From an uncultured Burkholderiales bacterium (GTDB taxonomy: Bacteria; Pseudomonadota; Gammaproteobacteria; Burkholderiales; Burkholderiaceae_C): a stretch of DNA of 64,000 bases. This document shows positions 1 through 64,000 of the stretch, one piece after another. How positions within the stretch are numbered: position 1 is the stretch's first letter; the number at the start of each line of letters is the position of its first letter. The position numbers and the translations under genes are program-made. The stretch spans positions 62,001 to 126,000 of the forward strand of contig CAIPFK010000152.1 in NCBI GenBank assembly GCA_903864315.1, given 5' to 3'. The notes below the pieces were generated by a model. The model did no database searches. It saw only the letters and a program-made list of their open reading frames with translations, and was not told the DNA's origin.

Positions 1-25
1 GTTTGCACAAGCTCCGGTCCCCATC

Positions 26-61
26 AGCCCCTGGCCTTCAAAATCCAGGGGCTTTGATTTT
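26..61 (+). terminator. Rho-independent terminator of an upstream gene outside the window
   Basis: Perfect 9-bp inverted repeat AGCCCCTGG (26-34) / CCAGGGGCT (45-53) followed by TTGATTTT. Confidence 0.8.
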
Positions 62-191
62 GGGCAAACATAGTCATAACAAACTTCAAGCTTGAGACAC
101 AGATCACTCTCAATGGGGATAAACGCTATTGATAAAGGTGAGCAAATCCATTAAAAATTGCTTTTGAACATTTTCAATCAAAGGCAATCCC

Positions 192-1421
192 ATGAGTCAA
201 GTCCACCCTCCAGAACTCAGTTTGACTGAACGCGATCGCCGATGGGCTCGCGTGAGAGCCATGATGCGTGAGCAGCACCTCAAAGCCCTCTTGGTCGCTG
301 GGTTTCGCTCCAGAGAGATGTATGAGAGTTATCTGAGCGACGACTACAACGAAGGCTGCGTTCTCTTTCCCTTGGAGGGCGATCCAGTCGTGATCACTTG
401 GGCACACTTGCGTGTGATGAGAGCAAGGTGGTCTGAGGAACGCGGCCACAAACTGTGGATCAATGACTACCGCGTCGCCACCAATGGCCAAGCCGTGGCG
501 GAGTGGTTCAAAGACCTGCACTTGGATCAAGAGACGCTGGGGGTGGTGGGCCTCACCTCTCAGGCCCCCACAGAGGCGTATGGCGCCATTCCAGCCAATT
601 TTTGGTTGCAACTCACAGAGTCCTTGCCCAAAGCACAATTCAAAGATGTCTCTGAACTCTTTAGCCATCTCATGCTCGTGAAGTCAGCAGAAGAATTGGG
701 GCAAATCCGATACGCCGCCCATGCAGCAGAGGTCGCTTGCGAGGTGGTGGCCAAATTGGCCAAACCAGGCGTTGGAGAAGAGAAAATTTTCGCACACGCC
801 AGCATGGCCATGCTCGAGTTTGGCATTGGATTGCGCTACCCCGCATTGGTGATGAACTCCGGGCCGGCCACCCTTTCTTGGGGGCCACCAAGGTGGAGCA
901 CGAGAGGCGAGCGGCCTCGTGTACTTCAACGCGGTGATTTGCTCCAAACTGAGCTCATGCCCATGTGCGGCAATCAAGAAGTCCAAGTCCAAATGACGGT
1001 GGCCTTGGATCCCATTGATGTCATCAACCAGGGCTGCGAAAAAGTGGCCCGACAATCTTACGACGCCGGTATCAAAGCACTGCGCCCAGGCATTACCTTT
1101 CAAGAATTGGTGGCGGCCATGGAAGAGCCACTCAAGACATCGGGGCACTGGGCTTACACCCCCTTGGTGCATTCCATCTCGCCTCATTTCTTGGCGGGCA
1201 GGAGTCAAGTCAATACAGAGAAATTGAATTTGGGCGTGACCTTCATGGGCAAACCCTCTGCGCCCATTCGCAAAGCAGTCATTGAGCCAGGAATGGTCTT
1301 TGCCTTCGAGCCCAATGCCTGCTGGGAGAGTCACCGCGTCAATATTGGAGGCACGGTGGTGGTCACGGCCGATGGCTGTGAAGAGCTCAATCGGATCCCA
1401 TGCCATGTCACCCATGTGTGA
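192..1421 (+). CDS. M24 family metallopeptidase (Xaa-Pro aminopeptidase/creatinase-like)
   Basis: 409-aa ORF; pita-bread-fold-like C-terminal half (MNSGPATLSWG, GDLLQTELMPM, HSISPHFLAG, IEPGMVFAFEPNA). Confidence 0.8.
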   Translation: MSQVHPPELSLTERDRRWARVRAMMREQHLKALLVAGFRSREMYESYLSDDYNEGCVLFPLEGDPVVITWAHLRVMRARWSEERGHKLWINDYRVATNGQAVAEWFKDLHLDQETLGVVGLTSQAPTEAYGAIPANFWLQLTESLPKAQFKDVSELFSHLMLVKSAEELGQIRYAAHAAEVACEVVAKLAKPGVGEEKIFAHASMAMLEFGIGLRYPALVMNSGPATLSWGPPRWSTRGERPRVLQRGDLLQTELMPMCGNQEVQVQMTVALDPIDVINQGCEKVARQSYDAGIKALRPGITFQELVAAMEEPLKTSGHWAYTPLVHSISPHFLAGRSQVNTEKLNLGVTFMGKPSAPIRKAVIEPGMVFAFEPNACWESHRVNIGGTVVVTADGCEELNRIPCHVTHV

Positions 1422-1473
1422 GTTGGTCCAGCCCTTATCCCCCCGTCTTTGATCACATGCCAAGGATTCAGCC

Positions 1474-2487
1474 ATGAACAACTTTTTCCACACCCCATCA
1501 CGCCCCCCATCACGCACCCGACTGCGCTTGATTGCAGCCATTTCTTTGTTGACCATGATGGCGTTATTGAGTCCAACAAGTCACGCACAGAATTACCCCA
1601 AAAAACCCATCGTGGTGATCGTACCCGCCACTGCTGGCTCGGCACCGGATGTGCGCATGCGCCAAGTGGCCCCAAAGATGGGGGAGTTCTTGGGTCAACC
1701 CCTGATCATTGAGAACCGACCCGGCGCCAATGGTGCCATTGGCGCGCGTGAAGCGGCCAAAGCAGCACCGGACGGATACACCTTTTTACACGCCAATATC
1801 AGCAACTTACTCAACGATGTCTTCACCTCAGAAAAAGGCACACGATTGGCCGAAGATTTAATCGCCATTGGTGACATTGAATCGGGCCCATTGATCGTGG
1901 TGGTGAACCCCAATGTTCAAGTCAAAAGCCTCAAAGAATTGATTGAGCTTGCCAAATCCAAGCCCAATGTCCTCACCTATGGCTCGGGCGGGTCTGGGGG
2001 ACTGATTCAGCTCATGGGTGAGCGGGTGAAGCTCGCGGCAGACATCAAAATACTGGAAGTCCCCTACAAATCCCCAGGCGCAGAAATGCCCGATTTGATT
2101 GCGGGACATTTGGACGTGGGCTTTGGCGTGTGGTCGGTTTTGGGTCCCTTGATCAAAAGCGGCAAGATCAGGGCCCTGGCCGTGGCGAGCTCAACTCACT
2201 TGCCCATGGCCCCAGAGATTGCAACCATGGCAGAAGCCGGCTTACCTGGAATGGAAACCACTGCATGGAATGGTCTTTTTGCACCCGCGGGCACCTCCAA
2301 AGAAGTGATTCAAACTCTTTACAAAGCATTGGTGTTCTCCCTCTCAAGCCAAGAGGTACATGACTTATTCGCTTCCACGGGATCATTGACAGGCGGTAAA
2401 ACCCCCGAACAATTTGCCGACTTTGTGAAAGCCGAGAAAAACAAATGGAGCAATGTCGTGAAATTGGCGAATATCAAACCACAATGA
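1474..2487 (+). CDS. Bug-family tripartite tricarboxylate transporter substrate-binding protein
   Basis: Signal peptide, then YPKKPIVVIVPATAGSAPDVRMR...IIENRPGANGAIGAREAAKAAPDGYT, typical of the Bug family. Confidence 0.9.
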   Translation: MNNFFHTPSRPPSRTRLRLIAAISLLTMMALLSPTSHAQNYPKKPIVVIVPATAGSAPDVRMRQVAPKMGEFLGQPLIIENRPGANGAIGAREAAKAAPDGYTFLHANISNLLNDVFTSEKGTRLAEDLIAIGDIESGPLIVVVNPNVQVKSLKELIELAKSKPNVLTYGSGGSGGLIQLMGERVKLAADIKILEVPYKSPGAEMPDLIAGHLDVGFGVWSVLGPLIKSGKIRALAVASSTHLPMAPEIATMAEAGLPGMETTAWNGLFAPAGTSKEVIQTLYKALVFSLSSQEVHDLFASTGSLTGGKTPEQFADFVKAEKNKWSNVVKLANIKPQ

Positions 2488-2512
2488 ACGCGATCGTCAA
2501 CACGGTCTCTCC

Positions 2513-2544
2513 AAGCCGCCCGTCCTTTGGGTGGCTTGTCTTTT
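2513..2544 (+). terminator. Rho-independent terminator after the first Bug gene
   Basis: AAGCCGCCC / GGGTGGCTT stem (one G-T wobble), 7-nt loop, GTCTTTTG tail. Confidence 0.6.
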
Positions 2545-2563
2545 GTAGAACTCCAAAAAACCA

Positions 2564-3574
2564 TTGACAAGAATCATTCCGCTAAAAACCCATATGAAAT
2601 TCAAACAACTTTTATTGTGCAGCACTTTCCTTGGCATCATCTCCATCAACGCGACAGCTCAAAGCAACACGTGGCCCAACAAGGTCATCAAAATCATTGT
2701 CCCCTTCGTGCCTGGATCTTTCACCGACACGGCAGCTCGTGTACTGAGCGTTGAGCTCGCCAAGCAACTAGGTCAAACCGTGATCGTGGACAACAAGGGA
2801 GGAGCAGGCAGCACCTTGGGAACAGACCTGGTTGCCAAATCTGCGCCTGACGGTTACACATTCTTACTGACGGACAATTCTTTTGCCGTCTCTACAGCGC
2901 TTTATGAAAAGCTCCCCTACAACCCTGTCAAAGACGTGGCACAAATCACCATCGTCGCTGAATCTCCGGCAGTTTTGGTGGCCAGACCCGGCTTGAACTC
3001 GAAGAGCCTCAAAGAGATTGTTCAATACACCCAAAAAAATCAAGGTGCCCTCACCTTCGGCTCGGGCGGTGTCGGATCATCGGCCCATTTGGCAATGGAA
3101 GCCTTCCTCACTCAAAATAATTTACAGCTCACCCATATCCCCTTCAAAGGAATCGCTGGTGCCATCACCGATGTGGCGGCCGATCGTGTCGACTTGGCCA
3201 TTGGATCTGTGGGCTCGGCACAGGCCCACATCAAAGATGGACGACTGCAAGGGATTGCGGTGAGTGGCTCACAACGCCATCCCCTTTTGCCGCAAGTCCC
3301 GACCTTTGCCGAGTCAGGCTTTGGCAATTACAAAATGATGTATTGGTTTGGCTTGATGGCACCCAATGGCGTGGCCAAAGACATCATTGATCGAATGCAA
3401 AAAGAAGTGGTCCACGCATTGACCCAGACCAAAGTCCAAGAGGTTTTTGCTTCTGCTGGCGTGAGGCCTGCGACCAACACGCCCGCCGAATACACCAACT
3501 TGGTTCACGATGAGTCGGCCATGTGGGCAGAGGTGATCAAAAAAGCTGGACTAAAATCAATGGCAGCCCAGTGA
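2564..3574 (+). CDS. Bug-family tripartite tricarboxylate transporter substrate-binding protein
   Basis: WPNKVIKIIVPFVPGSFTDTAARVLS...VIVDNKGGAGSTLGTDLVAKSAPDGYT; the likely start is the internal Met MKFKQLLL at about 2594. Confidence 0.9.
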   Translation: MTRIIPLKTHMKFKQLLLCSTFLGIISINATAQSNTWPNKVIKIIVPFVPGSFTDTAARVLSVELAKQLGQTVIVDNKGGAGSTLGTDLVAKSAPDGYTFLLTDNSFAVSTALYEKLPYNPVKDVAQITIVAESPAVLVARPGLNSKSLKEIVQYTQKNQGALTFGSGGVGSSAHLAMEAFLTQNNLQLTHIPFKGIAGAITDVAADRVDLAIGSVGSAQAHIKDGRLQGIAVSGSQRHPLLPQVPTFAESGFGNYKMMYWFGLMAPNGVAKDIIDRMQKEVVHALTQTKVQEVFASAGVRPATNTPAEYTNLVHDESAMWAEVIKKAGLKSMAAQ

Positions 3575-3706
3575 TCTCCCAACGTGGACTCACTGGCAGC
3601 CCTCGCATCCGCGCGCGGATAGATCAAACGCCGAACATCAACCCTTTCACGCCGCAAGACAACCGCCTCTTGCGCCTATAGCACACCCCTTCATGGGCAC
3701 CTCATC

Positions 3707-4570
3707 ATGTCTTTTGACCTTTCTGAAAAAACTCTCTTCACTCCCCCTCCATTGTCTTGTGATGCCCACTTTCACGTCTTTGGCACAGCAGGGCAATACC
3801 CCTATGGGGGCGATTTAAGATACACACCACCGCACGCGCCGCTTCAAGAGTATTTGAAACTGGCGCAGCATTTGGGCCTCACCCGCTTTGTCTTTGTGCA
3901 GCCCAGCGCTTATGCACGCGACAACAGCTGCATGCTTGACGCGATGAAACACGTTGGCACCGATCGCTGCCGAGGCGTGGTGGACTTGGATGACGATGTC
4001 ACGTTGGAGCACATGCAGTCTTTGCACGCATTGGGTGTCAGAGGCATTCGGATCAATGTGAGCCCAGTGCACCCCTATGAAGTGGGTTTGGCACAAACGA
4101 TGACGCCGCGCATCGAGACTTTGGCCGAGAAATGCAAAACCTTGGGCTGGCACCTGGACTTTTTACTCCCCGGATGGCTCACAGCAGAGCTTTTGGGATT
4201 GATGAGACGCTTGACCATTCCCTTCTCCATGGCCCACATGGGCATGAATTTGGCCAAAGATGGCGTCAACTCGCCAGGCTTTCAAGCATTGTTGAAATTG
4301 GTGGGTGAAGGACAACGATTGGCCTACGTGAAATTCACCGGCATTTACCGCATGTCCAAAGTCGAGCACTACACTGACGCAGATCCGATGGCCAAAGCCT
4401 TGATCAAGGTGGCAGGAGACCGCATCATTTGGGGCAGCGATTACCCTCACTTGTCCTTTGGCGAGCACAGCTCAGTGGCGCTCTTTAATTTACTCGACCG
4501 CTGGTGCGAGAACGATCAAGAAAAGAAACTGATCTTGGCCGACAACCCTTCCAGGCTGTTTGGCTTTTGA
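3707..4570 (+). CDS. Amidohydrolase family protein (2-pyrone-4,6-dicarboxylate lactonase-like)
   Basis: CDAHFHVFG near the N-terminus, RGIRINVSP, IIWGSDYPHLSF, LILADNPSRLFGF; amidohydrolase-2 pattern. Confidence 0.8.
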   Translation: MSFDLSEKTLFTPPPLSCDAHFHVFGTAGQYPYGGDLRYTPPHAPLQEYLKLAQHLGLTRFVFVQPSAYARDNSCMLDAMKHVGTDRCRGVVDLDDDVTLEHMQSLHALGVRGIRINVSPVHPYEVGLAQTMTPRIETLAEKCKTLGWHLDFLLPGWLTAELLGLMRRLTIPFSMAHMGMNLAKDGVNSPGFQALLKLVGEGQRLAYVKFTGIYRMSKVEHYTDADPMAKALIKVAGDRIIWGSDYPHLSFGEHSSVALFNLLDRWCENDQEKKLILADNPSRLFGF

Positions 4571-4593
4571 TCTTCCTCGCTCGCGACAAAACC

Positions 4594-5397
4594 TCAAACC
4601 TTCAAGCCATTGACCTGTTTGGCTTTTTCAGTCGCGGCACTCAAGAGGAAAGCCAAATCAGTGCCCGTTGAGACATAGCGTGCGCCCATTTGAATAAATT
4701 GGGCCACCAAATCTGGTCTGGAAGACAGGCCACCGACACCACAAAATTTCCCATATTTCTGACACACTGCGATCGTGTGGGCATAGGCTTGTTTGAGTTT
4801 GGGGTGATCATACTGGCCAGCAATCCCCATGTCAGCGAGCAAATCGTTGGAGCCAATCATGACCATGTCAACCCCAGGGACCGACATGATGTCGTCAGCA
4901 TGGTCCAAGGCGACTTGATTTTCAAACTGAACAATCACCATGGTATTGGCATTGAGCGCAGGGTAAGCTTGATCGGCGGGGAAGGAGCGGTAGTGCAAAT
5001 GCGGCAGGGCACCCGCAGCAGAACGCTCGCCAAAAGGCGGGAATTTGGCACAAGCCACCACCGCATGGGCTTCTTCTTTGCTTTGTACATGCGGCGCGAT
5101 CACCCCCAACGCACCGCCGTCCAAAACCCTGGAGATCCATTGCGAGGAGTTGTCTGGGACACGCACAAAGGCTGCAACACCAATGGCCATGGCAGCCATA
5201 CAAATTTGACCCGTCGTCTCCAGTGAAAAACTACTGTGCTCCAAATCGATGTAGATTGAATCAAAGCCAGCAGTTTTGGCAATCTGCGCGATCTCAATCC
5301 CCGAGACCAACTTCACCGTCATGGATGAGACCACTTGGTTGGCCTTTAGTTTTTCAATGACATTGTTTTTTAAAATCGTTGACAACTCAGCACTCAT
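4594..5397 (-). CDS. HpcH/HpaI aldolase family protein
   Basis: DSIYIDLEHSSFSLE, GALGVIAPHVQSKEEA, VDMVMIGSNDLLADMG; start taken at MSAELSTI inside the longer ORF. Confidence 0.85.
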   Translation of the reverse strand: MSAELSTILKNNVIEKLKANQVVSSMTVKLVSGIEIAQIAKTAGFDSIYIDLEHSSFSLETTGQICMAAMAIGVAAFVRVPDNSSQWISRVLDGGALGVIAPHVQSKEEAHAVVACAKFPPFGERSAAGALPHLHYRSFPADQAYPALNANTMVIVQFENQVALDHADDIMSVPGVDMVMIGSNDLLADMGIAGQYDHPKLKQAYAHTIAVCQKYGKFCGVGGLSSRPDLVAQFIQMGARYVSTGTDLAFLLSAATEKAKQVNGLKV

Positions 5398-5588
5398 AAA
5401 ATTCCTTTGATCATGATGACACTCATCTACAGCGGTTCGCCATGTAGTCATTCTACAGTTGACCACCCCACGTCAAGACCACCGCCATTGCCCCCCGATT
5501 GGGTTCAAGCCAAAGGGTAATTACCGATTCCAACCGATGCATGATCTTTAAAATGCAACGTTGAAGTATGTTCTATTAAAGGAATGAA

Positions 5589-6812
5589 ATGAATTGCATC
5601 TCAAAATCCATCGCCCAATGCGGCGCAAAGTTGACGGGGCTCACATTGGGCTTGGCCCTCAGCTTGTTGAGTGGTCTTGCTTTTGCGCAAGCCAATCCCC
5701 CGATCCGCATTGGAAGCACATTGGCACTCACAGGACCACTCTCTGCCACGGGTGTCGTGCACAAATTGGCCGGTGAAATTGCCATTGAAGACATCAACAA
5801 AAGAGGCGGCTTTTTGGGCAGAAAGGTGGAATGGATTCTCAAGGACGATCAATCCAAGCCCGAATTGGCGCGCACACTCTATGAGCAACTCTTGAACAGC
5901 GACAAAGTCGACTTGCTCATGGGTCCCTATGCAACCGGGGCCATTTTGTCAGCCATGGTGGTGGCCGAGCGCAACAACAAACTGCTCATTCATCACACCT
6001 TTGGCATACCAAGCCAAGCAAAATACGACAAGCAGTTCCCTGCGTGGGCTTTGGGCTCGTACCCCGAAAAAACAGTGCCCAATACGGTTTTTGATGCCAT
6101 GGCCTCTTTGGAAAAAGCACCCAAAACCATCGCCATCATCACCAGTAAATTCCCTTCGGTTTATTTCTTGTCGACTGGTGCTAGAGAAGTGGCCAAGCAA
6201 CGAGGACTCAAAGAAGTTCTTTATTTGGAGTGGGACTTTGGTAATCGTGATTTCTCAGCCATTGCCGCGCGCGTCAAAGACGCCAAGCCCGATCTGGTAT
6301 GGATTGGTGACATCGGAGCCGAGGGCAATCAAGTGCTGGAGGCGATGAAAAAAATCGACTACACCCCTCCCCTTCACACCCACGTTTACCCGTCACCCGG
6401 TATTTTGGCAGCAGCACCTGAGGGGCAAGGTTCATTTGCGATATCCCCATTTGAGGAGCATGCACCGTTTACCAAGAACAAGGGCTCTGACACGTTGATC
6501 AAATCATTTGACCTCAAAGCCAAGGCTGAAGGTTTGCCCTATACCAAGGTTGAAGTTCAAGCCGCCAGCTCATTTGTGGCTTGGCAAATGTTGGAAGCCG
6601 CCGTGACGGCCACCAAGAGTTTGGATGACGCGCTCTTGGCCAAATGGCTCAAAGCCAACCAAGTCGATACCGTCGTGGGCAAGGTGAGGTTTGATGGTCC
6701 GTTCAATTATGGAGACGATTTGATGCACGTCAAACAACTCCAAAATGGCCAGTGGCTCATGGTTTGGCCGAAAAATTTGGCTGCACCTGGTGTGAAGATG
6801 CAAGTCAATTGA
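5589..6812 (+). CDS. ABC transporter substrate-binding protein, branched-chain amino-acid (LivJ-like) type
   Basis: Signal peptide plus IRIGSTLALTGPLSATG...AIEDINKRGGFLGRKVEWILKDDQSKPELA. Confidence 0.9.
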   Translation: MNCISKSIAQCGAKLTGLTLGLALSLLSGLAFAQANPPIRIGSTLALTGPLSATGVVHKLAGEIAIEDINKRGGFLGRKVEWILKDDQSKPELARTLYEQLLNSDKVDLLMGPYATGAILSAMVVAERNNKLLIHHTFGIPSQAKYDKQFPAWALGSYPEKTVPNTVFDAMASLEKAPKTIAIITSKFPSVYFLSTGAREVAKQRGLKEVLYLEWDFGNRDFSAIAARVKDAKPDLVWIGDIGAEGNQVLEAMKKIDYTPPLHTHVYPSPGILAAAPEGQGSFAISPFEEHAPFTKNKGSDTLIKSFDLKAKAEGLPYTKVEVQAASSFVAWQMLEAAVTATKSLDDALLAKWLKANQVDTVVGKVRFDGPFNYGDDLMHVKQLQNGQWLMVWPKNLAAPGVKMQVN

Positions 6813-6858
6813 GCAATTGAATTTCTGGGTCAGGCACTGGCTCAGAATCCATCATTCA

Positions 6859-6885
6859 AGCCCCGTTTTTGAGCGGGGCTTTTTC
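6859..6885 (+). terminator. Rho-independent terminator
   Basis: AAGCCCCG / CGGGGCTT stem, 7-nt loop, TTTTC tail. Confidence 0.85.
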
Positions 6886-6970
6886 ATGCCCACAACGGTT
6901 GTTGTGGATGAAACATGGACAACTGCATTCGACTCGCGCATGGGCATTCACCCAGGGCAATTCAGGCCTA

Positions 6971-7855
6971 TCAAGCTGGTTTTTGCACCATCTGCTCAAT
7001 GAAGAATTGGGGCAAATGGGCAATGTCTTCTAGCCCTGCGCCTGCAGCCACTGCGCCCGATAAGCTGGTGGCCAAGGCACTCGATAGCCCCATGGGAACA
7101 CCCAAGGCAGATCCACAAGCGACCACATTGGTCATGTCTTTGCGCAAATTATTGATGTCCAGCGTTGTGTCATCCGTGTGGCCCAAGAGTACATTTTTTT
7201 TGTTTTTGAGCCATGCATTGGCGGTGGGGGACATGGCCAGCACCTCCAGCATCTGCCCCATCTCCAAGCCCTCACCCAGACCCAAGGCCAAGCCCTCGGA
7301 CAAGGACTGAATGTATGCAGCCAAGGTCAAATTCGAGACCAACTTGATCGCATGACCAGCACCGACTGCCCCCATGTGCTTGACAGACACACTCAATGCA
7401 CTCAAAACCGGTTGCGCTCTCTCGATATCTTGGAGACGCCCCCCTGCGGGTATAAAAACCATCCCCGCCTTCACCGTGGGGATGGTACCCATGATGGGTG
7501 CACCAATGAGTTGTGCCCCCATATCCTGAACTCGAACACTCAACTCGCGAACGGTTTGAGGCTGAAGGGTGCTGGACTCAATGAACAATTTCCCTTCAAC
7601 CGAGGATTGGAGCAGTCCTTGGGGGCCAAGATACAAATTCTTTGCGCCTGCATCATCATTGATCAAGGACATGATCATGGAGGCCCTTTGCGATACATCC
7701 TCTGCGTGCTCAGCCACCATCAACCCCATTTGTTGGGCAGCACTCAAGCGGCCTGGATTTTTATCCCAAACCAAAATTTCATCAAAGCCTTGGGACTGAA
7801 GCCGTTGTGCCACTGCCAACCCCATGCGTCCCAAACCAATCAAGCCAAAAATCAT
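6971..7855 (-). CDS. NAD(P)-dependent oxidoreductase, 3-hydroxyisobutyrate dehydrogenase family
   Basis: MIFGLIGLGRMGLAVAQRLQ Rossmann motif; GAPIMGT; GAVGAGHAIKLVSN. Confidence 0.85.
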   Translation of the reverse strand: MIFGLIGLGRMGLAVAQRLQSQGFDEILVWDKNPGRLSAAQQMGLMVAEHAEDVSQRASMIMSLINDDAGAKNLYLGPQGLLQSSVEGKLFIESSTLQPQTVRELSVRVQDMGAQLIGAPIMGTIPTVKAGMVFIPAGGRLQDIERAQPVLSALSVSVKHMGAVGAGHAIKLVSNLTLAAYIQSLSEGLALGLGEGLEMGQMLEVLAMSPTANAWLKNKKNVLLGHTDDTTLDINNLRKDMTNVVACGSALGVPMGLSSALATSLSGAVAAGAGLEDIAHLPQFFIEQMVQKPA

Positions 7856-8203
7856 CCTTGACCTCTATGTCTCAAAAATTTAAACCCGTCAAACATTTGT
7901 TCGCCATGGTAAAAATCATATCCAATTAAAAAAATTTACCGCCTGTGGCTTACCCTTATCGTGGTCCCCATTGTCTGACCTGGATCAAACCCAGGCCTTC
8001 AAGGGTTGAGATTCATGAATCCCCGTGGGCGAATTTATCAGTAGAATCCAGACTCACCCCTACCTTGGCCTTTCACCTTGCGTGTTCCCGAACCATTGAG
8101 CTGCGCCGTCCCACAGGGATGAAACGAAGCATTGGGGTGATGCCTGACAGTGACCACAACCGTTGCACCTCAAGGCTGCTTCGACTCTTTAACCAGGATA
8201 GAC

Positions 8204-9193
8204 ATGAAACCCACCAACAAAGCGTTTATAAAAGCTTCATTAGCACTTGCATTGACAGCGGGATTGGGTTCGTTGTCCTCATCGATCTACGCACAAGCTT
8301 TTCCCTCCAAAACTTTGACGATCGTGGTGCCCACTGCACCCGGAGGTGCCAATGATGCGATGGCCCGCATTATTGCGCAAGGCTTGTCCCCACGACTGGG
8401 TCAATCGGTGGTGGTGGACAACCGCGCAGGAGCCAATGGCGCCATCGCTTGCGAGTTTGTCGCTCGCGCCACGCCCGATGGTCACACCATTCTTTTCGGC
8501 TACATTGCGACACACGGCATCAACCCTGCGCTGCAAAAACTCAAATACGATCCATCCACAGACTTTGAAGCCATTGGACTGGTTGCGAATTCACCCACGC
8601 TACTCGTCACCACCATGGGCTTGAATGTCAAAACACCCAAGGATCTCATTGCCCTCATCAACTCAAAACCTGGGACCATGAGTTACGCGTCGGCGGGCAA
8701 AGGCACGGCGCCACACTTGGCTGGAGAGCTCTTTAAACTCGCCACGGGTGTGGACTTGGTGCACATCCCCTACAAAGGCTCAGCGCCTGCGGTGGTTGAC
8801 ACCATTGGGGGCACCACCCAGGTGATGTTCCCCAGTCTCTTCACGGCCTACCCCCAGGTCAAGGCCGGCAAACTTCGCGCCTTGGCGATTGCGGGCGAGA
8901 AACGCTCCTCCGTGATGCCAGAAATTCCTACGCTCACTGAACTCGGTGTGCCCAATGTCAATATCAATCAATGGTACGGACTCTTTGCACCAGCCAAAAC
9001 ACCCAAAGTCGTGATTGATCGTTTGAACAAAGAGCTCAATGAAGTCCTGACCGAAAAAGCCAATGAAAAGAGAATTGAAGACCAAGGCGCAGAGGTAGAA
9101 ACCAGCACACCGCAAGCACTCGCTGACTTGGTCAAAAAAGAAGTGGTGCGATGGAAGTCGGTGGTGAATGCCGCCAAAATTACAGCGGACTGA
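8204..9193 (+). CDS. Bug-family tripartite tricarboxylate transporter substrate-binding protein
   Basis: FPSKTLTIVVPTAPGGANDAMARIIAQGLSPRLGQSVVVDNRAGANGAIA; start taken at MKPTNKAF. Confidence 0.9.
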   Translation: MKPTNKAFIKASLALALTAGLGSLSSSIYAQAFPSKTLTIVVPTAPGGANDAMARIIAQGLSPRLGQSVVVDNRAGANGAIACEFVARATPDGHTILFGYIATHGINPALQKLKYDPSTDFEAIGLVANSPTLLVTTMGLNVKTPKDLIALINSKPGTMSYASAGKGTAPHLAGELFKLATGVDLVHIPYKGSAPAVVDTIGGTTQVMFPSLFTAYPQVKAGKLRALAIAGEKRSSVMPEIPTLTELGVPNVNINQWYGLFAPAKTPKVVIDRLNKELNEVLTEKANEKRIEDQGAEVETSTPQALADLVKKEVVRWKSVVNAAKITAD

Positions 9194-9232
9194 CCAACCT
9201 CGTACGACGTCTTCTTCAACGCACATCCCATC

Positions 9233-9871
9233 ATGCAACTTGGTGCAGTCCTTCAAGCCGCAGGGTCCGCCTCTCGAATGGGATACAGACCCAAGTGTTT
9301 GCTTGAAATCAAGGGTCAAGCCTTGATTGTTCGAACCGCACAGGCCCTTTTGGATGCGGGCGTTCATGATTTGGTGGTGGTGGTTGGGCACTATGGCCTT
9401 GAGGTTCGGGCAGCGCTCAAAGATTTTCCTGTGACTTTCATTGAAAATCCCGAGCCTGAACTTGGCCAAGTCTCTTCTCAACGTCTGGGCCTATTGCACC
9501 TCATGCCCCATCACGATGCCATCATCATGGCCTTGGCCGATCAGCCTTTGATCGAAACCCAAGACGTTGCCGAACTCATTCATTTTTTTGAACAATGCAG
9601 CAAGTCCACCTCGGTGGTTTATCCCAGGGTGCACAACCAACCGGGTAACCCTGTGCTGCTGAGTGGCAAAGCACGAGAAGATATTTTGGCCTGCTCACCC
9701 GACATGGGTGTTCGCGATTGGAGGCGTTTGCACCAAGAAGAAGTGATGGCACTCGAGTGTGACAACACCCACTACATCACCGACCTGGATACCCCACAAG
9801 ACGTGCTCGCATTCACTGAGCGCACCGGTATTGAGTTGACTTGGCCTGCACTCCCATCAGCTCCAAAATAA
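9233..9871 (+). CDS. MobA/MocA-like NTP transferase (probable molybdenum cofactor cytidylyltransferase)
   Basis: GAVLQAAGSASRMGYRPKCLLEIKGQALI nucleotidyltransferase motif; ADQPLIETQDV; PGNPVLLSGK. Confidence 0.75.
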   Translation: MQLGAVLQAAGSASRMGYRPKCLLEIKGQALIVRTAQALLDAGVHDLVVVVGHYGLEVRAALKDFPVTFIENPEPELGQVSSQRLGLLHLMPHHDAIIMALADQPLIETQDVAELIHFFEQCSKSTSVVYPRVHNQPGNPVLLSGKAREDILACSPDMGVRDWRRLHQEEVMALECDNTHYITDLDTPQDVLAFTERTGIELTWPALPSAPK

Positions 9872-9878
9872 GAAATCT

Positions 9879-11228
9879 TCAGTTCAAACTCGGTGACTTG
9901 ACGTGACATAGCCCCGATGTCTGTAAGAAATATCCAACCCTGAGGGCCAAATCCTCACGCCAAGGTGCCGCAATGACTTGAACGCCCAAGGGAAGACCCT
10001 TCGCGGAGTCAGGCCAAACTGGGGCCGCCACCACGGGGCAGCCTGCAAAGGAGATGGGTTGGGTCAACACCCCCATGGCGGCACGGGCAGGCATGGTTTG
10101 GCCATTGATGACCAACCAATCGGTGCCGATTTCAATGGCAGGCACTGGCGTAGCGGGACAGATCAAGATATCCCAATGCCTGAAGAGATCATTGACTTTT
10201 TGTCGGTAAAGTCGCCTAAAGCGCTGTGCTTTGAGATACCACTCCACCGGTTGCAATGCACCGGCCAAGAATCGATCCACCGACAAGGGCTCAAAATCAG
10301 GCGCCTGGCGCTTGAGTTCCTCCAAATGGAGAACACCCCCTTCGCTGGCCGTCGTCACAAATGCCGCCGCACGGGCCAAATGGGCATCAGGCCATGACAC
10401 CACTTGAGTCGCCCCCAAGAGCTTGGCGACACTCTCGAGCGATTCCTGCGCAGCGTCCAAAGCGTGATCAGAAAAATAGTCGCCCAAGACACCAATGCGA
10501 AGACCGTGAATACCTTGACTCAAGCTCGGTCGCGTGGCATGGATGGACAGTGCTGCGCACCCGGGGTCCAAGGGATCGGGGCCTTGGATGGCGTCATAAC
10601 TTGAACTCAACAACTCAACGCCATTGGCAAATACACCCAGGTGATCAATGCTATTGACAAAGGGATAAGTTCCTCGCCTTGAGAGGCGTCCAAAGGTGGG
10701 CTTGATTCCCCAAACACCGCAAAGCGATGCGGGTACTCGGATAGAACCATTGGTGTCTGAGCCCAGACTAAAAGGCAGCATCTCCGCAGCCACGCTCGCT
10801 CCAGATCCACCCGAAGAGCCCCCGGCAATACATGAGAGTCGGTGTGGGTTGTGCGTGGGCCCATAATGGGTATTTTCCGTGGTGAATCCATACGCGAATT
10901 CATCCATGTTGAGGCAGCCCAACATGATGGCACCCGCTTTTTGAAGACGTTCCACCAAAACAGCGTCACTCTTGGCCGCAGGAGCCTGGGCCAAAATTTT
11001 GGAGCCTGCGATGGTGGTGACACCTTGAACATCAAATAAATTTTTTACGCCATATCCCACACCGCACAGGGGTGACACTGGCACGCCAGCGTTGATCAAT
11101 TGATCCGCTTGGTCGGCCTCAAGGCGCGCACGCTCAAAACTCTTGAACGTGAATGCATTGACCACCGGATCCACGCGTTCAATGGTTTGTATATGCTGCT
11201 CAATGCTGTCGCGAATGGTGTGTTTCAT
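9879..11228 (-). CDS. AtzE/HpxY-family amidase (amidase signature family)
   Basis: GVGYGVKNLFDVQGVTTIAGSKI, IAGGSSGGSGASVAAEMLPFSLGSDTNGSIRVPASLCGVWGIKPTFGRLS (amidase Ser-cisSer-Lys signature); adjacent AtzG-like gene supports the subfamily. Confidence 0.85.
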   Translation of the reverse strand: MKHTIRDSIEQHIQTIERVDPVVNAFTFKSFERARLEADQADQLINAGVPVSPLCGVGYGVKNLFDVQGVTTIAGSKILAQAPAAKSDAVLVERLQKAGAIMLGCLNMDEFAYGFTTENTHYGPTHNPHRLSCIAGGSSGGSGASVAAEMLPFSLGSDTNGSIRVPASLCGVWGIKPTFGRLSRRGTYPFVNSIDHLGVFANGVELLSSSYDAIQGPDPLDPGCAALSIHATRPSLSQGIHGLRIGVLGDYFSDHALDAAQESLESVAKLLGATQVVSWPDAHLARAAAFVTTASEGGVLHLEELKRQAPDFEPLSVDRFLAGALQPVEWYLKAQRFRRLYRQKVNDLFRHWDILICPATPVPAIEIGTDWLVINGQTMPARAAMGVLTQPISFAGCPVVAAPVWPDSAKGLPLGVQVIAAPWREDLALRVGYFLQTSGLCHVKSPSLN

Positions 11229-11264
11229 CAGGCGAGTACTCTTTGTAACGAGGGGGGTTCACTG

Positions 11265-11474
11265 TCAGCGAAGGGGTAAATCCACCAGGTAGGGAGAAGG
11301 GACAAAAATTTCAACCAACTCAAGCTCAGGTGAAAAATCCAAGGCCATCAAATCCTTGGACATCAATTTGGTCCTCTCCAGATGCGCAGCAACGCGCTCG
11401 ATTTGGGCATCATCCAACTCCAAATCGATGGCCTCAGACACCACCTTCACATACTGCGTCATGCTTTGCTGCAT
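11265..11474 (-). CDS. AtzG/HpxX-like small subunit (DUF4089-type)
   Basis: 69-aa protein directly upstream of the AtzE-like amidase; size, VVSEAIDLELDDAQIERVAAHLERT and the operon position match AtzG/HpxX partners. Confidence 0.7.
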   Translation of the reverse strand: MQQSMTQYVKVVSEAIDLELDDAQIERVAAHLERTKLMSKDLMALDFSPELELVEIFVPSPYLVDLPLR

Positions 11475-11533
11475 CGAAGTCTCCCTTGATTATTCAATTC
11501 AGTTGAATTCTATTCACTCAATGACTCAATGAC

Positions 11534-12328
11534 TCAATGGCTTAGGCCGTGAAAACGCGATAAAAACTTTTGCGCTTTGTCCGTTTGTGGGTGATTGAAA
11601 AACTGCTCAGGCGGAGCCGATTCAACCACGCGACCTTGGTCCATGAAGACCACCCGATTGGAGACTTGTTTGGCAAAATGCATCTCGTGCGTCACAATCA
11701 CCATGGTGACTTGCTCAAGCGCCAGGGACTGAATCACCGACAGCACTTCACCCACAAGCATGGGATCGAGTGCGCTGGTGGGTTCATCGAGTAGCAGCAC
11801 TTCAGGCTTCATGGCCAAGGCTCTTGCAATTCCCACACGCTGCTTTTGACCACCCGACAATTTGGCAGGGAATTGTGCAAAATGGTCTTGCAGTCCCACT
11901 CTTTGTAAAATCAACATCGCCTCCTCACGCACCAATTTTTTATCTCGCTTTTGCACATGAATGGGTGACAACATCACATTGTCTAGAACACTCAAGTGTG
12001 GCCACAGGGCAAAACTTTGAAACACCATGCCAATGCGCGCACGCATTTGGGAGAGATCATGATCGTTCATTTTAACAACACCGTTGTCCCTCACCCCCAT
12101 TCGAACACCTGCAACATGGATACTGCCTGCATCAGGCACTTCCAGCCAATTGATGCACCGCAGCAAAGTTGATTTCCCGCAACCCGATGGGCCCAAGAGA
12201 CAAACAGTCTCGCCTTTTTTGACTTGTAAAGAGACGTCACTCAAAACGCTTTTTTGATCAAATTTTTTGGACACGCCATTGATTTGCAAAACCAACTCTG
12301 ACGCCTGAATATTCTCTTGCATAGACAA
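11534..12328 (-). CDS. Amino-acid-type ABC transporter ATP-binding protein
   Basis: Walker A LLGPSGCGKSTLLR; signature LSGGQKQRVGIARALAM; Walker B VLLLDEPTSALDP. Confidence 0.95.
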   Translation of the reverse strand: MSMQENIQASELVLQINGVSKKFDQKSVLSDVSLQVKKGETVCLLGPSGCGKSTLLRCINWLEVPDAGSIHVAGVRMGVRDNGVVKMNDHDLSQMRARIGMVFQSFALWPHLSVLDNVMLSPIHVQKRDKKLVREEAMLILQRVGLQDHFAQFPAKLSGGQKQRVGIARALAMKPEVLLLDEPTSALDPMLVGEVLSVIQSLALEQVTMVIVTHEMHFAKQVSNRVVFMDQGRVVESAPPEQFFNHPQTDKAQKFLSRFHGLSH

Positions 12329-12343
12329 TCCTGGGTGTTATTT

Positions 12344-13000
12344 TTAGGGCCTGCGCAATGTCGCGAATTGTTCAAACCTTCCCATCATCATCTCCATCAA
12401 CATGCAAATGATCCAATACAAGATCAGCGCGGTGATGAATGATGCAAATGGGATGAAGTATGTTGACTGAATGCCGTTGAGCTCATGGGTGAGCTCTTTG
12501 ACAGCAATGACGGTCAAGAAGGCGCTGTCCTTGAGAATCTGTATCAACTGATTGCCAATCATGGGCAAAGCCCGGATCAAGATAGGAGTCACCATGATAT
12601 GGCGCAACAAACCCCAACCGGTGAATCCAAATGAACGTCCTGACTCCAAGATGGAGGCTGGCAATTCAATCCATGCTCCTCTGAGCAACTCGGCCATATA
12701 GGCTGTGTTGTAGAGCACCAATGCCAGAGCTCCTGCTGTCCAATTCGACAACCTTAGGCCCAGGGAAGGAAGGCCAAAATAAATCAAATATACAAACAAC
12801 AAAAATGGCACGCAACGCATGGCATCCACATAGCATTGAACCATTTTGGCAAGGGCCTTTCGCGGCCCCACGAGCACAGGAGTCAACATCAATCCGAGCG
12901 CAATCGAGACTACACCCGAGAGCACAATCAAGATCAACGTATTGATCAAACCAATCCAAACCAATTCCCGATGATCCCAAATGAGAAAGAAATCATGCAT
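12344..13000 (-). CDS. Amino-acid-type ABC transporter permease
   Basis: Hydrophobic ORF with YVDAMRCVPFLLFVYLIYFGLP and AYMAELLRGAW, typical of the HisM/GlnP family. Confidence 0.9.
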   Translation of the reverse strand: MHDFFLIWDHRELVWIGLINTLILIVLSGVVSIALGLMLTPVLVGPRKALAKMVQCYVDAMRCVPFLLFVYLIYFGLPSLGLRLSNWTAGALALVLYNTAYMAELLRGAWIELPASILESGRSFGFTGWGLLRHIMVTPILIRALPMIGNQLIQILKDSAFLTVIAVKELTHELNGIQSTYFIPFASFITALILYWIICMLMEMMMGRFEQFATLRRP

Positions 13001-13644
13001 CAGATGTAGCCCTGCTCTTTCATTCGAACTTCAAAAAACTTTTGAAGTTTCAAAAAAACATAGACAATGGAGCTGTAGATCAACAAAGCAAATATAAAGG
13101 GGGGTAACGGCTCATACGTATTAGATCCCACCCTCAGCGCCGCACGGGTGATTTCAACGATTCCGATGACTGCAACGGCCGGCGTGGATTTAATTTGCAG
13201 CGTAATTTCATTAAAAATACCGGGTAAACTGGCGCGCCAAATTTGTGGGAACACAATCAATCGCATTCTCATGAACCGATTCAACCCCAACGCATTCGCC
13301 GCATCGAGCTGATCCTTGGGGAATTCAACCAGTGCACTTCGCCAAATTTCACAGTTGAAGGCTGTCGTGCTTAAAGTGAGGGCCAGCACAGCAGCAGGCA
13401 CAGGATTGAGCGATATACCAAACTCTGGCATTGCATAATAAATAAGCAACACCAGCGTCACAGCAGGACAAGACCGAATCACGTTGACATAGGCGTGGGC
13501 CAGACCTTTCAATACAGGGGTCTTGGCCCAGCGTATCAAGGCCAAGCCAAGGCCCAATGGAATACCAATGACTAAACTGGCGACGGACAAGGACACCGTA
13601 AAGATGGCGCCTTGCAAAATACTGTAATAGTCATTGGCATTCAC
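13000..13644 (-). CDS. Amino-acid-type ABC transporter permease
   Basis: YVNVIRSCPAVTLVLLIYYAMP; FNCEIWRSALVEFPKDQLDAANALGL EAA-type loop. Confidence 0.9.
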   Translation of the reverse strand: MNANDYYSILQGAIFTVSLSVASLVIGIPLGLGLALIRWAKTPVLKGLAHAYVNVIRSCPAVTLVLLIYYAMPEFGISLNPVPAAVLALTLSTTAFNCEIWRSALVEFPKDQLDAANALGLNRFMRMRLIVFPQIWRASLPGIFNEITLQIKSTPAVAVIGIVEITRAALRVGSNTYEPLPPFIFALLIYSSIVYVFLKLQKFFEVRMKEQGYI

Positions 13645-13659
13645 TGAAACATTCTCTAA

Positions 13660-14541
13660 TCAATTGACCGATTGGGGCATGGATTCAAATGTCGCACCAA
13701 ACCACTTCTTTTGCAGCTGATACATAGCACCACTCTTTCGAATATCGAGCAAAGCGCCATTCATGAGTTGGAGTACACCGGTGTTGCCCTTTTTCAAAGC
13801 CCAAGCGATGTAGACTGGATTGCCGACCTTGCCACCCAAGACGAACATGTCTGGCCTGGTTTGGATCAAGGAATTCAAGTTGATTTGCGTATTGGCAACT
13901 GCATCGAGTCGACCATTGCCCACATCTTGATAGGCCTCAGGATAGGACTGGTATTCCACAATTTCTTTGATTCCACTGCCGCCGTGTTTTTTCTTCAACT
14001 CCGCATCAAGGGCCTTCAAGTCACCAAGCATGGCGCTACCAGTTTGAGCACCCACCACCTTACCGACCAAGTCATCAGCAGACTTGACGCTGGAGCCTTT
14101 TTTCGTCGCAAAGTAGGTGGTAGATTCGGCCACGGGTGTGGTGAAATCAAAGGTGCCTTTACGCTCAGCGGTGACCAACACGGCTGTGACAGCTGCTTCG
14201 TATTTGCCAGTTGTGATGCCAGGCAAAATGCCAGGCCAAGGCATGATGTCTTGCTTGATATCGATGGAGATTTTTTTCTTGACGAGTCCCAGCAATTCGG
14301 TATCAAAACCAGTGGGAACTCCGTTTTCTACAAACTCAAAAGGCTTGAAATCGTCTTCTGTGGCAACGGCGATATAACCACGCGCCTTCACCTCATCCAA
14401 GCTTGCAGCCTGAACAACATGGAGTTGTCCGAGCGAGACCACAGAAGCCAACAATCCCAAACCACCGAGTTTGATGATTTGCCTCTTCCATGCGCTTGGC
14501 TTGGCTTGAGATGCACTGGGTTTGACAGAACGTAAAAACAT
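13660..14541 (-). CDS. ABC transporter substrate-binding protein (family 3, polar amino-acid type)
   Basis: Signal region, VKARGYIAVATEDDFKPFEFVENGVPTGFDTELLGLV; start taken at MFLRSVKPS. Confidence 0.9.
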   Translation of the reverse strand: MFLRSVKPSASQAKPSAWKRQIIKLGGLGLLASVVSLGQLHVVQAASLDEVKARGYIAVATEDDFKPFEFVENGVPTGFDTELLGLVKKKISIDIKQDIMPWPGILPGITTGKYEAAVTAVLVTAERKGTFDFTTPVAESTTYFATKKGSSVKSADDLVGKVVGAQTGSAMLGDLKALDAELKKKHGGSGIKEIVEYQSYPEAYQDVGNGRLDAVANTQINLNSLIQTRPDMFVLGGKVGNPVYIAWALKKGNTGVLQLMNGALLDIRKSGAMYQLQKKWFGATFESMPQSVN

Positions 14542-15063
14542 GTGAGTTCCTTTAATGAATGGGAGAAAACAATTGGCGTTCAATGGCTACTTAAAGATTT
14601 CGTTCCCATCTGAGCAATTCCACAAGCATTGATTTGCAGATGAATTACTCGATGGACTCAGTTGTTTTAGCAATTGATGTGCCAGTGAACACGACTGCGT
14701 TCAAACGAGTGTTGATTTCATCTGTCAAAGCATCTCTCGGCCATGAACAATTCAATCTGCATTGATTCACTAAGCCAAGCTTATAAATATTATTTTGGTG
14801 CCAGTCAAAATATTTAATGCCATCTTGGTGCGATAAAAATCCCTGCAATGGTGCAATGGGTATAGATTGACACGATGAACCGCCTGAAAAGACGAACCAT
14901 TGAACCACCAGACTTTGCATCGTTGAGTGAAACTTGCCAAGCAAAAACGATCTTCCACCCAGACAAAATTGCAATTGGCTCGACTTATGCTAGATCAATG
15001 CAAAGCGAATTGATCACGCGTCATCAACCTTTGCGTCCAATCCAACTCTGAAAGAATTTTCGA

Positions 15064-15687
15064 ATGTCCACTGCACAAAACTCCTCCCAACCCGTGTATC
15101 AAGAGGTCATTGCGGCCAAGGGTCGTTGGTCGCGAAGAATTGAAAAGGGTCAGTATTTGAAAATTATTGACCTTGAAGGACAGCAAGCGGTGGATTTCTT
15201 ATGCTATTCAGCCGAATTGCCCATCGACCGGCTCAATATACCCAACACCGTCAAACTCAACAAATCACTCTACGTTGAAAAAAATCATGTCATTTATTCA
15301 GATCTGGCAAAAAAAATGTTCACCGTGGTTCAAGACACCTGCGGATTGCATGACACTCTGGCTGGCTGCTGCAGCAATGAAATTGACTACGTGCGTTATG
15401 GTGTTGTCAAAACCCAAAGTTGCCGCGCCAACTTCACAGCTGAATTGGCCAAGTGGTCGATGTCAACCTCAGACATCGTCTCCAATATCAACTGGTTCAT
15501 GCGCGTGACCGTCGGTGCTCATGGTGAAGTCGAAATTGTGCCCAGCACCTCCAAGCCAGGAGATCATGTCTTACTAAGAGCGGAGATGCCCATCATTGCC
15601 GTGATCTCCAATTGTCCTCAAGAGCACAATGCGGCCGCTGGCTTTAAGCCCACCCCCATCGAAGTTTCGGTTTGGGATCAAGAGTAA
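15064..15687 (+). CDS. DUF1989 family protein (urea carboxylase-associated family)
   Basis: GRWSRRIEKGQYLKIIDLEGQQAVDFLCYSA...TCGLHDTLAGCCSNEIDYVRYG...MRVTVGAHGEVEIVPSTSKPGDHVLLRAEMPIIAVISNCPQEHNAAAGFKPTPIEVSVWD. Confidence 0.85.
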   Translation: MSTAQNSSQPVYQEVIAAKGRWSRRIEKGQYLKIIDLEGQQAVDFLCYSAELPIDRLNIPNTVKLNKSLYVEKNHVIYSDLAKKMFTVVQDTCGLHDTLAGCCSNEIDYVRYGVVKTQSCRANFTAELAKWSMSTSDIVSNINWFMRVTVGAHGEVEIVPSTSKPGDHVLLRAEMPIIAVISNCPQEHNAAAGFKPTPIEVSVWDQE

Positions 15688-15724
15688 AGACAACACTATT
15701 AATTCGCACCATTAAAAGCCTGAT

Positions 15725-17011
15725 TTGGAAACCCCCATGATGTATGACACTTTGCTTCTAAACGGACAGGTGATGGACCCTTGCGAGCATCTTGAAGGAA
15801 TCATGGACATCGCCATCAAGGATGGGAAAATTGTGGCCATTGAGCCTCACATTGACGTTGGCCTGGCAAAAAATATCATTCAAGCGCGTGACCATTTGGT
15901 CCTGCCTGGACTCATTGACACCCACGCCCATGTTTTTGATTTGGTCACGGGTCGATTTGGCGTGGATGCCGACCTCTCCGGGGTTTATTCAGGTGTGACC
16001 ACGCTGATAGACCAAGGTGGACCGTCATGCATTACCTTACCCGCTTTTAGACGTCACGTTGTAGAGGCCAAAAAAAGCAAGGTCGTTGCCTTTTTATCCT
16101 CTTATTTGGTAGGAGGCCTTGAAGGCCACTACTATCCCTCTCTCTACAAACCCGACTGCCTCGATGTGGATGCCACCGTCAAGAGCGCCTTGGCCAACGC
16201 AGACATTGTCAAAGGCTTTAAAGCCCATGCTGAATTGGGTGGGTTTGCCAGATGGGGAATGAAGGTCATGGAGTTGTGCGCTGAAATCGCACAGCAAGCC
16301 AATTTACCGCTTTACATCCATTTTGGTCAACTCTGGCCACTCCCAGCGGACGGCAATCACAGCGTTGACGCTGACACCATCCTTGAGCAAGTGGTCAACC
16401 TCTTGAAGCCTGGCGACATTTTGGCTCACCCGTTCACCCGTCATCCAGGAGGATTCGTTAACCGCCAAGGGCAAGTTCACCCCATCGTCAAAGAGGCCAT
16501 TGCGAAAGGCTTGAAGATCGATGTGGGACACGGCTCACACTTTAGTTTCAACATGGCGCGCATTGCGCTTGATGCAGGTATTGTCCCCGACACTTTGGGG
16601 GCAGACTTGCATGGCTACAACAGCCATATCCCCAAACCTGCTGGCACCCCAGATGAACACTCAGATTCCGAGCACATGTTTGCTGGCAGCGTTAAATTCT
16701 CATTGGTCTCCACCATGACCGCCATGCTGGCCCTTGGCCTGAAACTAGAGGACATCATTCCCATGGTGACCAGTGCTCCTGCCGCCATGGCTGGCTTGAG
16801 CGATGAGGTGGGCCACTTGAGAGTGGGCAGCACTGCAGACATCTCGATCTTGAAAGATCACCGAGGTAAATGGTGGCTCAAAGACAATGAAGGCACACAA
16901 GTGCTGACAGAGCGGCTCCTCACACCCGAATTCTGCCTTCGCCAAGGCGTGCTCTACACAGCCAATGCCAGTGTGCTCCCACAACTGTCTGAATTCAAGT
17001 TGGCCGCATGA
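15725..17011 (+). CDS. Amidohydrolase/deacetylase family metallohydrolase (dihydroorotase/dihydropyrimidinase-related fold)
   Basis: DTLLLNGQVMDP, LVLPGLIDTHAHVFD metal motif, FKAHAELGG, GSTADISIL; in-frame ATG alternatives at 15737/15740. Confidence 0.8.
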   Translation: METPMMYDTLLLNGQVMDPCEHLEGIMDIAIKDGKIVAIEPHIDVGLAKNIIQARDHLVLPGLIDTHAHVFDLVTGRFGVDADLSGVYSGVTTLIDQGGPSCITLPAFRRHVVEAKKSKVVAFLSSYLVGGLEGHYYPSLYKPDCLDVDATVKSALANADIVKGFKAHAELGGFARWGMKVMELCAEIAQQANLPLYIHFGQLWPLPADGNHSVDADTILEQVVNLLKPGDILAHPFTRHPGGFVNRQGQVHPIVKEAIAKGLKIDVGHGSHFSFNMARIALDAGIVPDTLGADLHGYNSHIPKPAGTPDEHSDSEHMFAGSVKFSLVSTMTAMLALGLKLEDIIPMVTSAPAAMAGLSDEVGHLRVGSTADISILKDHRGKWWLKDNEGTQVLTERLLTPEFCLRQGVLYTANASVLPQLSEFKLAA

Positions 17012-19398
17012 CAAATCTCCATTCAAAAAGCGACAAGGGCGTTGGCGCAAGTCTCAAAAGAAAGGAAGACAAACGCTTTTTAAGTGGTCAAGGCGAATAC
17101 GTTGGCAACATTCAAATCCCGGGCATGCTTGAAGTCGCTTTTGTTCGCTCAAGCCTAGCCCATGCCCATTTGCGCAGCATTGTAAAACCCGCCGGATTGG
17201 AACATCAAGTCTTCACCATGCATGACCTGCATGGCGTCAAGCCCATTCAAGCGCGAACTCAATTGGAGGGCTTCAAGTCCAGCGATCAATGGCCCTTGGC
17301 CAAAGATAAGGTACGCCAAGTCGGTGAGTTGGTGGCCATGTGTGTGGCTCCCACTCGGGCTGAGGCCGAGGACATTGCCCAACAAGTCATGGTCGAGTAC
17401 GATGAAATCCCAAGCGTAGTGGACATGCTCACTGCACGAACCTCACCGCCCGCCTTGGTGCACGAACATTGGGGCGATAACGTCTTTTTAACCAGCAAAA
17501 AAACTGGAGACCTTTCACACATTCGCGAGGTCGCCAAATACAAAATCACCAAGCACCTCAAAACCGCCAGACAAGTCATGTCACCAATGGAAGGCCGCGG
17601 CGTGGTGTGCCAATGGAATGAGCGTCTTGAACAACTGCTCATGTACAGTGCCGCTCAAATGCCGCACATCAACCGCGCAGGGCTTTCCGAGTGCCTAGGG
17701 CTTGGTCAAGCCAGTATTCGAGTGGTGGCGCCTGATGTGGGTGGAGGATTTGGCTACAAGGGCATCTTGTTGCCAGAAGAAATTTGTCTTGCTTGGCTGA
17801 GTATTCACTTGGGCAAACCGGTCAAATGGATCGAAGACCGTCGCGAACAACTCACCGCCAATGCCAATTGCCGAGAGCACGCTTATGACATCACTGTCTA
17901 TGGCGACGACCAAGGTCGACTGCTGGGCATTGAGTGCGAAGCCACTGTGGACTCAGGTGCTTACTCCTCCTATCCATTTTCGGCTTGTCTAGAGGCGGCT
18001 CAAGTCGTCTCCATCCTACCCGGCCCCTACAAAATGCAAGGCTATGAATGCACAGCATATTCTGTGGCCACCAACAAGCCACCGATCTTGCCCTACCGTG
18101 GTGTGGCCAGAACCGATGTCTGTTTTGCACTTGAAGTGATGATGGATGCCATGGCCAGAGAAATGGACATTGAGCCCTACCAACTGAGACTCAACAGTCT
18201 TATCTCCAAAGACGAGATGCCCTATGACAATATCACGGGTAAACATTTTGATTCTGGCAACTACCATTTGGCCGTTGAAAAAGCGGTAGAGGCGCTCGAC
18301 ATTAAAAAATGGCGCGCCTTGCAGCAGCGTCAAAACAAAAAAGACCATGGCGAGGCTTTGATCGGCGTGGGGCTGGCAGTGTATTGCGAGCAAGCCGCTC
18401 ATGGCACATCGGTTTATCACGGTTGGGGGATCCCCATGGTCCCGGGGCATGAACAATGTCATGCCCGAATGACGCCCGATGGCTCCCTTGAGTTGCGCGT
18501 TGGCGCACACTCTCACGGCCAAGGCTTGGAGACCACCTTGGCCCAAGTTGCCAATGAAGTGCTCGGCATTGATCCACAACACGTCAGGGTCTTGCATGGC
18601 GACACCGCCATGACCCCCTACTCGACCGGAACTTGGGGCTCTCGATGCATGGTAATGTCTGGTGGTGCTGTGGCACAAGCGTGTAAGCTCATGCATCAAC
18701 GACTCGTCAAAATTGCCAGTTTTTTACTCGGCACCCCTGCCCAAGGCTTGATCACCAAAAACCAATGTATCCAAAGCCTTGATGGTCAACAAAGTCTCTC
18801 CATCGCAGAACTTTGTCACGTTTGGTACCGCCAGCCTCAGCGTTTGCCACCCGATGTGGACCCTGCTGGACTGGAGGTGACCGCTGGCTACAAACCCTTG
18901 GTTGACACGGGCACATTCAGCTATGCCTGTCATGCTGTGGCACTGAGAGTGGACACCGACACTGGAGCAGTGAGTATTTTGGATTACGTCATTGCAGAAG
19001 ATGCGGGTGTCATGGTCAACCCAATGATCGTCGAGGGACAAATCATCGGCGGTTTGGCTCAGGGCATTGGAACTGCACTATATGAAGAGATGAATTACGA
19101 CGACCAAGGTCAACCCCAATCCTCCACTTTGGCAGACTATTGCTTGCCAGGTGCCACCGAAGTTCCAACCCCCACGATCATTCACTTAGAAACACCCTCG
19201 CCTTACACAAGTTTTGGTCAAAAGGGCATTGGTGAGGGTGGCGCCATTGGTCCGCCTGCAGCCATTGCCAATGCGGTGAATGACGCCTTGAGACTATGGG
19301 GAGTGGAGATGACAGAGTTGCCCATTACACCTCGAAAAATTCTCACTTCACTGGCCAGAGCAAAAACCAATTTGCACGTAGGGGTGACAACATCATGA
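17008..19398 (+). CDS. Molybdenum hydroxylase large subunit (xanthine dehydrogenase/CO dehydrogenase superfamily)
   Basis: 796 aa; VGASLKRKEDKRFLSGQGEYVGNI, DVGGGFGYKG, SHGQGLETTLAQVANE, FGQKGIGEGGAIGPPAAIANAVNDAL (active-site Glu motif). Confidence 0.93.
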   Translation: MTNLHSKSDKGVGASLKRKEDKRFLSGQGEYVGNIQIPGMLEVAFVRSSLAHAHLRSIVKPAGLEHQVFTMHDLHGVKPIQARTQLEGFKSSDQWPLAKDKVRQVGELVAMCVAPTRAEAEDIAQQVMVEYDEIPSVVDMLTARTSPPALVHEHWGDNVFLTSKKTGDLSHIREVAKYKITKHLKTARQVMSPMEGRGVVCQWNERLEQLLMYSAAQMPHINRAGLSECLGLGQASIRVVAPDVGGGFGYKGILLPEEICLAWLSIHLGKPVKWIEDRREQLTANANCREHAYDITVYGDDQGRLLGIECEATVDSGAYSSYPFSACLEAAQVVSILPGPYKMQGYECTAYSVATNKPPILPYRGVARTDVCFALEVMMDAMAREMDIEPYQLRLNSLISKDEMPYDNITGKHFDSGNYHLAVEKAVEALDIKKWRALQQRQNKKDHGEALIGVGLAVYCEQAAHGTSVYHGWGIPMVPGHEQCHARMTPDGSLELRVGAHSHGQGLETTLAQVANEVLGIDPQHVRVLHGDTAMTPYSTGTWGSRCMVMSGGAVAQACKLMHQRLVKIASFLLGTPAQGLITKNQCIQSLDGQQSLSIAELCHVWYRQPQRLPPDVDPAGLEVTAGYKPLVDTGTFSYACHAVALRVDTDTGAVSILDYVIAEDAGVMVNPMIVEGQIIGGLAQGIGTALYEEMNYDDQGQPQSSTLADYCLPGATEVPTPTIIHLETPSPYTSFGQKGIGEGGAIGPPAAIANAVNDALRLWGVEMTELPITPRKILTSLARAKTNLHVGVTTS

Positions 19399-20243
19399 AG
19401 TCTGCCGCTTTCAACTTCATATCTCCTGCGCTTTTGTTAAACGCATTGGAGCTCCAAACGCAATACCCCAACTACAGTAAATTTCTGGGTGGCGGTCAAT
19501 CCATGGGCCCCATGCTCAATTTGAGACTGGCACAACCCGATCAATTGGTGAGCCTTCAACGCATCGCCGGACTCAAAGCCCATCGCCTTCAAGAGTCCAA
19601 GCTGTTTTTGGGGGCCTTGACAACCCATGCACAAATTGAAGACAAAGTGGTTCCAGACGTCACCCAAGGATTCATGCCCTATGTTGCGGCCAACATCGCC
19701 TACCGCGCCATTCGCAACCAGGGAACTCTGGGCGGCAGTTTGTGCCACGCCGATCCGGCCGCCGATTGGGTAAGCACCATGATGGTGTTGGACGCGACAG
19801 TGCACATGAGCCGCCTGGGCGCCAATGGGAACATGGAAACACGTCACATGGCGGTCAGTGACTTTATGCTAGGCGCTTTCACCACCGAGATTCATGAAGA
19901 CGAAATCCTCACGAACATCAGTATTTCGGCCTTTCCCCCTGACGCACACTGGGGGTACTATAAAATTTGTCAAAAACCAGGTGAATTTGCTCGCTCTATC
20001 GCGGCCGTTTTATCCATCGAAAGTCTTGGGGTGCATCGCATCGTGGTAGGTGCCACACACTCGAAGCCCATATTGATCAACGACGCCAAGCCACTTTTGC
20101 ACTCTTGTGACAAAGGGGCTATTCAAGTCACATTGCGTGAACATGGATTGGAGGCAGACGACTTTGAGTTTCAAAACCATGTGACCGCTGTTATCCGAGC
20201 CATTCGCATGGCTTCGATGCCTCACTCAGACCCTCATCATTAA
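19395..20243 (+). CDS. Molybdenum hydroxylase FAD-binding medium subunit
   Basis: LGGGQSMGPMLNLRLAQPDQLVSL and RNQGTLGGSLCHADPAADW FAD motifs; start at MKSAAFNF overlaps the upstream stop (ATGA). Confidence 0.92.
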   Translation: MKSAAFNFISPALLLNALELQTQYPNYSKFLGGGQSMGPMLNLRLAQPDQLVSLQRIAGLKAHRLQESKLFLGALTTHAQIEDKVVPDVTQGFMPYVAANIAYRAIRNQGTLGGSLCHADPAADWVSTMMVLDATVHMSRLGANGNMETRHMAVSDFMLGAFTTEIHEDEILTNISISAFPPDAHWGYYKICQKPGEFARSIAAVLSIESLGVHRIVVGATHSKPILINDAKPLLHSCDKGAIQVTLREHGLEADDFEFQNHVTAVIRAIRMASMPHSDPHH

Positions 20244-20256
20244 CCCACCAATCGCC

Positions 20257-20733
20257 ATGCAAACCATTGCCCTGAGTTTAGAAGTGAACGGTCAATTCGT
20301 TGAGCGCCAAATTCAAGTGCGTTCCAGTCTGGCTGATTTTTTGCGTGAGGACTTAAGGCTGTCGGGGACGAATTTGGGATGCGAGCATGGTGTGTGCGGG
20401 GCTTGTACCCTTGACATTGATGGAGCTCCCGCGCGCTCTTGCATCACCTTGGCAGCCAATTGCGAGGCCAAAAAGGTAAGAACCATTGAGGATTTTCAAA
20501 ACGATGAAGTGATGGCAGCCTTGAGGGACGCCTTTTCTAGGGAGCACGCACTTCAATGCGGTTATTGCACACCAGGCATGCTCATGACGGCTCGAGATAT
20601 CGTCATGCGAATTCCATTCGCAGATGAGGCTCGTGTGCGCAAGGAGTTGGCTGGCAATTTATGCCGCTGCACAGGTTACTCAGGCATCGTCAAAGCCATT
20701 ATGAGTGTTTTGGATGCTAGATCCAATCAATGA
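20257..20733 (+). CDS. Molybdenum hydroxylase small subunit with two [2Fe-2S] clusters
   Basis: GCEHGVCGACTLDIDG, CGYCTPGMLMTA, LCRCTGYSGIVKAI cysteine motifs. Confidence 0.95.
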   Translation: MQTIALSLEVNGQFVERQIQVRSSLADFLREDLRLSGTNLGCEHGVCGACTLDIDGAPARSCITLAANCEAKKVRTIEDFQNDEVMAALRDAFSREHALQCGYCTPGMLMTARDIVMRIPFADEARVRKELAGNLCRCTGYSGIVKAIMSVLDARSNQ

Positions 20734-20800
20734 CGCCAAAGAGCAAAAACAACCTGGAACGTGAGCAACAATTCTTGTCTCCAAAGCACATTTCGTTGCC

Positions 20801-22078
20801 ATGAATCAATTAGACCAACACATTCGTTTGGCGAATCAAAAAGCCATTGAAAAACTTCTAAGCGTGAGGCCACAACTGATCTCAGTGGGAAGTGCACTGT
20901 CGGCTCTGGGGCTCAAAAATTACACCATCTTGCATGCAGGGCCACCCTTAAAAGATGTTGAGAAACTGCCAAAAACCATTGAATCATCCATTGTATTGTC
21001 TGCACTTTATGAAGGATGGGCCAGCAATGAACAAGAGGCGTTGAAGCTCTTGCATCAAGGACTCATTGAGCTCAAACCTGCTCAAGATTTCCGATGTGTG
21101 ACACCACTGGCCGCCATGATCACGCCCAAAACCACTTTGCTGTGCGTCAATGATGCCAACTCCGACTTGCCTGCTTGTTTTGCTCCACTCTCCAGTGGCC
21201 CTGGACCCGATATCCGCTTTGGCACCAACAATCCCGAGGTGCTGAGCAGCCTTACACTGCGCGATACGCTCATCTTTAGCGCAATGAAGGCTGCTTTGAA
21301 TACGCCACTCGATCTCTTTCATTTTGCATCTCTAGGGCTGCAAGGCGGAGACGAGTTGCACTCAAGCACTGCAGCCGCCACCCAGGCACTGGGCTTAGAA
21401 ATTCACGACAGACTCACGCAAACTCAATTTGCCCATGACCAAATTCATATCGTGCAAGAGTTGATAAAAAGCAATCCCGGCTTTTTCTTAACCCCTTGGA
21501 TGGCCGCTTGCAAACTGATGCTCTCAAGCATCGAGGGCATCCCCTACTGCAGTTTCATCACTCGAATCGGCGGCAATGGCGAGTGCATGGGGTTATCAAT
21601 CTCACATGACCCAACGCTTTGGCACAAGCAAATGGCAACTCCTCCAATAGGAATGCGGTTTGGTCATGTCCATCAAACCGTCGAGGTCGAAGGCGTTGTG
21701 GGTGACAGCTGTGTGATTGATGCCATGGGTTTTGGAGGGCAAATCACCAGTGCGAGCCCCCAAGTCTTACTAACACTCCAAGAGCATTTACCCAAAGATT
21801 ACGCCCTTCGCGCGGCTCACATCATGAGCACCGATCACGATTATTTCTCCTCTTGCATGAGTCGCTCAAATGCTGAGCACGAAGCCCCAACAGCGCCGAA
21901 AGTGCGTTGTGGCTTGGATCTTTTGAAGATCATCCAAGGAAAATGTTATCCTTTGGTGAACATTGCCATGTTGGCGCATGATGGGACCCATGGCCTTTTG
22001 GGCAGAGGCTTGTACGAACTCGATCCATTGCTTTGTGACCAAGCAGCAAAACAGTTACCCACCCACTCTTCAATTTAA
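20801..22078 (+). CDS. DUF1116 family protein (YlbE/AllG-YahG-like)
   Basis: 425 aa; overall pattern, including ITRIGGNGECMGL and IVDAMGFGG-like segments, resembles YlbE/YahG. Confidence 0.7.
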   Translation: MNQLDQHIRLANQKAIEKLLSVRPQLISVGSALSALGLKNYTILHAGPPLKDVEKLPKTIESSIVLSALYEGWASNEQEALKLLHQGLIELKPAQDFRCVTPLAAMITPKTTLLCVNDANSDLPACFAPLSSGPGPDIRFGTNNPEVLSSLTLRDTLIFSAMKAALNTPLDLFHFASLGLQGGDELHSSTAAATQALGLEIHDRLTQTQFAHDQIHIVQELIKSNPGFFLTPWMAACKLMLSSIEGIPYCSFITRIGGNGECMGLSISHDPTLWHKQMATPPIGMRFGHVHQTVEVEGVVGDSCVIDAMGFGGQITSASPQVLLTLQEHLPKDYALRAAHIMSTDHDYFSSCMSRSNAEHEAPTAPKVRCGLDLLKIIQGKCYPLVNIAMLAHDGTHGLLGRGLYELDPLLCDQAAKQLPTHSSI

Positions 22079-22103
22079 TCGATTCCCTGAACCACTTTGC
22101 CCC

Positions 22104-22487
22104 ATGATCATCAATCAAAAAGAAACCTTGGAAGAATTGACGCGAGTCTTTGCCGAATACGAAACCGCCTTGGTCAACAATGATGTTCAGACCTTGGACC
22201 GTTTGTTTTGGAATAACCCTCTCACCATTCGATATGGTGCTGGTGAAAATTTGTATGGATACGATGAGATTCAAGCGTTTCGAAATGCCCGATCCCCCAA
22301 GGGGCTCAATAGAACCATCACCCAACAAGTGATCACCACCTATGGAGATGCGCTGGGGTGCTCACACATTGAATACGTCAACCTGAGCTCGGGTCGCGCT
22401 GGCCGACAAACGCAAACATGGATGAAGCATGAGGGACAATGGGTGGTGGTGAGTGCACATGTCTCATGGCTGGAACTGCCCAAATGA
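22104..22487 (+). CDS. AtzH/HpxZ-like protein (DUF3225, NTF2-like fold)
   Basis: FWNNPLTIRYGAGENLYGYDEIQAFRNAR...ITTYGDALGCSHIEY...GRAGRQTQTWMKHEGQWVVVSAHVSW. Confidence 0.8.
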   Translation: MIINQKETLEELTRVFAEYETALVNNDVQTLDRLFWNNPLTIRYGAGENLYGYDEIQAFRNARSPKGLNRTITQQVITTYGDALGCSHIEYVNLSSGRAGRQTQTWMKHEGQWVVVSAHVSWLELPK

Positions 22488-22507
22488 AATAGCCTCTCCA
22501 AACCCAG

Positions 22508-23014
22508 TTACAAAAATCGATCCAAGAGTTTTCGACTCAATCGATCCATGGCCGATAAATTCTTAATTAAAAATTGAACGCCATAGGCGTCTGAGACGAT
22601 GAGCGTATTGACATTCAAACGCTTGATGTCCTCCTCACCATTCAACAGCAACTGGGTGTAGCCTCGAGTGGTTTGAATTCGCCAATGACAAGGTGTGACA
22701 TAACCACTCACGGAATCCAATTTTAAAATCTCCGGCATGAATTCACGTCCTTGCAAGCACAGGGTCAACGCCTCTTTGAGCTCGCCGGAAAGACCGACCA
22801 AGGAATCAAACCAACAGAGTTCTTTGCCCTCGCGACTCAGTATTGACACACCTTCATCAGGACTCATGATGGGAAAGGCCCTGACCGCCGTCACGTGGTC
22901 ATGAACCTCGTGCTCGATGCTCAAATGCCAAACACCAAAAGCGTCGGCCCAAAGCTTTGGGGCATTGAGGTCCAATCGAGTTGAAGTGGGGGTTGAAGTT
23001 TCAGTGGATGACAT
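22508..23014 (-). CDS. DUF1854 family protein (cyanophycin-metabolism-associated)
   Basis: 168 aa; VRAFPIMSPDEGVSILSREGKELCWF, next to a DUF1854-type ABC exporter and cphA genes. Confidence 0.75.
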   Translation of the reverse strand: MSSTETSTPTSTRLDLNAPKLWADAFGVWHLSIEHEVHDHVTAVRAFPIMSPDEGVSILSREGKELCWFDSLVGLSGELKEALTLCLQGREFMPEILKLDSVSGYVTPCHWRIQTTRGYTQLLLNGEEDIKRLNVNTLIVSDAYGVQFLIKNLSAMDRLSRKLLDRFL

Positions 23015-23036
23015 GAATGAAATTTTCTAAATTCGC

Positions 23037-25400
23037 TCAAACCACTTGCGCGTTCAGCGCCAAATGATGCGACAAATCAACATGGGCTGTGGCGAGGGCA
23101 TCTTGGGCCTGCTGGGCCTGGGCTTCATAAAGGCGCCAGTAAGCACCTTGGGCTGCCAGCAATTCGTCATGCCCGCCCTCCTCAACTTTCACACCTTGCT
23201 CCAAGACGACCAATCGATCGGCGCGCTTCAAGGTCGAGAGTCTGTGCGCAATGGCGATGGTGGTTCTGCCCTTGACCAAGTTGTCCAATGCTTTTTGGAT
23301 TTCTTGCTCTGTTTCTGTGTCTACCGAGGATGTGGCTTCGTCCATGATCAAAATTTTGGGATTGATGAGCAAAGCGCGGGCGATGGAGATGCGTTGGCGC
23401 TCGCCGCCAGACAGTCCCTGTCCACGCTCCCCCACCAAGGAATCATAGCCTTGGGGTAATCGCAAGATGAATTCGTGAGCATGCGCCGCTCTGGCGGCAG
23501 AGATGATTTCTTGCCTGGAGGCGGTGCTTTTGCCATACGCGATGTTGTCCGCAATGGTGCCAAAAAACAGATAGGGCTCTTGCAAGACCAGGCCAATGTG
23601 ACTGCGGTATTGCGCCAAGGGAAACCGCCTGATGTCCACGCCGTCGACGCTGATTTGACCCTCGCTCAGGTCGTAAAAGCGACAAATCAAATTCACCAGG
23701 GTACTTTTACCCGAGCCACTTTGACCGACCAAGCCTATCATCTCACCGGGCTGAATATTCAAATCCAAATTTTTGATCACCAAACGATTGCCGTACCGAA
23801 ATGAGGCATTGGTGAGCCTGATCTCGCCTCGAACATGGGTGAGTGCAATCGGATCTTTGGGCTCAGGAACACTGGAGACGTGGTCCAAGATTTCAAAGAT
23901 ACGCTTGGTCCCTGCCGCTGCCTTTTGGGTATGCGAGACAATTCGACTCATTGAATCGAGTCGGGTATAAAAGCGACCAATGTAGGCCAAAAAGGCAGTC
24001 AACACGCCCACCGTGACTTTGTGCTGAGAAACTTGCCAAATCCCAAAGGCCCACACCACCAATAGACCTACTTCGGTCATCAAGGTGACTGTCGGGGAGA
24101 ACAAGGACCATAAAAAATTGATGCGGTCATTGACGGCCAAATTGTGCTTGTTGGCCTCTCTAAAGCGAGCACTCTCACGCCCCTCTTGGGCAAACGCTTT
24201 CACCACCCGAATACCAGGAATGGTGTCGGCCAGCACATTGGTGAGCTCGGACCAGACGCGGTCGATTTTCTCAAACCCCAATCTGAGCCTGTCTCTCACC
24301 ACATGAATGAGCCACCCAATGAAAGGCAGGGGCAGCAAAGTGGCCATGGCCAAATAGGGATCAATGCTGAACAAAATGAGGGACGTCATCACAATCATCA
24401 AAAAATCGGTCGCAAAATCCAACAAATGCAAGGACAAAAACACGCAAATGCGGTCTGTCTCCCCACCGATTCGGGTCATCAAGTCTCCCGTGCGACGCCC
24501 GCCAAAGTACTCCAAGGACAATTTCATCAAATGCTCATAAGCGGTGGTGCGCAAATCCGCTCCAATGCGCTCTGAGACCAATGCCAATATATAGGTTTTG
24601 ATCCACCCAAGGCCCCACGCCAATAAGGCCGCCCCCAACAATCCAAACAAGTACTTGGACACCGTTGAAGCTTCGATTTGTTGTCCGTTTTGAAATGGGA
24701 TCAACACCTCGTCCATGAGGGGCATGGTCAAATAAGGTGGCACCAAGGTGGCGGCGGTGGAACACAAGGTCAATCCAAACCCCAACGCCAATCGGGCACG
24801 GTATGGCTTTGCAAATCGCCAAAGCCTCAACAGCCCCCAAGTCGATGGAGTGCTGTCTTCAATGGCGCCTTCACCCGCTATCGATGGTGCTGAACAAACC
24901 TCACAGTGGCTTAGGCCGATCTTGACATCTTCACTACAACTCACGCATCGACCCGCAGTCTGCGCCCGAGTTTTCGCTTGCAAGTTCTGACTCAATGGGT
25001 TTGAAGCCAACTCCTGTGCCCTGGACACGGCCGCGTTCCACGCTTCTTGCAAAGACACGGCTTGGACATTGTGGGCCAAAGTAAAACGCCAACGGGCCAA
25101 TCGCTTTTGGGCATCGAGCAACTCCAAGGAGCCCACGCCGGCATAATCTTGGTGAACGAGTCTGGCCAAGCCTTCAATCGGGAAAACTTGGCAACCCCAA
25201 TCCGCGCTCAACGTAGCGCGCTCAGCAGGCATCCACGACAACAATCTCTCGTTGGTGGCCACCAAAAACCCTTGGATAAACTTTAAATCAAGACTCAAGT
25301 CAACTTCTAGCCACCCCAAAACGTTTTCATGGGTATGGAGTTGCGATTTGACCAAAGCATGCAGGCTTGGTGGCAAAGGAACTTGGCTAGACATGGACAT
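23037..25400 (-). CDS. ABC exporter, fused permease/ATPase (cyanophycin-metabolism-associated type) with N-terminal zinc-ribbon-like insert
   Basis: Walker A GLVGQSGSGKSTLVN, LSGGERQRISIARALL, ILIMDEATSSVD; N-terminal CVSC-X10-CEVC. Confidence 0.92.
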   Translation of the reverse strand: MSMSSQVPLPPSLHALVKSQLHTHENVLGWLEVDLSLDLKFIQGFLVATNERLLSWMPAERATLSADWGCQVFPIEGLARLVHQDYAGVGSLELLDAQKRLARWRFTLAHNVQAVSLQEAWNAAVSRAQELASNPLSQNLQAKTRAQTAGRCVSCSEDVKIGLSHCEVCSAPSIAGEGAIEDSTPSTWGLLRLWRFAKPYRARLALGFGLTLCSTAATLVPPYLTMPLMDEVLIPFQNGQQIEASTVSKYLFGLLGAALLAWGLGWIKTYILALVSERIGADLRTTAYEHLMKLSLEYFGGRRTGDLMTRIGGETDRICVFLSLHLLDFATDFLMIVMTSLILFSIDPYLAMATLLPLPFIGWLIHVVRDRLRLGFEKIDRVWSELTNVLADTIPGIRVVKAFAQEGRESARFREANKHNLAVNDRINFLWSLFSPTVTLMTEVGLLVVWAFGIWQVSQHKVTVGVLTAFLAYIGRFYTRLDSMSRIVSHTQKAAAGTKRIFEILDHVSSVPEPKDPIALTHVRGEIRLTNASFRYGNRLVIKNLDLNIQPGEMIGLVGQSGSGKSTLVNLICRFYDLSEGQISVDGVDIRRFPLAQYRSHIGLVLQEPYLFFGTIADNIAYGKSTASRQEIISAARAAHAHEFILRLPQGYDSLVGERGQGLSGGERQRISIARALLINPKILIMDEATSSVDTETEQEIQKALDNLVKGRTTIAIAHRLSTLKRADRLVVLEQGVKVEEGGHDELLAAQGAYWRLYEAQAQQAQDALATAHVDLSHHLALNAQVV

Positions 25401-25801
25401 TCAGTAAGGGGCAATTCGCAATGTTGAATAAAAAAGAATCCAAAGGGGGGCCCAAACTTCAGGTCAAGATGCTGGGTTGGCGCCATGGTGTTTGAACTCA
25501 CTGGCCATGATCAAAACCCTATAACGCCCCAAACCCCCATTGGGTTGACTTGCGCATCATTGTAGTCCCCATCCACCCCTTCGAAATTGACCACCACCCA
25601 CCCTTTTTAGCCGTCAAAGCAGCAGAAAGTCGATCAAAAAAAGTGATAATCAAGACCCTTGTCCTTTGTGGTGACACCAGTTGTCAAAAACCGCCAACCT
25701 CTCAAGTGCGAGGCAACACGATCAAATCGCATTTTGCCCATTGTGACTTGACTGTTTGTTAGGCTCACTCGTCATCATCCCTCCAACACAGAAACTGCAC
25801 C

Positions 25802-28006
25802 ATGTCACATCAAGACATTCAAATTCTCAAAATGCGCTATTTGAGCGGGCCCAACATCTGGACCTACCGCTCGGTGATTGAAGCTTGGGTTGATTTGGGT
25901 GAATTGGAGCAATTCCCCTCCAATTTGATTCCCGGCTTTTATGAGCGACTGACCACGTGGTTGCCTGGACTGATCGAGCACCGCTGTGGCATCGGTGAGC
26001 GAGGCGGCTTTTTGCTGCGTCTGAAAGATGGCACGTGGGCTGGTCACATCATGGAGCACGTGGCCCTTGAGTTGCAGACCTTGGCGGGTTTGGAGACTGG
26101 GTTTGGCAAAGCACGTGAGACCAGCACCTCAGGCATTTACAAAGTCGTCATTCGAGCGGCTCAAGAAGAGGTTGGCCGCCAAAGCTTGCTGATGGCCAAA
26201 GACTTGGTCATGGCGGCCATCAATGACACGCCCTTTGACATGATGACCACGGTCAAACAGATGAAGCGCTTGGTGGACAAATTGTGTTTGGGCCCCAGCA
26301 CCAATTGCATCGTCGAAGCGGCTGTTGCCAGGCGCATACCCAGCATTCGACTCACCGAAGGCAACTTGGTGCAACTTGGATACGGCAAGAAGCAACGCCG
26401 CATTTGGACCGCAGAGTCCGACCACACCAGTGCGATTGCCGAAAATATCTCCAGCGACAAAGATCTCACCAAGCAGTTGCTTCAAAACTGTGGCATCCCA
26501 GTCCCTGAAGGCTCCTTGGTGAACAGTCCAGAGGAAGCTTGGAGCGTGGCCCAAGACATTGGGCTGCCCGTGGTGATCAAACCCACCGACAACAACAATG
26601 GCATTGGTGTCTCCCTGGGGCTCAAGACCGAAGAGGGCGTCAAAGCGGCTTATCACATTGCCGATGCCGCTGGCTCAGAGGTACTGGTCGAGCGCTACAT
26701 CTTGGGTGACGAGCATCGTTTGCTGGTGGTGGGCAACCACTTGGTCGCTGCGACCAAGGGCGAAACCGTCAGCGTGATTGGAGACGGCGTGCACACGGTC
26801 TCCGAGCTGATCGAGCTTCAAATCAACTCAGACCCCAGGCGCGGACGGGAAGACCACTTCCCCATGGACATCATTCGTTTGAATGAAAACCCCCAAGATT
26901 TGCTACAAATCGAGAGCCAAGGCGTTAAACCTGAGACGGTCATTGAGAGTGCGCGAGAAATCATCGTCAAGCGCGACGGCAATTTGAACAACGACGTGAC
27001 CGATCTGGTTCACCCCGAGGTGGCAGCTGCCGTGTGTTTGGCCGCTCGCGTGGTGGGACTTGACATTGCAGGCATTGATTTGGTCGCCCAAGACATCTCC
27101 CGCCCCTTGAGTGAGCAAGGAGCGGCCATTGTTGAGGTGAATGCTGGCCCAGGCCTCTTGATGCATTTGAAGCCTCTCACTGGCAAACCCAGGCCTGTGG
27201 GACAAGCCATCATCGATCACTTGTTCTCCAAAAAAGAAAATGGGCGCATCCCCATTGTTGGCGTGCTGGGTTCGACACAAACCACCTTGCTCTCACACTT
27301 GATCACGTGGCTTGTTCACCTCTCAGGTCTTCGCGTTGGACTGGCCTGCCAAGAAGGCCTCTACATGGATCAGCGCAAAGTTCAATCCCAAGACGCTCGG
27401 GACTACGCCATTGGCGAGCGACTCCTCATCAACCGCACGCTCGAGGCGGCTATTTTTCAGACTTCGCCGTGGCATATTTTGCAAGACGGTTTGCCCTATG
27501 ACCGCTGTTTGGTGGGAGTCGTGACGGACATGAACCGGCAAGCCTGGGATTTGGACGATCATGACATCCACGACGAAGAGAAATTCAAGAGTGTCATGCG
27601 CACCCAAATTGACTTGGTTTTGAGCGAAGGCGTCAGTGTGCTCAATGCCCAGGATGAAAAGGTGTTGGAATTGGCCCGGTACAGCGATGGGGAGGTGATT
27701 CTTTACTCCACCGATTACAGCATCCAGGCCATCCAACAAAACCGCGCACAAGGTCGGCGCAGCGTCTACTTCCGAGATGGCCATGTCGTGCTGGCGCGCG
27801 GAGATCAAGAAACCTTGCTCTTTCACCTCGAGTTTCCACCCATTGCCGTGCGCATCCAACAAGATGGTTTTCAGTTGGAGACCATCTTGGCCGGTGTCGC
27901 CTGTGCTTGGGCGCTTGACATCGCGCCGTTGCTCATCAGAGCGGGCTTGAAAAATTTCGGCCAAACCACCAACGCTGTGCCACAAGAAGTTAGGACTCGT
28001 GCATGA
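25802..28006 (+). CDS. Cyanophycin synthetase-like protein with degenerate Mur-ligase domain (CphA'/CphA2-like)
   Basis: CphA N-terminal and ATP-grasp motifs (LGPSTNCIVEAA, KPTDNNNGIGVSL, VEVNAGPGLLMHLKP); P-loop degenerate (GSTQTT); 734 aa. Confidence 0.85.
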   Translation: MSHQDIQILKMRYLSGPNIWTYRSVIEAWVDLGELEQFPSNLIPGFYERLTTWLPGLIEHRCGIGERGGFLLRLKDGTWAGHIMEHVALELQTLAGLETGFGKARETSTSGIYKVVIRAAQEEVGRQSLLMAKDLVMAAINDTPFDMMTTVKQMKRLVDKLCLGPSTNCIVEAAVARRIPSIRLTEGNLVQLGYGKKQRRIWTAESDHTSAIAENISSDKDLTKQLLQNCGIPVPEGSLVNSPEEAWSVAQDIGLPVVIKPTDNNNGIGVSLGLKTEEGVKAAYHIADAAGSEVLVERYILGDEHRLLVVGNHLVAATKGETVSVIGDGVHTVSELIELQINSDPRRGREDHFPMDIIRLNENPQDLLQIESQGVKPETVIESAREIIVKRDGNLNNDVTDLVHPEVAAAVCLAARVVGLDIAGIDLVAQDISRPLSEQGAAIVEVNAGPGLLMHLKPLTGKPRPVGQAIIDHLFSKKENGRIPIVGVLGSTQTTLLSHLITWLVHLSGLRVGLACQEGLYMDQRKVQSQDARDYAIGERLLINRTLEAAIFQTSPWHILQDGLPYDRCLVGVVTDMNRQAWDLDDHDIHDEEKFKSVMRTQIDLVLSEGVSVLNAQDEKVLELARYSDGEVILYSTDYSIQAIQQNRAQGRRSVYFRDGHVVLARGDQETLLFHLEFPPIAVRIQQDGFQLETILAGVACAWALDIAPLLIRAGLKNFGQTTNAVPQEVRTRA

Positions 28007-30582
28007 ACGTCTCTCGCATTCGCCCCCTCAGAGGGCCCAATTTATGGACACGCCACACCGCCATTGAAGCATTGGTCAGATGTGAGGGCGATCAAAACGA
28101 CTTGAGCGCATTGTCTCAATTTGAGCAACGCTTGCGCAATCTCTTCCCCGGCATGGGCAACTTGAGACCCAATGAGCGCGGTGCCAAAATGAGTTTGGCC
28201 AATGCACTGGAGATTGCCACCTTGCATTTGCAGACCCAAGCCGGCTGTCCTGTCACCTTCAGTCGCACCACCCACACCTCAGAGGAGGGGCTTTATCAAG
28301 TCGTGGTGGAGTACACCGAAGAAGAGGTGGGCATCTTGGCCATCGAGTTGGCGCAGGCCTTGTGTTTGGCCGCCTTGAACGACACGGGCTTTGACTTGGA
28401 AGACGCTTTGAAGCGCCTTCACGAACTCGACGAAGACATTCGCCTGGGCCCCTCCACGGGTTCGATTGTGAACGCCGCATTGGCCAGAGGAATACCCTAT
28501 AAGCGCTTGACTCAGGGCAGTTTGGTTCAATTTGGCTGGGGCGCCAAGCAGCGCCGCATCCAAGCCGCCGAGATCGATGCGACTAGCGCCATTGCCGAAT
28601 CCATTGCACAAGACAAAGAGCTCACCAAAAAACTCTTGTTTGCAGCAGGCGTGCCCGTCCCCCATGGACGACCCGTGACGGATGCGGCCGATGCTTGGGC
28701 CGCTGCCTTGGAGATTGGCCTGCCCGTGGTTGTCAAGCCCCGAGATGGTAATCAAGGCAAGGGGGTAACGGTCAACATCAGTACACAAGAAGAAGTGATG
28801 CAAGCCTTTGAAAACGCACAATCATTTCGTGAAGAAATCTTGGTCGAACGATTTTTGCCGGGCAACGACTATCGTCTCTTGGTGATTGGCGAAAAACTGG
28901 TGGCGGCAGCCCGACGTGAACCACCCTTTGTGACTGGAGACGGGGTGCACAGCGTGAAACAATTGGTGGATCTTGTCAATGCCGACCCCAAGCGCGGAGA
29001 TGGACACGCGACATCACTCACCAAAATTCGCTTCGATGAAGTGGCTTTGATGCGCCTTCAAGAGCAAGGCTACGAGTCGGACAGTGTGCCCGACAAAGGC
29101 GTGCGGGTGATCTTGAGAAACAACGCGAACCTCTCCACCGGTGGCAGCGCCACCGATGTGACCGACGATGTTCACCCCGAAGTGGCCGCGCGCGCGGTCG
29201 CCGCCGCTCAAATGGTGGGACTCGATGTGTGTGGGGTTGACGTGGTGTGCGAGACGGTTCTGAGACCCTTGGAGGAGCAACAAGGTGGCGTGGTCGAGGT
29301 GAACGCTGCACCTGGCCTCAGAATGCACTTGAATCCCTCCTTTGGCAAAGGCCGCGATGTGGGCGAAGCGATCATCTCTCAGGTATTCCCCAAAGACAAT
29401 GATGGCCGAATCCCCGTCATTGCAGTCACTGGCACGAACGGAAAAACCACCACGGTTCGCTTGATCAGTCACTTGCTCAGAATGAGTGGCCTCAGAATTG
29501 GCATGACCAACACCGATGGGGTGTTTGTGAACGGGCGACAAATCGATTCTGGCGACTGCTCAGGACCCAGAAGTGCGCGAAATGTCCTCATGCATCCCGA
29601 TGTCGATGCCGCAGTTTTTGAAACAGCCAGAGGAGGCATGCTCAGGGAAGGGTTGGCCTTTGATCGCTGCCAAGTCGCGGTCGTCACCAACATTGGCATG
29701 GGAGACCATTTGGGGTTGAACTACATCACCACGGTCGAGGATTTGGCGGTTTTGAAGCGGGTGGTCGTGCAAAACGTGGCTGAAACTGGCATGGCGGTTT
29801 TGAACGCCTCAGACCCCATGGTGGCGGCCATGGCGGCGAATTGCCCTGGTCAAGTGACGTTTTTTGCACTCGACCCCCATCACCCGGTCATTGCAACTCA
29901 CCGCGCTCAAGGCAAGCGGGTGGTCTTTGTCGAAGACGATCAAATTGTCGCCATGCAAGGCAGCATGCAAGTGCGAATCCCCATGGTTGACATCCCTTTG
30001 ACGCGCAGTGGCGCCATCAACTTTCAGATCGAAAACGCCATGGCGTCCATTGCTGCGGCGTGGGCGGCGGGCTTGTCTTGGGAGATGATTTGCAAGGGCT
30101 TGGCCACCTTTGTGAGTGATGCGCAGGCGGTGCCTGGGCGCTTCAATGTGTTTGACTACAAAGGGGCCACCGTCATCGCTGACTACGGCCACAACCCCGA
30201 TGCCATCAAAGCTTTGGTCCAAGCCGTGACGAATTTACCGGCCAAGAAACGCAGTGTGGTCATCTCCGGCGCTGGCGACCGAAGAGACGAGGACATTCGC
30301 GAGCAAACCCGCATCATTGGAGACGTGTTTGACGAAGTGGTCCTCTACCAAGACGCTTGCCAGCGTGGACGGGTGGATGGTGAGGTCCTCGCTCTTTTGC
30401 GCGAAGGACTCAAGGGCGCCAAGAAGACCGAAAAAATTCACGAGATCTACGGCGAGTTCTTGGCCATCGATTTGGCATTGAACGCCTTGACCTCGGGAGA
30501 TTTGTGCTTGATTTTGATCGACCAAGTCGAAGAGGCCTTGGCCCACATCATGGCGCGGGTGAATGCATCGATCAAGGCGTGA
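28003..30582 (+). CDS. cphA: Cyanophycin synthetase
   Basis: 859 aa; ATP-grasp KPRDGNQGKGVTV, VEVNAAPGLRMHLNPS, Mur-type VTGTNGKTTTVRLI, FETARGGMLREGL, ADYGHNPDAIKAL. Confidence 0.95.
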   Translation: MNVSRIRPLRGPNLWTRHTAIEALVRCEGDQNDLSALSQFEQRLRNLFPGMGNLRPNERGAKMSLANALEIATLHLQTQAGCPVTFSRTTHTSEEGLYQVVVEYTEEEVGILAIELAQALCLAALNDTGFDLEDALKRLHELDEDIRLGPSTGSIVNAALARGIPYKRLTQGSLVQFGWGAKQRRIQAAEIDATSAIAESIAQDKELTKKLLFAAGVPVPHGRPVTDAADAWAAALEIGLPVVVKPRDGNQGKGVTVNISTQEEVMQAFENAQSFREEILVERFLPGNDYRLLVIGEKLVAAARREPPFVTGDGVHSVKQLVDLVNADPKRGDGHATSLTKIRFDEVALMRLQEQGYESDSVPDKGVRVILRNNANLSTGGSATDVTDDVHPEVAARAVAAAQMVGLDVCGVDVVCETVLRPLEEQQGGVVEVNAAPGLRMHLNPSFGKGRDVGEAIISQVFPKDNDGRIPVIAVTGTNGKTTTVRLISHLLRMSGLRIGMTNTDGVFVNGRQIDSGDCSGPRSARNVLMHPDVDAAVFETARGGMLREGLAFDRCQVAVVTNIGMGDHLGLNYITTVEDLAVLKRVVVQNVAETGMAVLNASDPMVAAMAANCPGQVTFFALDPHHPVIATHRAQGKRVVFVEDDQIVAMQGSMQVRIPMVDIPLTRSGAINFQIENAMASIAAAWAAGLSWEMICKGLATFVSDAQAVPGRFNVFDYKGATVIADYGHNPDAIKALVQAVTNLPAKKRSVVISGAGDRRDEDIREQTRIIGDVFDEVVLYQDACQRGRVDGEVLALLREGLKGAKKTEKIHEIYGEFLAIDLALNALTSGDLCLILIDQVEEALAHIMARVNASIKA

Positions 30583-30606
30583 TCACGCCTTCATCGGGCA
30601 TCAGGT

Positions 30607-31101
30607 TTAAGAATTGGCGTTTTGGCAAACTTGCTTTTTGAGTGCTGCCAAATAGGTGTTGGGGCGAATGGGGAACTCTTTGGTTTTCCACTCCTGCTCA
30701 TCCGCTGTATAAACCTCGCGGCCTTTACCGAGAGGCTTTTCAAACATGGAGACCGAGAGCTTCACAAAGGTGTCGTTCATGCAATAAAGCCTCCAGCGCG
30801 TCATCTCGGACTGGTAACTTTCACCATTGACGGTTTTGCCGGCCTTGCTCAAATCGGAGAGCGTCCACACGTAACGCGAGACGTGCACGGCTTTGACCGC
30901 TTGTTTGTCCCAGAGGTGAGTGACGTCGTCGTCCTTGTCCAACTCCGCCCAATCGGCGCGTGCAACAAGCACCGAGGAGCCCAACGCCAATGCACAGATC
31001 AAAGAGACAGACGCCCGCACCTTGATGGCATGACCCAGCTGGCCCCAGGTATGGTGGAACGCTGCAGTGGTGCTTGCGAAGGGGGATCTGAGAGTCAACA
31101 T
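30607..31101 (-). CDS. Surface-adhesin E-like protein
   Basis: Secreted small protein; WTLSDLSKAGKTVNGESYQSEMTRWRLYCMND resembles the surface-adhesin E family. Confidence 0.6.
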   Translation of the reverse strand: MLTLRSPFASTTAAFHHTWGQLGHAIKVRASVSLICALALGSSVLVARADWAELDKDDDVTHLWDKQAVKAVHVSRYVWTLSDLSKAGKTVNGESYQSEMTRWRLYCMNDTFVKLSVSMFEKPLGKGREVYTADEQEWKTKEFPIRPNTYLAALKKQVCQNANS

Positions 31102-31423
31102 GGTTGAGCGCTATTTTAGAAGGGTAGACAAAGGGGTGAAGGGTCAAGAACGAGATGGCCCCATTGAGATGGGTGCCCAATTTGGATACCGACTGGTGAA
31201 TGATCGACCCGAGCATTCATTTCTTGAGCCCAAAGCCATCGTCAAACCCTCGTTCAAGTTCCAGGCCAGCGCGCTCACCTCTAGGTGATGGTTGATCTGA
31301 GGAGGGTTAAAATTCATCCGTTTTGGACTGGATCTCAATCCCATCAATGGGCCTATTCGACGATCAGATCCTGGCGCCACTCATCGTCAAACCCTTACTC
31401 CACCCACGTGACCCCCACCCACC

Positions 31424-31897
31424 ATGAACAACGTCTACACTCAACTCCAAGCGCTAGGCATTGATTTGCCCCCAGTCGCCACGCCTGCCGCGGCGTATGT
31501 CCCTTTCGTGGTGCAAGGTTCTTGGATTTACCTGAGTGGCCACATTGCAAAAAAAGATGGTCAGGTTTTGAGCGGTCAACTTGGCCTGAACATGACCACG
31601 ACTCAAGGCCATGAGGCCGCCAAACTGGTCGCCATTGATTTGCTCGGCACCTTGCACGCCGCATGCCTGTCGGTGGGCAAGGACTTGAACGATATCGACA
31701 AAATCGTGAAAGTCATGAGTTTGGTGAGCAGCACCGCACACTACACTGAACAACATCTGGTCACCAATGGTTGCAGCGAGCTCATTGGGGCCGTGTTTGG
31801 CGCCAAGGGCCAACATGCCCGTTCGGCCTTTGGCGTTGTCCAATTGCCCTTGGGCGCATGTGTGGAAATTGAGCTTGTGGCTGCATTACAGGCCTGA
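31424..31897 (+). CDS. RidA family protein
   Basis: YVPFVVQGSWIYLSGHIAKKDGQVLSGQLG...RSAFGVVQLPLGACVEIELVAAL. Confidence 0.85.
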   Translation: MNNVYTQLQALGIDLPPVATPAAAYVPFVVQGSWIYLSGHIAKKDGQVLSGQLGLNMTTTQGHEAAKLVAIDLLGTLHAACLSVGKDLNDIDKIVKVMSLVSSTAHYTEQHLVTNGCSELIGAVFGAKGQHARSAFGVVQLPLGACVEIELVAALQA

Positions 31898-31963
31898 CAG
31901 GCCAGACAGACCAGACGTTCACACCCAAGAGCACTGGGCACCAGCATCGCCCTGAACGGTCAC

Positions 31964-34315
31964 TTAGTCGACTCGCCTCACCTCATGGGGTTTGAAGCCG
32001 AACTCAGTGGATCGACCTTTTTTAGCGCGCTGGCTTCTCACGTTGTTGAGCACACGAATCTCCAGCATCTCTTCACGCGGTTTGCCGCCTCTGCCAACCC
32101 CGCGCACGAGCACGCTCTTGTTGTAGGCCGCCGCACCGGCCAACTCGTCCTTGGGCTCGAGATCAATCAAAACCAAGCCACGACCGCCCTTTTCCATCAC
32201 CTTGAGTTGCGACAACTCAAAGCTCAAAACACGTCCGTTTTGAGTCACGCACACCACCGATTTGGCAGGTGCAAGCCCCTGCGCCATGGGTGGCAAACTC
32301 ACCAAAGAGGGTTTGAGCAAACGCTCACCCGAGTTGATGCTCAAAAACGATTTGCCACTTCGGTTTCTGGAGATCATGGACTCAAAATTGGCAATCAATC
32401 CATAGCCCCCAGAACTGCTGAGCAAGTAGCATGACCCGGCCTGGCCCACCACGTAATGCGCCAACTGGGTTCCGCTCTCGAGCTCGACCATGGTGGTGAT
32501 GGGTTGGCCGTCGCCTCGCGCACCGGGCAAACTCGCGACCGCCACTGCGTAAACTCGCCCATTGGAGCCAAAACCCAGCAAGGTGTCGACAGTTCTGCAC
32601 TCAAAGGTGTCGTACAAGGTGTCTCCTGCCTTGAAGGCAAAGCCACTGGGGTCATGGCCGTGGCCAGCACGAGACCTCACCCAACCCTTGTCAGAGATCA
32701 CCACCGTCACGGGCTCGTCAATGATTTTGACCTCAACGCTGGAGCGCTTGTCAGCCATGATCAAAGTCCGCCTGTCGTCACCAAAGAGCTTGGCATCGGC
32801 CTCAATTTCCTTGACCATCAAACGGCGTTGGGCCGCGGGACTGCCCAAAATCTCTTCGAGCTTTTCACGCTCTTCGCGCAAGGTTTTGAGCTCTTGCTCG
32901 ATCTTGATGGCTTCCAATCGGGCGAGTTGGCGCAGCCGAATGTCCAAGATATCGTCGGCTTGGCGCTCGCTCAACTTAAAGCGCGCGATCAAGGCCTCCT
33001 TGGGCTCATCGCTTTGACGAATGATGGCAATCACTTCATCGATATTGAGGAGCACGAGTTGGCGCCCCTCCAAGATGTGGACGCGATCAAGCACCTTGTC
33101 GAGCCTGAACTGGGAGCGATGCTGTACGGTGGTTTGCCGAAAGCTGAGCCACTCCTCAAACATGGTGCGGATGGATTTCTGCACCGGTCGTCCATCAATG
33201 CCTATCGAGGTGAGATTGATCGAGGAGGAGGTCTCTAAACTCGTGTGCGAGAGCAGCACTTGGATCAACTCTTGCTGCTCAACAGTGCGGGTTTTGGGCT
33301 CAAACACCAAGCGTACGGGCGCATCTTTGGAGGACTCGTCGCGCACCACATCCAAGACGCTCAGCACCGTCGCCTTCAATATATTTTGCTCGCTCGAGAG
33401 CGCCTTCTTGCCCGCTTTCACTTTCGGGTTGGTGAGCTCTTCGATTTCTTCCAGCACGCGCTGACTGCTCACCCCGGGTGGCAGGGTGTTGACGACCAAC
33501 TGCCACTGCCCTCTGGCCAACTCTTCAATGGACCAACGGGCACGCACCTTCAAAGATCCCCGGCCGGTGCGATAGGCATCGGCGATCTCTTGAGGACTGC
33601 TGATGATGTGGCCACCACCCGGGTAGTCCGGGCCTGGGAGCAAGGCGAGAAACTCGTCTTCGGTGAGCTTTGGGGTTTTAATGAGCGCAATACAAGTCTG
33701 GGCCACCTCGCGCAAATTGTGCGACGGAATTTCAGTGGCCAGTCCCACCGCGATGCCACTCGCACCATTGAGGAGTGCAAACGGCAAGCGTGCGGGGAGC
33801 TGCTTGGGCTCCTGAGTGGAGCCGTCGTAATTGGGCTGAAAATCAACCGTGCCTTCATCGAGTTCATCGAGCAGCAAACTGGTGATGCGCGACAAGCGCG
33901 CTTCGGTGTAACGCATCGCCGCAGCACCGTCTCCATCTCGAGAGCCAAAGTTGCCCTGACCGTCAATCAAGGGGTAGCGCTGGGAGAAGTCCTGCGCCAT
34001 GCGCACCAAGGCGTCGTAGGCGGCTTGGTCACCGTGCGGGTGAAAACGACCCAGCACATCACCCACCACCCGGGCACTTTTGACAGGGCGAGCACCCACC
34101 GCGCCGTTGGCCCCACCAAATCCCAGGCCCATGCGAGACATGGAATACAAAATCCGTCTTTGAACGGGCTTTTGACCATCGCAAATGTCGGGCAAAGCGC
34201 GACCCTTGACCACCGACAAGGCATATTCCAAATACGCCATTCGGGCATAGTCACCCAGTCCCAGGTCCTCGTCTTTGGAGGGCAAGGCCAGTGCTTCGGT
34301 CGTGTCGTCACTCAT
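31964..34315 (-). CDS. parC: DNA topoisomerase IV subunit A
   Basis: [74 protein letters not shown]. Confidence 0.96.
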
Positions 34316-36285
34316 TAAATATCCACCTCAATCGCGTCTCCATGCAACTCCATGAGCTCGCGCCTGGCTTGCGCTTCACCTTTGCCCATGAGTTGAGACA
34401 TTAAAAACTGTGTTGCCAAAAAATCCAAATTCCCGAGTTGAACCAAAAGCAGTCGACGCGTGTCGGGGTTCAAGGTGGTCTCCCACAACTGCTCGGCATT
34501 CATCTCACCCAGGCCCTTGAAGCGACTCACGGACCAAGCGCCTTCGCGCACACCATCTTTTCTGAGTTTGTCCAGGACTGTGGTGAGTTCACTTTCATCC
34601 AAGGTATAAATTTTGGTGGCGGGCTTTTTCCCCCTGGCAGGCGCATCCACCCGAAACAATGGCGGGCGAGCAATGTAGACGTGACCGGCCTCAATGAGTT
34701 TGGGGAAATGCCGAAAAAAGAGGGTGAGCAAGAGCACCTGGATGTGGGAGCCATCGACATCGGCGTCACTCAAGATACACACTTTGCCGTACCTCAAACC
34801 ACTCAAATCTGGCGTGTCATTGGGTCCATGGGGATCCACCCCAATGGCCACCGCGATGTCATGAATTTCATTGTTGGCAAAGAGGCGGTCGCGTTCGACC
34901 TCCCAGGTGTTGAGCACCTTGCCACGCAGGGGCAATATCGCCTGACTCTCTTTGTCTCGACCCATTTTGGCAGACCCTCCCGCAGAGTCTCCCTCGACCA
35001 AGAAGACTTCGTTGTGGGCCAAATCTTTGCTCTCGCAATCGGTGAGCTTGCCGGGCAAGACGGCCACGCCCGAGCCTTTTCTTTTTTCTACCTTTTGCCC
35101 AGCACGCTGTCGCGATTGGGCTGCCTTGATGGCCAAATCGGCCAACTTTTTACCATACTCGACGTGTTCATTGAGCCACAACTCCAGGCTCGGTCTCACA
35201 AACGAGGAGACCAAACGAACCGCATCGCGCGAATTCAAGCGCTCCTTGATTTGACCTTGGAACTGAGGATCGAGCACCTTGGCACTGAGCACGTAATTGG
35301 CCCTGGCAAACACATCCTCGGGCAACAACTTCACGCCTTTGGGCAATAGGGCATGCAAGTCGATGAAGTTCTTCACCGCCTGAAATAGACCCTCGCGAAG
35401 ACCGCTCTCATGGGTGCCCCCGGCACTGGTGGGAATCAAGTTGACGTAACTCTCCCTCACGGCTTGGCCGTCTTCCGTAAACGCCACGCACCACGTGGCG
35501 CCCTCGCCCTCGGCAAAACTTTCATGCGCGCTGTCCGCAAACCCCTCTCCCTCAAACAAAGGGATCACTGGGTCGGTGACCAAAGTTTGCATCAAATAGT
35601 CCCGCAAACCGGCCTTGTAGAGCCACGTTTGATCTTCTTTGGTTTTTTCATTGACCAATGTGACCGTGACACCCGGCATCAACACGGCCTTGGAGCGAAG
35701 CAAGTGGGTCAAATCTTGCAGAGGTAAGTGGGCACTTTCAAAATATTTGGCATCAGGCCACACCCGCACCAGGGTACCGGACTTGGGGTCGTCTTTCCCC
35801 GCGACTTTGAGCGTCAATGGAGTCACCACATCACCCGCTTGAAAGACCAAGTGGGCCACTTTGCCTTCTCGATGCGAGGTGACTTCCATGCGCGTGGACA
35901 AGGCATTGGTGACGCTCACCCCAACCCCGTGCAAGCCGCCAGAGAAACTGTAGGCTCCACCAGAGCCTTTGTCGAACTTGCCGCCTGCGTGCAAGCGCGT
36001 AAAAACCAGCTCGATCACCGGCGCGCCCTCGTCGGGGTGCATGCCAAAGGGGATGCCACGCCCGTCATCTTGAATGCTCACCGAGGCATCGGCGTGCAAA
36101 GTCACTTTGATTTTTTTGCCGTGTCCAGCCAAGGCCTCATCGGCCGAGTTGTCCAGCACCTCTTGAATGATGTGCAAGGGATTGTCCGTACGGGTGTACA
36201 TCCCGGGACGCTGTTTGACTGGCTCCAGTCCTTTGAGAACACGGATGGAGCTTTCTGAATATTCTGGGTTTTGCTTGGTGGCCAT
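34315..36285 (-). CDS. parE: DNA topoisomerase IV subunit B
   Basis: GHKL ATPase motifs ([39 protein letters not shown]), [32 protein letters not shown]. Confidence 0.96.
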
Positions 36286-36469
36286 GCGCTCGATTGTAGA
36301 CAAGAATTGAGAAGGTCTGTATGAATTCACAGTCCAAGACCCAAAGCAGGTATTTTAAGACTTGCAATATTGCCCAGCATAAAAGACTCTTTTAACCCCA
36401 TGCTAAGCGATAATGGGGCTTGAATTTCCTGAATAAAAATCACACTTTAGGCGTTTTTTTGCCTCTTCA

Positions 36470-37054
36470 ATGACCACTCTCCACCGCTCCTCATTGCTGG
36501 CCCCCCATGCAACGCTCGCACCCAGTGCCTGGGTTGAGCGATGGAGCCACTTGCTGACTCCAAGCGCCCGGGTCTTGGATGTGGCGTGCGGCAGTGGGCG
36601 ACACATGAAGTGGCTCCAACAACAAGGAATCAATGCCCTTGGGGTCGACAGAGATGAGCAAGCGCTGGCAGATTTAAAAACACTCGGCTTTGAGGTCTTG
36701 GTGGCGGATTTAGAGCAAGATGCCTGGCCTTTTGAGCCCCAAAGCATGGATGCGGTCCTCGTCACCCACTACCTTTGGCGAGCGCTTTGGCCCGATTTGA
36801 AAGCCGTGCTCAAACCCAAAGGGATGGTCATTTTTGAAACCTTCTCCATGGGACACGAGGCACTGGGGCGGCCTAAAAATCCCGATTTTTTACTCCGCTC
36901 AGGCGAGCTTTTGACAGCATTTGGAGACTTTCACATCATCGCCTTTGAAGAAGGCCTGGAGTTTGAGCCCCAACGCTTACTGCAACGCTTGGTGGCACAA
37001 AAACCCGAGCCTGGGGCCCCTCGAGAGGCCAGTCCCTTGAGGTCGTTAGAATGA
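36470..37054 (+). CDS. Class I SAM-dependent methyltransferase
   Basis: RVLDVACGSGRHMKWLQQQGINALGVDRD. Confidence 0.85.
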   Translation: MTTLHRSSLLAPHATLAPSAWVERWSHLLTPSARVLDVACGSGRHMKWLQQQGINALGVDRDEQALADLKTLGFEVLVADLEQDAWPFEPQSMDAVLVTHYLWRALWPDLKAVLKPKGMVIFETFSMGHEALGRPKNPDFLLRSGELLTAFGDFHIIAFEEGLEFEPQRLLQRLVAQKPEPGAPREASPLRSLE

Positions 37055-37101
37055 TACCTTGGCAAGCTGCATTTCACCTTAAACGTTAAAACGAAATCAC
37101 C

Positions 37102-37983
37102 ATGGCACCTATCACTGGCAGTATCGTGGCGTTGGTCACCCCCATGAACCCCGATGGAGCGGTGGACTACCCCACCTTGCGCAAACTCATCGATTGGCAC
37201 ATTGAGCAAGGCACCGATTGCATTGGCGTGGTCGGCACCACGGGCGAGTCACCCACGGTGAATGTGAACGAACACCGCGAAATCATTCGAGTGGCGGTGG
37301 AGCAATCCAACAACCGAGTGCCCATCATGGCCGGTTGTGGAGCCAACTCAACGAGTGAAGCCATCGACTTGGCCAAATTCGCATCCCAAGTGGGCGCCCA
37401 CTGTCAACTCCAAGTCGTCCCCTATTACAACAAGCCCACCCAAGAGGGCCAATACCAACACTTCAAAGCCATTGCCCAAGCGGTGGACTTGCCCATGGTG
37501 CTCTACAACGTACCGGGCCGCACGGTGGCCGACATGCACCACGACACGGTGATGCGTTTGAGTGAAATTCCTGGCATCGTGGGTATCAAAGAAGCCACGG
37601 GCAACATTGAGCGAGCACAGTGGCTCATCCGTGACAAGCCTGCGCACTTTGCGGTCTATTCGGGAGACGACCCCACTGCGGTGGCATTGATGCTGTGTGG
37701 AGGTCAAGGCAATGTGAGTGTGAGCGCCAATATTGCGCCTCGATTGATGCATGAGTTGTGTGTGGCCGCAATGAATGGACAGGTCACAACAGCCATGGAC
37801 ATTCAGTTCAAATTGTTGCCCATTCACAAAAACCTCTTTCTTGAAGCCAACCCGATTCCAGTCAAATGGGCCATGGCACGCATGGGTCTTTGTGGACCCA
37901 CACTTCGCTTACCGATGACCCCCATGGCCTCTCAATTTGAAGCCACCTTGGAAGCAGCATTGAAGGCCAGTGGCCTACTTTGA
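37102..37983 (+). CDS. dapA: 4-hydroxy-tetrahydrodipicolinate synthase
   Basis: [65 protein letters not shown]. Confidence 0.96.
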
Positions 37984-38092
37984 AGCGTTTCTTGACCCAA
38001 GACCCAGACCATCAACCCAATTGATCAACACCACCTCCACACTCAGTCACCCATCGCACTCGATGAGCCCTAACTCGGAACCACACTCCAAC

Positions 38093-39199
38093 ATGAATCG
38101 CCTCCCCCAGACATTGACCAACCGTGTTGTTCTCTTGCTCGCCACTTTGGGACTGCTGAGCTCTTGCAGTCTATTTGACAGCAACAAAGTCAACTACAAA
38201 GCGCAAGTGAGCAAGCGACCCATCACCCTCGACATTCCACCCGATCTCAGCCAATTGAACCGCGAGACGCGGTACATGATCCCCGGTGACACGGTCAGTG
38301 CCAACGACATGATACAAATTGCGCCCAGCAAAAATACCATCGCGCCCACCCAACTCGCAGACATTCGCATCGAGCACTTTGGCTCAGAGCATTGGCTGGT
38401 GATCAAACGCACAGCCAGCAGTGTGTGGCCTTTGCTCAAGCAGTTTTGGTTGGACAATGGCTATGCCTTGCAAACTGAAGACAGCCAAACGGGCTTTCTT
38501 GAAACGGACTGGTTGGACAACAAAAAAGACCTTCCTCAAGACTTCATCAGTCGAACACTCAACAAGTACCTCTCTAGCGCATCGAGCTCGGGCATTCGTG
38601 ACAAATTCATCACTCGCGTTGAATCCAAGGACAATGAGGTTGAAGTCTCCATCGCCCACCGCTCCATCGAAGAGGTCCAATTCAACGCGCTCGTGCCTGG
38701 CACCGCTTGGCGTGCACGGGCAAGTGATCCTGAAGCAGAAAACGAATTTTTGCGCCGTTTGATGGTCGCTCTGGGTGCTCCTGAGGCGCAAGCCCAAGAA
38801 CTGATGGCCAAGTCCCAAGCCAACTCGGCCAAGCGAGCTACCCTCCAAAGCTCCAGCACCAGCACTGTCATTGCATATCAAGAAAGCTTTGACACCGCTT
38901 GGCGACGTGTGGGCGTGGCACTGGACCGTTCGGGCTTCACCGTGGAAGACCGGGACCGCAAATTGGGGCTTTATTACGTGCGATTTGTCGAGAGAACTGC
39001 CGATGGCAAAGAGCCTGGATTTTTCAGCCGCCTGTGGGGTGCGAGTTCAACGCCAGAAGGCCCACAACGCTATCGTTTAAAACTTGAAAGCGTGAATGAT
39101 CGCGCTTCGAGCATTTCGATCTTGAACGCCACAGGTGAGGCAGACCACTCCAATGCCAGTCAAAAAATTGCCCAACTCTTGATGGACGAATTGAAGTGA
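38093..39199 (+). CDS. bamC: Outer membrane protein assembly factor BamC
   Basis: Lipobox LLSSC; ITLDIPPDLSQL; two BamC-like domains (SVWPLLKQFWLDNGYAL..., TAWRRVGVALDRSGFTVEDRDRKLGLYYVRF). Confidence 0.88.
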   Translation: MNRLPQTLTNRVVLLLATLGLLSSCSLFDSNKVNYKAQVSKRPITLDIPPDLSQLNRETRYMIPGDTVSANDMIQIAPSKNTIAPTQLADIRIEHFGSEHWLVIKRTASSVWPLLKQFWLDNGYALQTEDSQTGFLETDWLDNKKDLPQDFISRTLNKYLSSASSSGIRDKFITRVESKDNEVEVSIAHRSIEEVQFNALVPGTAWRARASDPEAENEFLRRLMVALGAPEAQAQELMAKSQANSAKRATLQSSSTSTVIAYQESFDTAWRRVGVALDRSGFTVEDRDRKLGLYYVRFVERTADGKEPGFFSRLWGASSTPEGPQRYRLKLESVNDRASSISILNATGEADHSNASQKIAQLLMDELK

Positions 39200-39214
39200 T
39201 GTGAGCACCTAGAG

Positions 39215-40003
39215 GTGTTGCGATTTAAAAATCTAGGCAGTGGTAGCGCTGGCAATGCCACTTTGGTTCAAGCGCAGTCTGGCCAGTCAACCACGCAAGT
39301 TTTGATTGACTGCGGTTTGTCCATGGCGCAATTGAGCGCAAGGCTAGAGCTCATCGACTTGGAGCTCAGTGACGTGGACGCCCTCTTCATCACCCACGAG
39401 CATTCAGACCATGTCGGGCATGCTCGGCAGTTTGGCCTGAGAACGGGCAAACCCATTTGGTGCAGCCAAGGCACGCAACTGGCCAGTCAAACGATTGATT
39501 GGGGCTTGAACAGCGATCAGTTGTGTTGCGCCAGAGATGGTGAAACCATTGAAGTGGGCGAATTGCAACTCACACCCTTCACGGTTCCCCACGACGCGCG
39601 CGAGCCACTCCAAGTGTGCATGAGCGACGGCAATGTAAAACTGGGATTGGTGACCGACTTGGGGCACGCAAGTGCCCATGTGCTCCAAAGTCTGCGTCAA
39701 TGCCAAGCGCTGATTTTGGAAGCCAACCATGATCAAGACATGCTCAGGCTCTCCAAATACCCCTCGTTTTTAAAGTCCCGCATCTCTGGCCCCTTGGGAC
39801 ATTTATCAAACCAAGCCTCGGCACACTTACTGCAAAGCGTGATGCACGACCAACTCAAAACCGTGGTGGCGGCGCATCTGAGTGAAAAAAACAATACCCC
39901 AGAATTGGTGGGTCTGGCCTTTGGTGCTGTCTTGAACTGTCCTGCCCACGAAGTGATCATCGCCCACCAAGACCATGGCACCGATTGGTGGGTGGTGTCA
40001 TAG
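39215..40003 (+). CDS. MBL-fold metallo-hydrolase (YycJ/WalJ-like)
   Basis: LGSGSAGNATLVQ, DALFITHEHSDHVGHARQF, EANHDQDMLR; GTG start. Confidence 0.85.
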   Translation: MLRFKNLGSGSAGNATLVQAQSGQSTTQVLIDCGLSMAQLSARLELIDLELSDVDALFITHEHSDHVGHARQFGLRTGKPIWCSQGTQLASQTIDWGLNSDQLCCARDGETIEVGELQLTPFTVPHDAREPLQVCMSDGNVKLGLVTDLGHASAHVLQSLRQCQALILEANHDQDMLRLSKYPSFLKSRISGPLGHLSNQASAHLLQSVMHDQLKTVVAAHLSEKNNTPELVGLAFGAVLNCPAHEVIIAHQDHGTDWWVVS

Positions 40004-40052
40004 CGAGCAATGCTTGACGCGAAAGACCCTCGCCTCACCCGCCAAAAAAAGT

Positions 40053-40079
40053 CCAAAAAAAAGCCACCCGAAGGTGGCC
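40053..40079 (-). terminator. Rho-independent terminator of the Ala/Pro-rich lipoprotein gene
   Basis: On the minus strand: GCCACC-TTCG-GGTGGC hairpin followed by TTTTTTTT. Confidence 0.8.
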
Positions 40080-40097
40080 GGATTCGTCAAGAAGTGA

Positions 40098-40292
40098 TTA
40101 CTTCTTTTCTTCTGCAGCAGGTGCAGCAGCAGGAGCGGCGGCATCAGCAGCAGGAGCAGCAGCAGGAGCGGCAGCATCGGCAGCAGGTGCAGCGGCAGGA
40201 GCGGGTGCAGCTTCAGGAGCTGGGGCTTCTTTTTTACCACATGCGACCAATGCAGCAGCTAAAAGAGTTGCCAAAAGAAGTGTCTTTGTCAT
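40098..40292 (-). CDS. Small Ala/Pro-rich repeat lipoprotein
   Basis: MTKTLLLATLLAAALVACGKK signal peptide and lipobox (LVAC), low-complexity AAPAAD repeats, own terminator. Confidence 0.7.
   Translation of the reverse strand: MTKTLLLATLLAAALVACGKKEAPAPEAAPAPAAAPAADAAAPAAAPAADAAAPAAAPAAEEKK
40114..40212. repeat. 33-nt tandem repeat, about three imperfect copies (11-aa unit DAAAPAAAPAA)
   Basis: Units at 40114-40146, 40147-40179 and 40180-40212 (last copy divergent). Confidence 0.8.
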
Positions 40293-40567
40293 GTCAGTTG
40301 TCCTTTGAGGGTGAGGTAGGGTTAACTATTTCCGGAAATTGCCACAAATTAAGCTGTGACTGAGCTGTTGGTTTTTTTATCAAGCTCCTTCAACTCAACT
40401 GAGGATTATAGGGTAAATCAGTAACGTTCACAATAAATGCACCACATTTGACAAATGACACGCATGGCTCCAGCACGATGGGCGCGTCTCTTTGGGCCAA
40501 GACCGTGTCAATGTGATGGACAGTTGACAGGAAAAACTCACCAGCACGAGCCCTTGCGGTTTGTCAC

Positions 40568-41872
40568 TCAGTCCTCCAAGTGCAACCACCCCGATTGCAT
40601 CCATTGCGCAAAAAGACCGAGCAAGGCGTCCAAACGACTGGCCAAACGAGTGCCTAAGAGCGACGACGCCAAGTGCTTTTGCTCACTTGGCAAGGCGCGA
40701 GAATGCCGCTTCACCAGTGGCGCCAAGACCTTGACCGACAAGGCCCGATCGTTGGCCAAGGTTCGTAAAATCTTGGCTTCTGCACCGCTTGCACCAACAC
40801 TTTCAGCATTGATATAGATAAATTTCGCATCAAAAAGCATCTGTGTTTGACGATCGAGTCTGATCACCTCTGGACCCTCACTCGCAGCCCAACGCTTCAA
40901 GCGACTCAAGCACTGCGCCTCATCCAATTCAAGCTCCCCTTCGAACCAAACATGGGGCTTGGGCTCGGTCAAGCTCTCACCCAAGGCGCGCTGAAAGTGC
41001 TGCTCATTGAATGCCAAACGCTTGTAACTTTCATAGGCAAAGTTTTGTAAAGCAAGCGGAATTTCACCAGGATTTTGGGTGGCGCCTTGTCCTTGATCGG
41101 TATACAACTGGGTCTTGTGCCGAGATGGATGGATTTGATGGGTTGGGCTGGATCGATCGTCATCATTACCCTCATCCGCCATCCACGCCATCACCGCCTG
41201 CGCCAACGCTGGCCCCTGGGGGGCATTGAATCCGATGGAGTAGGTCATGCATTCGCCCATGGCGACGCCCTCATGGGCGTAGCTCGGAGGCAGGTAAAGC
41301 ATGTCGCCGGGCTGCAGCACCCACTCCTCATCGTGCTTGAATCGGGCCAAAATTTTGAGCTCAGCACCCCGCACGAATTGATCGTCCACGCCATGGGCAA
41401 TGCGCCATCGACGCTCACCCTGGGCTTGCAATAAAAACACATCGTAACTATCGAAATGTGGTCCCACACCGCCTCGATCGCTGGCATAAGAAATCATCAA
41501 ATCATCGAGCCTGACCCTTGGAATGAAGCGAAACATCTCCAAGATGTCATGGGCCCTTGCGTCAAACAAGTTCACGCCTTGAACCAACAAGGTCCACGCC
41601 TTTTGCGTGAGTGCGGGCAGACTTCGACGCTGAAAGGGCCCGCGCTTCAAGGTCCAACTGCGAGCGAGATTTTTGGACCCCGCTTGCACCACCAAGCGCG
41701 ACTCCACATCGTCCCTTTGGGCCAATGCAAAGAGCTCTGAGCGCGAGATGGGCGCCTCAAAGGCTGGCAATGCGCCTCGCACGAGCAAGGGTTTTTTTTG
41801 CCAGTAGTGGCGCATGAAGTAGTCGGGCGTGAGTCCACCCAACAAGGTGGAGGGTTGGTCAATAGGGGTCAT
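40568..41872 (-). CDS. JmjC/cupin-domain ribosomal oxygenase (YcfD/RoxA-like, uL16 hydroxylase family)
   Basis: YFMRHYWQKKPLLVRGALP, GVGPHFDSYDVFLLQAQGERRWRI, LQPGDMLYLPPSYAHEGVA. Confidence 0.88.
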   Translation of the reverse strand: MTPIDQPSTLLGGLTPDYFMRHYWQKKPLLVRGALPAFEAPISRSELFALAQRDDVESRLVVQAGSKNLARSWTLKRGPFQRRSLPALTQKAWTLLVQGVNLFDARAHDILEMFRFIPRVRLDDLMISYASDRGGVGPHFDSYDVFLLQAQGERRWRIAHGVDDQFVRGAELKILARFKHDEEWVLQPGDMLYLPPSYAHEGVAMGECMTYSIGFNAPQGPALAQAVMAWMADEGNDDDRSSPTHQIHPSRHKTQLYTDQGQGATQNPGEIPLALQNFAYESYKRLAFNEQHFQRALGESLTEPKPHVWFEGELELDEAQCLSRLKRWAASEGPEVIRLDRQTQMLFDAKFIYINAESVGASGAEAKILRTLANDRALSVKVLAPLVKRHSRALPSEQKHLASSLLGTRLASRLDALLGLFAQWMQSGWLHLED

Positions 41873-41947
41873 GGAGGTGGGTAAAAAAATGATTAGAAAT
41901 GATCAACAAAATGGGGGGGCTTGCGTGAAATGCGACAATCGCTCACC

Positions 41948-42661
41948 ATGAACATCACTATACCTTGCGTGGTCGAACTGACCTGGACGCTCAAAGACAC
42001 TTTGGGCACCCTCCTTGACGAGCTTCATGAAGGCGTTGAATTTTTTGTGGGTGGGCATGATTTGCTGGCCAAAATCGAAGAAGCCTTGATCGGTCTCGCC
42101 CCTGGCGCGACACTGGATTTGCACTTGGAGCCCGAGGATGCCTTTGGCGACTATGATGAAAATTTGGTCTTTCTAGAGTCCCGAGACCTGTTCCCCTCAG
42201 AAATCGAAGAAGGCCAATGCTTGGAGGGCAGTGCGTTGCCCAAAAACGGTTTGGCTCAAGCCCCTGAAGGTCATCTCTACACCGTCACAGAAATCTATCC
42301 AGAGCATGTGGTTCTCGATGGCAACCACCCGCTGTCAGGCATGGCCTTGCGATTGCAGTTGAGCATTCATGGTGTGCGCGAGGCGAGCGAGTCAGAACGC
42401 AAAGCGGCCAGCATGGGGGTGGGATTTTTTTACTCTCCCGAACTCGCACCCCCTCAGGCCCATGGCCATGCCCACACGATGGAAAGCGCCCATGACCCCC
42501 TAGAGAGTGAGCCCATCGATTTGGCACAGATCAATCCTGCGCTGGCGCGATTGGATGCCATATTCGACTTCGAAGAGGATGACGTGGACAGCGAAGATGT
42601 TGCACCCAGTGACAACGCCAATGAGCCCACTCACAAGGCCCATGACAAACGTTTGCACTGA
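41948..42661 (+). CDS. FKBP-type peptidyl-prolyl cis-trans isomerase, SlyD-like
   Basis: VELTWTLKDTLGTLLDE..., FFVGGHDLLAKIEEALIGLAPGATLDLHLEPEDAFGDYDENLV; acidic/His-containing tail. Confidence 0.85.
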   Translation: MNITIPCVVELTWTLKDTLGTLLDELHEGVEFFVGGHDLLAKIEEALIGLAPGATLDLHLEPEDAFGDYDENLVFLESRDLFPSEIEEGQCLEGSALPKNGLAQAPEGHLYTVTEIYPEHVVLDGNHPLSGMALRLQLSIHGVREASESERKAASMGVGFFYSPELAPPQAHGHAHTMESAHDPLESEPIDLAQINPALARLDAIFDFEEDDVDSEDVAPSDNANEPTHKAHDKRLH

Positions 42662-42738
42662 GCGATTCTGAGCGCTTCTATGCGATTTTGGGCGATTTTT
42701 GCGCCCTACCTACCCCGCCCTCTCACACCCCCTAGGGC

Positions 42739-43188
42739 TTAAGCTTTCCCAGTGGAGCCGTAACCGCCCTCGCCCCTGAGGCTCTCACCAGAAAATTCCC
42801 CCACCACCTCAAAGCTCGCCTGCACCACAGGCACGATCACCAATTGAGCCAGTCTCTCCATGGGGTTCAACACATAGGGCACACCCGAGCGGTTCCAAGC
42901 ACTGACCATGAGCGCACCTTGGTAGTCGCTGTCGATGAGCCCCACCAAGTTGCCCAAGACGATGCCATGCTTGTGGCCCAGGCCCGAGCGCGGCAATATC
43001 ATCGCCGCAAAGCTTGGATCGGCCACATGAACCGCAATCCCCGTGGAGACCAATTGCCACTCGTTGGGCCCCAGGGTGATGGGCGCATCCATGCAAGCGC
43101 GCAAGTCCAGACCCGCACTCCCCGGTGTGGCGTATTGGGGCAAATGGTCTTTCATTCGCTCATCCAAAATTTTGAGTTCTATTTTCAT
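42739..43188 (-). CDS. dut: dUTP diphosphatase
   Basis: [48 protein letters not shown]. Confidence 0.95.
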
Positions 43189-43213
43189 ATCATTGTCCGA
43201 AAAAATCCGTGCG

Positions 43214-46204
<2,991 letters not shown>

Positions 46205-46287
46205 GACACCCCAAGCCTTCAATAGAGCGAGATGAGCGGCCTCAAGCCTAACACCCAGCCCCGTTTGCCCATGAATCTGGATGCCTT

Positions 46288-47145
46288 ATGAAACTTTGTG
46301 GTTTTGAAGTCGGTTTAGACCAACCCTTTTTTTTGATCGCTGGCCCCTGTGTGGTGGAGTCCGAGCAGTTGCAAATGGACACCGCAGGGACACTCAAAGC
46401 CTTGTGCGCAGAGCTTGGGGTTCACTTGATCTTCAAGTCGAGCTACGACAAAGCCAACCGCACGTCTGAGAGCGGTTTTCGCGGGCCTGGCATGGACAAA
46501 GGCCTTGAGATCTTGGCCAAGGTCAAACGCGAGCTGAACTTGCCCATCTTGACCGATGTGCACCGAGAAGAAGACATCGCTCGCGTCGCTCAAGTGGTGG
46601 ATGTGCTGCAAACCCCTGCCTTTTTATGCCGTCAAACCGATTTCATCCACGCCGTGGCCTGTTCAGGCAAGCCTGTCAACATCAAAAAGGGCCAATTTCT
46701 ATCGCCCCATGAGATGAAAAACGTGATCGACAAGGCTCGCTTTGCGGCGCAAAGAGCGAACTTGGACCCCAATGTGTTCATGGCCTGTGAGCGTGGCGCC
46801 AGTTTTGGGTACAACAACTTGGTGAGCGACATGCGCTCCTTGGCCATCATGCGAGAGTGCCAAGTGCCGATTGTGTTTGATGCCACCCATTCGGTGCAAT
46901 TGCCTGGCGGTCAGGGGCAAAGTTCAGGCGGCATGCGCGAGATGGTGCCAGTCTTGGCGCGTGCGGCCGTGGCCGTGGGGGTGAGTGGTCTGTTCATGGA
47001 AACACACCCCGACCCCAAGCACGCTTTGAGTGACGGGCCCAATGCGGTGCCACTCAAGCACATGCGCGCACTTCTCGAGAGCTTGATGGCCATTGACCAA
47101 GTGACCAAACGCCAGCCCTTTTTAGAAGACCATTTTGAGGCTTGA
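46288..47145 (+). CDS. kdsA: 3-deoxy-8-phosphooctulonate synthase
   Basis: [53 protein letters not shown]. Confidence 0.97.
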
Positions 47146-47178
47146 GAGCAGTTTCCCAGTTTTTTTCTTGTTCATTAA

Positions 47179-48489
<1,311 letters not shown>

Positions 48490-48626
48490 AGCGAGTTTAA
48501 GATGCGCACTGTCACGCTCTTAGGCCCGTCTTGGACCTGATTGCCCACAGACAAAGCGCATCCGACACTGCCTGAGGCAACGCACGCCCCCATCACTGCC
48601 AACTTTTTTCAGCCAACTTCAAACCC

Positions 48627-48899
48627 ATGCAACGCGCCGTGACTTGGACACTACTGACCATCCTTGTGGTTTTGCAAGGACAGTTGTGGATTGGCCGCGG
48701 CAGTTTGCCCGAGGTGTGGCGACTCCAGAGCCAACTCTCCCAACAAGCCCAACTCAATGGCAAAGCACTCATCACCAACCAGCGCTTGAATGCCGAGCTC
48801 TTGGATCTCAAAAACGGCTTGGAGATGGTGGAAGAACGCGCCAGAAAAGAAATCGGCATGGTCCGCTCCAATGAAATATTTGTGCAGCTGGGCAAGTAA
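48627..48899 (+). CDS. ftsB: Cell division protein FtsB
   Basis: 90-aa single TM plus coiled coil directly after eno; LEMVEERARKEIGMVRSNEIFVQL. Confidence 0.9.
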   Translation: MQRAVTWTLLTILVVLQGQLWIGRGSLPEVWRLQSQLSQQAQLNGKALITNQRLNAELLDLKNGLEMVEERARKEIGMVRSNEIFVQLGK

Positions 48900-48968
48900 G
48901 GCGCCGCAGCTCACCCCGGGGTGATTCAAATCTTGGAGGATGACTCGGGGCTCTTGGGAGAGCAGCCC

Positions 48969-50006
48969 TCAATGCATTTGGTCGGGCTCAGCAGGCCTTG
49001 GCAGCACCAAGCTGGTTGCAAACAGGGCTGCCGCGTCCACCGCATCGTAGTGGTATTGCCGACCGCAAAACTCACACCCCACTTCGATTTCGTTGCGCTC
49101 GGCAATGATGCTGTTGGCTTCTTCCTCGCCCAGGCCTTGGATCATGCGCGAGACCCGCTCCTTGGAGCATGAGCACGCAAAACGGGGAGACAGTGCCGGC
49201 GCATCCACCGTGGGTTCGAGTTTGACGCAGCGTTCTTCCCAAAACAAGCGGTGCAAGACCTCATCGGGCGCCAGGCCCAAGAGCTCAGCGGGGGTCAAGG
49301 TTTTGGCCAGGATGGAGATGCGTTTGAAATCCTCATTGAGTCCAATTTGGTCCTCGTCTTGCAGCACTTTGCCACCCCCCAAATTGCCCATTCCCAGTGA
49401 GGGCAAGCGCTGGATCAATAGGCCTGCCGCCACATCATCGTTGCTCGCCAGCACCAAGGTGGTGTCGAGTTGCTCGCTTTGAAGCATGTAGTGCTCGAGC
49501 ACCTCTTGAAAGCGTTCAATGGGAGCTCCCAAATCGTCAAAAAAAGGCACCACACCTTGGTAGGGTTGCTGACCAGGAAATGGATCTTTGGGGTCCAGGG
49601 TGATGGCGCATTTGCCTTGGTTGCGCACATTCACCCAGTCGCTCAATTGGTAGCCCAAGGCTTGCGGGTCGGGGTCCACGCTGTGGGCGACAGTGAGATT
49701 GGGCTCGCCCACCACCTTGGCCGTGGCGCGCAGGCTCAGGTCCGCTTGCACTTCCACCACGGCCAATTTCAGGGGGCCGTCTCCAAAGATTTGCAGCACC
49801 AGTGCGCCATTGAATTTGATGTTGGTCTGCATCAGCACGGCCGCAGCAGTCATCTCCCCCAAGAGCGCACGCACTTCGGGTGGATAAGCGCCCGTGTCCT
49901 TGTTGGCGGCACGACGCTTCAAGACCTCTTGCCAACAATCGGTGAGTTTGACCAAAAGACCTCGAACTGGCAGTCCCTCAAATAGAAATTTGTGGACCTC
50001 ACTCAT
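48969..50006 (-). CDS. hslO: Hsp33 family molecular chaperone
   Basis: CXC...CXXC redox motif ([14 protein letters not shown]...[13 protein letters not shown]) and Hsp33 N-domain pattern. Confidence 0.93.
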
Positions 50007-50569
50007 GGTGTTGATCCCAAGGGTCTCGTTGAGCCGGGGGGAGGTTCAGGCAAAGCCACCAGCGTTTGAGCAAACCGTTTTGCATTGTCGACATAGCCCA
50101 ACGCCGCTTTTTCAAGGCCAGAAATTTGCTCCTGCGTGAGCGCTTTGACCACCTTGGCAGGCGAGCCCATGATCATGGAGCCATCCGCAAACACTTTGCC
50201 CTCGGTCACGAGAGAGCCCGCACCGACCAAACAATGTTTACCAATATGTGCGCCATTCAAGATGGTCGATCCCATGCCAATCAAACTCCCCTCCTCGATG
50301 GTGCAACCATGCAGCACGCATTGGTGCCCCACGGTCACCCTGGGGCCGATGGTCAAGGGGTAGCCAAGGTCAGAGTGCATCACGCTGCCGTCTTGCACGT
50401 TGGAGCCTTCCCCAATCGTGAGTGCCTCGTTGTCACCACGGGCAATGACGCCAAACCACACGCTCGCTTCTTTGCCCAAATGAACCTTGCCCACGAGTTG
50501 GGCGCTCGGTGCGACCCAGGCCCCTGGGGCGAGTGTGGGGGCGTCATCTCCTAAACGATAAAGCGTCAT
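50003..50569 (-). CDS. Gamma carbonic anhydrase family protein
   Basis: Left-handed beta-helix hexapeptides; [72 protein letters not shown]. Confidence 0.93.
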
Positions 50570-50598
50570 GCGAAAAACCTTGCAGTGTTGAGCTCTGA

Positions 50599-51489
50599 AT
50601 GAATGGCCTGATGGAGTTGACGAAGGGCAAAGCCCAGCGATCGCAAAAAGCCCCAACTTCACCCGACCTCAGACCCACATCTTACAATGACTGGATGCAC
50701 AAGATCAGACCCCTTTGTCAAGAGATCTTCGCCATGAGCGAGCCCCATGCCAAAGTGGCGGCTTTGGCGCAACTGTGGACCCGCAAAGACCAGTGGCACC
50801 TCGACCCTGAGCAAGCGATGACGCCAGACTGCCCAGTGGGTCGGCCTGCGCGACCTCAACTCAAGTCCCCCAAGATGGTTCCCTCAAGAAAACCCTCCAC
50901 GCCCGAGGGCTTGGCCGCCTTGGTGCATTCGGTGTGCCACATTGAGTTCAACGCCATCAACTTGGCACTCGATGCGGTTTGGCGATTCGCGGGTCTACCG
51001 AAAGACTACTACTTGGACTGGGTTCGTGTGGCCTATGAGGAGTCCACGCACTTTGAGATGCTGCAAAACTTACTGCGAGAGATGGGCTACCAATACGGGG
51101 ACTTTGACGCCCACGATGGGCTTTGGGAGATGTGCCAAAAAACCAGCCACGACCCAATCGCTCGAATGGCCTTGGTGCCGCGCATTTTGGAGGCCAGGGG
51201 GTTGGACGCCACGCCGCAGATTCAAGCCAAGCTGCAAACCATCCCTTCACCCCATGCAAGCCAAGCCTCGGCGATCTTGGACATCATCTTGCGAGACGAA
51301 GTGACGCATGTTCAAGTGGGCAACCGCTGGTACACCTGGCTGTGTGAAGCTGCGGGGCTCTCACCCATGGATCACAGCGAAGCGTTGGCCATCACCTACT
51401 TGGCCCCCAAGCTCAGGCCTCCCTTTAACCTGTTGGCAAGACGGCAAGCCGGTTTCACTGAGCTTGAGCTCGAGCGCTTGGGCGCTTGA
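50599..51489 (+). CDS. DUF455 family ferritin-like protein
   Basis: [46 protein letters not shown]. Confidence 0.85.
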
Positions 51490-51532
51490 ACCCTCTCTAG
51501 ACCTTCATTCTCCCCTGCACTCCATGGGGGTC

Positions 51533-52471
51533 TCAGCCGCGAGGGTGGTGCGCCGCATGCAGCGACTGAAGCCGCTCCTTGGCAACGTGGGTATAAATGG
51601 TGGTGGTGGAGATGTCGGCATGCCCCAACAGCATTTGGACGGCCCTCAAGTCCGCCCCGTGATTGAGCAAATGGGTGGCAAAGGCGTGCCTCAAGGTGTG
51701 CGGCGAGATGGGGGACTTGATCTGCGCGCTCAGTGCATAGCGCTTGATGAGTGACCAAAACATCACCCGAGACATGGCCTCGCCCACGCGCGAGCCGCGC
51801 TGCGTCACAAACAACGCGTCTTGCACTTGCCCTCGCAAAATCTCCCCACGGGCCTGCCCCAAATAGCGCTCCAACCAGTCACCAGCGACCTCACCAAAGG
51901 GCACCAATCTCTCTTTCTGGCCTTTGCCTGTGACATGGAGCACCCCTTCTTTGAGGCCGACTTGAAAGACTTTGAGCGCCACCAACTCACTCACCCGCAA
52001 CCCACAAGCGTAGAGCAACTCGAGCATGGTGCGGTCTCTCACACCCAGCGCAGTTTGGACATCGGGGGCGGCCAACAGGGCCTCGACTTGGGCCTCACTC
52101 AAGACCTTGGGCACACGAAGGGGCTGCTTGGCAGAGAGCATGCGCAAGGTGGGGTCCTGGGTGGTTTTGCCCTCGCTCTGGGCCCAGCGGTAAAAGCGGC
52201 GCAAAACGCTCAAGCGGCGATTGGCAGTGGTGGCACGCGTTTGCCCATGTCGAGCGGCAAAGTAAGCGTTCAAGTCCACCTCACTGGCCAACAAAAGGGA
52301 CCCTCCAGCCCCTTGGGCCACGAGCCATTGACTGAACGCCTTGAGGTCTTGGCGGTAGGCACTCAAGGTGTGCTGTGACAACCCGTCTTGGAGCCACATG
52401 GCGCTCAAAAATTCTTCCAGCAAAGGATCTGGCTTGGACTCTGGCGTGGACTCTGGCTTGGGCTCGGACAT
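51533..52471 (-). CDS. xerD: Tyrosine recombinase XerD
   Basis: LLYACGLRVSELVAL, SPHTLRHAFATHLLNHGADLRAVQMLLGHADISTTTIYTHV; start uncertain (52471/52480/52546). Confidence 0.9.
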   Translation of the reverse strand: MSEPKPESTPESKPDPLLEEFLSAMWLQDGLSQHTLSAYRQDLKAFSQWLVAQGAGGSLLLASEVDLNAYFAARHGQTRATTANRRLSVLRRFYRWAQSEGKTTQDPTLRMLSAKQPLRVPKVLSEAQVEALLAAPDVQTALGVRDRTMLELLYACGLRVSELVALKVFQVGLKEGVLHVTGKGQKERLVPFGEVAGDWLERYLGQARGEILRGQVQDALFVTQRGSRVGEAMSRVMFWSLIKRYALSAQIKSPISPHTLRHAFATHLLNHGADLRAVQMLLGHADISTTTIYTHVAKERLQSLHAAHHPRG

Positions 52472-52561
52472 CAACGCCATGCATCGCCTCCTTGGCCCAA
52501 GCGCATGGAGTGCAGTACGCCCACCCTGCCCTGCATGCAAGCGCAATTGGGGCAGGAAAAC

Positions 52562-53551
52562 TCAGTCAAGGGACAGCTTTTGAGTCTCGACCACTTTCTT
52601 ATAGACCTCGAACTCGGCCTTGATTTGAGCGGCGAATTGCTCTGGGGTATTGCCCACGACCAAGGAGCCCGTGTCTTCGATGCGGTGTTTGACAGCGGGG
52701 TCTTCGAGCACTTTTTTAACCCCCTGGTAAATCTTGTCCACCACCTCTTTGGGCAGTCCCTTGGGGCCATAGATGCCGTAATAAGCCATGCGATTGACCG
52801 CTTCGAGCCCGACTTCTTTAAACGTCGGGGTGTTGGGGAGCACTTTCAACCGCTCAGGAGCGGCCACCACAATGGCCACCAAGCGGTTTTCTTTGATGAA
52901 GGGCAAGGCTGAGGGCAAATTGTCAAAAATCATCGGCACTTGACCCGCGACGGTGTCGTTCAAGGCGGGGCCCGCCCCTTTGTAAGGAATGTGGGTGATA
53001 TCGGTGCCCGAGAGGCTTTTAAAGAGCTCCGTTTGCAAGTGGCCAATTCCCCCTGTGCCCGATGAGGCGTAGGCGTACTTGCCAGGATTTTTCTTGAGTT
53101 CCGCCAAAAAAGATGCGTAATCGGTGGCGGGAAATTTAGGAAAGACAGCGATCACATTGGGCGTGGCTGCCACATTGATGATGGGGGTGAAATCGGTCAA
53201 TGGGTTGTAGGGGGTTTTGGGGTTGATGGCAGGGTTCGCTGCCGTGGTCGAGACCGTGGCCACGCCGAGGTTGTAGCCATCCGGGATGGCCTTGGCGGTT
53301 TCATTGGCCCCCACCACCCCGCCACCGCCAGGTTTATTCTCGACAATGACCGATTGACCCAAGACGCGCGAGAGCGGCTCGGCAATGACACGCGCCACGA
53401 TGTCGGTCGTGCCACCTGGGGCAAAGGGCACTTGCAGGCGAATGGGCTTATTGGGATAGGACTGAGCCCAAGTGGAGATGGGTCCCCCAAGCGCGAGGGC
53501 GAGAAAGGCACAAAATAAAGACTGGACAAAAGGCACTTGAGTGGGTCTCAT
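52562..53551 (-). CDS. Bug-family tripartite tricarboxylate transporter substrate-binding protein
   Basis: [64 protein letters not shown]. Confidence 0.93.
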
Positions 53552-53684
53552 GGTGGGGCTCCAATGTGGCAAAACCCAATATTACACTGCTACTCTTGTA
53601 CAGCCTATAGGGATGACCTCCAATCAGAGAAAGCTACTTCTTTTAAAGTCCCGTTGATTCAAATAGTCGGCCAACTCGTTTCTT

Positions 53685-54878
53685 TTAAAGTACAACGGGT
53701 TCGGGCTCCAAACGAATACCAAAACGCTCGTACACACTGGTCTGGATGGCTTTGGCCAGCGTCATCACCTCACCGCCCGTGCAAGGATGCTCAGGCGTGC
53801 CTTTGTTCACCAACACCAAGGCTTGCTTGTCGAAAACACCGGCCAAGCCCATGGTTTTACCGCGCCAGCCACACGCATCGATGAGCCAAGCGGCGGCGAG
53901 TTTGTAGCGCCCGTCCAAGAGCGGGTAATGCACCACACCCGGTTCACGGGCGATGATGTCTTGGCACTGATCGGCACTCACGGTGGGGTTTTTAAAGAAG
54001 CTGCCCGCATTGCCCATGTCTTTGGGGTCGGGCAGTTTGTCGCGTCGAATCTCGCACACCCAGTCGTATATTTGCTGAGGACTGGGCTTGGCACTGGGGT
54101 CGGCCAGGGTGAGCTGGTGCACTTTCTTTTTCAAGTCTTGGTATCCCACCTCAGCCCTCCACTTCTTGGCAAGCCTAAAACGCACCCGGGTGATCAAGGT
54201 GCGATTGGCCAAGCCAATGGGCGTGGGAGTTGTGCTTGTGGCTGAATCTGAACTGGAAGACTCTGCACGTTGGGCCCATTGGGCGCGCGCCAAGGTGGCG
54301 CCATGCTGTGCGGGGTGTGGACCCAAAGACGCCAGGCTGGTCATGGGGGTATCGGCTCCATGTTTAAAAATAGAATCGCGGTAACCAAAGGCGCATTGCT
54401 CGGCATTCAAGGTGAAGGACTCGCCGGTGTGCAAATCGATGCCGTCCAGTTCATGGAAGCGGTCTTGCAACTCAACACCGTAGGCGCCAATGTTTTGCAC
54501 AGCACACGCCCCCACGCAGCCGGGGATCAATGCCAAGTTTTCCAGACCAGGCCAGCCTTGCTCCAGGGTCCAGGTGACAAAGTCATGCCAGTTCTCACCC
54601 GCTTGGGCCTCAACGAAGTAGGCGCGATCATCCTCAGCGACCAACTCTCGGCCCATGATCTCCACTTTCAGCACCAAAGCACTCACATCCCCCGTCAACA
54701 CCAAGTTGGAGCCCCCGCCCAGCACAAATTTCGGACTCGCCCCCAGGAGAGGATCACGCAAGACATCCAACACATCGCTGGGACGGGTGATGCGCACCAT
54801 CGTTTGGGCTCTAGCCAAAATACCAAAGGTGTTATACGATTGCAAGGATTGTTGGTGTAAGACTTTCATGACCTGCAT
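53685..54878 (-). CDS. murB: UDP-N-acetylmuramate dehydrogenase
   Basis: SYNTFGILARAQTMVRI, FVLGGGSNLVLTGD, LALIPGCVGACAVQNIGAYGVEL, GNAGSFFKNPTVS. Confidence 0.95.
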   Translation of the reverse strand: MQVMKVLHQQSLQSYNTFGILARAQTMVRITRPSDVLDVLRDPLLGASPKFVLGGGSNLVLTGDVSALVLKVEIMGRELVAEDDRAYFVEAQAGENWHDFVTWTLEQGWPGLENLALIPGCVGACAVQNIGAYGVELQDRFHELDGIDLHTGESFTLNAEQCAFGYRDSIFKHGADTPMTSLASLGPHPAQHGATLARAQWAQRAESSSSDSATSTTPTPIGLANRTLITRVRFRLAKKWRAEVGYQDLKKKVHQLTLADPSAKPSPQQIYDWVCEIRRDKLPDPKDMGNAGSFFKNPTVSADQCQDIIAREPGVVHYPLLDGRYKLAAAWLIDACGWRGKTMGLAGVFDKQALVLVNKGTPEHPCTGGEVMTLAKAIQTSVYERFGIRLEPEPVVL

Positions 54879-54921
54879 TGTCTCACCGCTCGCCCTTTTG
54901 CAACCATTTTTCTAAAACAAC

Positions 54922-55407
54922 ATGCCCTCATTCGATACAGTTTGCGAAGCCAATCTCGTTGAAGTCAAAAACGCGGTGGAAAACACCGCCAAAGAAATCG
55001 GCACCCGGTTTGACTTCAAGGGCACGGCAGCCGCCATTGAATTCAAAGACAAAGTGATCACCCTCATTGGAGATGCGGATTTTCAGCTGACCCAAATTGA
55101 AGACATCTTGCGCGCCAAACTCACCAAACGCGAGGTCGACATTCGCTTCATTGACAAAGGCGATGTGCAAAAAATGGGGGGCGACAAAGTGAAGGTGGCA
55201 TTGAAAGTGCGCGAAGGCATCGAGAGTGAGGCCGCCAAAAAACTCCAACGCCTCATCAAAGACAGCAAGATGAAAGTCCAAGCCTCCATTCAAGGCGAGT
55301 CGGTTCGCATCACAGGCGCCAAACGAGACGACTTGCAAGCCGCCATGGCACTCATCAAGAAAGACATGGCCGATTTGCCGCTGAGCTTTAATAATTTCAG
55401 GGACTGA
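54922..55407 (+). CDS. YajQ family cyclic di-GMP-binding protein
   Basis: [43 protein letters not shown]. Confidence 0.96.
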
Positions 55408-55451
55408 CACGACTCACGCACAGGACCACCAAGCCATCATGCCAGCGTGTT

Positions 55452-56138
55452 TTAGCCCCCAATGCGTGTTTCTTCGCCCCGAAAGAGTCGCTGTAAATTG
55501 GCCTGGTGCCTAAAGACGAGCAAAGCACTCATCAAGACACTGCTGAGGAGCACATCCACGGGAGCACCCCAGGCCCAGGGACTCATGGCCCAGTAAAAAA
55601 GTGGCGCAAAAATGGCACTCAGCAACGCCGCCAAGGATGAATAGCGCCACAGGCGCGCCACCAAGAGCCAGCACAGCAATGTGGCCAAGCCCAACCAAGG
55701 CTGGTATCCCAGGAACACCCCAAATGCCGTGGCAACGCCTTTGCCACCCTTGAATCGGAAAAACACGGGATACAAATGCCCCAAAAACGCCGCCAGGCCC
55801 ACGCAACCCAGACCCCAAGCCTGTGGGGGCCAACCCCAGGCATCCCAATCCAAAGTAGGCGTACAGCCAACGCTGTCGAGCCCATAGGTTTTGAAGAGAA
55901 GCACTGGAAGCCAGCCCTTGAAGGCATCGAGTAAGAGCGTCAATGCAGCGGCTGCCTTGTTGCCGGTTCTGAGGACATTGGTGGCACCTGGGTTATGACT
56001 GCCATAGGTTCTGGGGTCTTGCAAGCCCATCACACGCGAGACCAGCACGGCAAAGGACAAAGAGCCGCAGGCATAAGCCAGCAGCAACACCATGGTCCAT
56101 GTGGGCGCATTGCAACCCAGACTCAACTCCCCCATCAA
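55452..56138 (-). CDS. plsY: Glycerol-3-phosphate acyltransferase
   Basis: [72 protein letters not shown]. Confidence 0.95.
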
Positions 56139-56371
56139 ATCTCACCCCGTGTGAAGGACTGACTCAATGGTGTGTTCACCTGGAGATAAAAATAGACGTG
56201 CATCGGTTAAGGTTTGAATTCCAAGAGCTGTCAGCCGTTGCTCCAACAAGAAACAGTCCAAGCGGGGTGAAGGTTGTGATGTGGCTCGAGTATAAAACCA
56301 AATAGAGCCCTGTTGAAGGAGGAGCTTGAGATGGAGACTGGCCCACCCGCCCACCCCGACAGACGCCTGCT

Positions 56372-57286
56372 TTATGCTCTTACTTGGCGACGGCGGAAGT
56401 CCTCTGGCGTGCAGCCGACCAAGCGCTTGAAGAATTTCAAAAAATTCGTTGACTCAGAAAACCCCAGGTGAATGCCAATTTGACTTGTGGACACTTGGCT
56501 GTGGACCAACAAACGTTTGGCCTCGAGCGCAATCCTCTCATCGATCACTTGTTTGGCACTGCGCCCCGTTGCCAAAAGACACGCGCGGTTGATTGAACTC
56601 GCCGAGTAGCCTAGGCGCTCACCTAGCGCATGCACCGTGGGTCTGAGGTGCAACTGAGACTCAATGTGTTGACCAAACAAACGGGCAAGCTGATGGGCCC
56701 TAGAGTGCCCCAACACCTGGGCTTGTGCGCGCGAGTGAACTCGGGTGATTTGGAGCAACAAACACGACAGCAGTGTTTTGGCCAGCAATATATCCAACGC
56801 GCTTTGTGCTGAATTTGAATCAAAGCGCATGCATTCCTCTTTCAGTTGAGCCATCTGGTGACGGATGTCTGTTGCATCTCGCGGCGACAACAATGCACTG
56901 TGGGGCCAAGCGTGCAGCGGATCCGCCAAGGAGGGGCCAGCAGCAGACAACAAAATTTGAGCCGGCATCACCACGGTATCGACCAAGACCATGGTGCCTT
57001 GCAAGGCCTCGCTCATGTGCCAATGCTGCACTTGTCCGGGCTGCAAGAAAATCAAGCTCCCTGGCTCCAATGTGACGTTTTGAAAGTCAACTTGGTGCTC
57101 GCCCTCGCCCTGATCGATCAAGAGCAACAAGAAAAACTCCACCCGTTCGGGCAATAAAAAATAGCTGGGCGGCACGCGACGCCTGAGCTCTTTCATCGTC
57201 ATCACCTCCACGCCCAGATCACTCAATCGTTGGTTATCAAACGGCGTCTTCCTGATGTGGATCCTGTCGAGGTTTTTGCTGTTCAC
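56372..57286 (-). CDS. AraC family transcriptional regulator
   Basis: C-terminal HTH: VHALGERLGYSASSINRACLLATGRSAKQVIDERIALEAKRLLVHSQVSTSQIGIHLGFSESTNFLKFFKRLVGCTPEDFRRR. Confidence 0.93.
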   Translation of the reverse strand: MNSKNLDRIHIRKTPFDNQRLSDLGVEVMTMKELRRRVPPSYFLLPERVEFFLLLLIDQGEGEHQVDFQNVTLEPGSLIFLQPGQVQHWHMSEALQGTMVLVDTVVMPAQILLSAAGPSLADPLHAWPHSALLSPRDATDIRHQMAQLKEECMRFDSNSAQSALDILLAKTLLSCLLLQITRVHSRAQAQVLGHSRAHQLARLFGQHIESQLHLRPTVHALGERLGYSASSINRACLLATGRSAKQVIDERIALEAKRLLVHSQVSTSQIGIHLGFSESTNFLKFFKRLVGCTPEDFRRRQVRA

Positions 57287-57466
57287 GCTGTGTCTCCCCC
57301 ATCACACCCGCAAGGTTTTACCCTGACTTCAATTCATTAAAAATGCTTGATTTTGACCATATTCTGAACTATTTTAACCTATGAAAATTAAAAACACTCT
57401 TGGAAAATTCATGTTTTCGACCATCAAAAATTCCCATCACATCTCCATAAAAAAAAGGGGGCCCCT

Positions 57467-58237
57467 ATGCAAGACGTCAAGCACCAAACTGTCCAACTGC
57501 TCAAAAGCATTGAAACGGGGGACCCAACCCCTGCGAGGATCATCCATGAGAGCCACTATGTCCAGCACAACTTGAGCGTTTGCGACGGCTTGCAGGGGTT
57601 TGTGGACGCACTCAAGGCTCTGCCCAAAAACTCAGCGAAGGTCGATACCGTGAGGGTTTTTCAAGACGCTGACTTTGTCTTCACCCATACCAACTACAAC
57701 TTCTTTGGCCCCAAGATCGGATTCGATGTATTTCGCTTTGAAGACGGAAACATTGTGGAGCACTGGGACAATTTACAAGCCACTCCTGCAAAGCCCAATC
57801 CCAGCGGACACACCATGATCGATGGACCCACTGAGGTGAGGGATTGCGACAAGACACAAGCCAACAAAGAATTGGTGCGAAGCTTTGTCCACGACATTTT
57901 CATCAAGGGCCACATGGACCGGCTGGCCGAGTACTTTGATGGCGAACATTACATTCAGCACAACCCACACATTGGCGACCACCTCTGGGGATTGCGCACG
58001 GCACTCAAGACCATGTCGCAAGCGGGCATTCAGATCCTTTACGAGCGTGTCCACCAAGTGCTTGGCGAAGGAAACTTTGTCTTGGTGATCAGCGAAGGGT
58101 GGTTGGGTGCGCAGCACAGTTGCTTTTACGACCTCTTTCGCGTGCAGGCCGGAAAAATTGCAGAGCATTGGGATGTGATCGAGTCCATCGCGCCTGTTGC
58201 TGAGCACAAAAATAACAACGGCAAATTCGGCTTTTGA
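57467..58237 (+). CDS. Tandem NTF2/SnoaL-like domain protein
   Basis: Two related halves, each with H.YIQHN/HYVQHN and (F/L)R(F/V)..G.I.EHWD motifs. Confidence 0.8.
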   Translation: MQDVKHQTVQLLKSIETGDPTPARIIHESHYVQHNLSVCDGLQGFVDALKALPKNSAKVDTVRVFQDADFVFTHTNYNFFGPKIGFDVFRFEDGNIVEHWDNLQATPAKPNPSGHTMIDGPTEVRDCDKTQANKELVRSFVHDIFIKGHMDRLAEYFDGEHYIQHNPHIGDHLWGLRTALKTMSQAGIQILYERVHQVLGEGNFVLVISEGWLGAQHSCFYDLFRVQAGKIAEHWDVIESIAPVAEHKNNNGKFGF

Positions 58238-58252
58238 TACAACACAGGCCTT

Positions 58253-58729
58253 ATGCAAAACCCTAAAAATTCAATCGAATTGTCGCAAATATTGTGCGAG
58301 ATCCACACTTGGGAGTTGAACCACTTGCCTGAATTCAACTCCAGCAGCGGGAAAATTATTTTCATGGGCCTACTCCATGCGTTTTGCACCGAAGGCGGCC
58401 CAGCGGTCAAAAAAACACCCATGAAAACCTTTTATCACAATGACCTCGCGTGCGACCGCACCATGAGGGGCAAACTCAAAGAGTTGCATCAACTCGGGCT
58501 CATTCAATACCACCGCAATGATTCAGACCTGAGATGCAAGCACGCCTATCCGAGCGCGAAACTGATCGACAAACTCAATCGGTATACGCAACAAGTCAAC
58601 GCGATCATTGGACAATATTTCTTTTTAATTGAGCAGCCAAGCGCCCCACAACAGTTGGCCATAGAATCCTCTTCAAATCCACTGTCTGTTAGCGCCAGGC
58701 CTCATCAAAGCGAGCGTCTTCTTAGGTAA
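58253..58729 (+). CDS. Putative winged-helix (MarR-like) DNA-binding protein
   Basis: 158 aa; RTMRGKLKELHQLGLIQYHRNDSDLRCKHAYPSAKLIDKLNRYTQQ resembles a recognition helix plus wing. Confidence 0.5.
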   Translation: MQNPKNSIELSQILCEIHTWELNHLPEFNSSSGKIIFMGLLHAFCTEGGPAVKKTPMKTFYHNDLACDRTMRGKLKELHQLGLIQYHRNDSDLRCKHAYPSAKLIDKLNRYTQQVNAIIGQYFFLIEQPSAPQQLAIESSSNPLSVSARPHQSERLLR

Positions 58730-58829
58730 GCGGCTTGATGAAGTTGCTTAAAGTAGTGACCTCGCGCTCTAGCCTGAGGTCCCGCTTGACTGTCAACATC
58801 CAACGTCCTCATTTGCGCACTCTCAAAAC

Positions 58830-59783
58830 ATGACTCCTGTCTACCAAGCCCAACGTCAAAGTCAGAGCCACTACTTCAGTGTGCGCGGGCGGCAATATCA
58901 CGTGCGCACGTGGGGCGAGCCCAAGCCCCATGAAGCACCATGGGTGATGCTGCACGGATGGATGGATGTGGGCGCGTCCTTTCAATTTGTGGTGGATGAG
59001 TTAAAGGGCGAACCGTTTGTCGTGGCACCCGATTGGCGCGGATTTGGTTTGACCCAAGACGAACACCACGACCACTTCACTTTTCCCGACTACTTGTGCG
59101 ACTTGGATTGTTTGCTCGATCACCTCCAAGCCCAGAGTGATCACACCCACTTCAACCTCATTGGCCACAGCATGGGGGGCAATGTGGCCACGCTCTATGC
59201 GGGACTTCGAGGCGAGAGAATTCACAAACTGGTCAATCTCGAGGGATTTGGCCTGCCCCCAAGCCATCCAGCAATGGCGCCTGAGCGACTGCGCCGCTGG
59301 ATGAAGGACGTGAAGTCGGTGGGCGAAGGTGCATTGGCACTCAAAACCTACGCCAGTGTTCAAGAGGTGGCCCAGCGGCTCATCAAAACCAATGCAAGAC
59401 TGCCCCTGGACAAAGCACTTTGGCTTGCCGAGCACTGGGCCCAGCCCCTTGCGCTTGGGCGATGGTCGATTTTGGGCAGCGCCGCGCACAAAGTCGTGAG
59501 CGCCCACCTCTACCAGGTCGACGAGGTGTTGAGCATCCTGCGCTGCATCACGGCGCCCACATTGTGTGTTCACACGCAAGAGCGCGCCTTGTTCAAAAAG
59601 TGGGGGGCAATGTACACTTTTGAGGACTATTTGCAGCGCATGTCGGCCATCGAGGGCGTGCAGCACTTGGAGATTGCTCACGCAAGCCACATGCTGCACC
59701 ATGATCAACCCCGAATGTTGGCCAGCATGTTGACTCAATTTTTGAGCGACCCGTCCACCTGCGCCATGGAGATGACGGCATGA
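58830..59783 (+). CDS. Alpha/beta-fold hydrolase
   Basis: VMLHGWMDVGASFQFVVDEL, APDWRGFGLT, NLIGHSMGGNVATLYAGL, HASHMLHHDQP. Confidence 0.92.
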   Translation: MTPVYQAQRQSQSHYFSVRGRQYHVRTWGEPKPHEAPWVMLHGWMDVGASFQFVVDELKGEPFVVAPDWRGFGLTQDEHHDHFTFPDYLCDLDCLLDHLQAQSDHTHFNLIGHSMGGNVATLYAGLRGERIHKLVNLEGFGLPPSHPAMAPERLRRWMKDVKSVGEGALALKTYASVQEVAQRLIKTNARLPLDKALWLAEHWAQPLALGRWSILGSAAHKVVSAHLYQVDEVLSILRCITAPTLCVHTQERALFKKWGAMYTFEDYLQRMSAIEGVQHLEIAHASHMLHHDQPRMLASMLTQFLSDPSTCAMEMTA

Positions 59784-61030
59784 CCACTTCGGACGTGCTC
59801 ATCATCGGGGCTGGAGCGGCAGGGCTTTTTTGTGCGGGTGTGTGCCAACAACTGGGCCTCAAGGTGGTGCTCCTTGACCACTACCCCAAGGTGGCGGAAA
59901 AAATCAGGATCTCGGGGGGCGGGCGCAGCAATTTCACCAACATCTTGATGGATGCATCGCAACCGCACCGGCATTTTTTGGGTGAAAACCCAGCCTTTGC
60001 TCGCTCGGCCTTGGTGCGGTACACGGCACAAGACTTTGTGAGCCTCATGAATCAGCATGGGGTGGCCTATCACGAGAAACACAAGGGCCAATTGTTTTGT
60101 GACCACAGCTCGCAAGACTTGATCGACATGCTCATCAAAGAGTGCCAATCTGGCTCCAAGGGTGGCGAGTTGCTTCATTGGCAGCCCTGTGCTTTGCACG
60201 CCCTCACCCACCATGACTCCAGTGACGCTGACCCACACTACCTCGCGCAAACCGATCGCGGCCCCGTCCAAACCCGCGCGGTGGTGGTGGCCACAGGAGG
60301 GCTGTCCATTCCCGCCATTGGAGCCACCGATTTGGGATTTCGCTTGGCCACACAATTTGGCTTGCGCGTGGTGACACCCAGGCCTGCCTTGGTAGCCCTC
60401 ACGTTTGAGGCCCAGTCTTGGAAGAAGTTTTCTGGCCTCTCGGGGCTCTCGCTGCCAGTCTCGATCAAAACGACGCAGGGCAAACAGTCCACCGTGTTTG
60501 AAGAAGATTTGCTCCTCACCCACAAGGGCCTGTCTGGCCCGGCCGCCTTGCAAATATCGAGCTTCTGGGCCCCCGAGCAAAGCCTCACCATCGATTGGCT
60601 GCCCGGACAGGATTTGGGGTCGGATTTGGTTGCATTAAAACAACACTCCAAAAAACTTTTGGGCAACGAGTTGGCCGCATGGTTGCCCAACCGTTTGGTG
60701 CAAGCCTGGCTGGAGGACCAGCCCCAATGGCACAAGGCGATCAATGACACCCCCGACAAGAGCTTGGCGGCATTGGCACAGTCTTTGAAATCGTGCTTTC
60801 TCAAGCCCAACGGCACCGAGGGTTACAAAAAAGCCGAGGTGACCGCAGGGGGCGTGAGCGTGTCCGAGCTCTCGCAGCAGACGTTGGAGTCCAAAAAGCA
60901 ACCAGGACTTTATTTCATTGGTGAAGTGGTGGACATCACGGGCTGGCTAGGTGGGTATAACTTCCAGTGGGCCTGGTCCAGCGCACACGCCTGTGCCAAG
61001 GGCTTGGCAAGCCGATTAAATAAGTTATAA
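59780..61030 (+). CDS. NAD(P)/FAD-dependent oxidoreductase (HI0933/YhiN family)
   Basis: DVLIIGAGAAGLFCAGVCQQLG, EKIRISGGGRSNFTN, PGLYFIGEVVDITGWLGGYNFQWAWSSA. Confidence 0.93.
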   Translation: MTTSDVLIIGAGAAGLFCAGVCQQLGLKVVLLDHYPKVAEKIRISGGGRSNFTNILMDASQPHRHFLGENPAFARSALVRYTAQDFVSLMNQHGVAYHEKHKGQLFCDHSSQDLIDMLIKECQSGSKGGELLHWQPCALHALTHHDSSDADPHYLAQTDRGPVQTRAVVVATGGLSIPAIGATDLGFRLATQFGLRVVTPRPALVALTFEAQSWKKFSGLSGLSLPVSIKTTQGKQSTVFEEDLLLTHKGLSGPAALQISSFWAPEQSLTIDWLPGQDLGSDLVALKQHSKKLLGNELAAWLPNRLVQAWLEDQPQWHKAINDTPDKSLAALAQSLKSCFLKPNGTEGYKKAEVTAGGVSVSELSQQTLESKKQPGLYFIGEVVDITGWLGGYNFQWAWSSAHACAKGLASRLNKL

Positions 61031-61031
61031 T
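61004..61031 (+). promoter_or_regulatory. Putative sigma70 promoter for rpsU
   Basis: TTGGCA (61004-61009), 16-nt spacer, TATAAT (61026-61031); overlaps the end of the upstream gene. Confidence 0.55.
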
Positions 61032-61158
61032 CATTGTCTTTGCTGGCATAACCCAACGGCTGGCTCACATGTTTTAGTTGGGCACTTTCGCATTCACGAC
61101 TTCAAGGTCCGATCTTCTTTGAAATCCTCTGAGCGCACAAATCAATTTTGCAACGTCA

Positions 61159-61371
61159 ATGACAACCATTCGAGTTAAAGAAAACGAGCCCTTTGATGTG
61201 GCTTTGCGCCGCTTCAAACGCACCATTGAAAAATTAGGTCTATTGACCGACTTGCGCGCCCGTGAGTTTTACGAAAAACCAACCGCCGAGCGAAAGCGCA
61301 AAAAAGCCGCTGCCGTGAAGCGTCACTACAAGCGCGTGCGCAGCATGCAGTTGCCCAAAAAGCTTTACTGA
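61159..61371 (+). CDS. rpsU: 30S ribosomal protein S21
   Basis: [59 protein letters not shown]. Confidence 0.98.
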
Positions 61372-61415
61372 TCAGTTAGGCTCCAAGTTCCAGCCCAACG
61401 GTCTGGAACTTCACG

Positions 61416-61457
61416 AAAGCTCGTATGGGTCGCATCCCAAACGAGCTTTATTTTTTT
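61416..61457 (+). terminator. Rho-independent terminator after rpsU
   Basis: AAAGCTCGT (61416-61424) / ACGAGCTTT (61441-61449), inner TGGG/CCCA, then ATTTTTTTG. Confidence 0.8.
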
Positions 61458-61537
61458 GTCCGACACCATGTGCTTCAAGCGCTTTGGATTGATTGTTAAG
61501 ACTCACGCGCCATGGGCGCAATACAGGATTCACCACC

Positions 61538-61984
61538 ATGTCACTCAAAGACACCATCACCGCCGATATGAAAGATGCGATGCGCGCCAAAGACACGGCT
61601 CGCTTGGGCACGATTCGATTGCTCCTCTCAGCGATGAAACAAAAAGAAGTGGATGAGCGCATCACCTTGACCGACGAGCAGATTGTGGCCATTTTGGACA
61701 AGCTCATCAAACAACGCAAAGACTCCATCAGCGCCTACGAGCAAGCGGCCAGGGAAGACTTGGCTCAAATTGAGCGCGATGAGTTGGTGGTCTTGCAGGC
61801 CTATCTGCCCCAGCGCATGACAGCCCAAGAGGTTCAAGTGGCGGTGCAAGCCTTGGTGCAAGAACTCGGCGCGAGTGGTGCGGGCGACATGGGTCGGGTG
61901 ATGGCCGCGGCCAAGCTCAAGTTCGCAGGGGTTGCCGAAATGGGGCACGTCTCCCAAGCGGTCAAAGCCGCATTGAACCCCTGA
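61538..61984 (+). CDS. GatB/YqeY domain-containing protein
   Basis: MSLKDTITADMKDAMRAKDTARLGTIRLLLSAMKQKEVDER; follows rpsU as is common. Confidence 0.95.
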   Translation: MSLKDTITADMKDAMRAKDTARLGTIRLLLSAMKQKEVDERITLTDEQIVAILDKLIKQRKDSISAYEQAAREDLAQIERDELVVLQAYLPQRMTAQEVQVAVQALVQELGASGAGDMGRVMAAAKLKFAGVAEMGHVSQAVKAALNP

Positions 61985-62014
61985 TACAACTGAATGGGAT
62001 CAGGGCGAGAACAC

Positions 62015-63463
62015 TCAGCTGCCCGCGATTTGCATGCGATCAATGAGCACTGAGCCCACGGTCTTGGCACCATAGTTGTAGGCATCCGAGCCCACGGCCA
62101 CGATGCCTTTGAACATGTCTTTGAGGTTGCCCGCGATGGTGATTTCTTGCACAGGAAATGCGATGACCCCGTTTTCCACCCAAAACCCGCTAGCACCTCT
62201 GGAATAGTCACCGGTCACGTAATTGACCCCTTGGCCCATGAGTTCAATCACAAAAAGACCCGTGCCCAAGGCTTGAAGCATGGCATTGAGGTCGTCGTGT
62301 TTTTTCGTGCGCTTGGAGGCAAACACCAAATTGTGTGAGCCCCCAGCATTGCCAGTGGTTCGCATACCAAGCTTGCGCGCGGAGTAGGTCCCCAAAAAAT
62401 AACCCTCAACACGACCGGCATCGATCACGTTGCGCGCCTGGGTTTTTACGCCCTCGTCGTCAAACGGGGCTGAGCCTTTGCCACCCAAGATGAAGGGGTC
62501 TTCTGTCATATGGATGTGAGAGGGCAAGACACGTTTGCCCATGGAGTCTTGCAAGAAGGAGGTCTTTCGGTAGAGCGCGCCACCACTCAAGGCCTGCACC
62601 AAGTGCCCCACCAAACCCGCGGCCAAGGTGTTCTCAAAGAGCACAGGGCACTGGATGGTGGAGATTTTGCGAGAGTTCAAACGGCTCAACGCGCGGCGTG
62701 CAGCGTACTCACCCACCGCTTGCGGGGAGGCCAAGAGTGCTGGGTCTCGCATGGAGGTGTACCACGCATCGCGCTGCATGTTGGCGCCTTTGCCGGCAAT
62801 GGGTGCCACGGAGAGGCTGTGGCGTGAGCTGGCATAACCGCCTCGAAAGCCTTGGCTGTGGGCGCTGAAGAAATGACTTTGCTGGGCTGAAACACCCGCA
62901 CCCTCGCTATTGGAGATGCGTTTGGACGTGGCAAATGCAGCGTCCTCGCAGGCCCGCGCCAGCTCAAAGGCTTGTTCGGCATTGACTTGCCATGGGTGAA
63001 AGAGCTCCAAGTCAGGGATCTTGCGAACGATGTCACGCTGATCGGGAAGACCTGCTGCCGGGTCTTGCGCGGTAAAGCGCGCGATGTCAAATGCCGCTTG
63101 AACGGTGCGTTTGATGGCCGCTGCAGAAAAGTCCGAGGTGCTGGCGTTGCCACGCCTGGCTCCCATATACACCGTGACACCCAGACCCTTGTCGCGGTTA
63201 CGCTCGACGGTCTCCAAAGCGCCTTTGCGCACCGACACACTCAAGCCACAACCCTCCGACGCTTCGGCCGCTGAGTCGCTCGCGCCCAGAGTTTTGGCGT
63301 GCGACATGGCCAAGTCCACCAACTCCTCAAACTGCTCACGCGTGTAAGCAAACCCCGAGTGGTCTGAGGTAGGGTGCGAAGAGGAACCCGACTTGTGCGA
63401 GGACTTGGGGTGAGGAGTGAGGGCAGTCGATTTGGACACGTTGGAGGATTTGGAGGTTTTCAT
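62015..63463 (-). CDS. pmbA: Metalloprotease PmbA (TldD/PmbA family)
   Basis: VERNRDKGLGVTVYMGARRGNASTSDFS, MTEDPFILGGKGSAPFDDEGVKTQARNVIDAGRVEGYFLGTYSARKLGMRTTGNAGG. Confidence 0.94.
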   Translation of the reverse strand: MKTSKSSNVSKSTALTPHPKSSHKSGSSSHPTSDHSGFAYTREQFEELVDLAMSHAKTLGASDSAAEASEGCGLSVSVRKGALETVERNRDKGLGVTVYMGARRGNASTSDFSAAAIKRTVQAAFDIARFTAQDPAAGLPDQRDIVRKIPDLELFHPWQVNAEQAFELARACEDAAFATSKRISNSEGAGVSAQQSHFFSAHSQGFRGGYASSRHSLSVAPIAGKGANMQRDAWYTSMRDPALLASPQAVGEYAARRALSRLNSRKISTIQCPVLFENTLAAGLVGHLVQALSGGALYRKTSFLQDSMGKRVLPSHIHMTEDPFILGGKGSAPFDDEGVKTQARNVIDAGRVEGYFLGTYSARKLGMRTTGNAGGSHNLVFASKRTKKHDDLNAMLQALGTGLFVIELMGQGVNYVTGDYSRGASGFWVENGVIAFPVQEITIAGNLKDMFKGIVAVGSDAYNYGAKTVGSVLIDRMQIAGS

Positions 63464-63526
63464 GTGACGCTATCATACTGGCGACCAGCCCAACTTGGCG
63501 CAAAGCACGCGATAATCACCTCCAAC

Positions 63527-64000
63527 ATGTCAAGAAAACCCAAAAAAGGCTATTACGTACAAGGCGTCTTCATCGCCTTGGGCAGCGAGCTCGACCTCGC
63601 CTATAAACGCGAGCTCAAAGGCACCGATGCAGCCAGTAAAACCGACCTCAAGCGAGAAAGCACCGAGCGCCAAAAGCTTGGGGAAGACTTGCTTGAACTC
63701 AGAAACGATCTCAAGCAAAAGCTCCTCGAGCAAGGGCACATCAGCACAGCCTTGATGGATGCCGTGAGTGAGGCCAAACGCATCACCAATTTTGAGGGCA
63801 AGCGCCGTCAAATGCAGTATGTGGGCAAGCTCATGCGCCGCTTGGACGAAGCGGACCTGCAAGCCATCCGCGACAGCCTAGAGATCCAACACGGCGGCAG
63901 CGCAAAAGAGACATTGGCTCTGCACGAGAGCGAGGCTTGGCGAAAGCGCTTGATTGAAGACGATCAAGCGCTTGGTGAGTGGCTCTCCAAATACCCCCGC
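63527..64000 (+). CDS. YjgA/DarP family ribosome biogenesis factor (DUF615), partial at window end
   Basis: My translation from ATG 63527: MSRKPKKGYYVQGVFIALGSELDLAYKRELKGTDAASKTDLKRESTERQKLGEDLLEL...; no stop before 64000. Confidence 0.85.
   Translation, partial: MSRKPKKGYYVQGVFIALGSELDLAYKRELKGTDAASKTDLKRESTERQKLGEDLLELRNDLKQKLLEQGHISTALMDAVSEAKRITNFEGKRRQMQYVGKLMRRLDEADLQAIRDSLEIQHGGSAKETLALHESEAWRKRLIEDDQALGEWLSKYPR

Follow-up and report, generated by a model that had tools for sequence, protein, structure and literature searches.

The DUF1116 gene at positions 20801 to 22078 (+ strand) of the DNA analyzed here raises the question of what a relative of a transcarbamylase subunit does where the other subunits of that enzyme are missing. 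In E. coli the family is represented by AllG, part of the oxamic transcarbamylase AllFGH (FdrA-YlbE-YlbF), whose three subunits are all required for the splitting of oxalurate with phosphate (PMC11326118). The window, i.e., the whole stretch under study, comprises 64,000 nucleotides of an uncultured Burkholderiales bacterium (GenBank assembly GCA_903864315.1, contig CAIPFK010000152.1, positions 62,001 to 126,000). No earlier account of a DUF1116 protein free of FdrA (hereafter solo), or of the gene cluster described below, was found in open-access full texts, subscription papers being outside the scope of that search.

Results

Family membership and missing partners

The 425-aa protein matches PF06545 (AllG, DUF1116) with 159.4 bits (E=1.2e-46, gathering cut-off 27) over the complete domain (1-215 of 215), and nothing placed it in another family, so that its first-pass annotation as AllG/YlbE-like was confirmed; in a scan of the source genome it was the sole PF06545 match. 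A structure search with its AF2 model (pLDDT 88.5, pTM 0.92) retrieved 3clq, a DUF1116 structure from Enterococcus faecalis with the same fold (TM-score 0.89-0.91) at 23% identity, and no distant fold relatives besides. Since this sole fold match is of unknown function, the fold offers no mechanism to borrow.

The first-pass annotation had also reported that FdrA and DUF2877 partners were lacking, and had called for a genome-wide search for both and for carbamate kinase. None of the three was found in the source genome: a profile search gave no match to AllH (DUF2877), there was no match to carbamate kinase (AllK), and the best match to FdrA was a SucD-like stretch (E=1.5e-5); genomes that do carry FdrA gave E=1e-90 to 1e-180. 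As this assembly (G000) consists of 314 contigs and is 89.6% complete, absence there alone is weak. FdrA and AllH were likewise not found in the single-contig relatives G450 and G714, with positive controls giving matches, nor in Pseudomonas sp. LS-2, Ruegeria haliotis, Oxalicibacterium flavum and two Pseudorhodoferax, which bears out the earlier claim well beyond the window; carbamate kinase, too, was missing from single-contig relatives that carry this subfamily. An unchanged reaction with partner subunits encoded elsewhere was rejected, as these partners were not found genome-wide.

Across 399 genomes of the order, PF06545 scores fell into two classes of about 279-336 and 99-185 bits, with one partial match of 119 bits that is probably a fragment. 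Genomes with low-class matches only carry neither AllH nor FdrA, whereas those of the high class carry both, the exception being G277, where FdrA is present and an AllH match is absent; FdrA-type genes occur alongside a solo gene in Herminiimonas, G277 and G418. When genomes were tested for carbamate kinase, none of seven with a solo gene had it, and each of three FdrA-type controls did. The solo subfamily is thus shown to work without FdrA/AllF, AllH and, in 7/7 genomes tested, AllK. The window protein is a member of PF06545, yet it is not part of a three-subunit oxamic transcarbamylase, because three defining parts were looked for and none was found.

Phylogeny and diagnostic residues

In a maximum-likelihood tree of 51 rows, in which long branches were flagged by the program, solo and FdrA-type DUF1116 proteins were separated with 100/100 support, the branch between them being roughly two changes per column long. 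One solo row (L012, Ruegeria) joins beside the FdrA-type side of the root, and from this position the solo proteins may be paraphyletic. The same division is seen in an alignment of 66 sequences, where W51, K133, N190 and R258 (E. coli numbering) mark 35/35 FdrA-type proteins (part of them confirmed by genome search or annotation, the rest assigned by sequence; K133 is replaced by R in one) and 0/31 solo proteins. The window protein, about 30% identical to FdrA-type AllG, is without all four, and loss of the cationic K133 and R258 would fit a lost handling of phosphate or of a partner.

Other positions are common to both types. H44, H187, N259, W274, D301 and S302 (E. coli numbering) are kept wherever aligned, D or E stands at 184 and 185 throughout, and R136 is kept in all except two Rhodococcus copies. 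In solo DUF1116 this polar core reads H45/R139/D184-E185/H187/N259/D302-S303, R139 being the residue lost in Rhodococcus. The solo subfamily and its conserved cluster are very probably real.

A second FdrA-free lineage was noticed in G741 (L090, 8497-11761), whose AllG-like protein is 41% identical to E. coli AllG and branches beside the FdrA-type clade; it too has lost W51, K133, N190 and R258, and its genome gave no FdrA or AllH match. After it come genes for an amidase and a DUF2237 protein, and an Amidohydro_1 enzyme and a Rieske oxygenase are encoded nearby.

Gene neighborhood in the window

The earlier description had the DUF1116 gene alone, with a Mo-hydroxylase on one side and an AtzH-like gene on the other. 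Both flanks were correctly named, but the setting was understated: a DUF1989 gene and a cog3964 amidohydrolase gene belong to the same gene run, and the opposite strand encodes an ABC transporter as well as an AtzE-family amidase and its AtzG-like subunit.

Downstream, after 25 nt, lies a predicted decarboxylating amidohydrolase of the HpxZ/AtzH type (22104..22487, +, 127 aa; 22104 is the better start), which scores 159.6 bits against a cut-off of 135 with the NCBIfam HpxZ model (NF033625) and 4.7e-48 with Pfam AtzH-like. AtzEG is known to deaminate and AtzH to decarboxylate carboxylated ureas, the substrate of AtzH being an N-carboxy urea (PMC6219798); compared with that work, the catalytic Tyr and Arg of AtzH are conserved. 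Directly upstream (17008-20733, all +) are the three subunits which, together with the catalytic Glu motif, characterize an N-heterocycle Mo-hydroxylase: the large subunit (17008..19398, PF02738/PF20256, GEGG motif at 742), whose closest PDB entry is quinoline 2-oxidoreductase (1t3q, 6.3e-135), the FAD subunit (19395..20243, PF00941, 3e-36; likely start 19395, the listed ORF running from 19296) and the 2Fe-2S subunit (20257..20733, PF01799/PF00111). They are preceded by the cog3964 amidohydrolase (15725..17011, +), which is of the PRK09237 type (NF006689, 401.6 bits, cut-off 371; PDB 2ogj, 8je0) and in which, by eye, the binuclear-metal ligands are apparently present. At the head of the operon stands a DUF1989 protein related to UAAP1/UAAP2 (15064..15687, +; PF09347, 4.1e-57, with TIGR03424/TIGR03425 below cut-off), found only in the window and L009 among the loci checked, a hint that in this genus the substrate is amino-substituted.

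On the minus strand, a transporter for polar compounds (11534..14583: ATPase, two permeases and a family 3 binding protein; PF00497, PF00005) is homologous to that of a Pseudomonas cluster (55-65% identity to L011). Behind its genes are those of the AtzG-like small subunit (11265..11474, 69 aa; PF13318, 27.5 bits, cut-off 24), which reaches 16.9 against a cut-off of 70 with the HpxX equivalog, and of the amidase of the HpxY/AtzE type (9879..11228; TIGR02715, 633.5 bits, cut-off 425.75; AtzE structure 6c62, 1.5e-191). A MobA-like NTP transferase (9233..9871, +; PF12804, 1e-31) is a possible Mo-cofactor cytidylyltransferase for the hydroxylase. BLAST against cluster proteins found no HpxW-type gamma-glutamyltransferase (GGT) near these genes.

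The DUF1116 region is adjoined by genes for a DUF1854 protein, two cyanophycin synthetases of the CphA-like kind and an ABC exporter (22508-30582); the DUF1854 protein is assigned to cyanophycin metabolism by NCBIfam, and these genes are probably a separate system.

A conserved cluster in other genomes

Genes for cog3964 enzymes 47-85% identical to that of the window lie beside solo DUF1116 genes in beta-, gamma- and alphaproteobacteria (window, L009, L011, L013-L016, L018-L020, L051, L053-L058, L086-L088, L106, L108, L112). Of the 399 genomes of the order, 19 have a close cog3964 (identity 60% or more) and 12 have a solo DUF1116; the two coincide in 11 genomes, which represent five genera. 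Expressed otherwise, 11/12 solo genomes carry the amidohydrolase as against 8/387 others (Fisher p=1e-15, kinship ignored). Other regular companions are either a Mo-hydroxylase akin to quinoline 2-oxidoreductase or a Rieske oxygenase plus reductase, and in addition a MarR regulator, HpxZ/AtzH, amidase and GGT. The order in Caballeronia (MarR, cog3964, Mo-L, Mo-M, Mo-S, CoxG-like, DUF1116, hpxZ, amidase, plus an ABC transporter) closely parallels that of the window, the gene set occurs in Azospirillum too, and four Pseudomonas genomes encode DUF1116 fused to HpxZ as a single uninterrupted polypeptide. The cluster seems to oxidize, open and dismantle N-containing ring compounds.

The set is variable. 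GGT genes, which NCBIfam assigns to gamma-glutamyltransferases only and below cut-off, occur at L011, L015, L016 and L107 and in Pseudomonas, Pseudorhodoferax and Azospirillum; near L051, L053 and L056 a BLAST screen showed neither HpxZ nor an amidase or GGT. At L012/L109 and L013 the DUF1116 gene directly adjoins or overlaps that of an amidase, and no AtzG gene stands beside those amidases in the spans read. In GC-rich loci gene calling was crude, and absences of small genes there are weak. Solo genes in Ruegeria, Paracoccus and Rhodococcus have no cog3964, and Rieske oxygenases, oxidoreductases or formate dehydrogenase are nearby. Conversely, cog3964 is also found without DUF1116, and in such clusters no non-homologous stand-in for DUF1116 was evident among the neighbors, which are binding proteins, regulators and unrelated genes.

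In Ruegeria, two tandem proteins of ~210 aa (L012 8734-9998, L109 8731-9989), similar to each other by eye and without a Pfam match, lie between the Rieske oxygenase and the solo DUF1116; they are possibly Rieske accessory subunits.

Discussion

The solo DUF1116 proteins are a widespread partner-free group and more than a local oddity. The first-pass suggestion that either the subunits or the reaction differ from those in E. coli holds for subunit composition, which is shown across many genomes; a different reaction is likely, given that carbamate kinase is missing, no sign of carbamoyl-phosphate use was seen and the neighbors are enzymes of oxidative ring degradation.

Three known systems invite comparison. 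AllFGH with AllK shares with the window the family and polar core of its DUF1116 protein, and FdrA-type sets on plasmids likewise come after ring-opening or ureide hydrolases; the window protein differs in having neither AllF, AllH and AllK nor the four diagnostic residues, and in its oxidative cluster. With HpxWXYZ the window has in common an HpxZ above the curated cut-off, an AtzE-family amidase and an AtzG-like subunit, while GGT appears in some related clusters; the HPX set, however, is without DUF1116, cog3964 and Mo-hydroxylase, and the window cluster is without GGT and an HpxX above the model's cut-off. The logic of the cyanuric acid pathway AtzDGEHF, i.e., ring opening, deamination by AtzEG and decarboxylation by AtzH, is recognizable as well, but AtzD is absent from the cluster, the ring would be opened by cog3964, an amidohydrolase above the PRK09237 cut-off (2ogj and others), and DUF1116 and the hydroxylase are added.

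Because AllFGH acts on oxalurate, AtzEG and AtzH on carboxylated ureas, and FdrA-type sets follow ring-opening or ureide hydrolases, we infer the following pathway. The Mo-hydroxylase, elsewhere a Rieske oxygenase, would put oxygen next to a ring nitrogen, and the cog3964 amidohydrolase would open the ring to an acyl-urea or similar imide-type acid (R-CO-NH-CO-NH2, e.g., oxalurate or ureidomalonate). The solo DUF1116 would bind this acid by its polar core and cleave it with water, not phosphate, forming no carbamoyl phosphate; HpxZ would then take the carboxyl off the N-carboxy product, and the remaining amide or ureido group would fall to hydrolysis by a GGT-like enzyme or by an amidase, for which the window has AtzE/AtzG. 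Taken as a whole, a solo DUF1116 in an oxidative N-heterocycle cluster with an acyl-urea pathway is our preferred explanation, though one we rate slightly short of probable; acyl-urea hydrolysis as the reaction of DUF1116 is put forward with a little more reserve. The explanation as a whole is supported by the HpxZ neighbors, by the DUF1116-HpxZ fusion in four Pseudomonas genomes and by an FdrA-type DUF1116 that comes after a ring-opening amidohydrolase on an enterobacterial plasmid. The explanation is weakened by L051, L053 and L056, which show that the downstream steps are not universal, by the loss of R139 in Rhodococcus, by cog3964 occurring without DUF1116 and by a fold matched by 3clq only. 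Moreover, AtzE/AtzG and HpxZ of the window could, by known logic, handle an acyl-urea without DUF1116, and this redundancy, together with the loci without HpxZ, is the weakest link of the pathway.

The same gaps would also fit a reading in which the solo protein acts on a ring-opened intermediate other than an acyl-urea (by hydrolysis of another imide or amide, or as lyase or isomerase), HpxZ and the amidases belonging to a later or parallel branch. HpxZ, amidase and GGT are not universal at solo loci, the Paracoccus, Ruegeria and Rhodococcus copies lack a cog3964 neighbor and are accompanied by Rieske oxygenases, oxidoreductases or formate dehydrogenase, and R139 is dispensed with in Rhodococcus. 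The polar core, however, is common to AllG, which acts on oxalurate, and HpxZ is often a neighbor or even directly fused, so that we consider this reading possible, if somewhat doubtful. Abutting or overlapping amidase genes that have no AtzG beside them could instead indicate a non-catalytic, structural amidase partner in place of the AtzG/HpxX subunit; this is improbable, as an AtzG is already present in the window, no amidase is seen at many solo loci, the polar core is invariant at almost every residue, and DUF1116 differs from AtzG in fold and size. Still less credit is due to a one-subunit oxamate transcarbamylase that continues to make carbamoyl phosphate: family and core are the same, but three subunits are required in E. 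coli (PMC11326118), the cationic K133 and R258 are lost, and there is no carbamate kinase. That FdrA and AllH were simply overlooked in an assembly of 89.6% completeness and 314 contigs is rejected as hardly conceivable, since single-contig relatives equally lack them, the same absence recurs in about 20 genomes, and W51, K133, N190 and R258 are gone.

Returning to the acyl-urea pathway, its boldest form would make the solo DUF1116 protein an unrecognized enzyme class with a fold otherwise known from 3clq only, a phosphate-independent acyl-urea hydrolase central to a widespread aerobic pathway not yet described (hydroxylase, cog3964, DUF1116, HpxZ, amidase), which we regard as rather unlikely as it stands. 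If it were true, FdrA and AllH would be add-ons that made an energy-saving transcarbamylase out of a hydrolytic activity, unless the change ran the opposite way. In any case, a large family that has shed two AllG partners along with the four residues tracking them allows the division of labor in the transcarbamylase to be tested. The finding further suggests an oxidative N-heterocycle pathway, so far undescribed, in Pseudomonadota and Actinomycetota, supplies a genomic context for cog3964 enzymes, and means that solo DUF1116 genes should not be annotated as oxamate carbamoyltransferase subunits.

Both types of DUF1116 gene were also met on plasmids. Enterobacterial conjugative plasmids (L114, L115) carry FdrA-type DUF2877-FdrA-DUF1116-carbamate kinase sets, accompanied by a ring-opening amidohydrolase and a nucleobase symporter or by a cysteine hydrolase and a cytosine permease. 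On pmega_2, a conjugative megaplasmid of Rhodococcus ruber (L111/L116), two solo DUF1116 genes lie on either side of a formate dehydrogenase operon, in a region adjoining malate synthase G and Rieske/VanB pairs, a context that may hint at an N-methyl substrate and glyoxylate as product.
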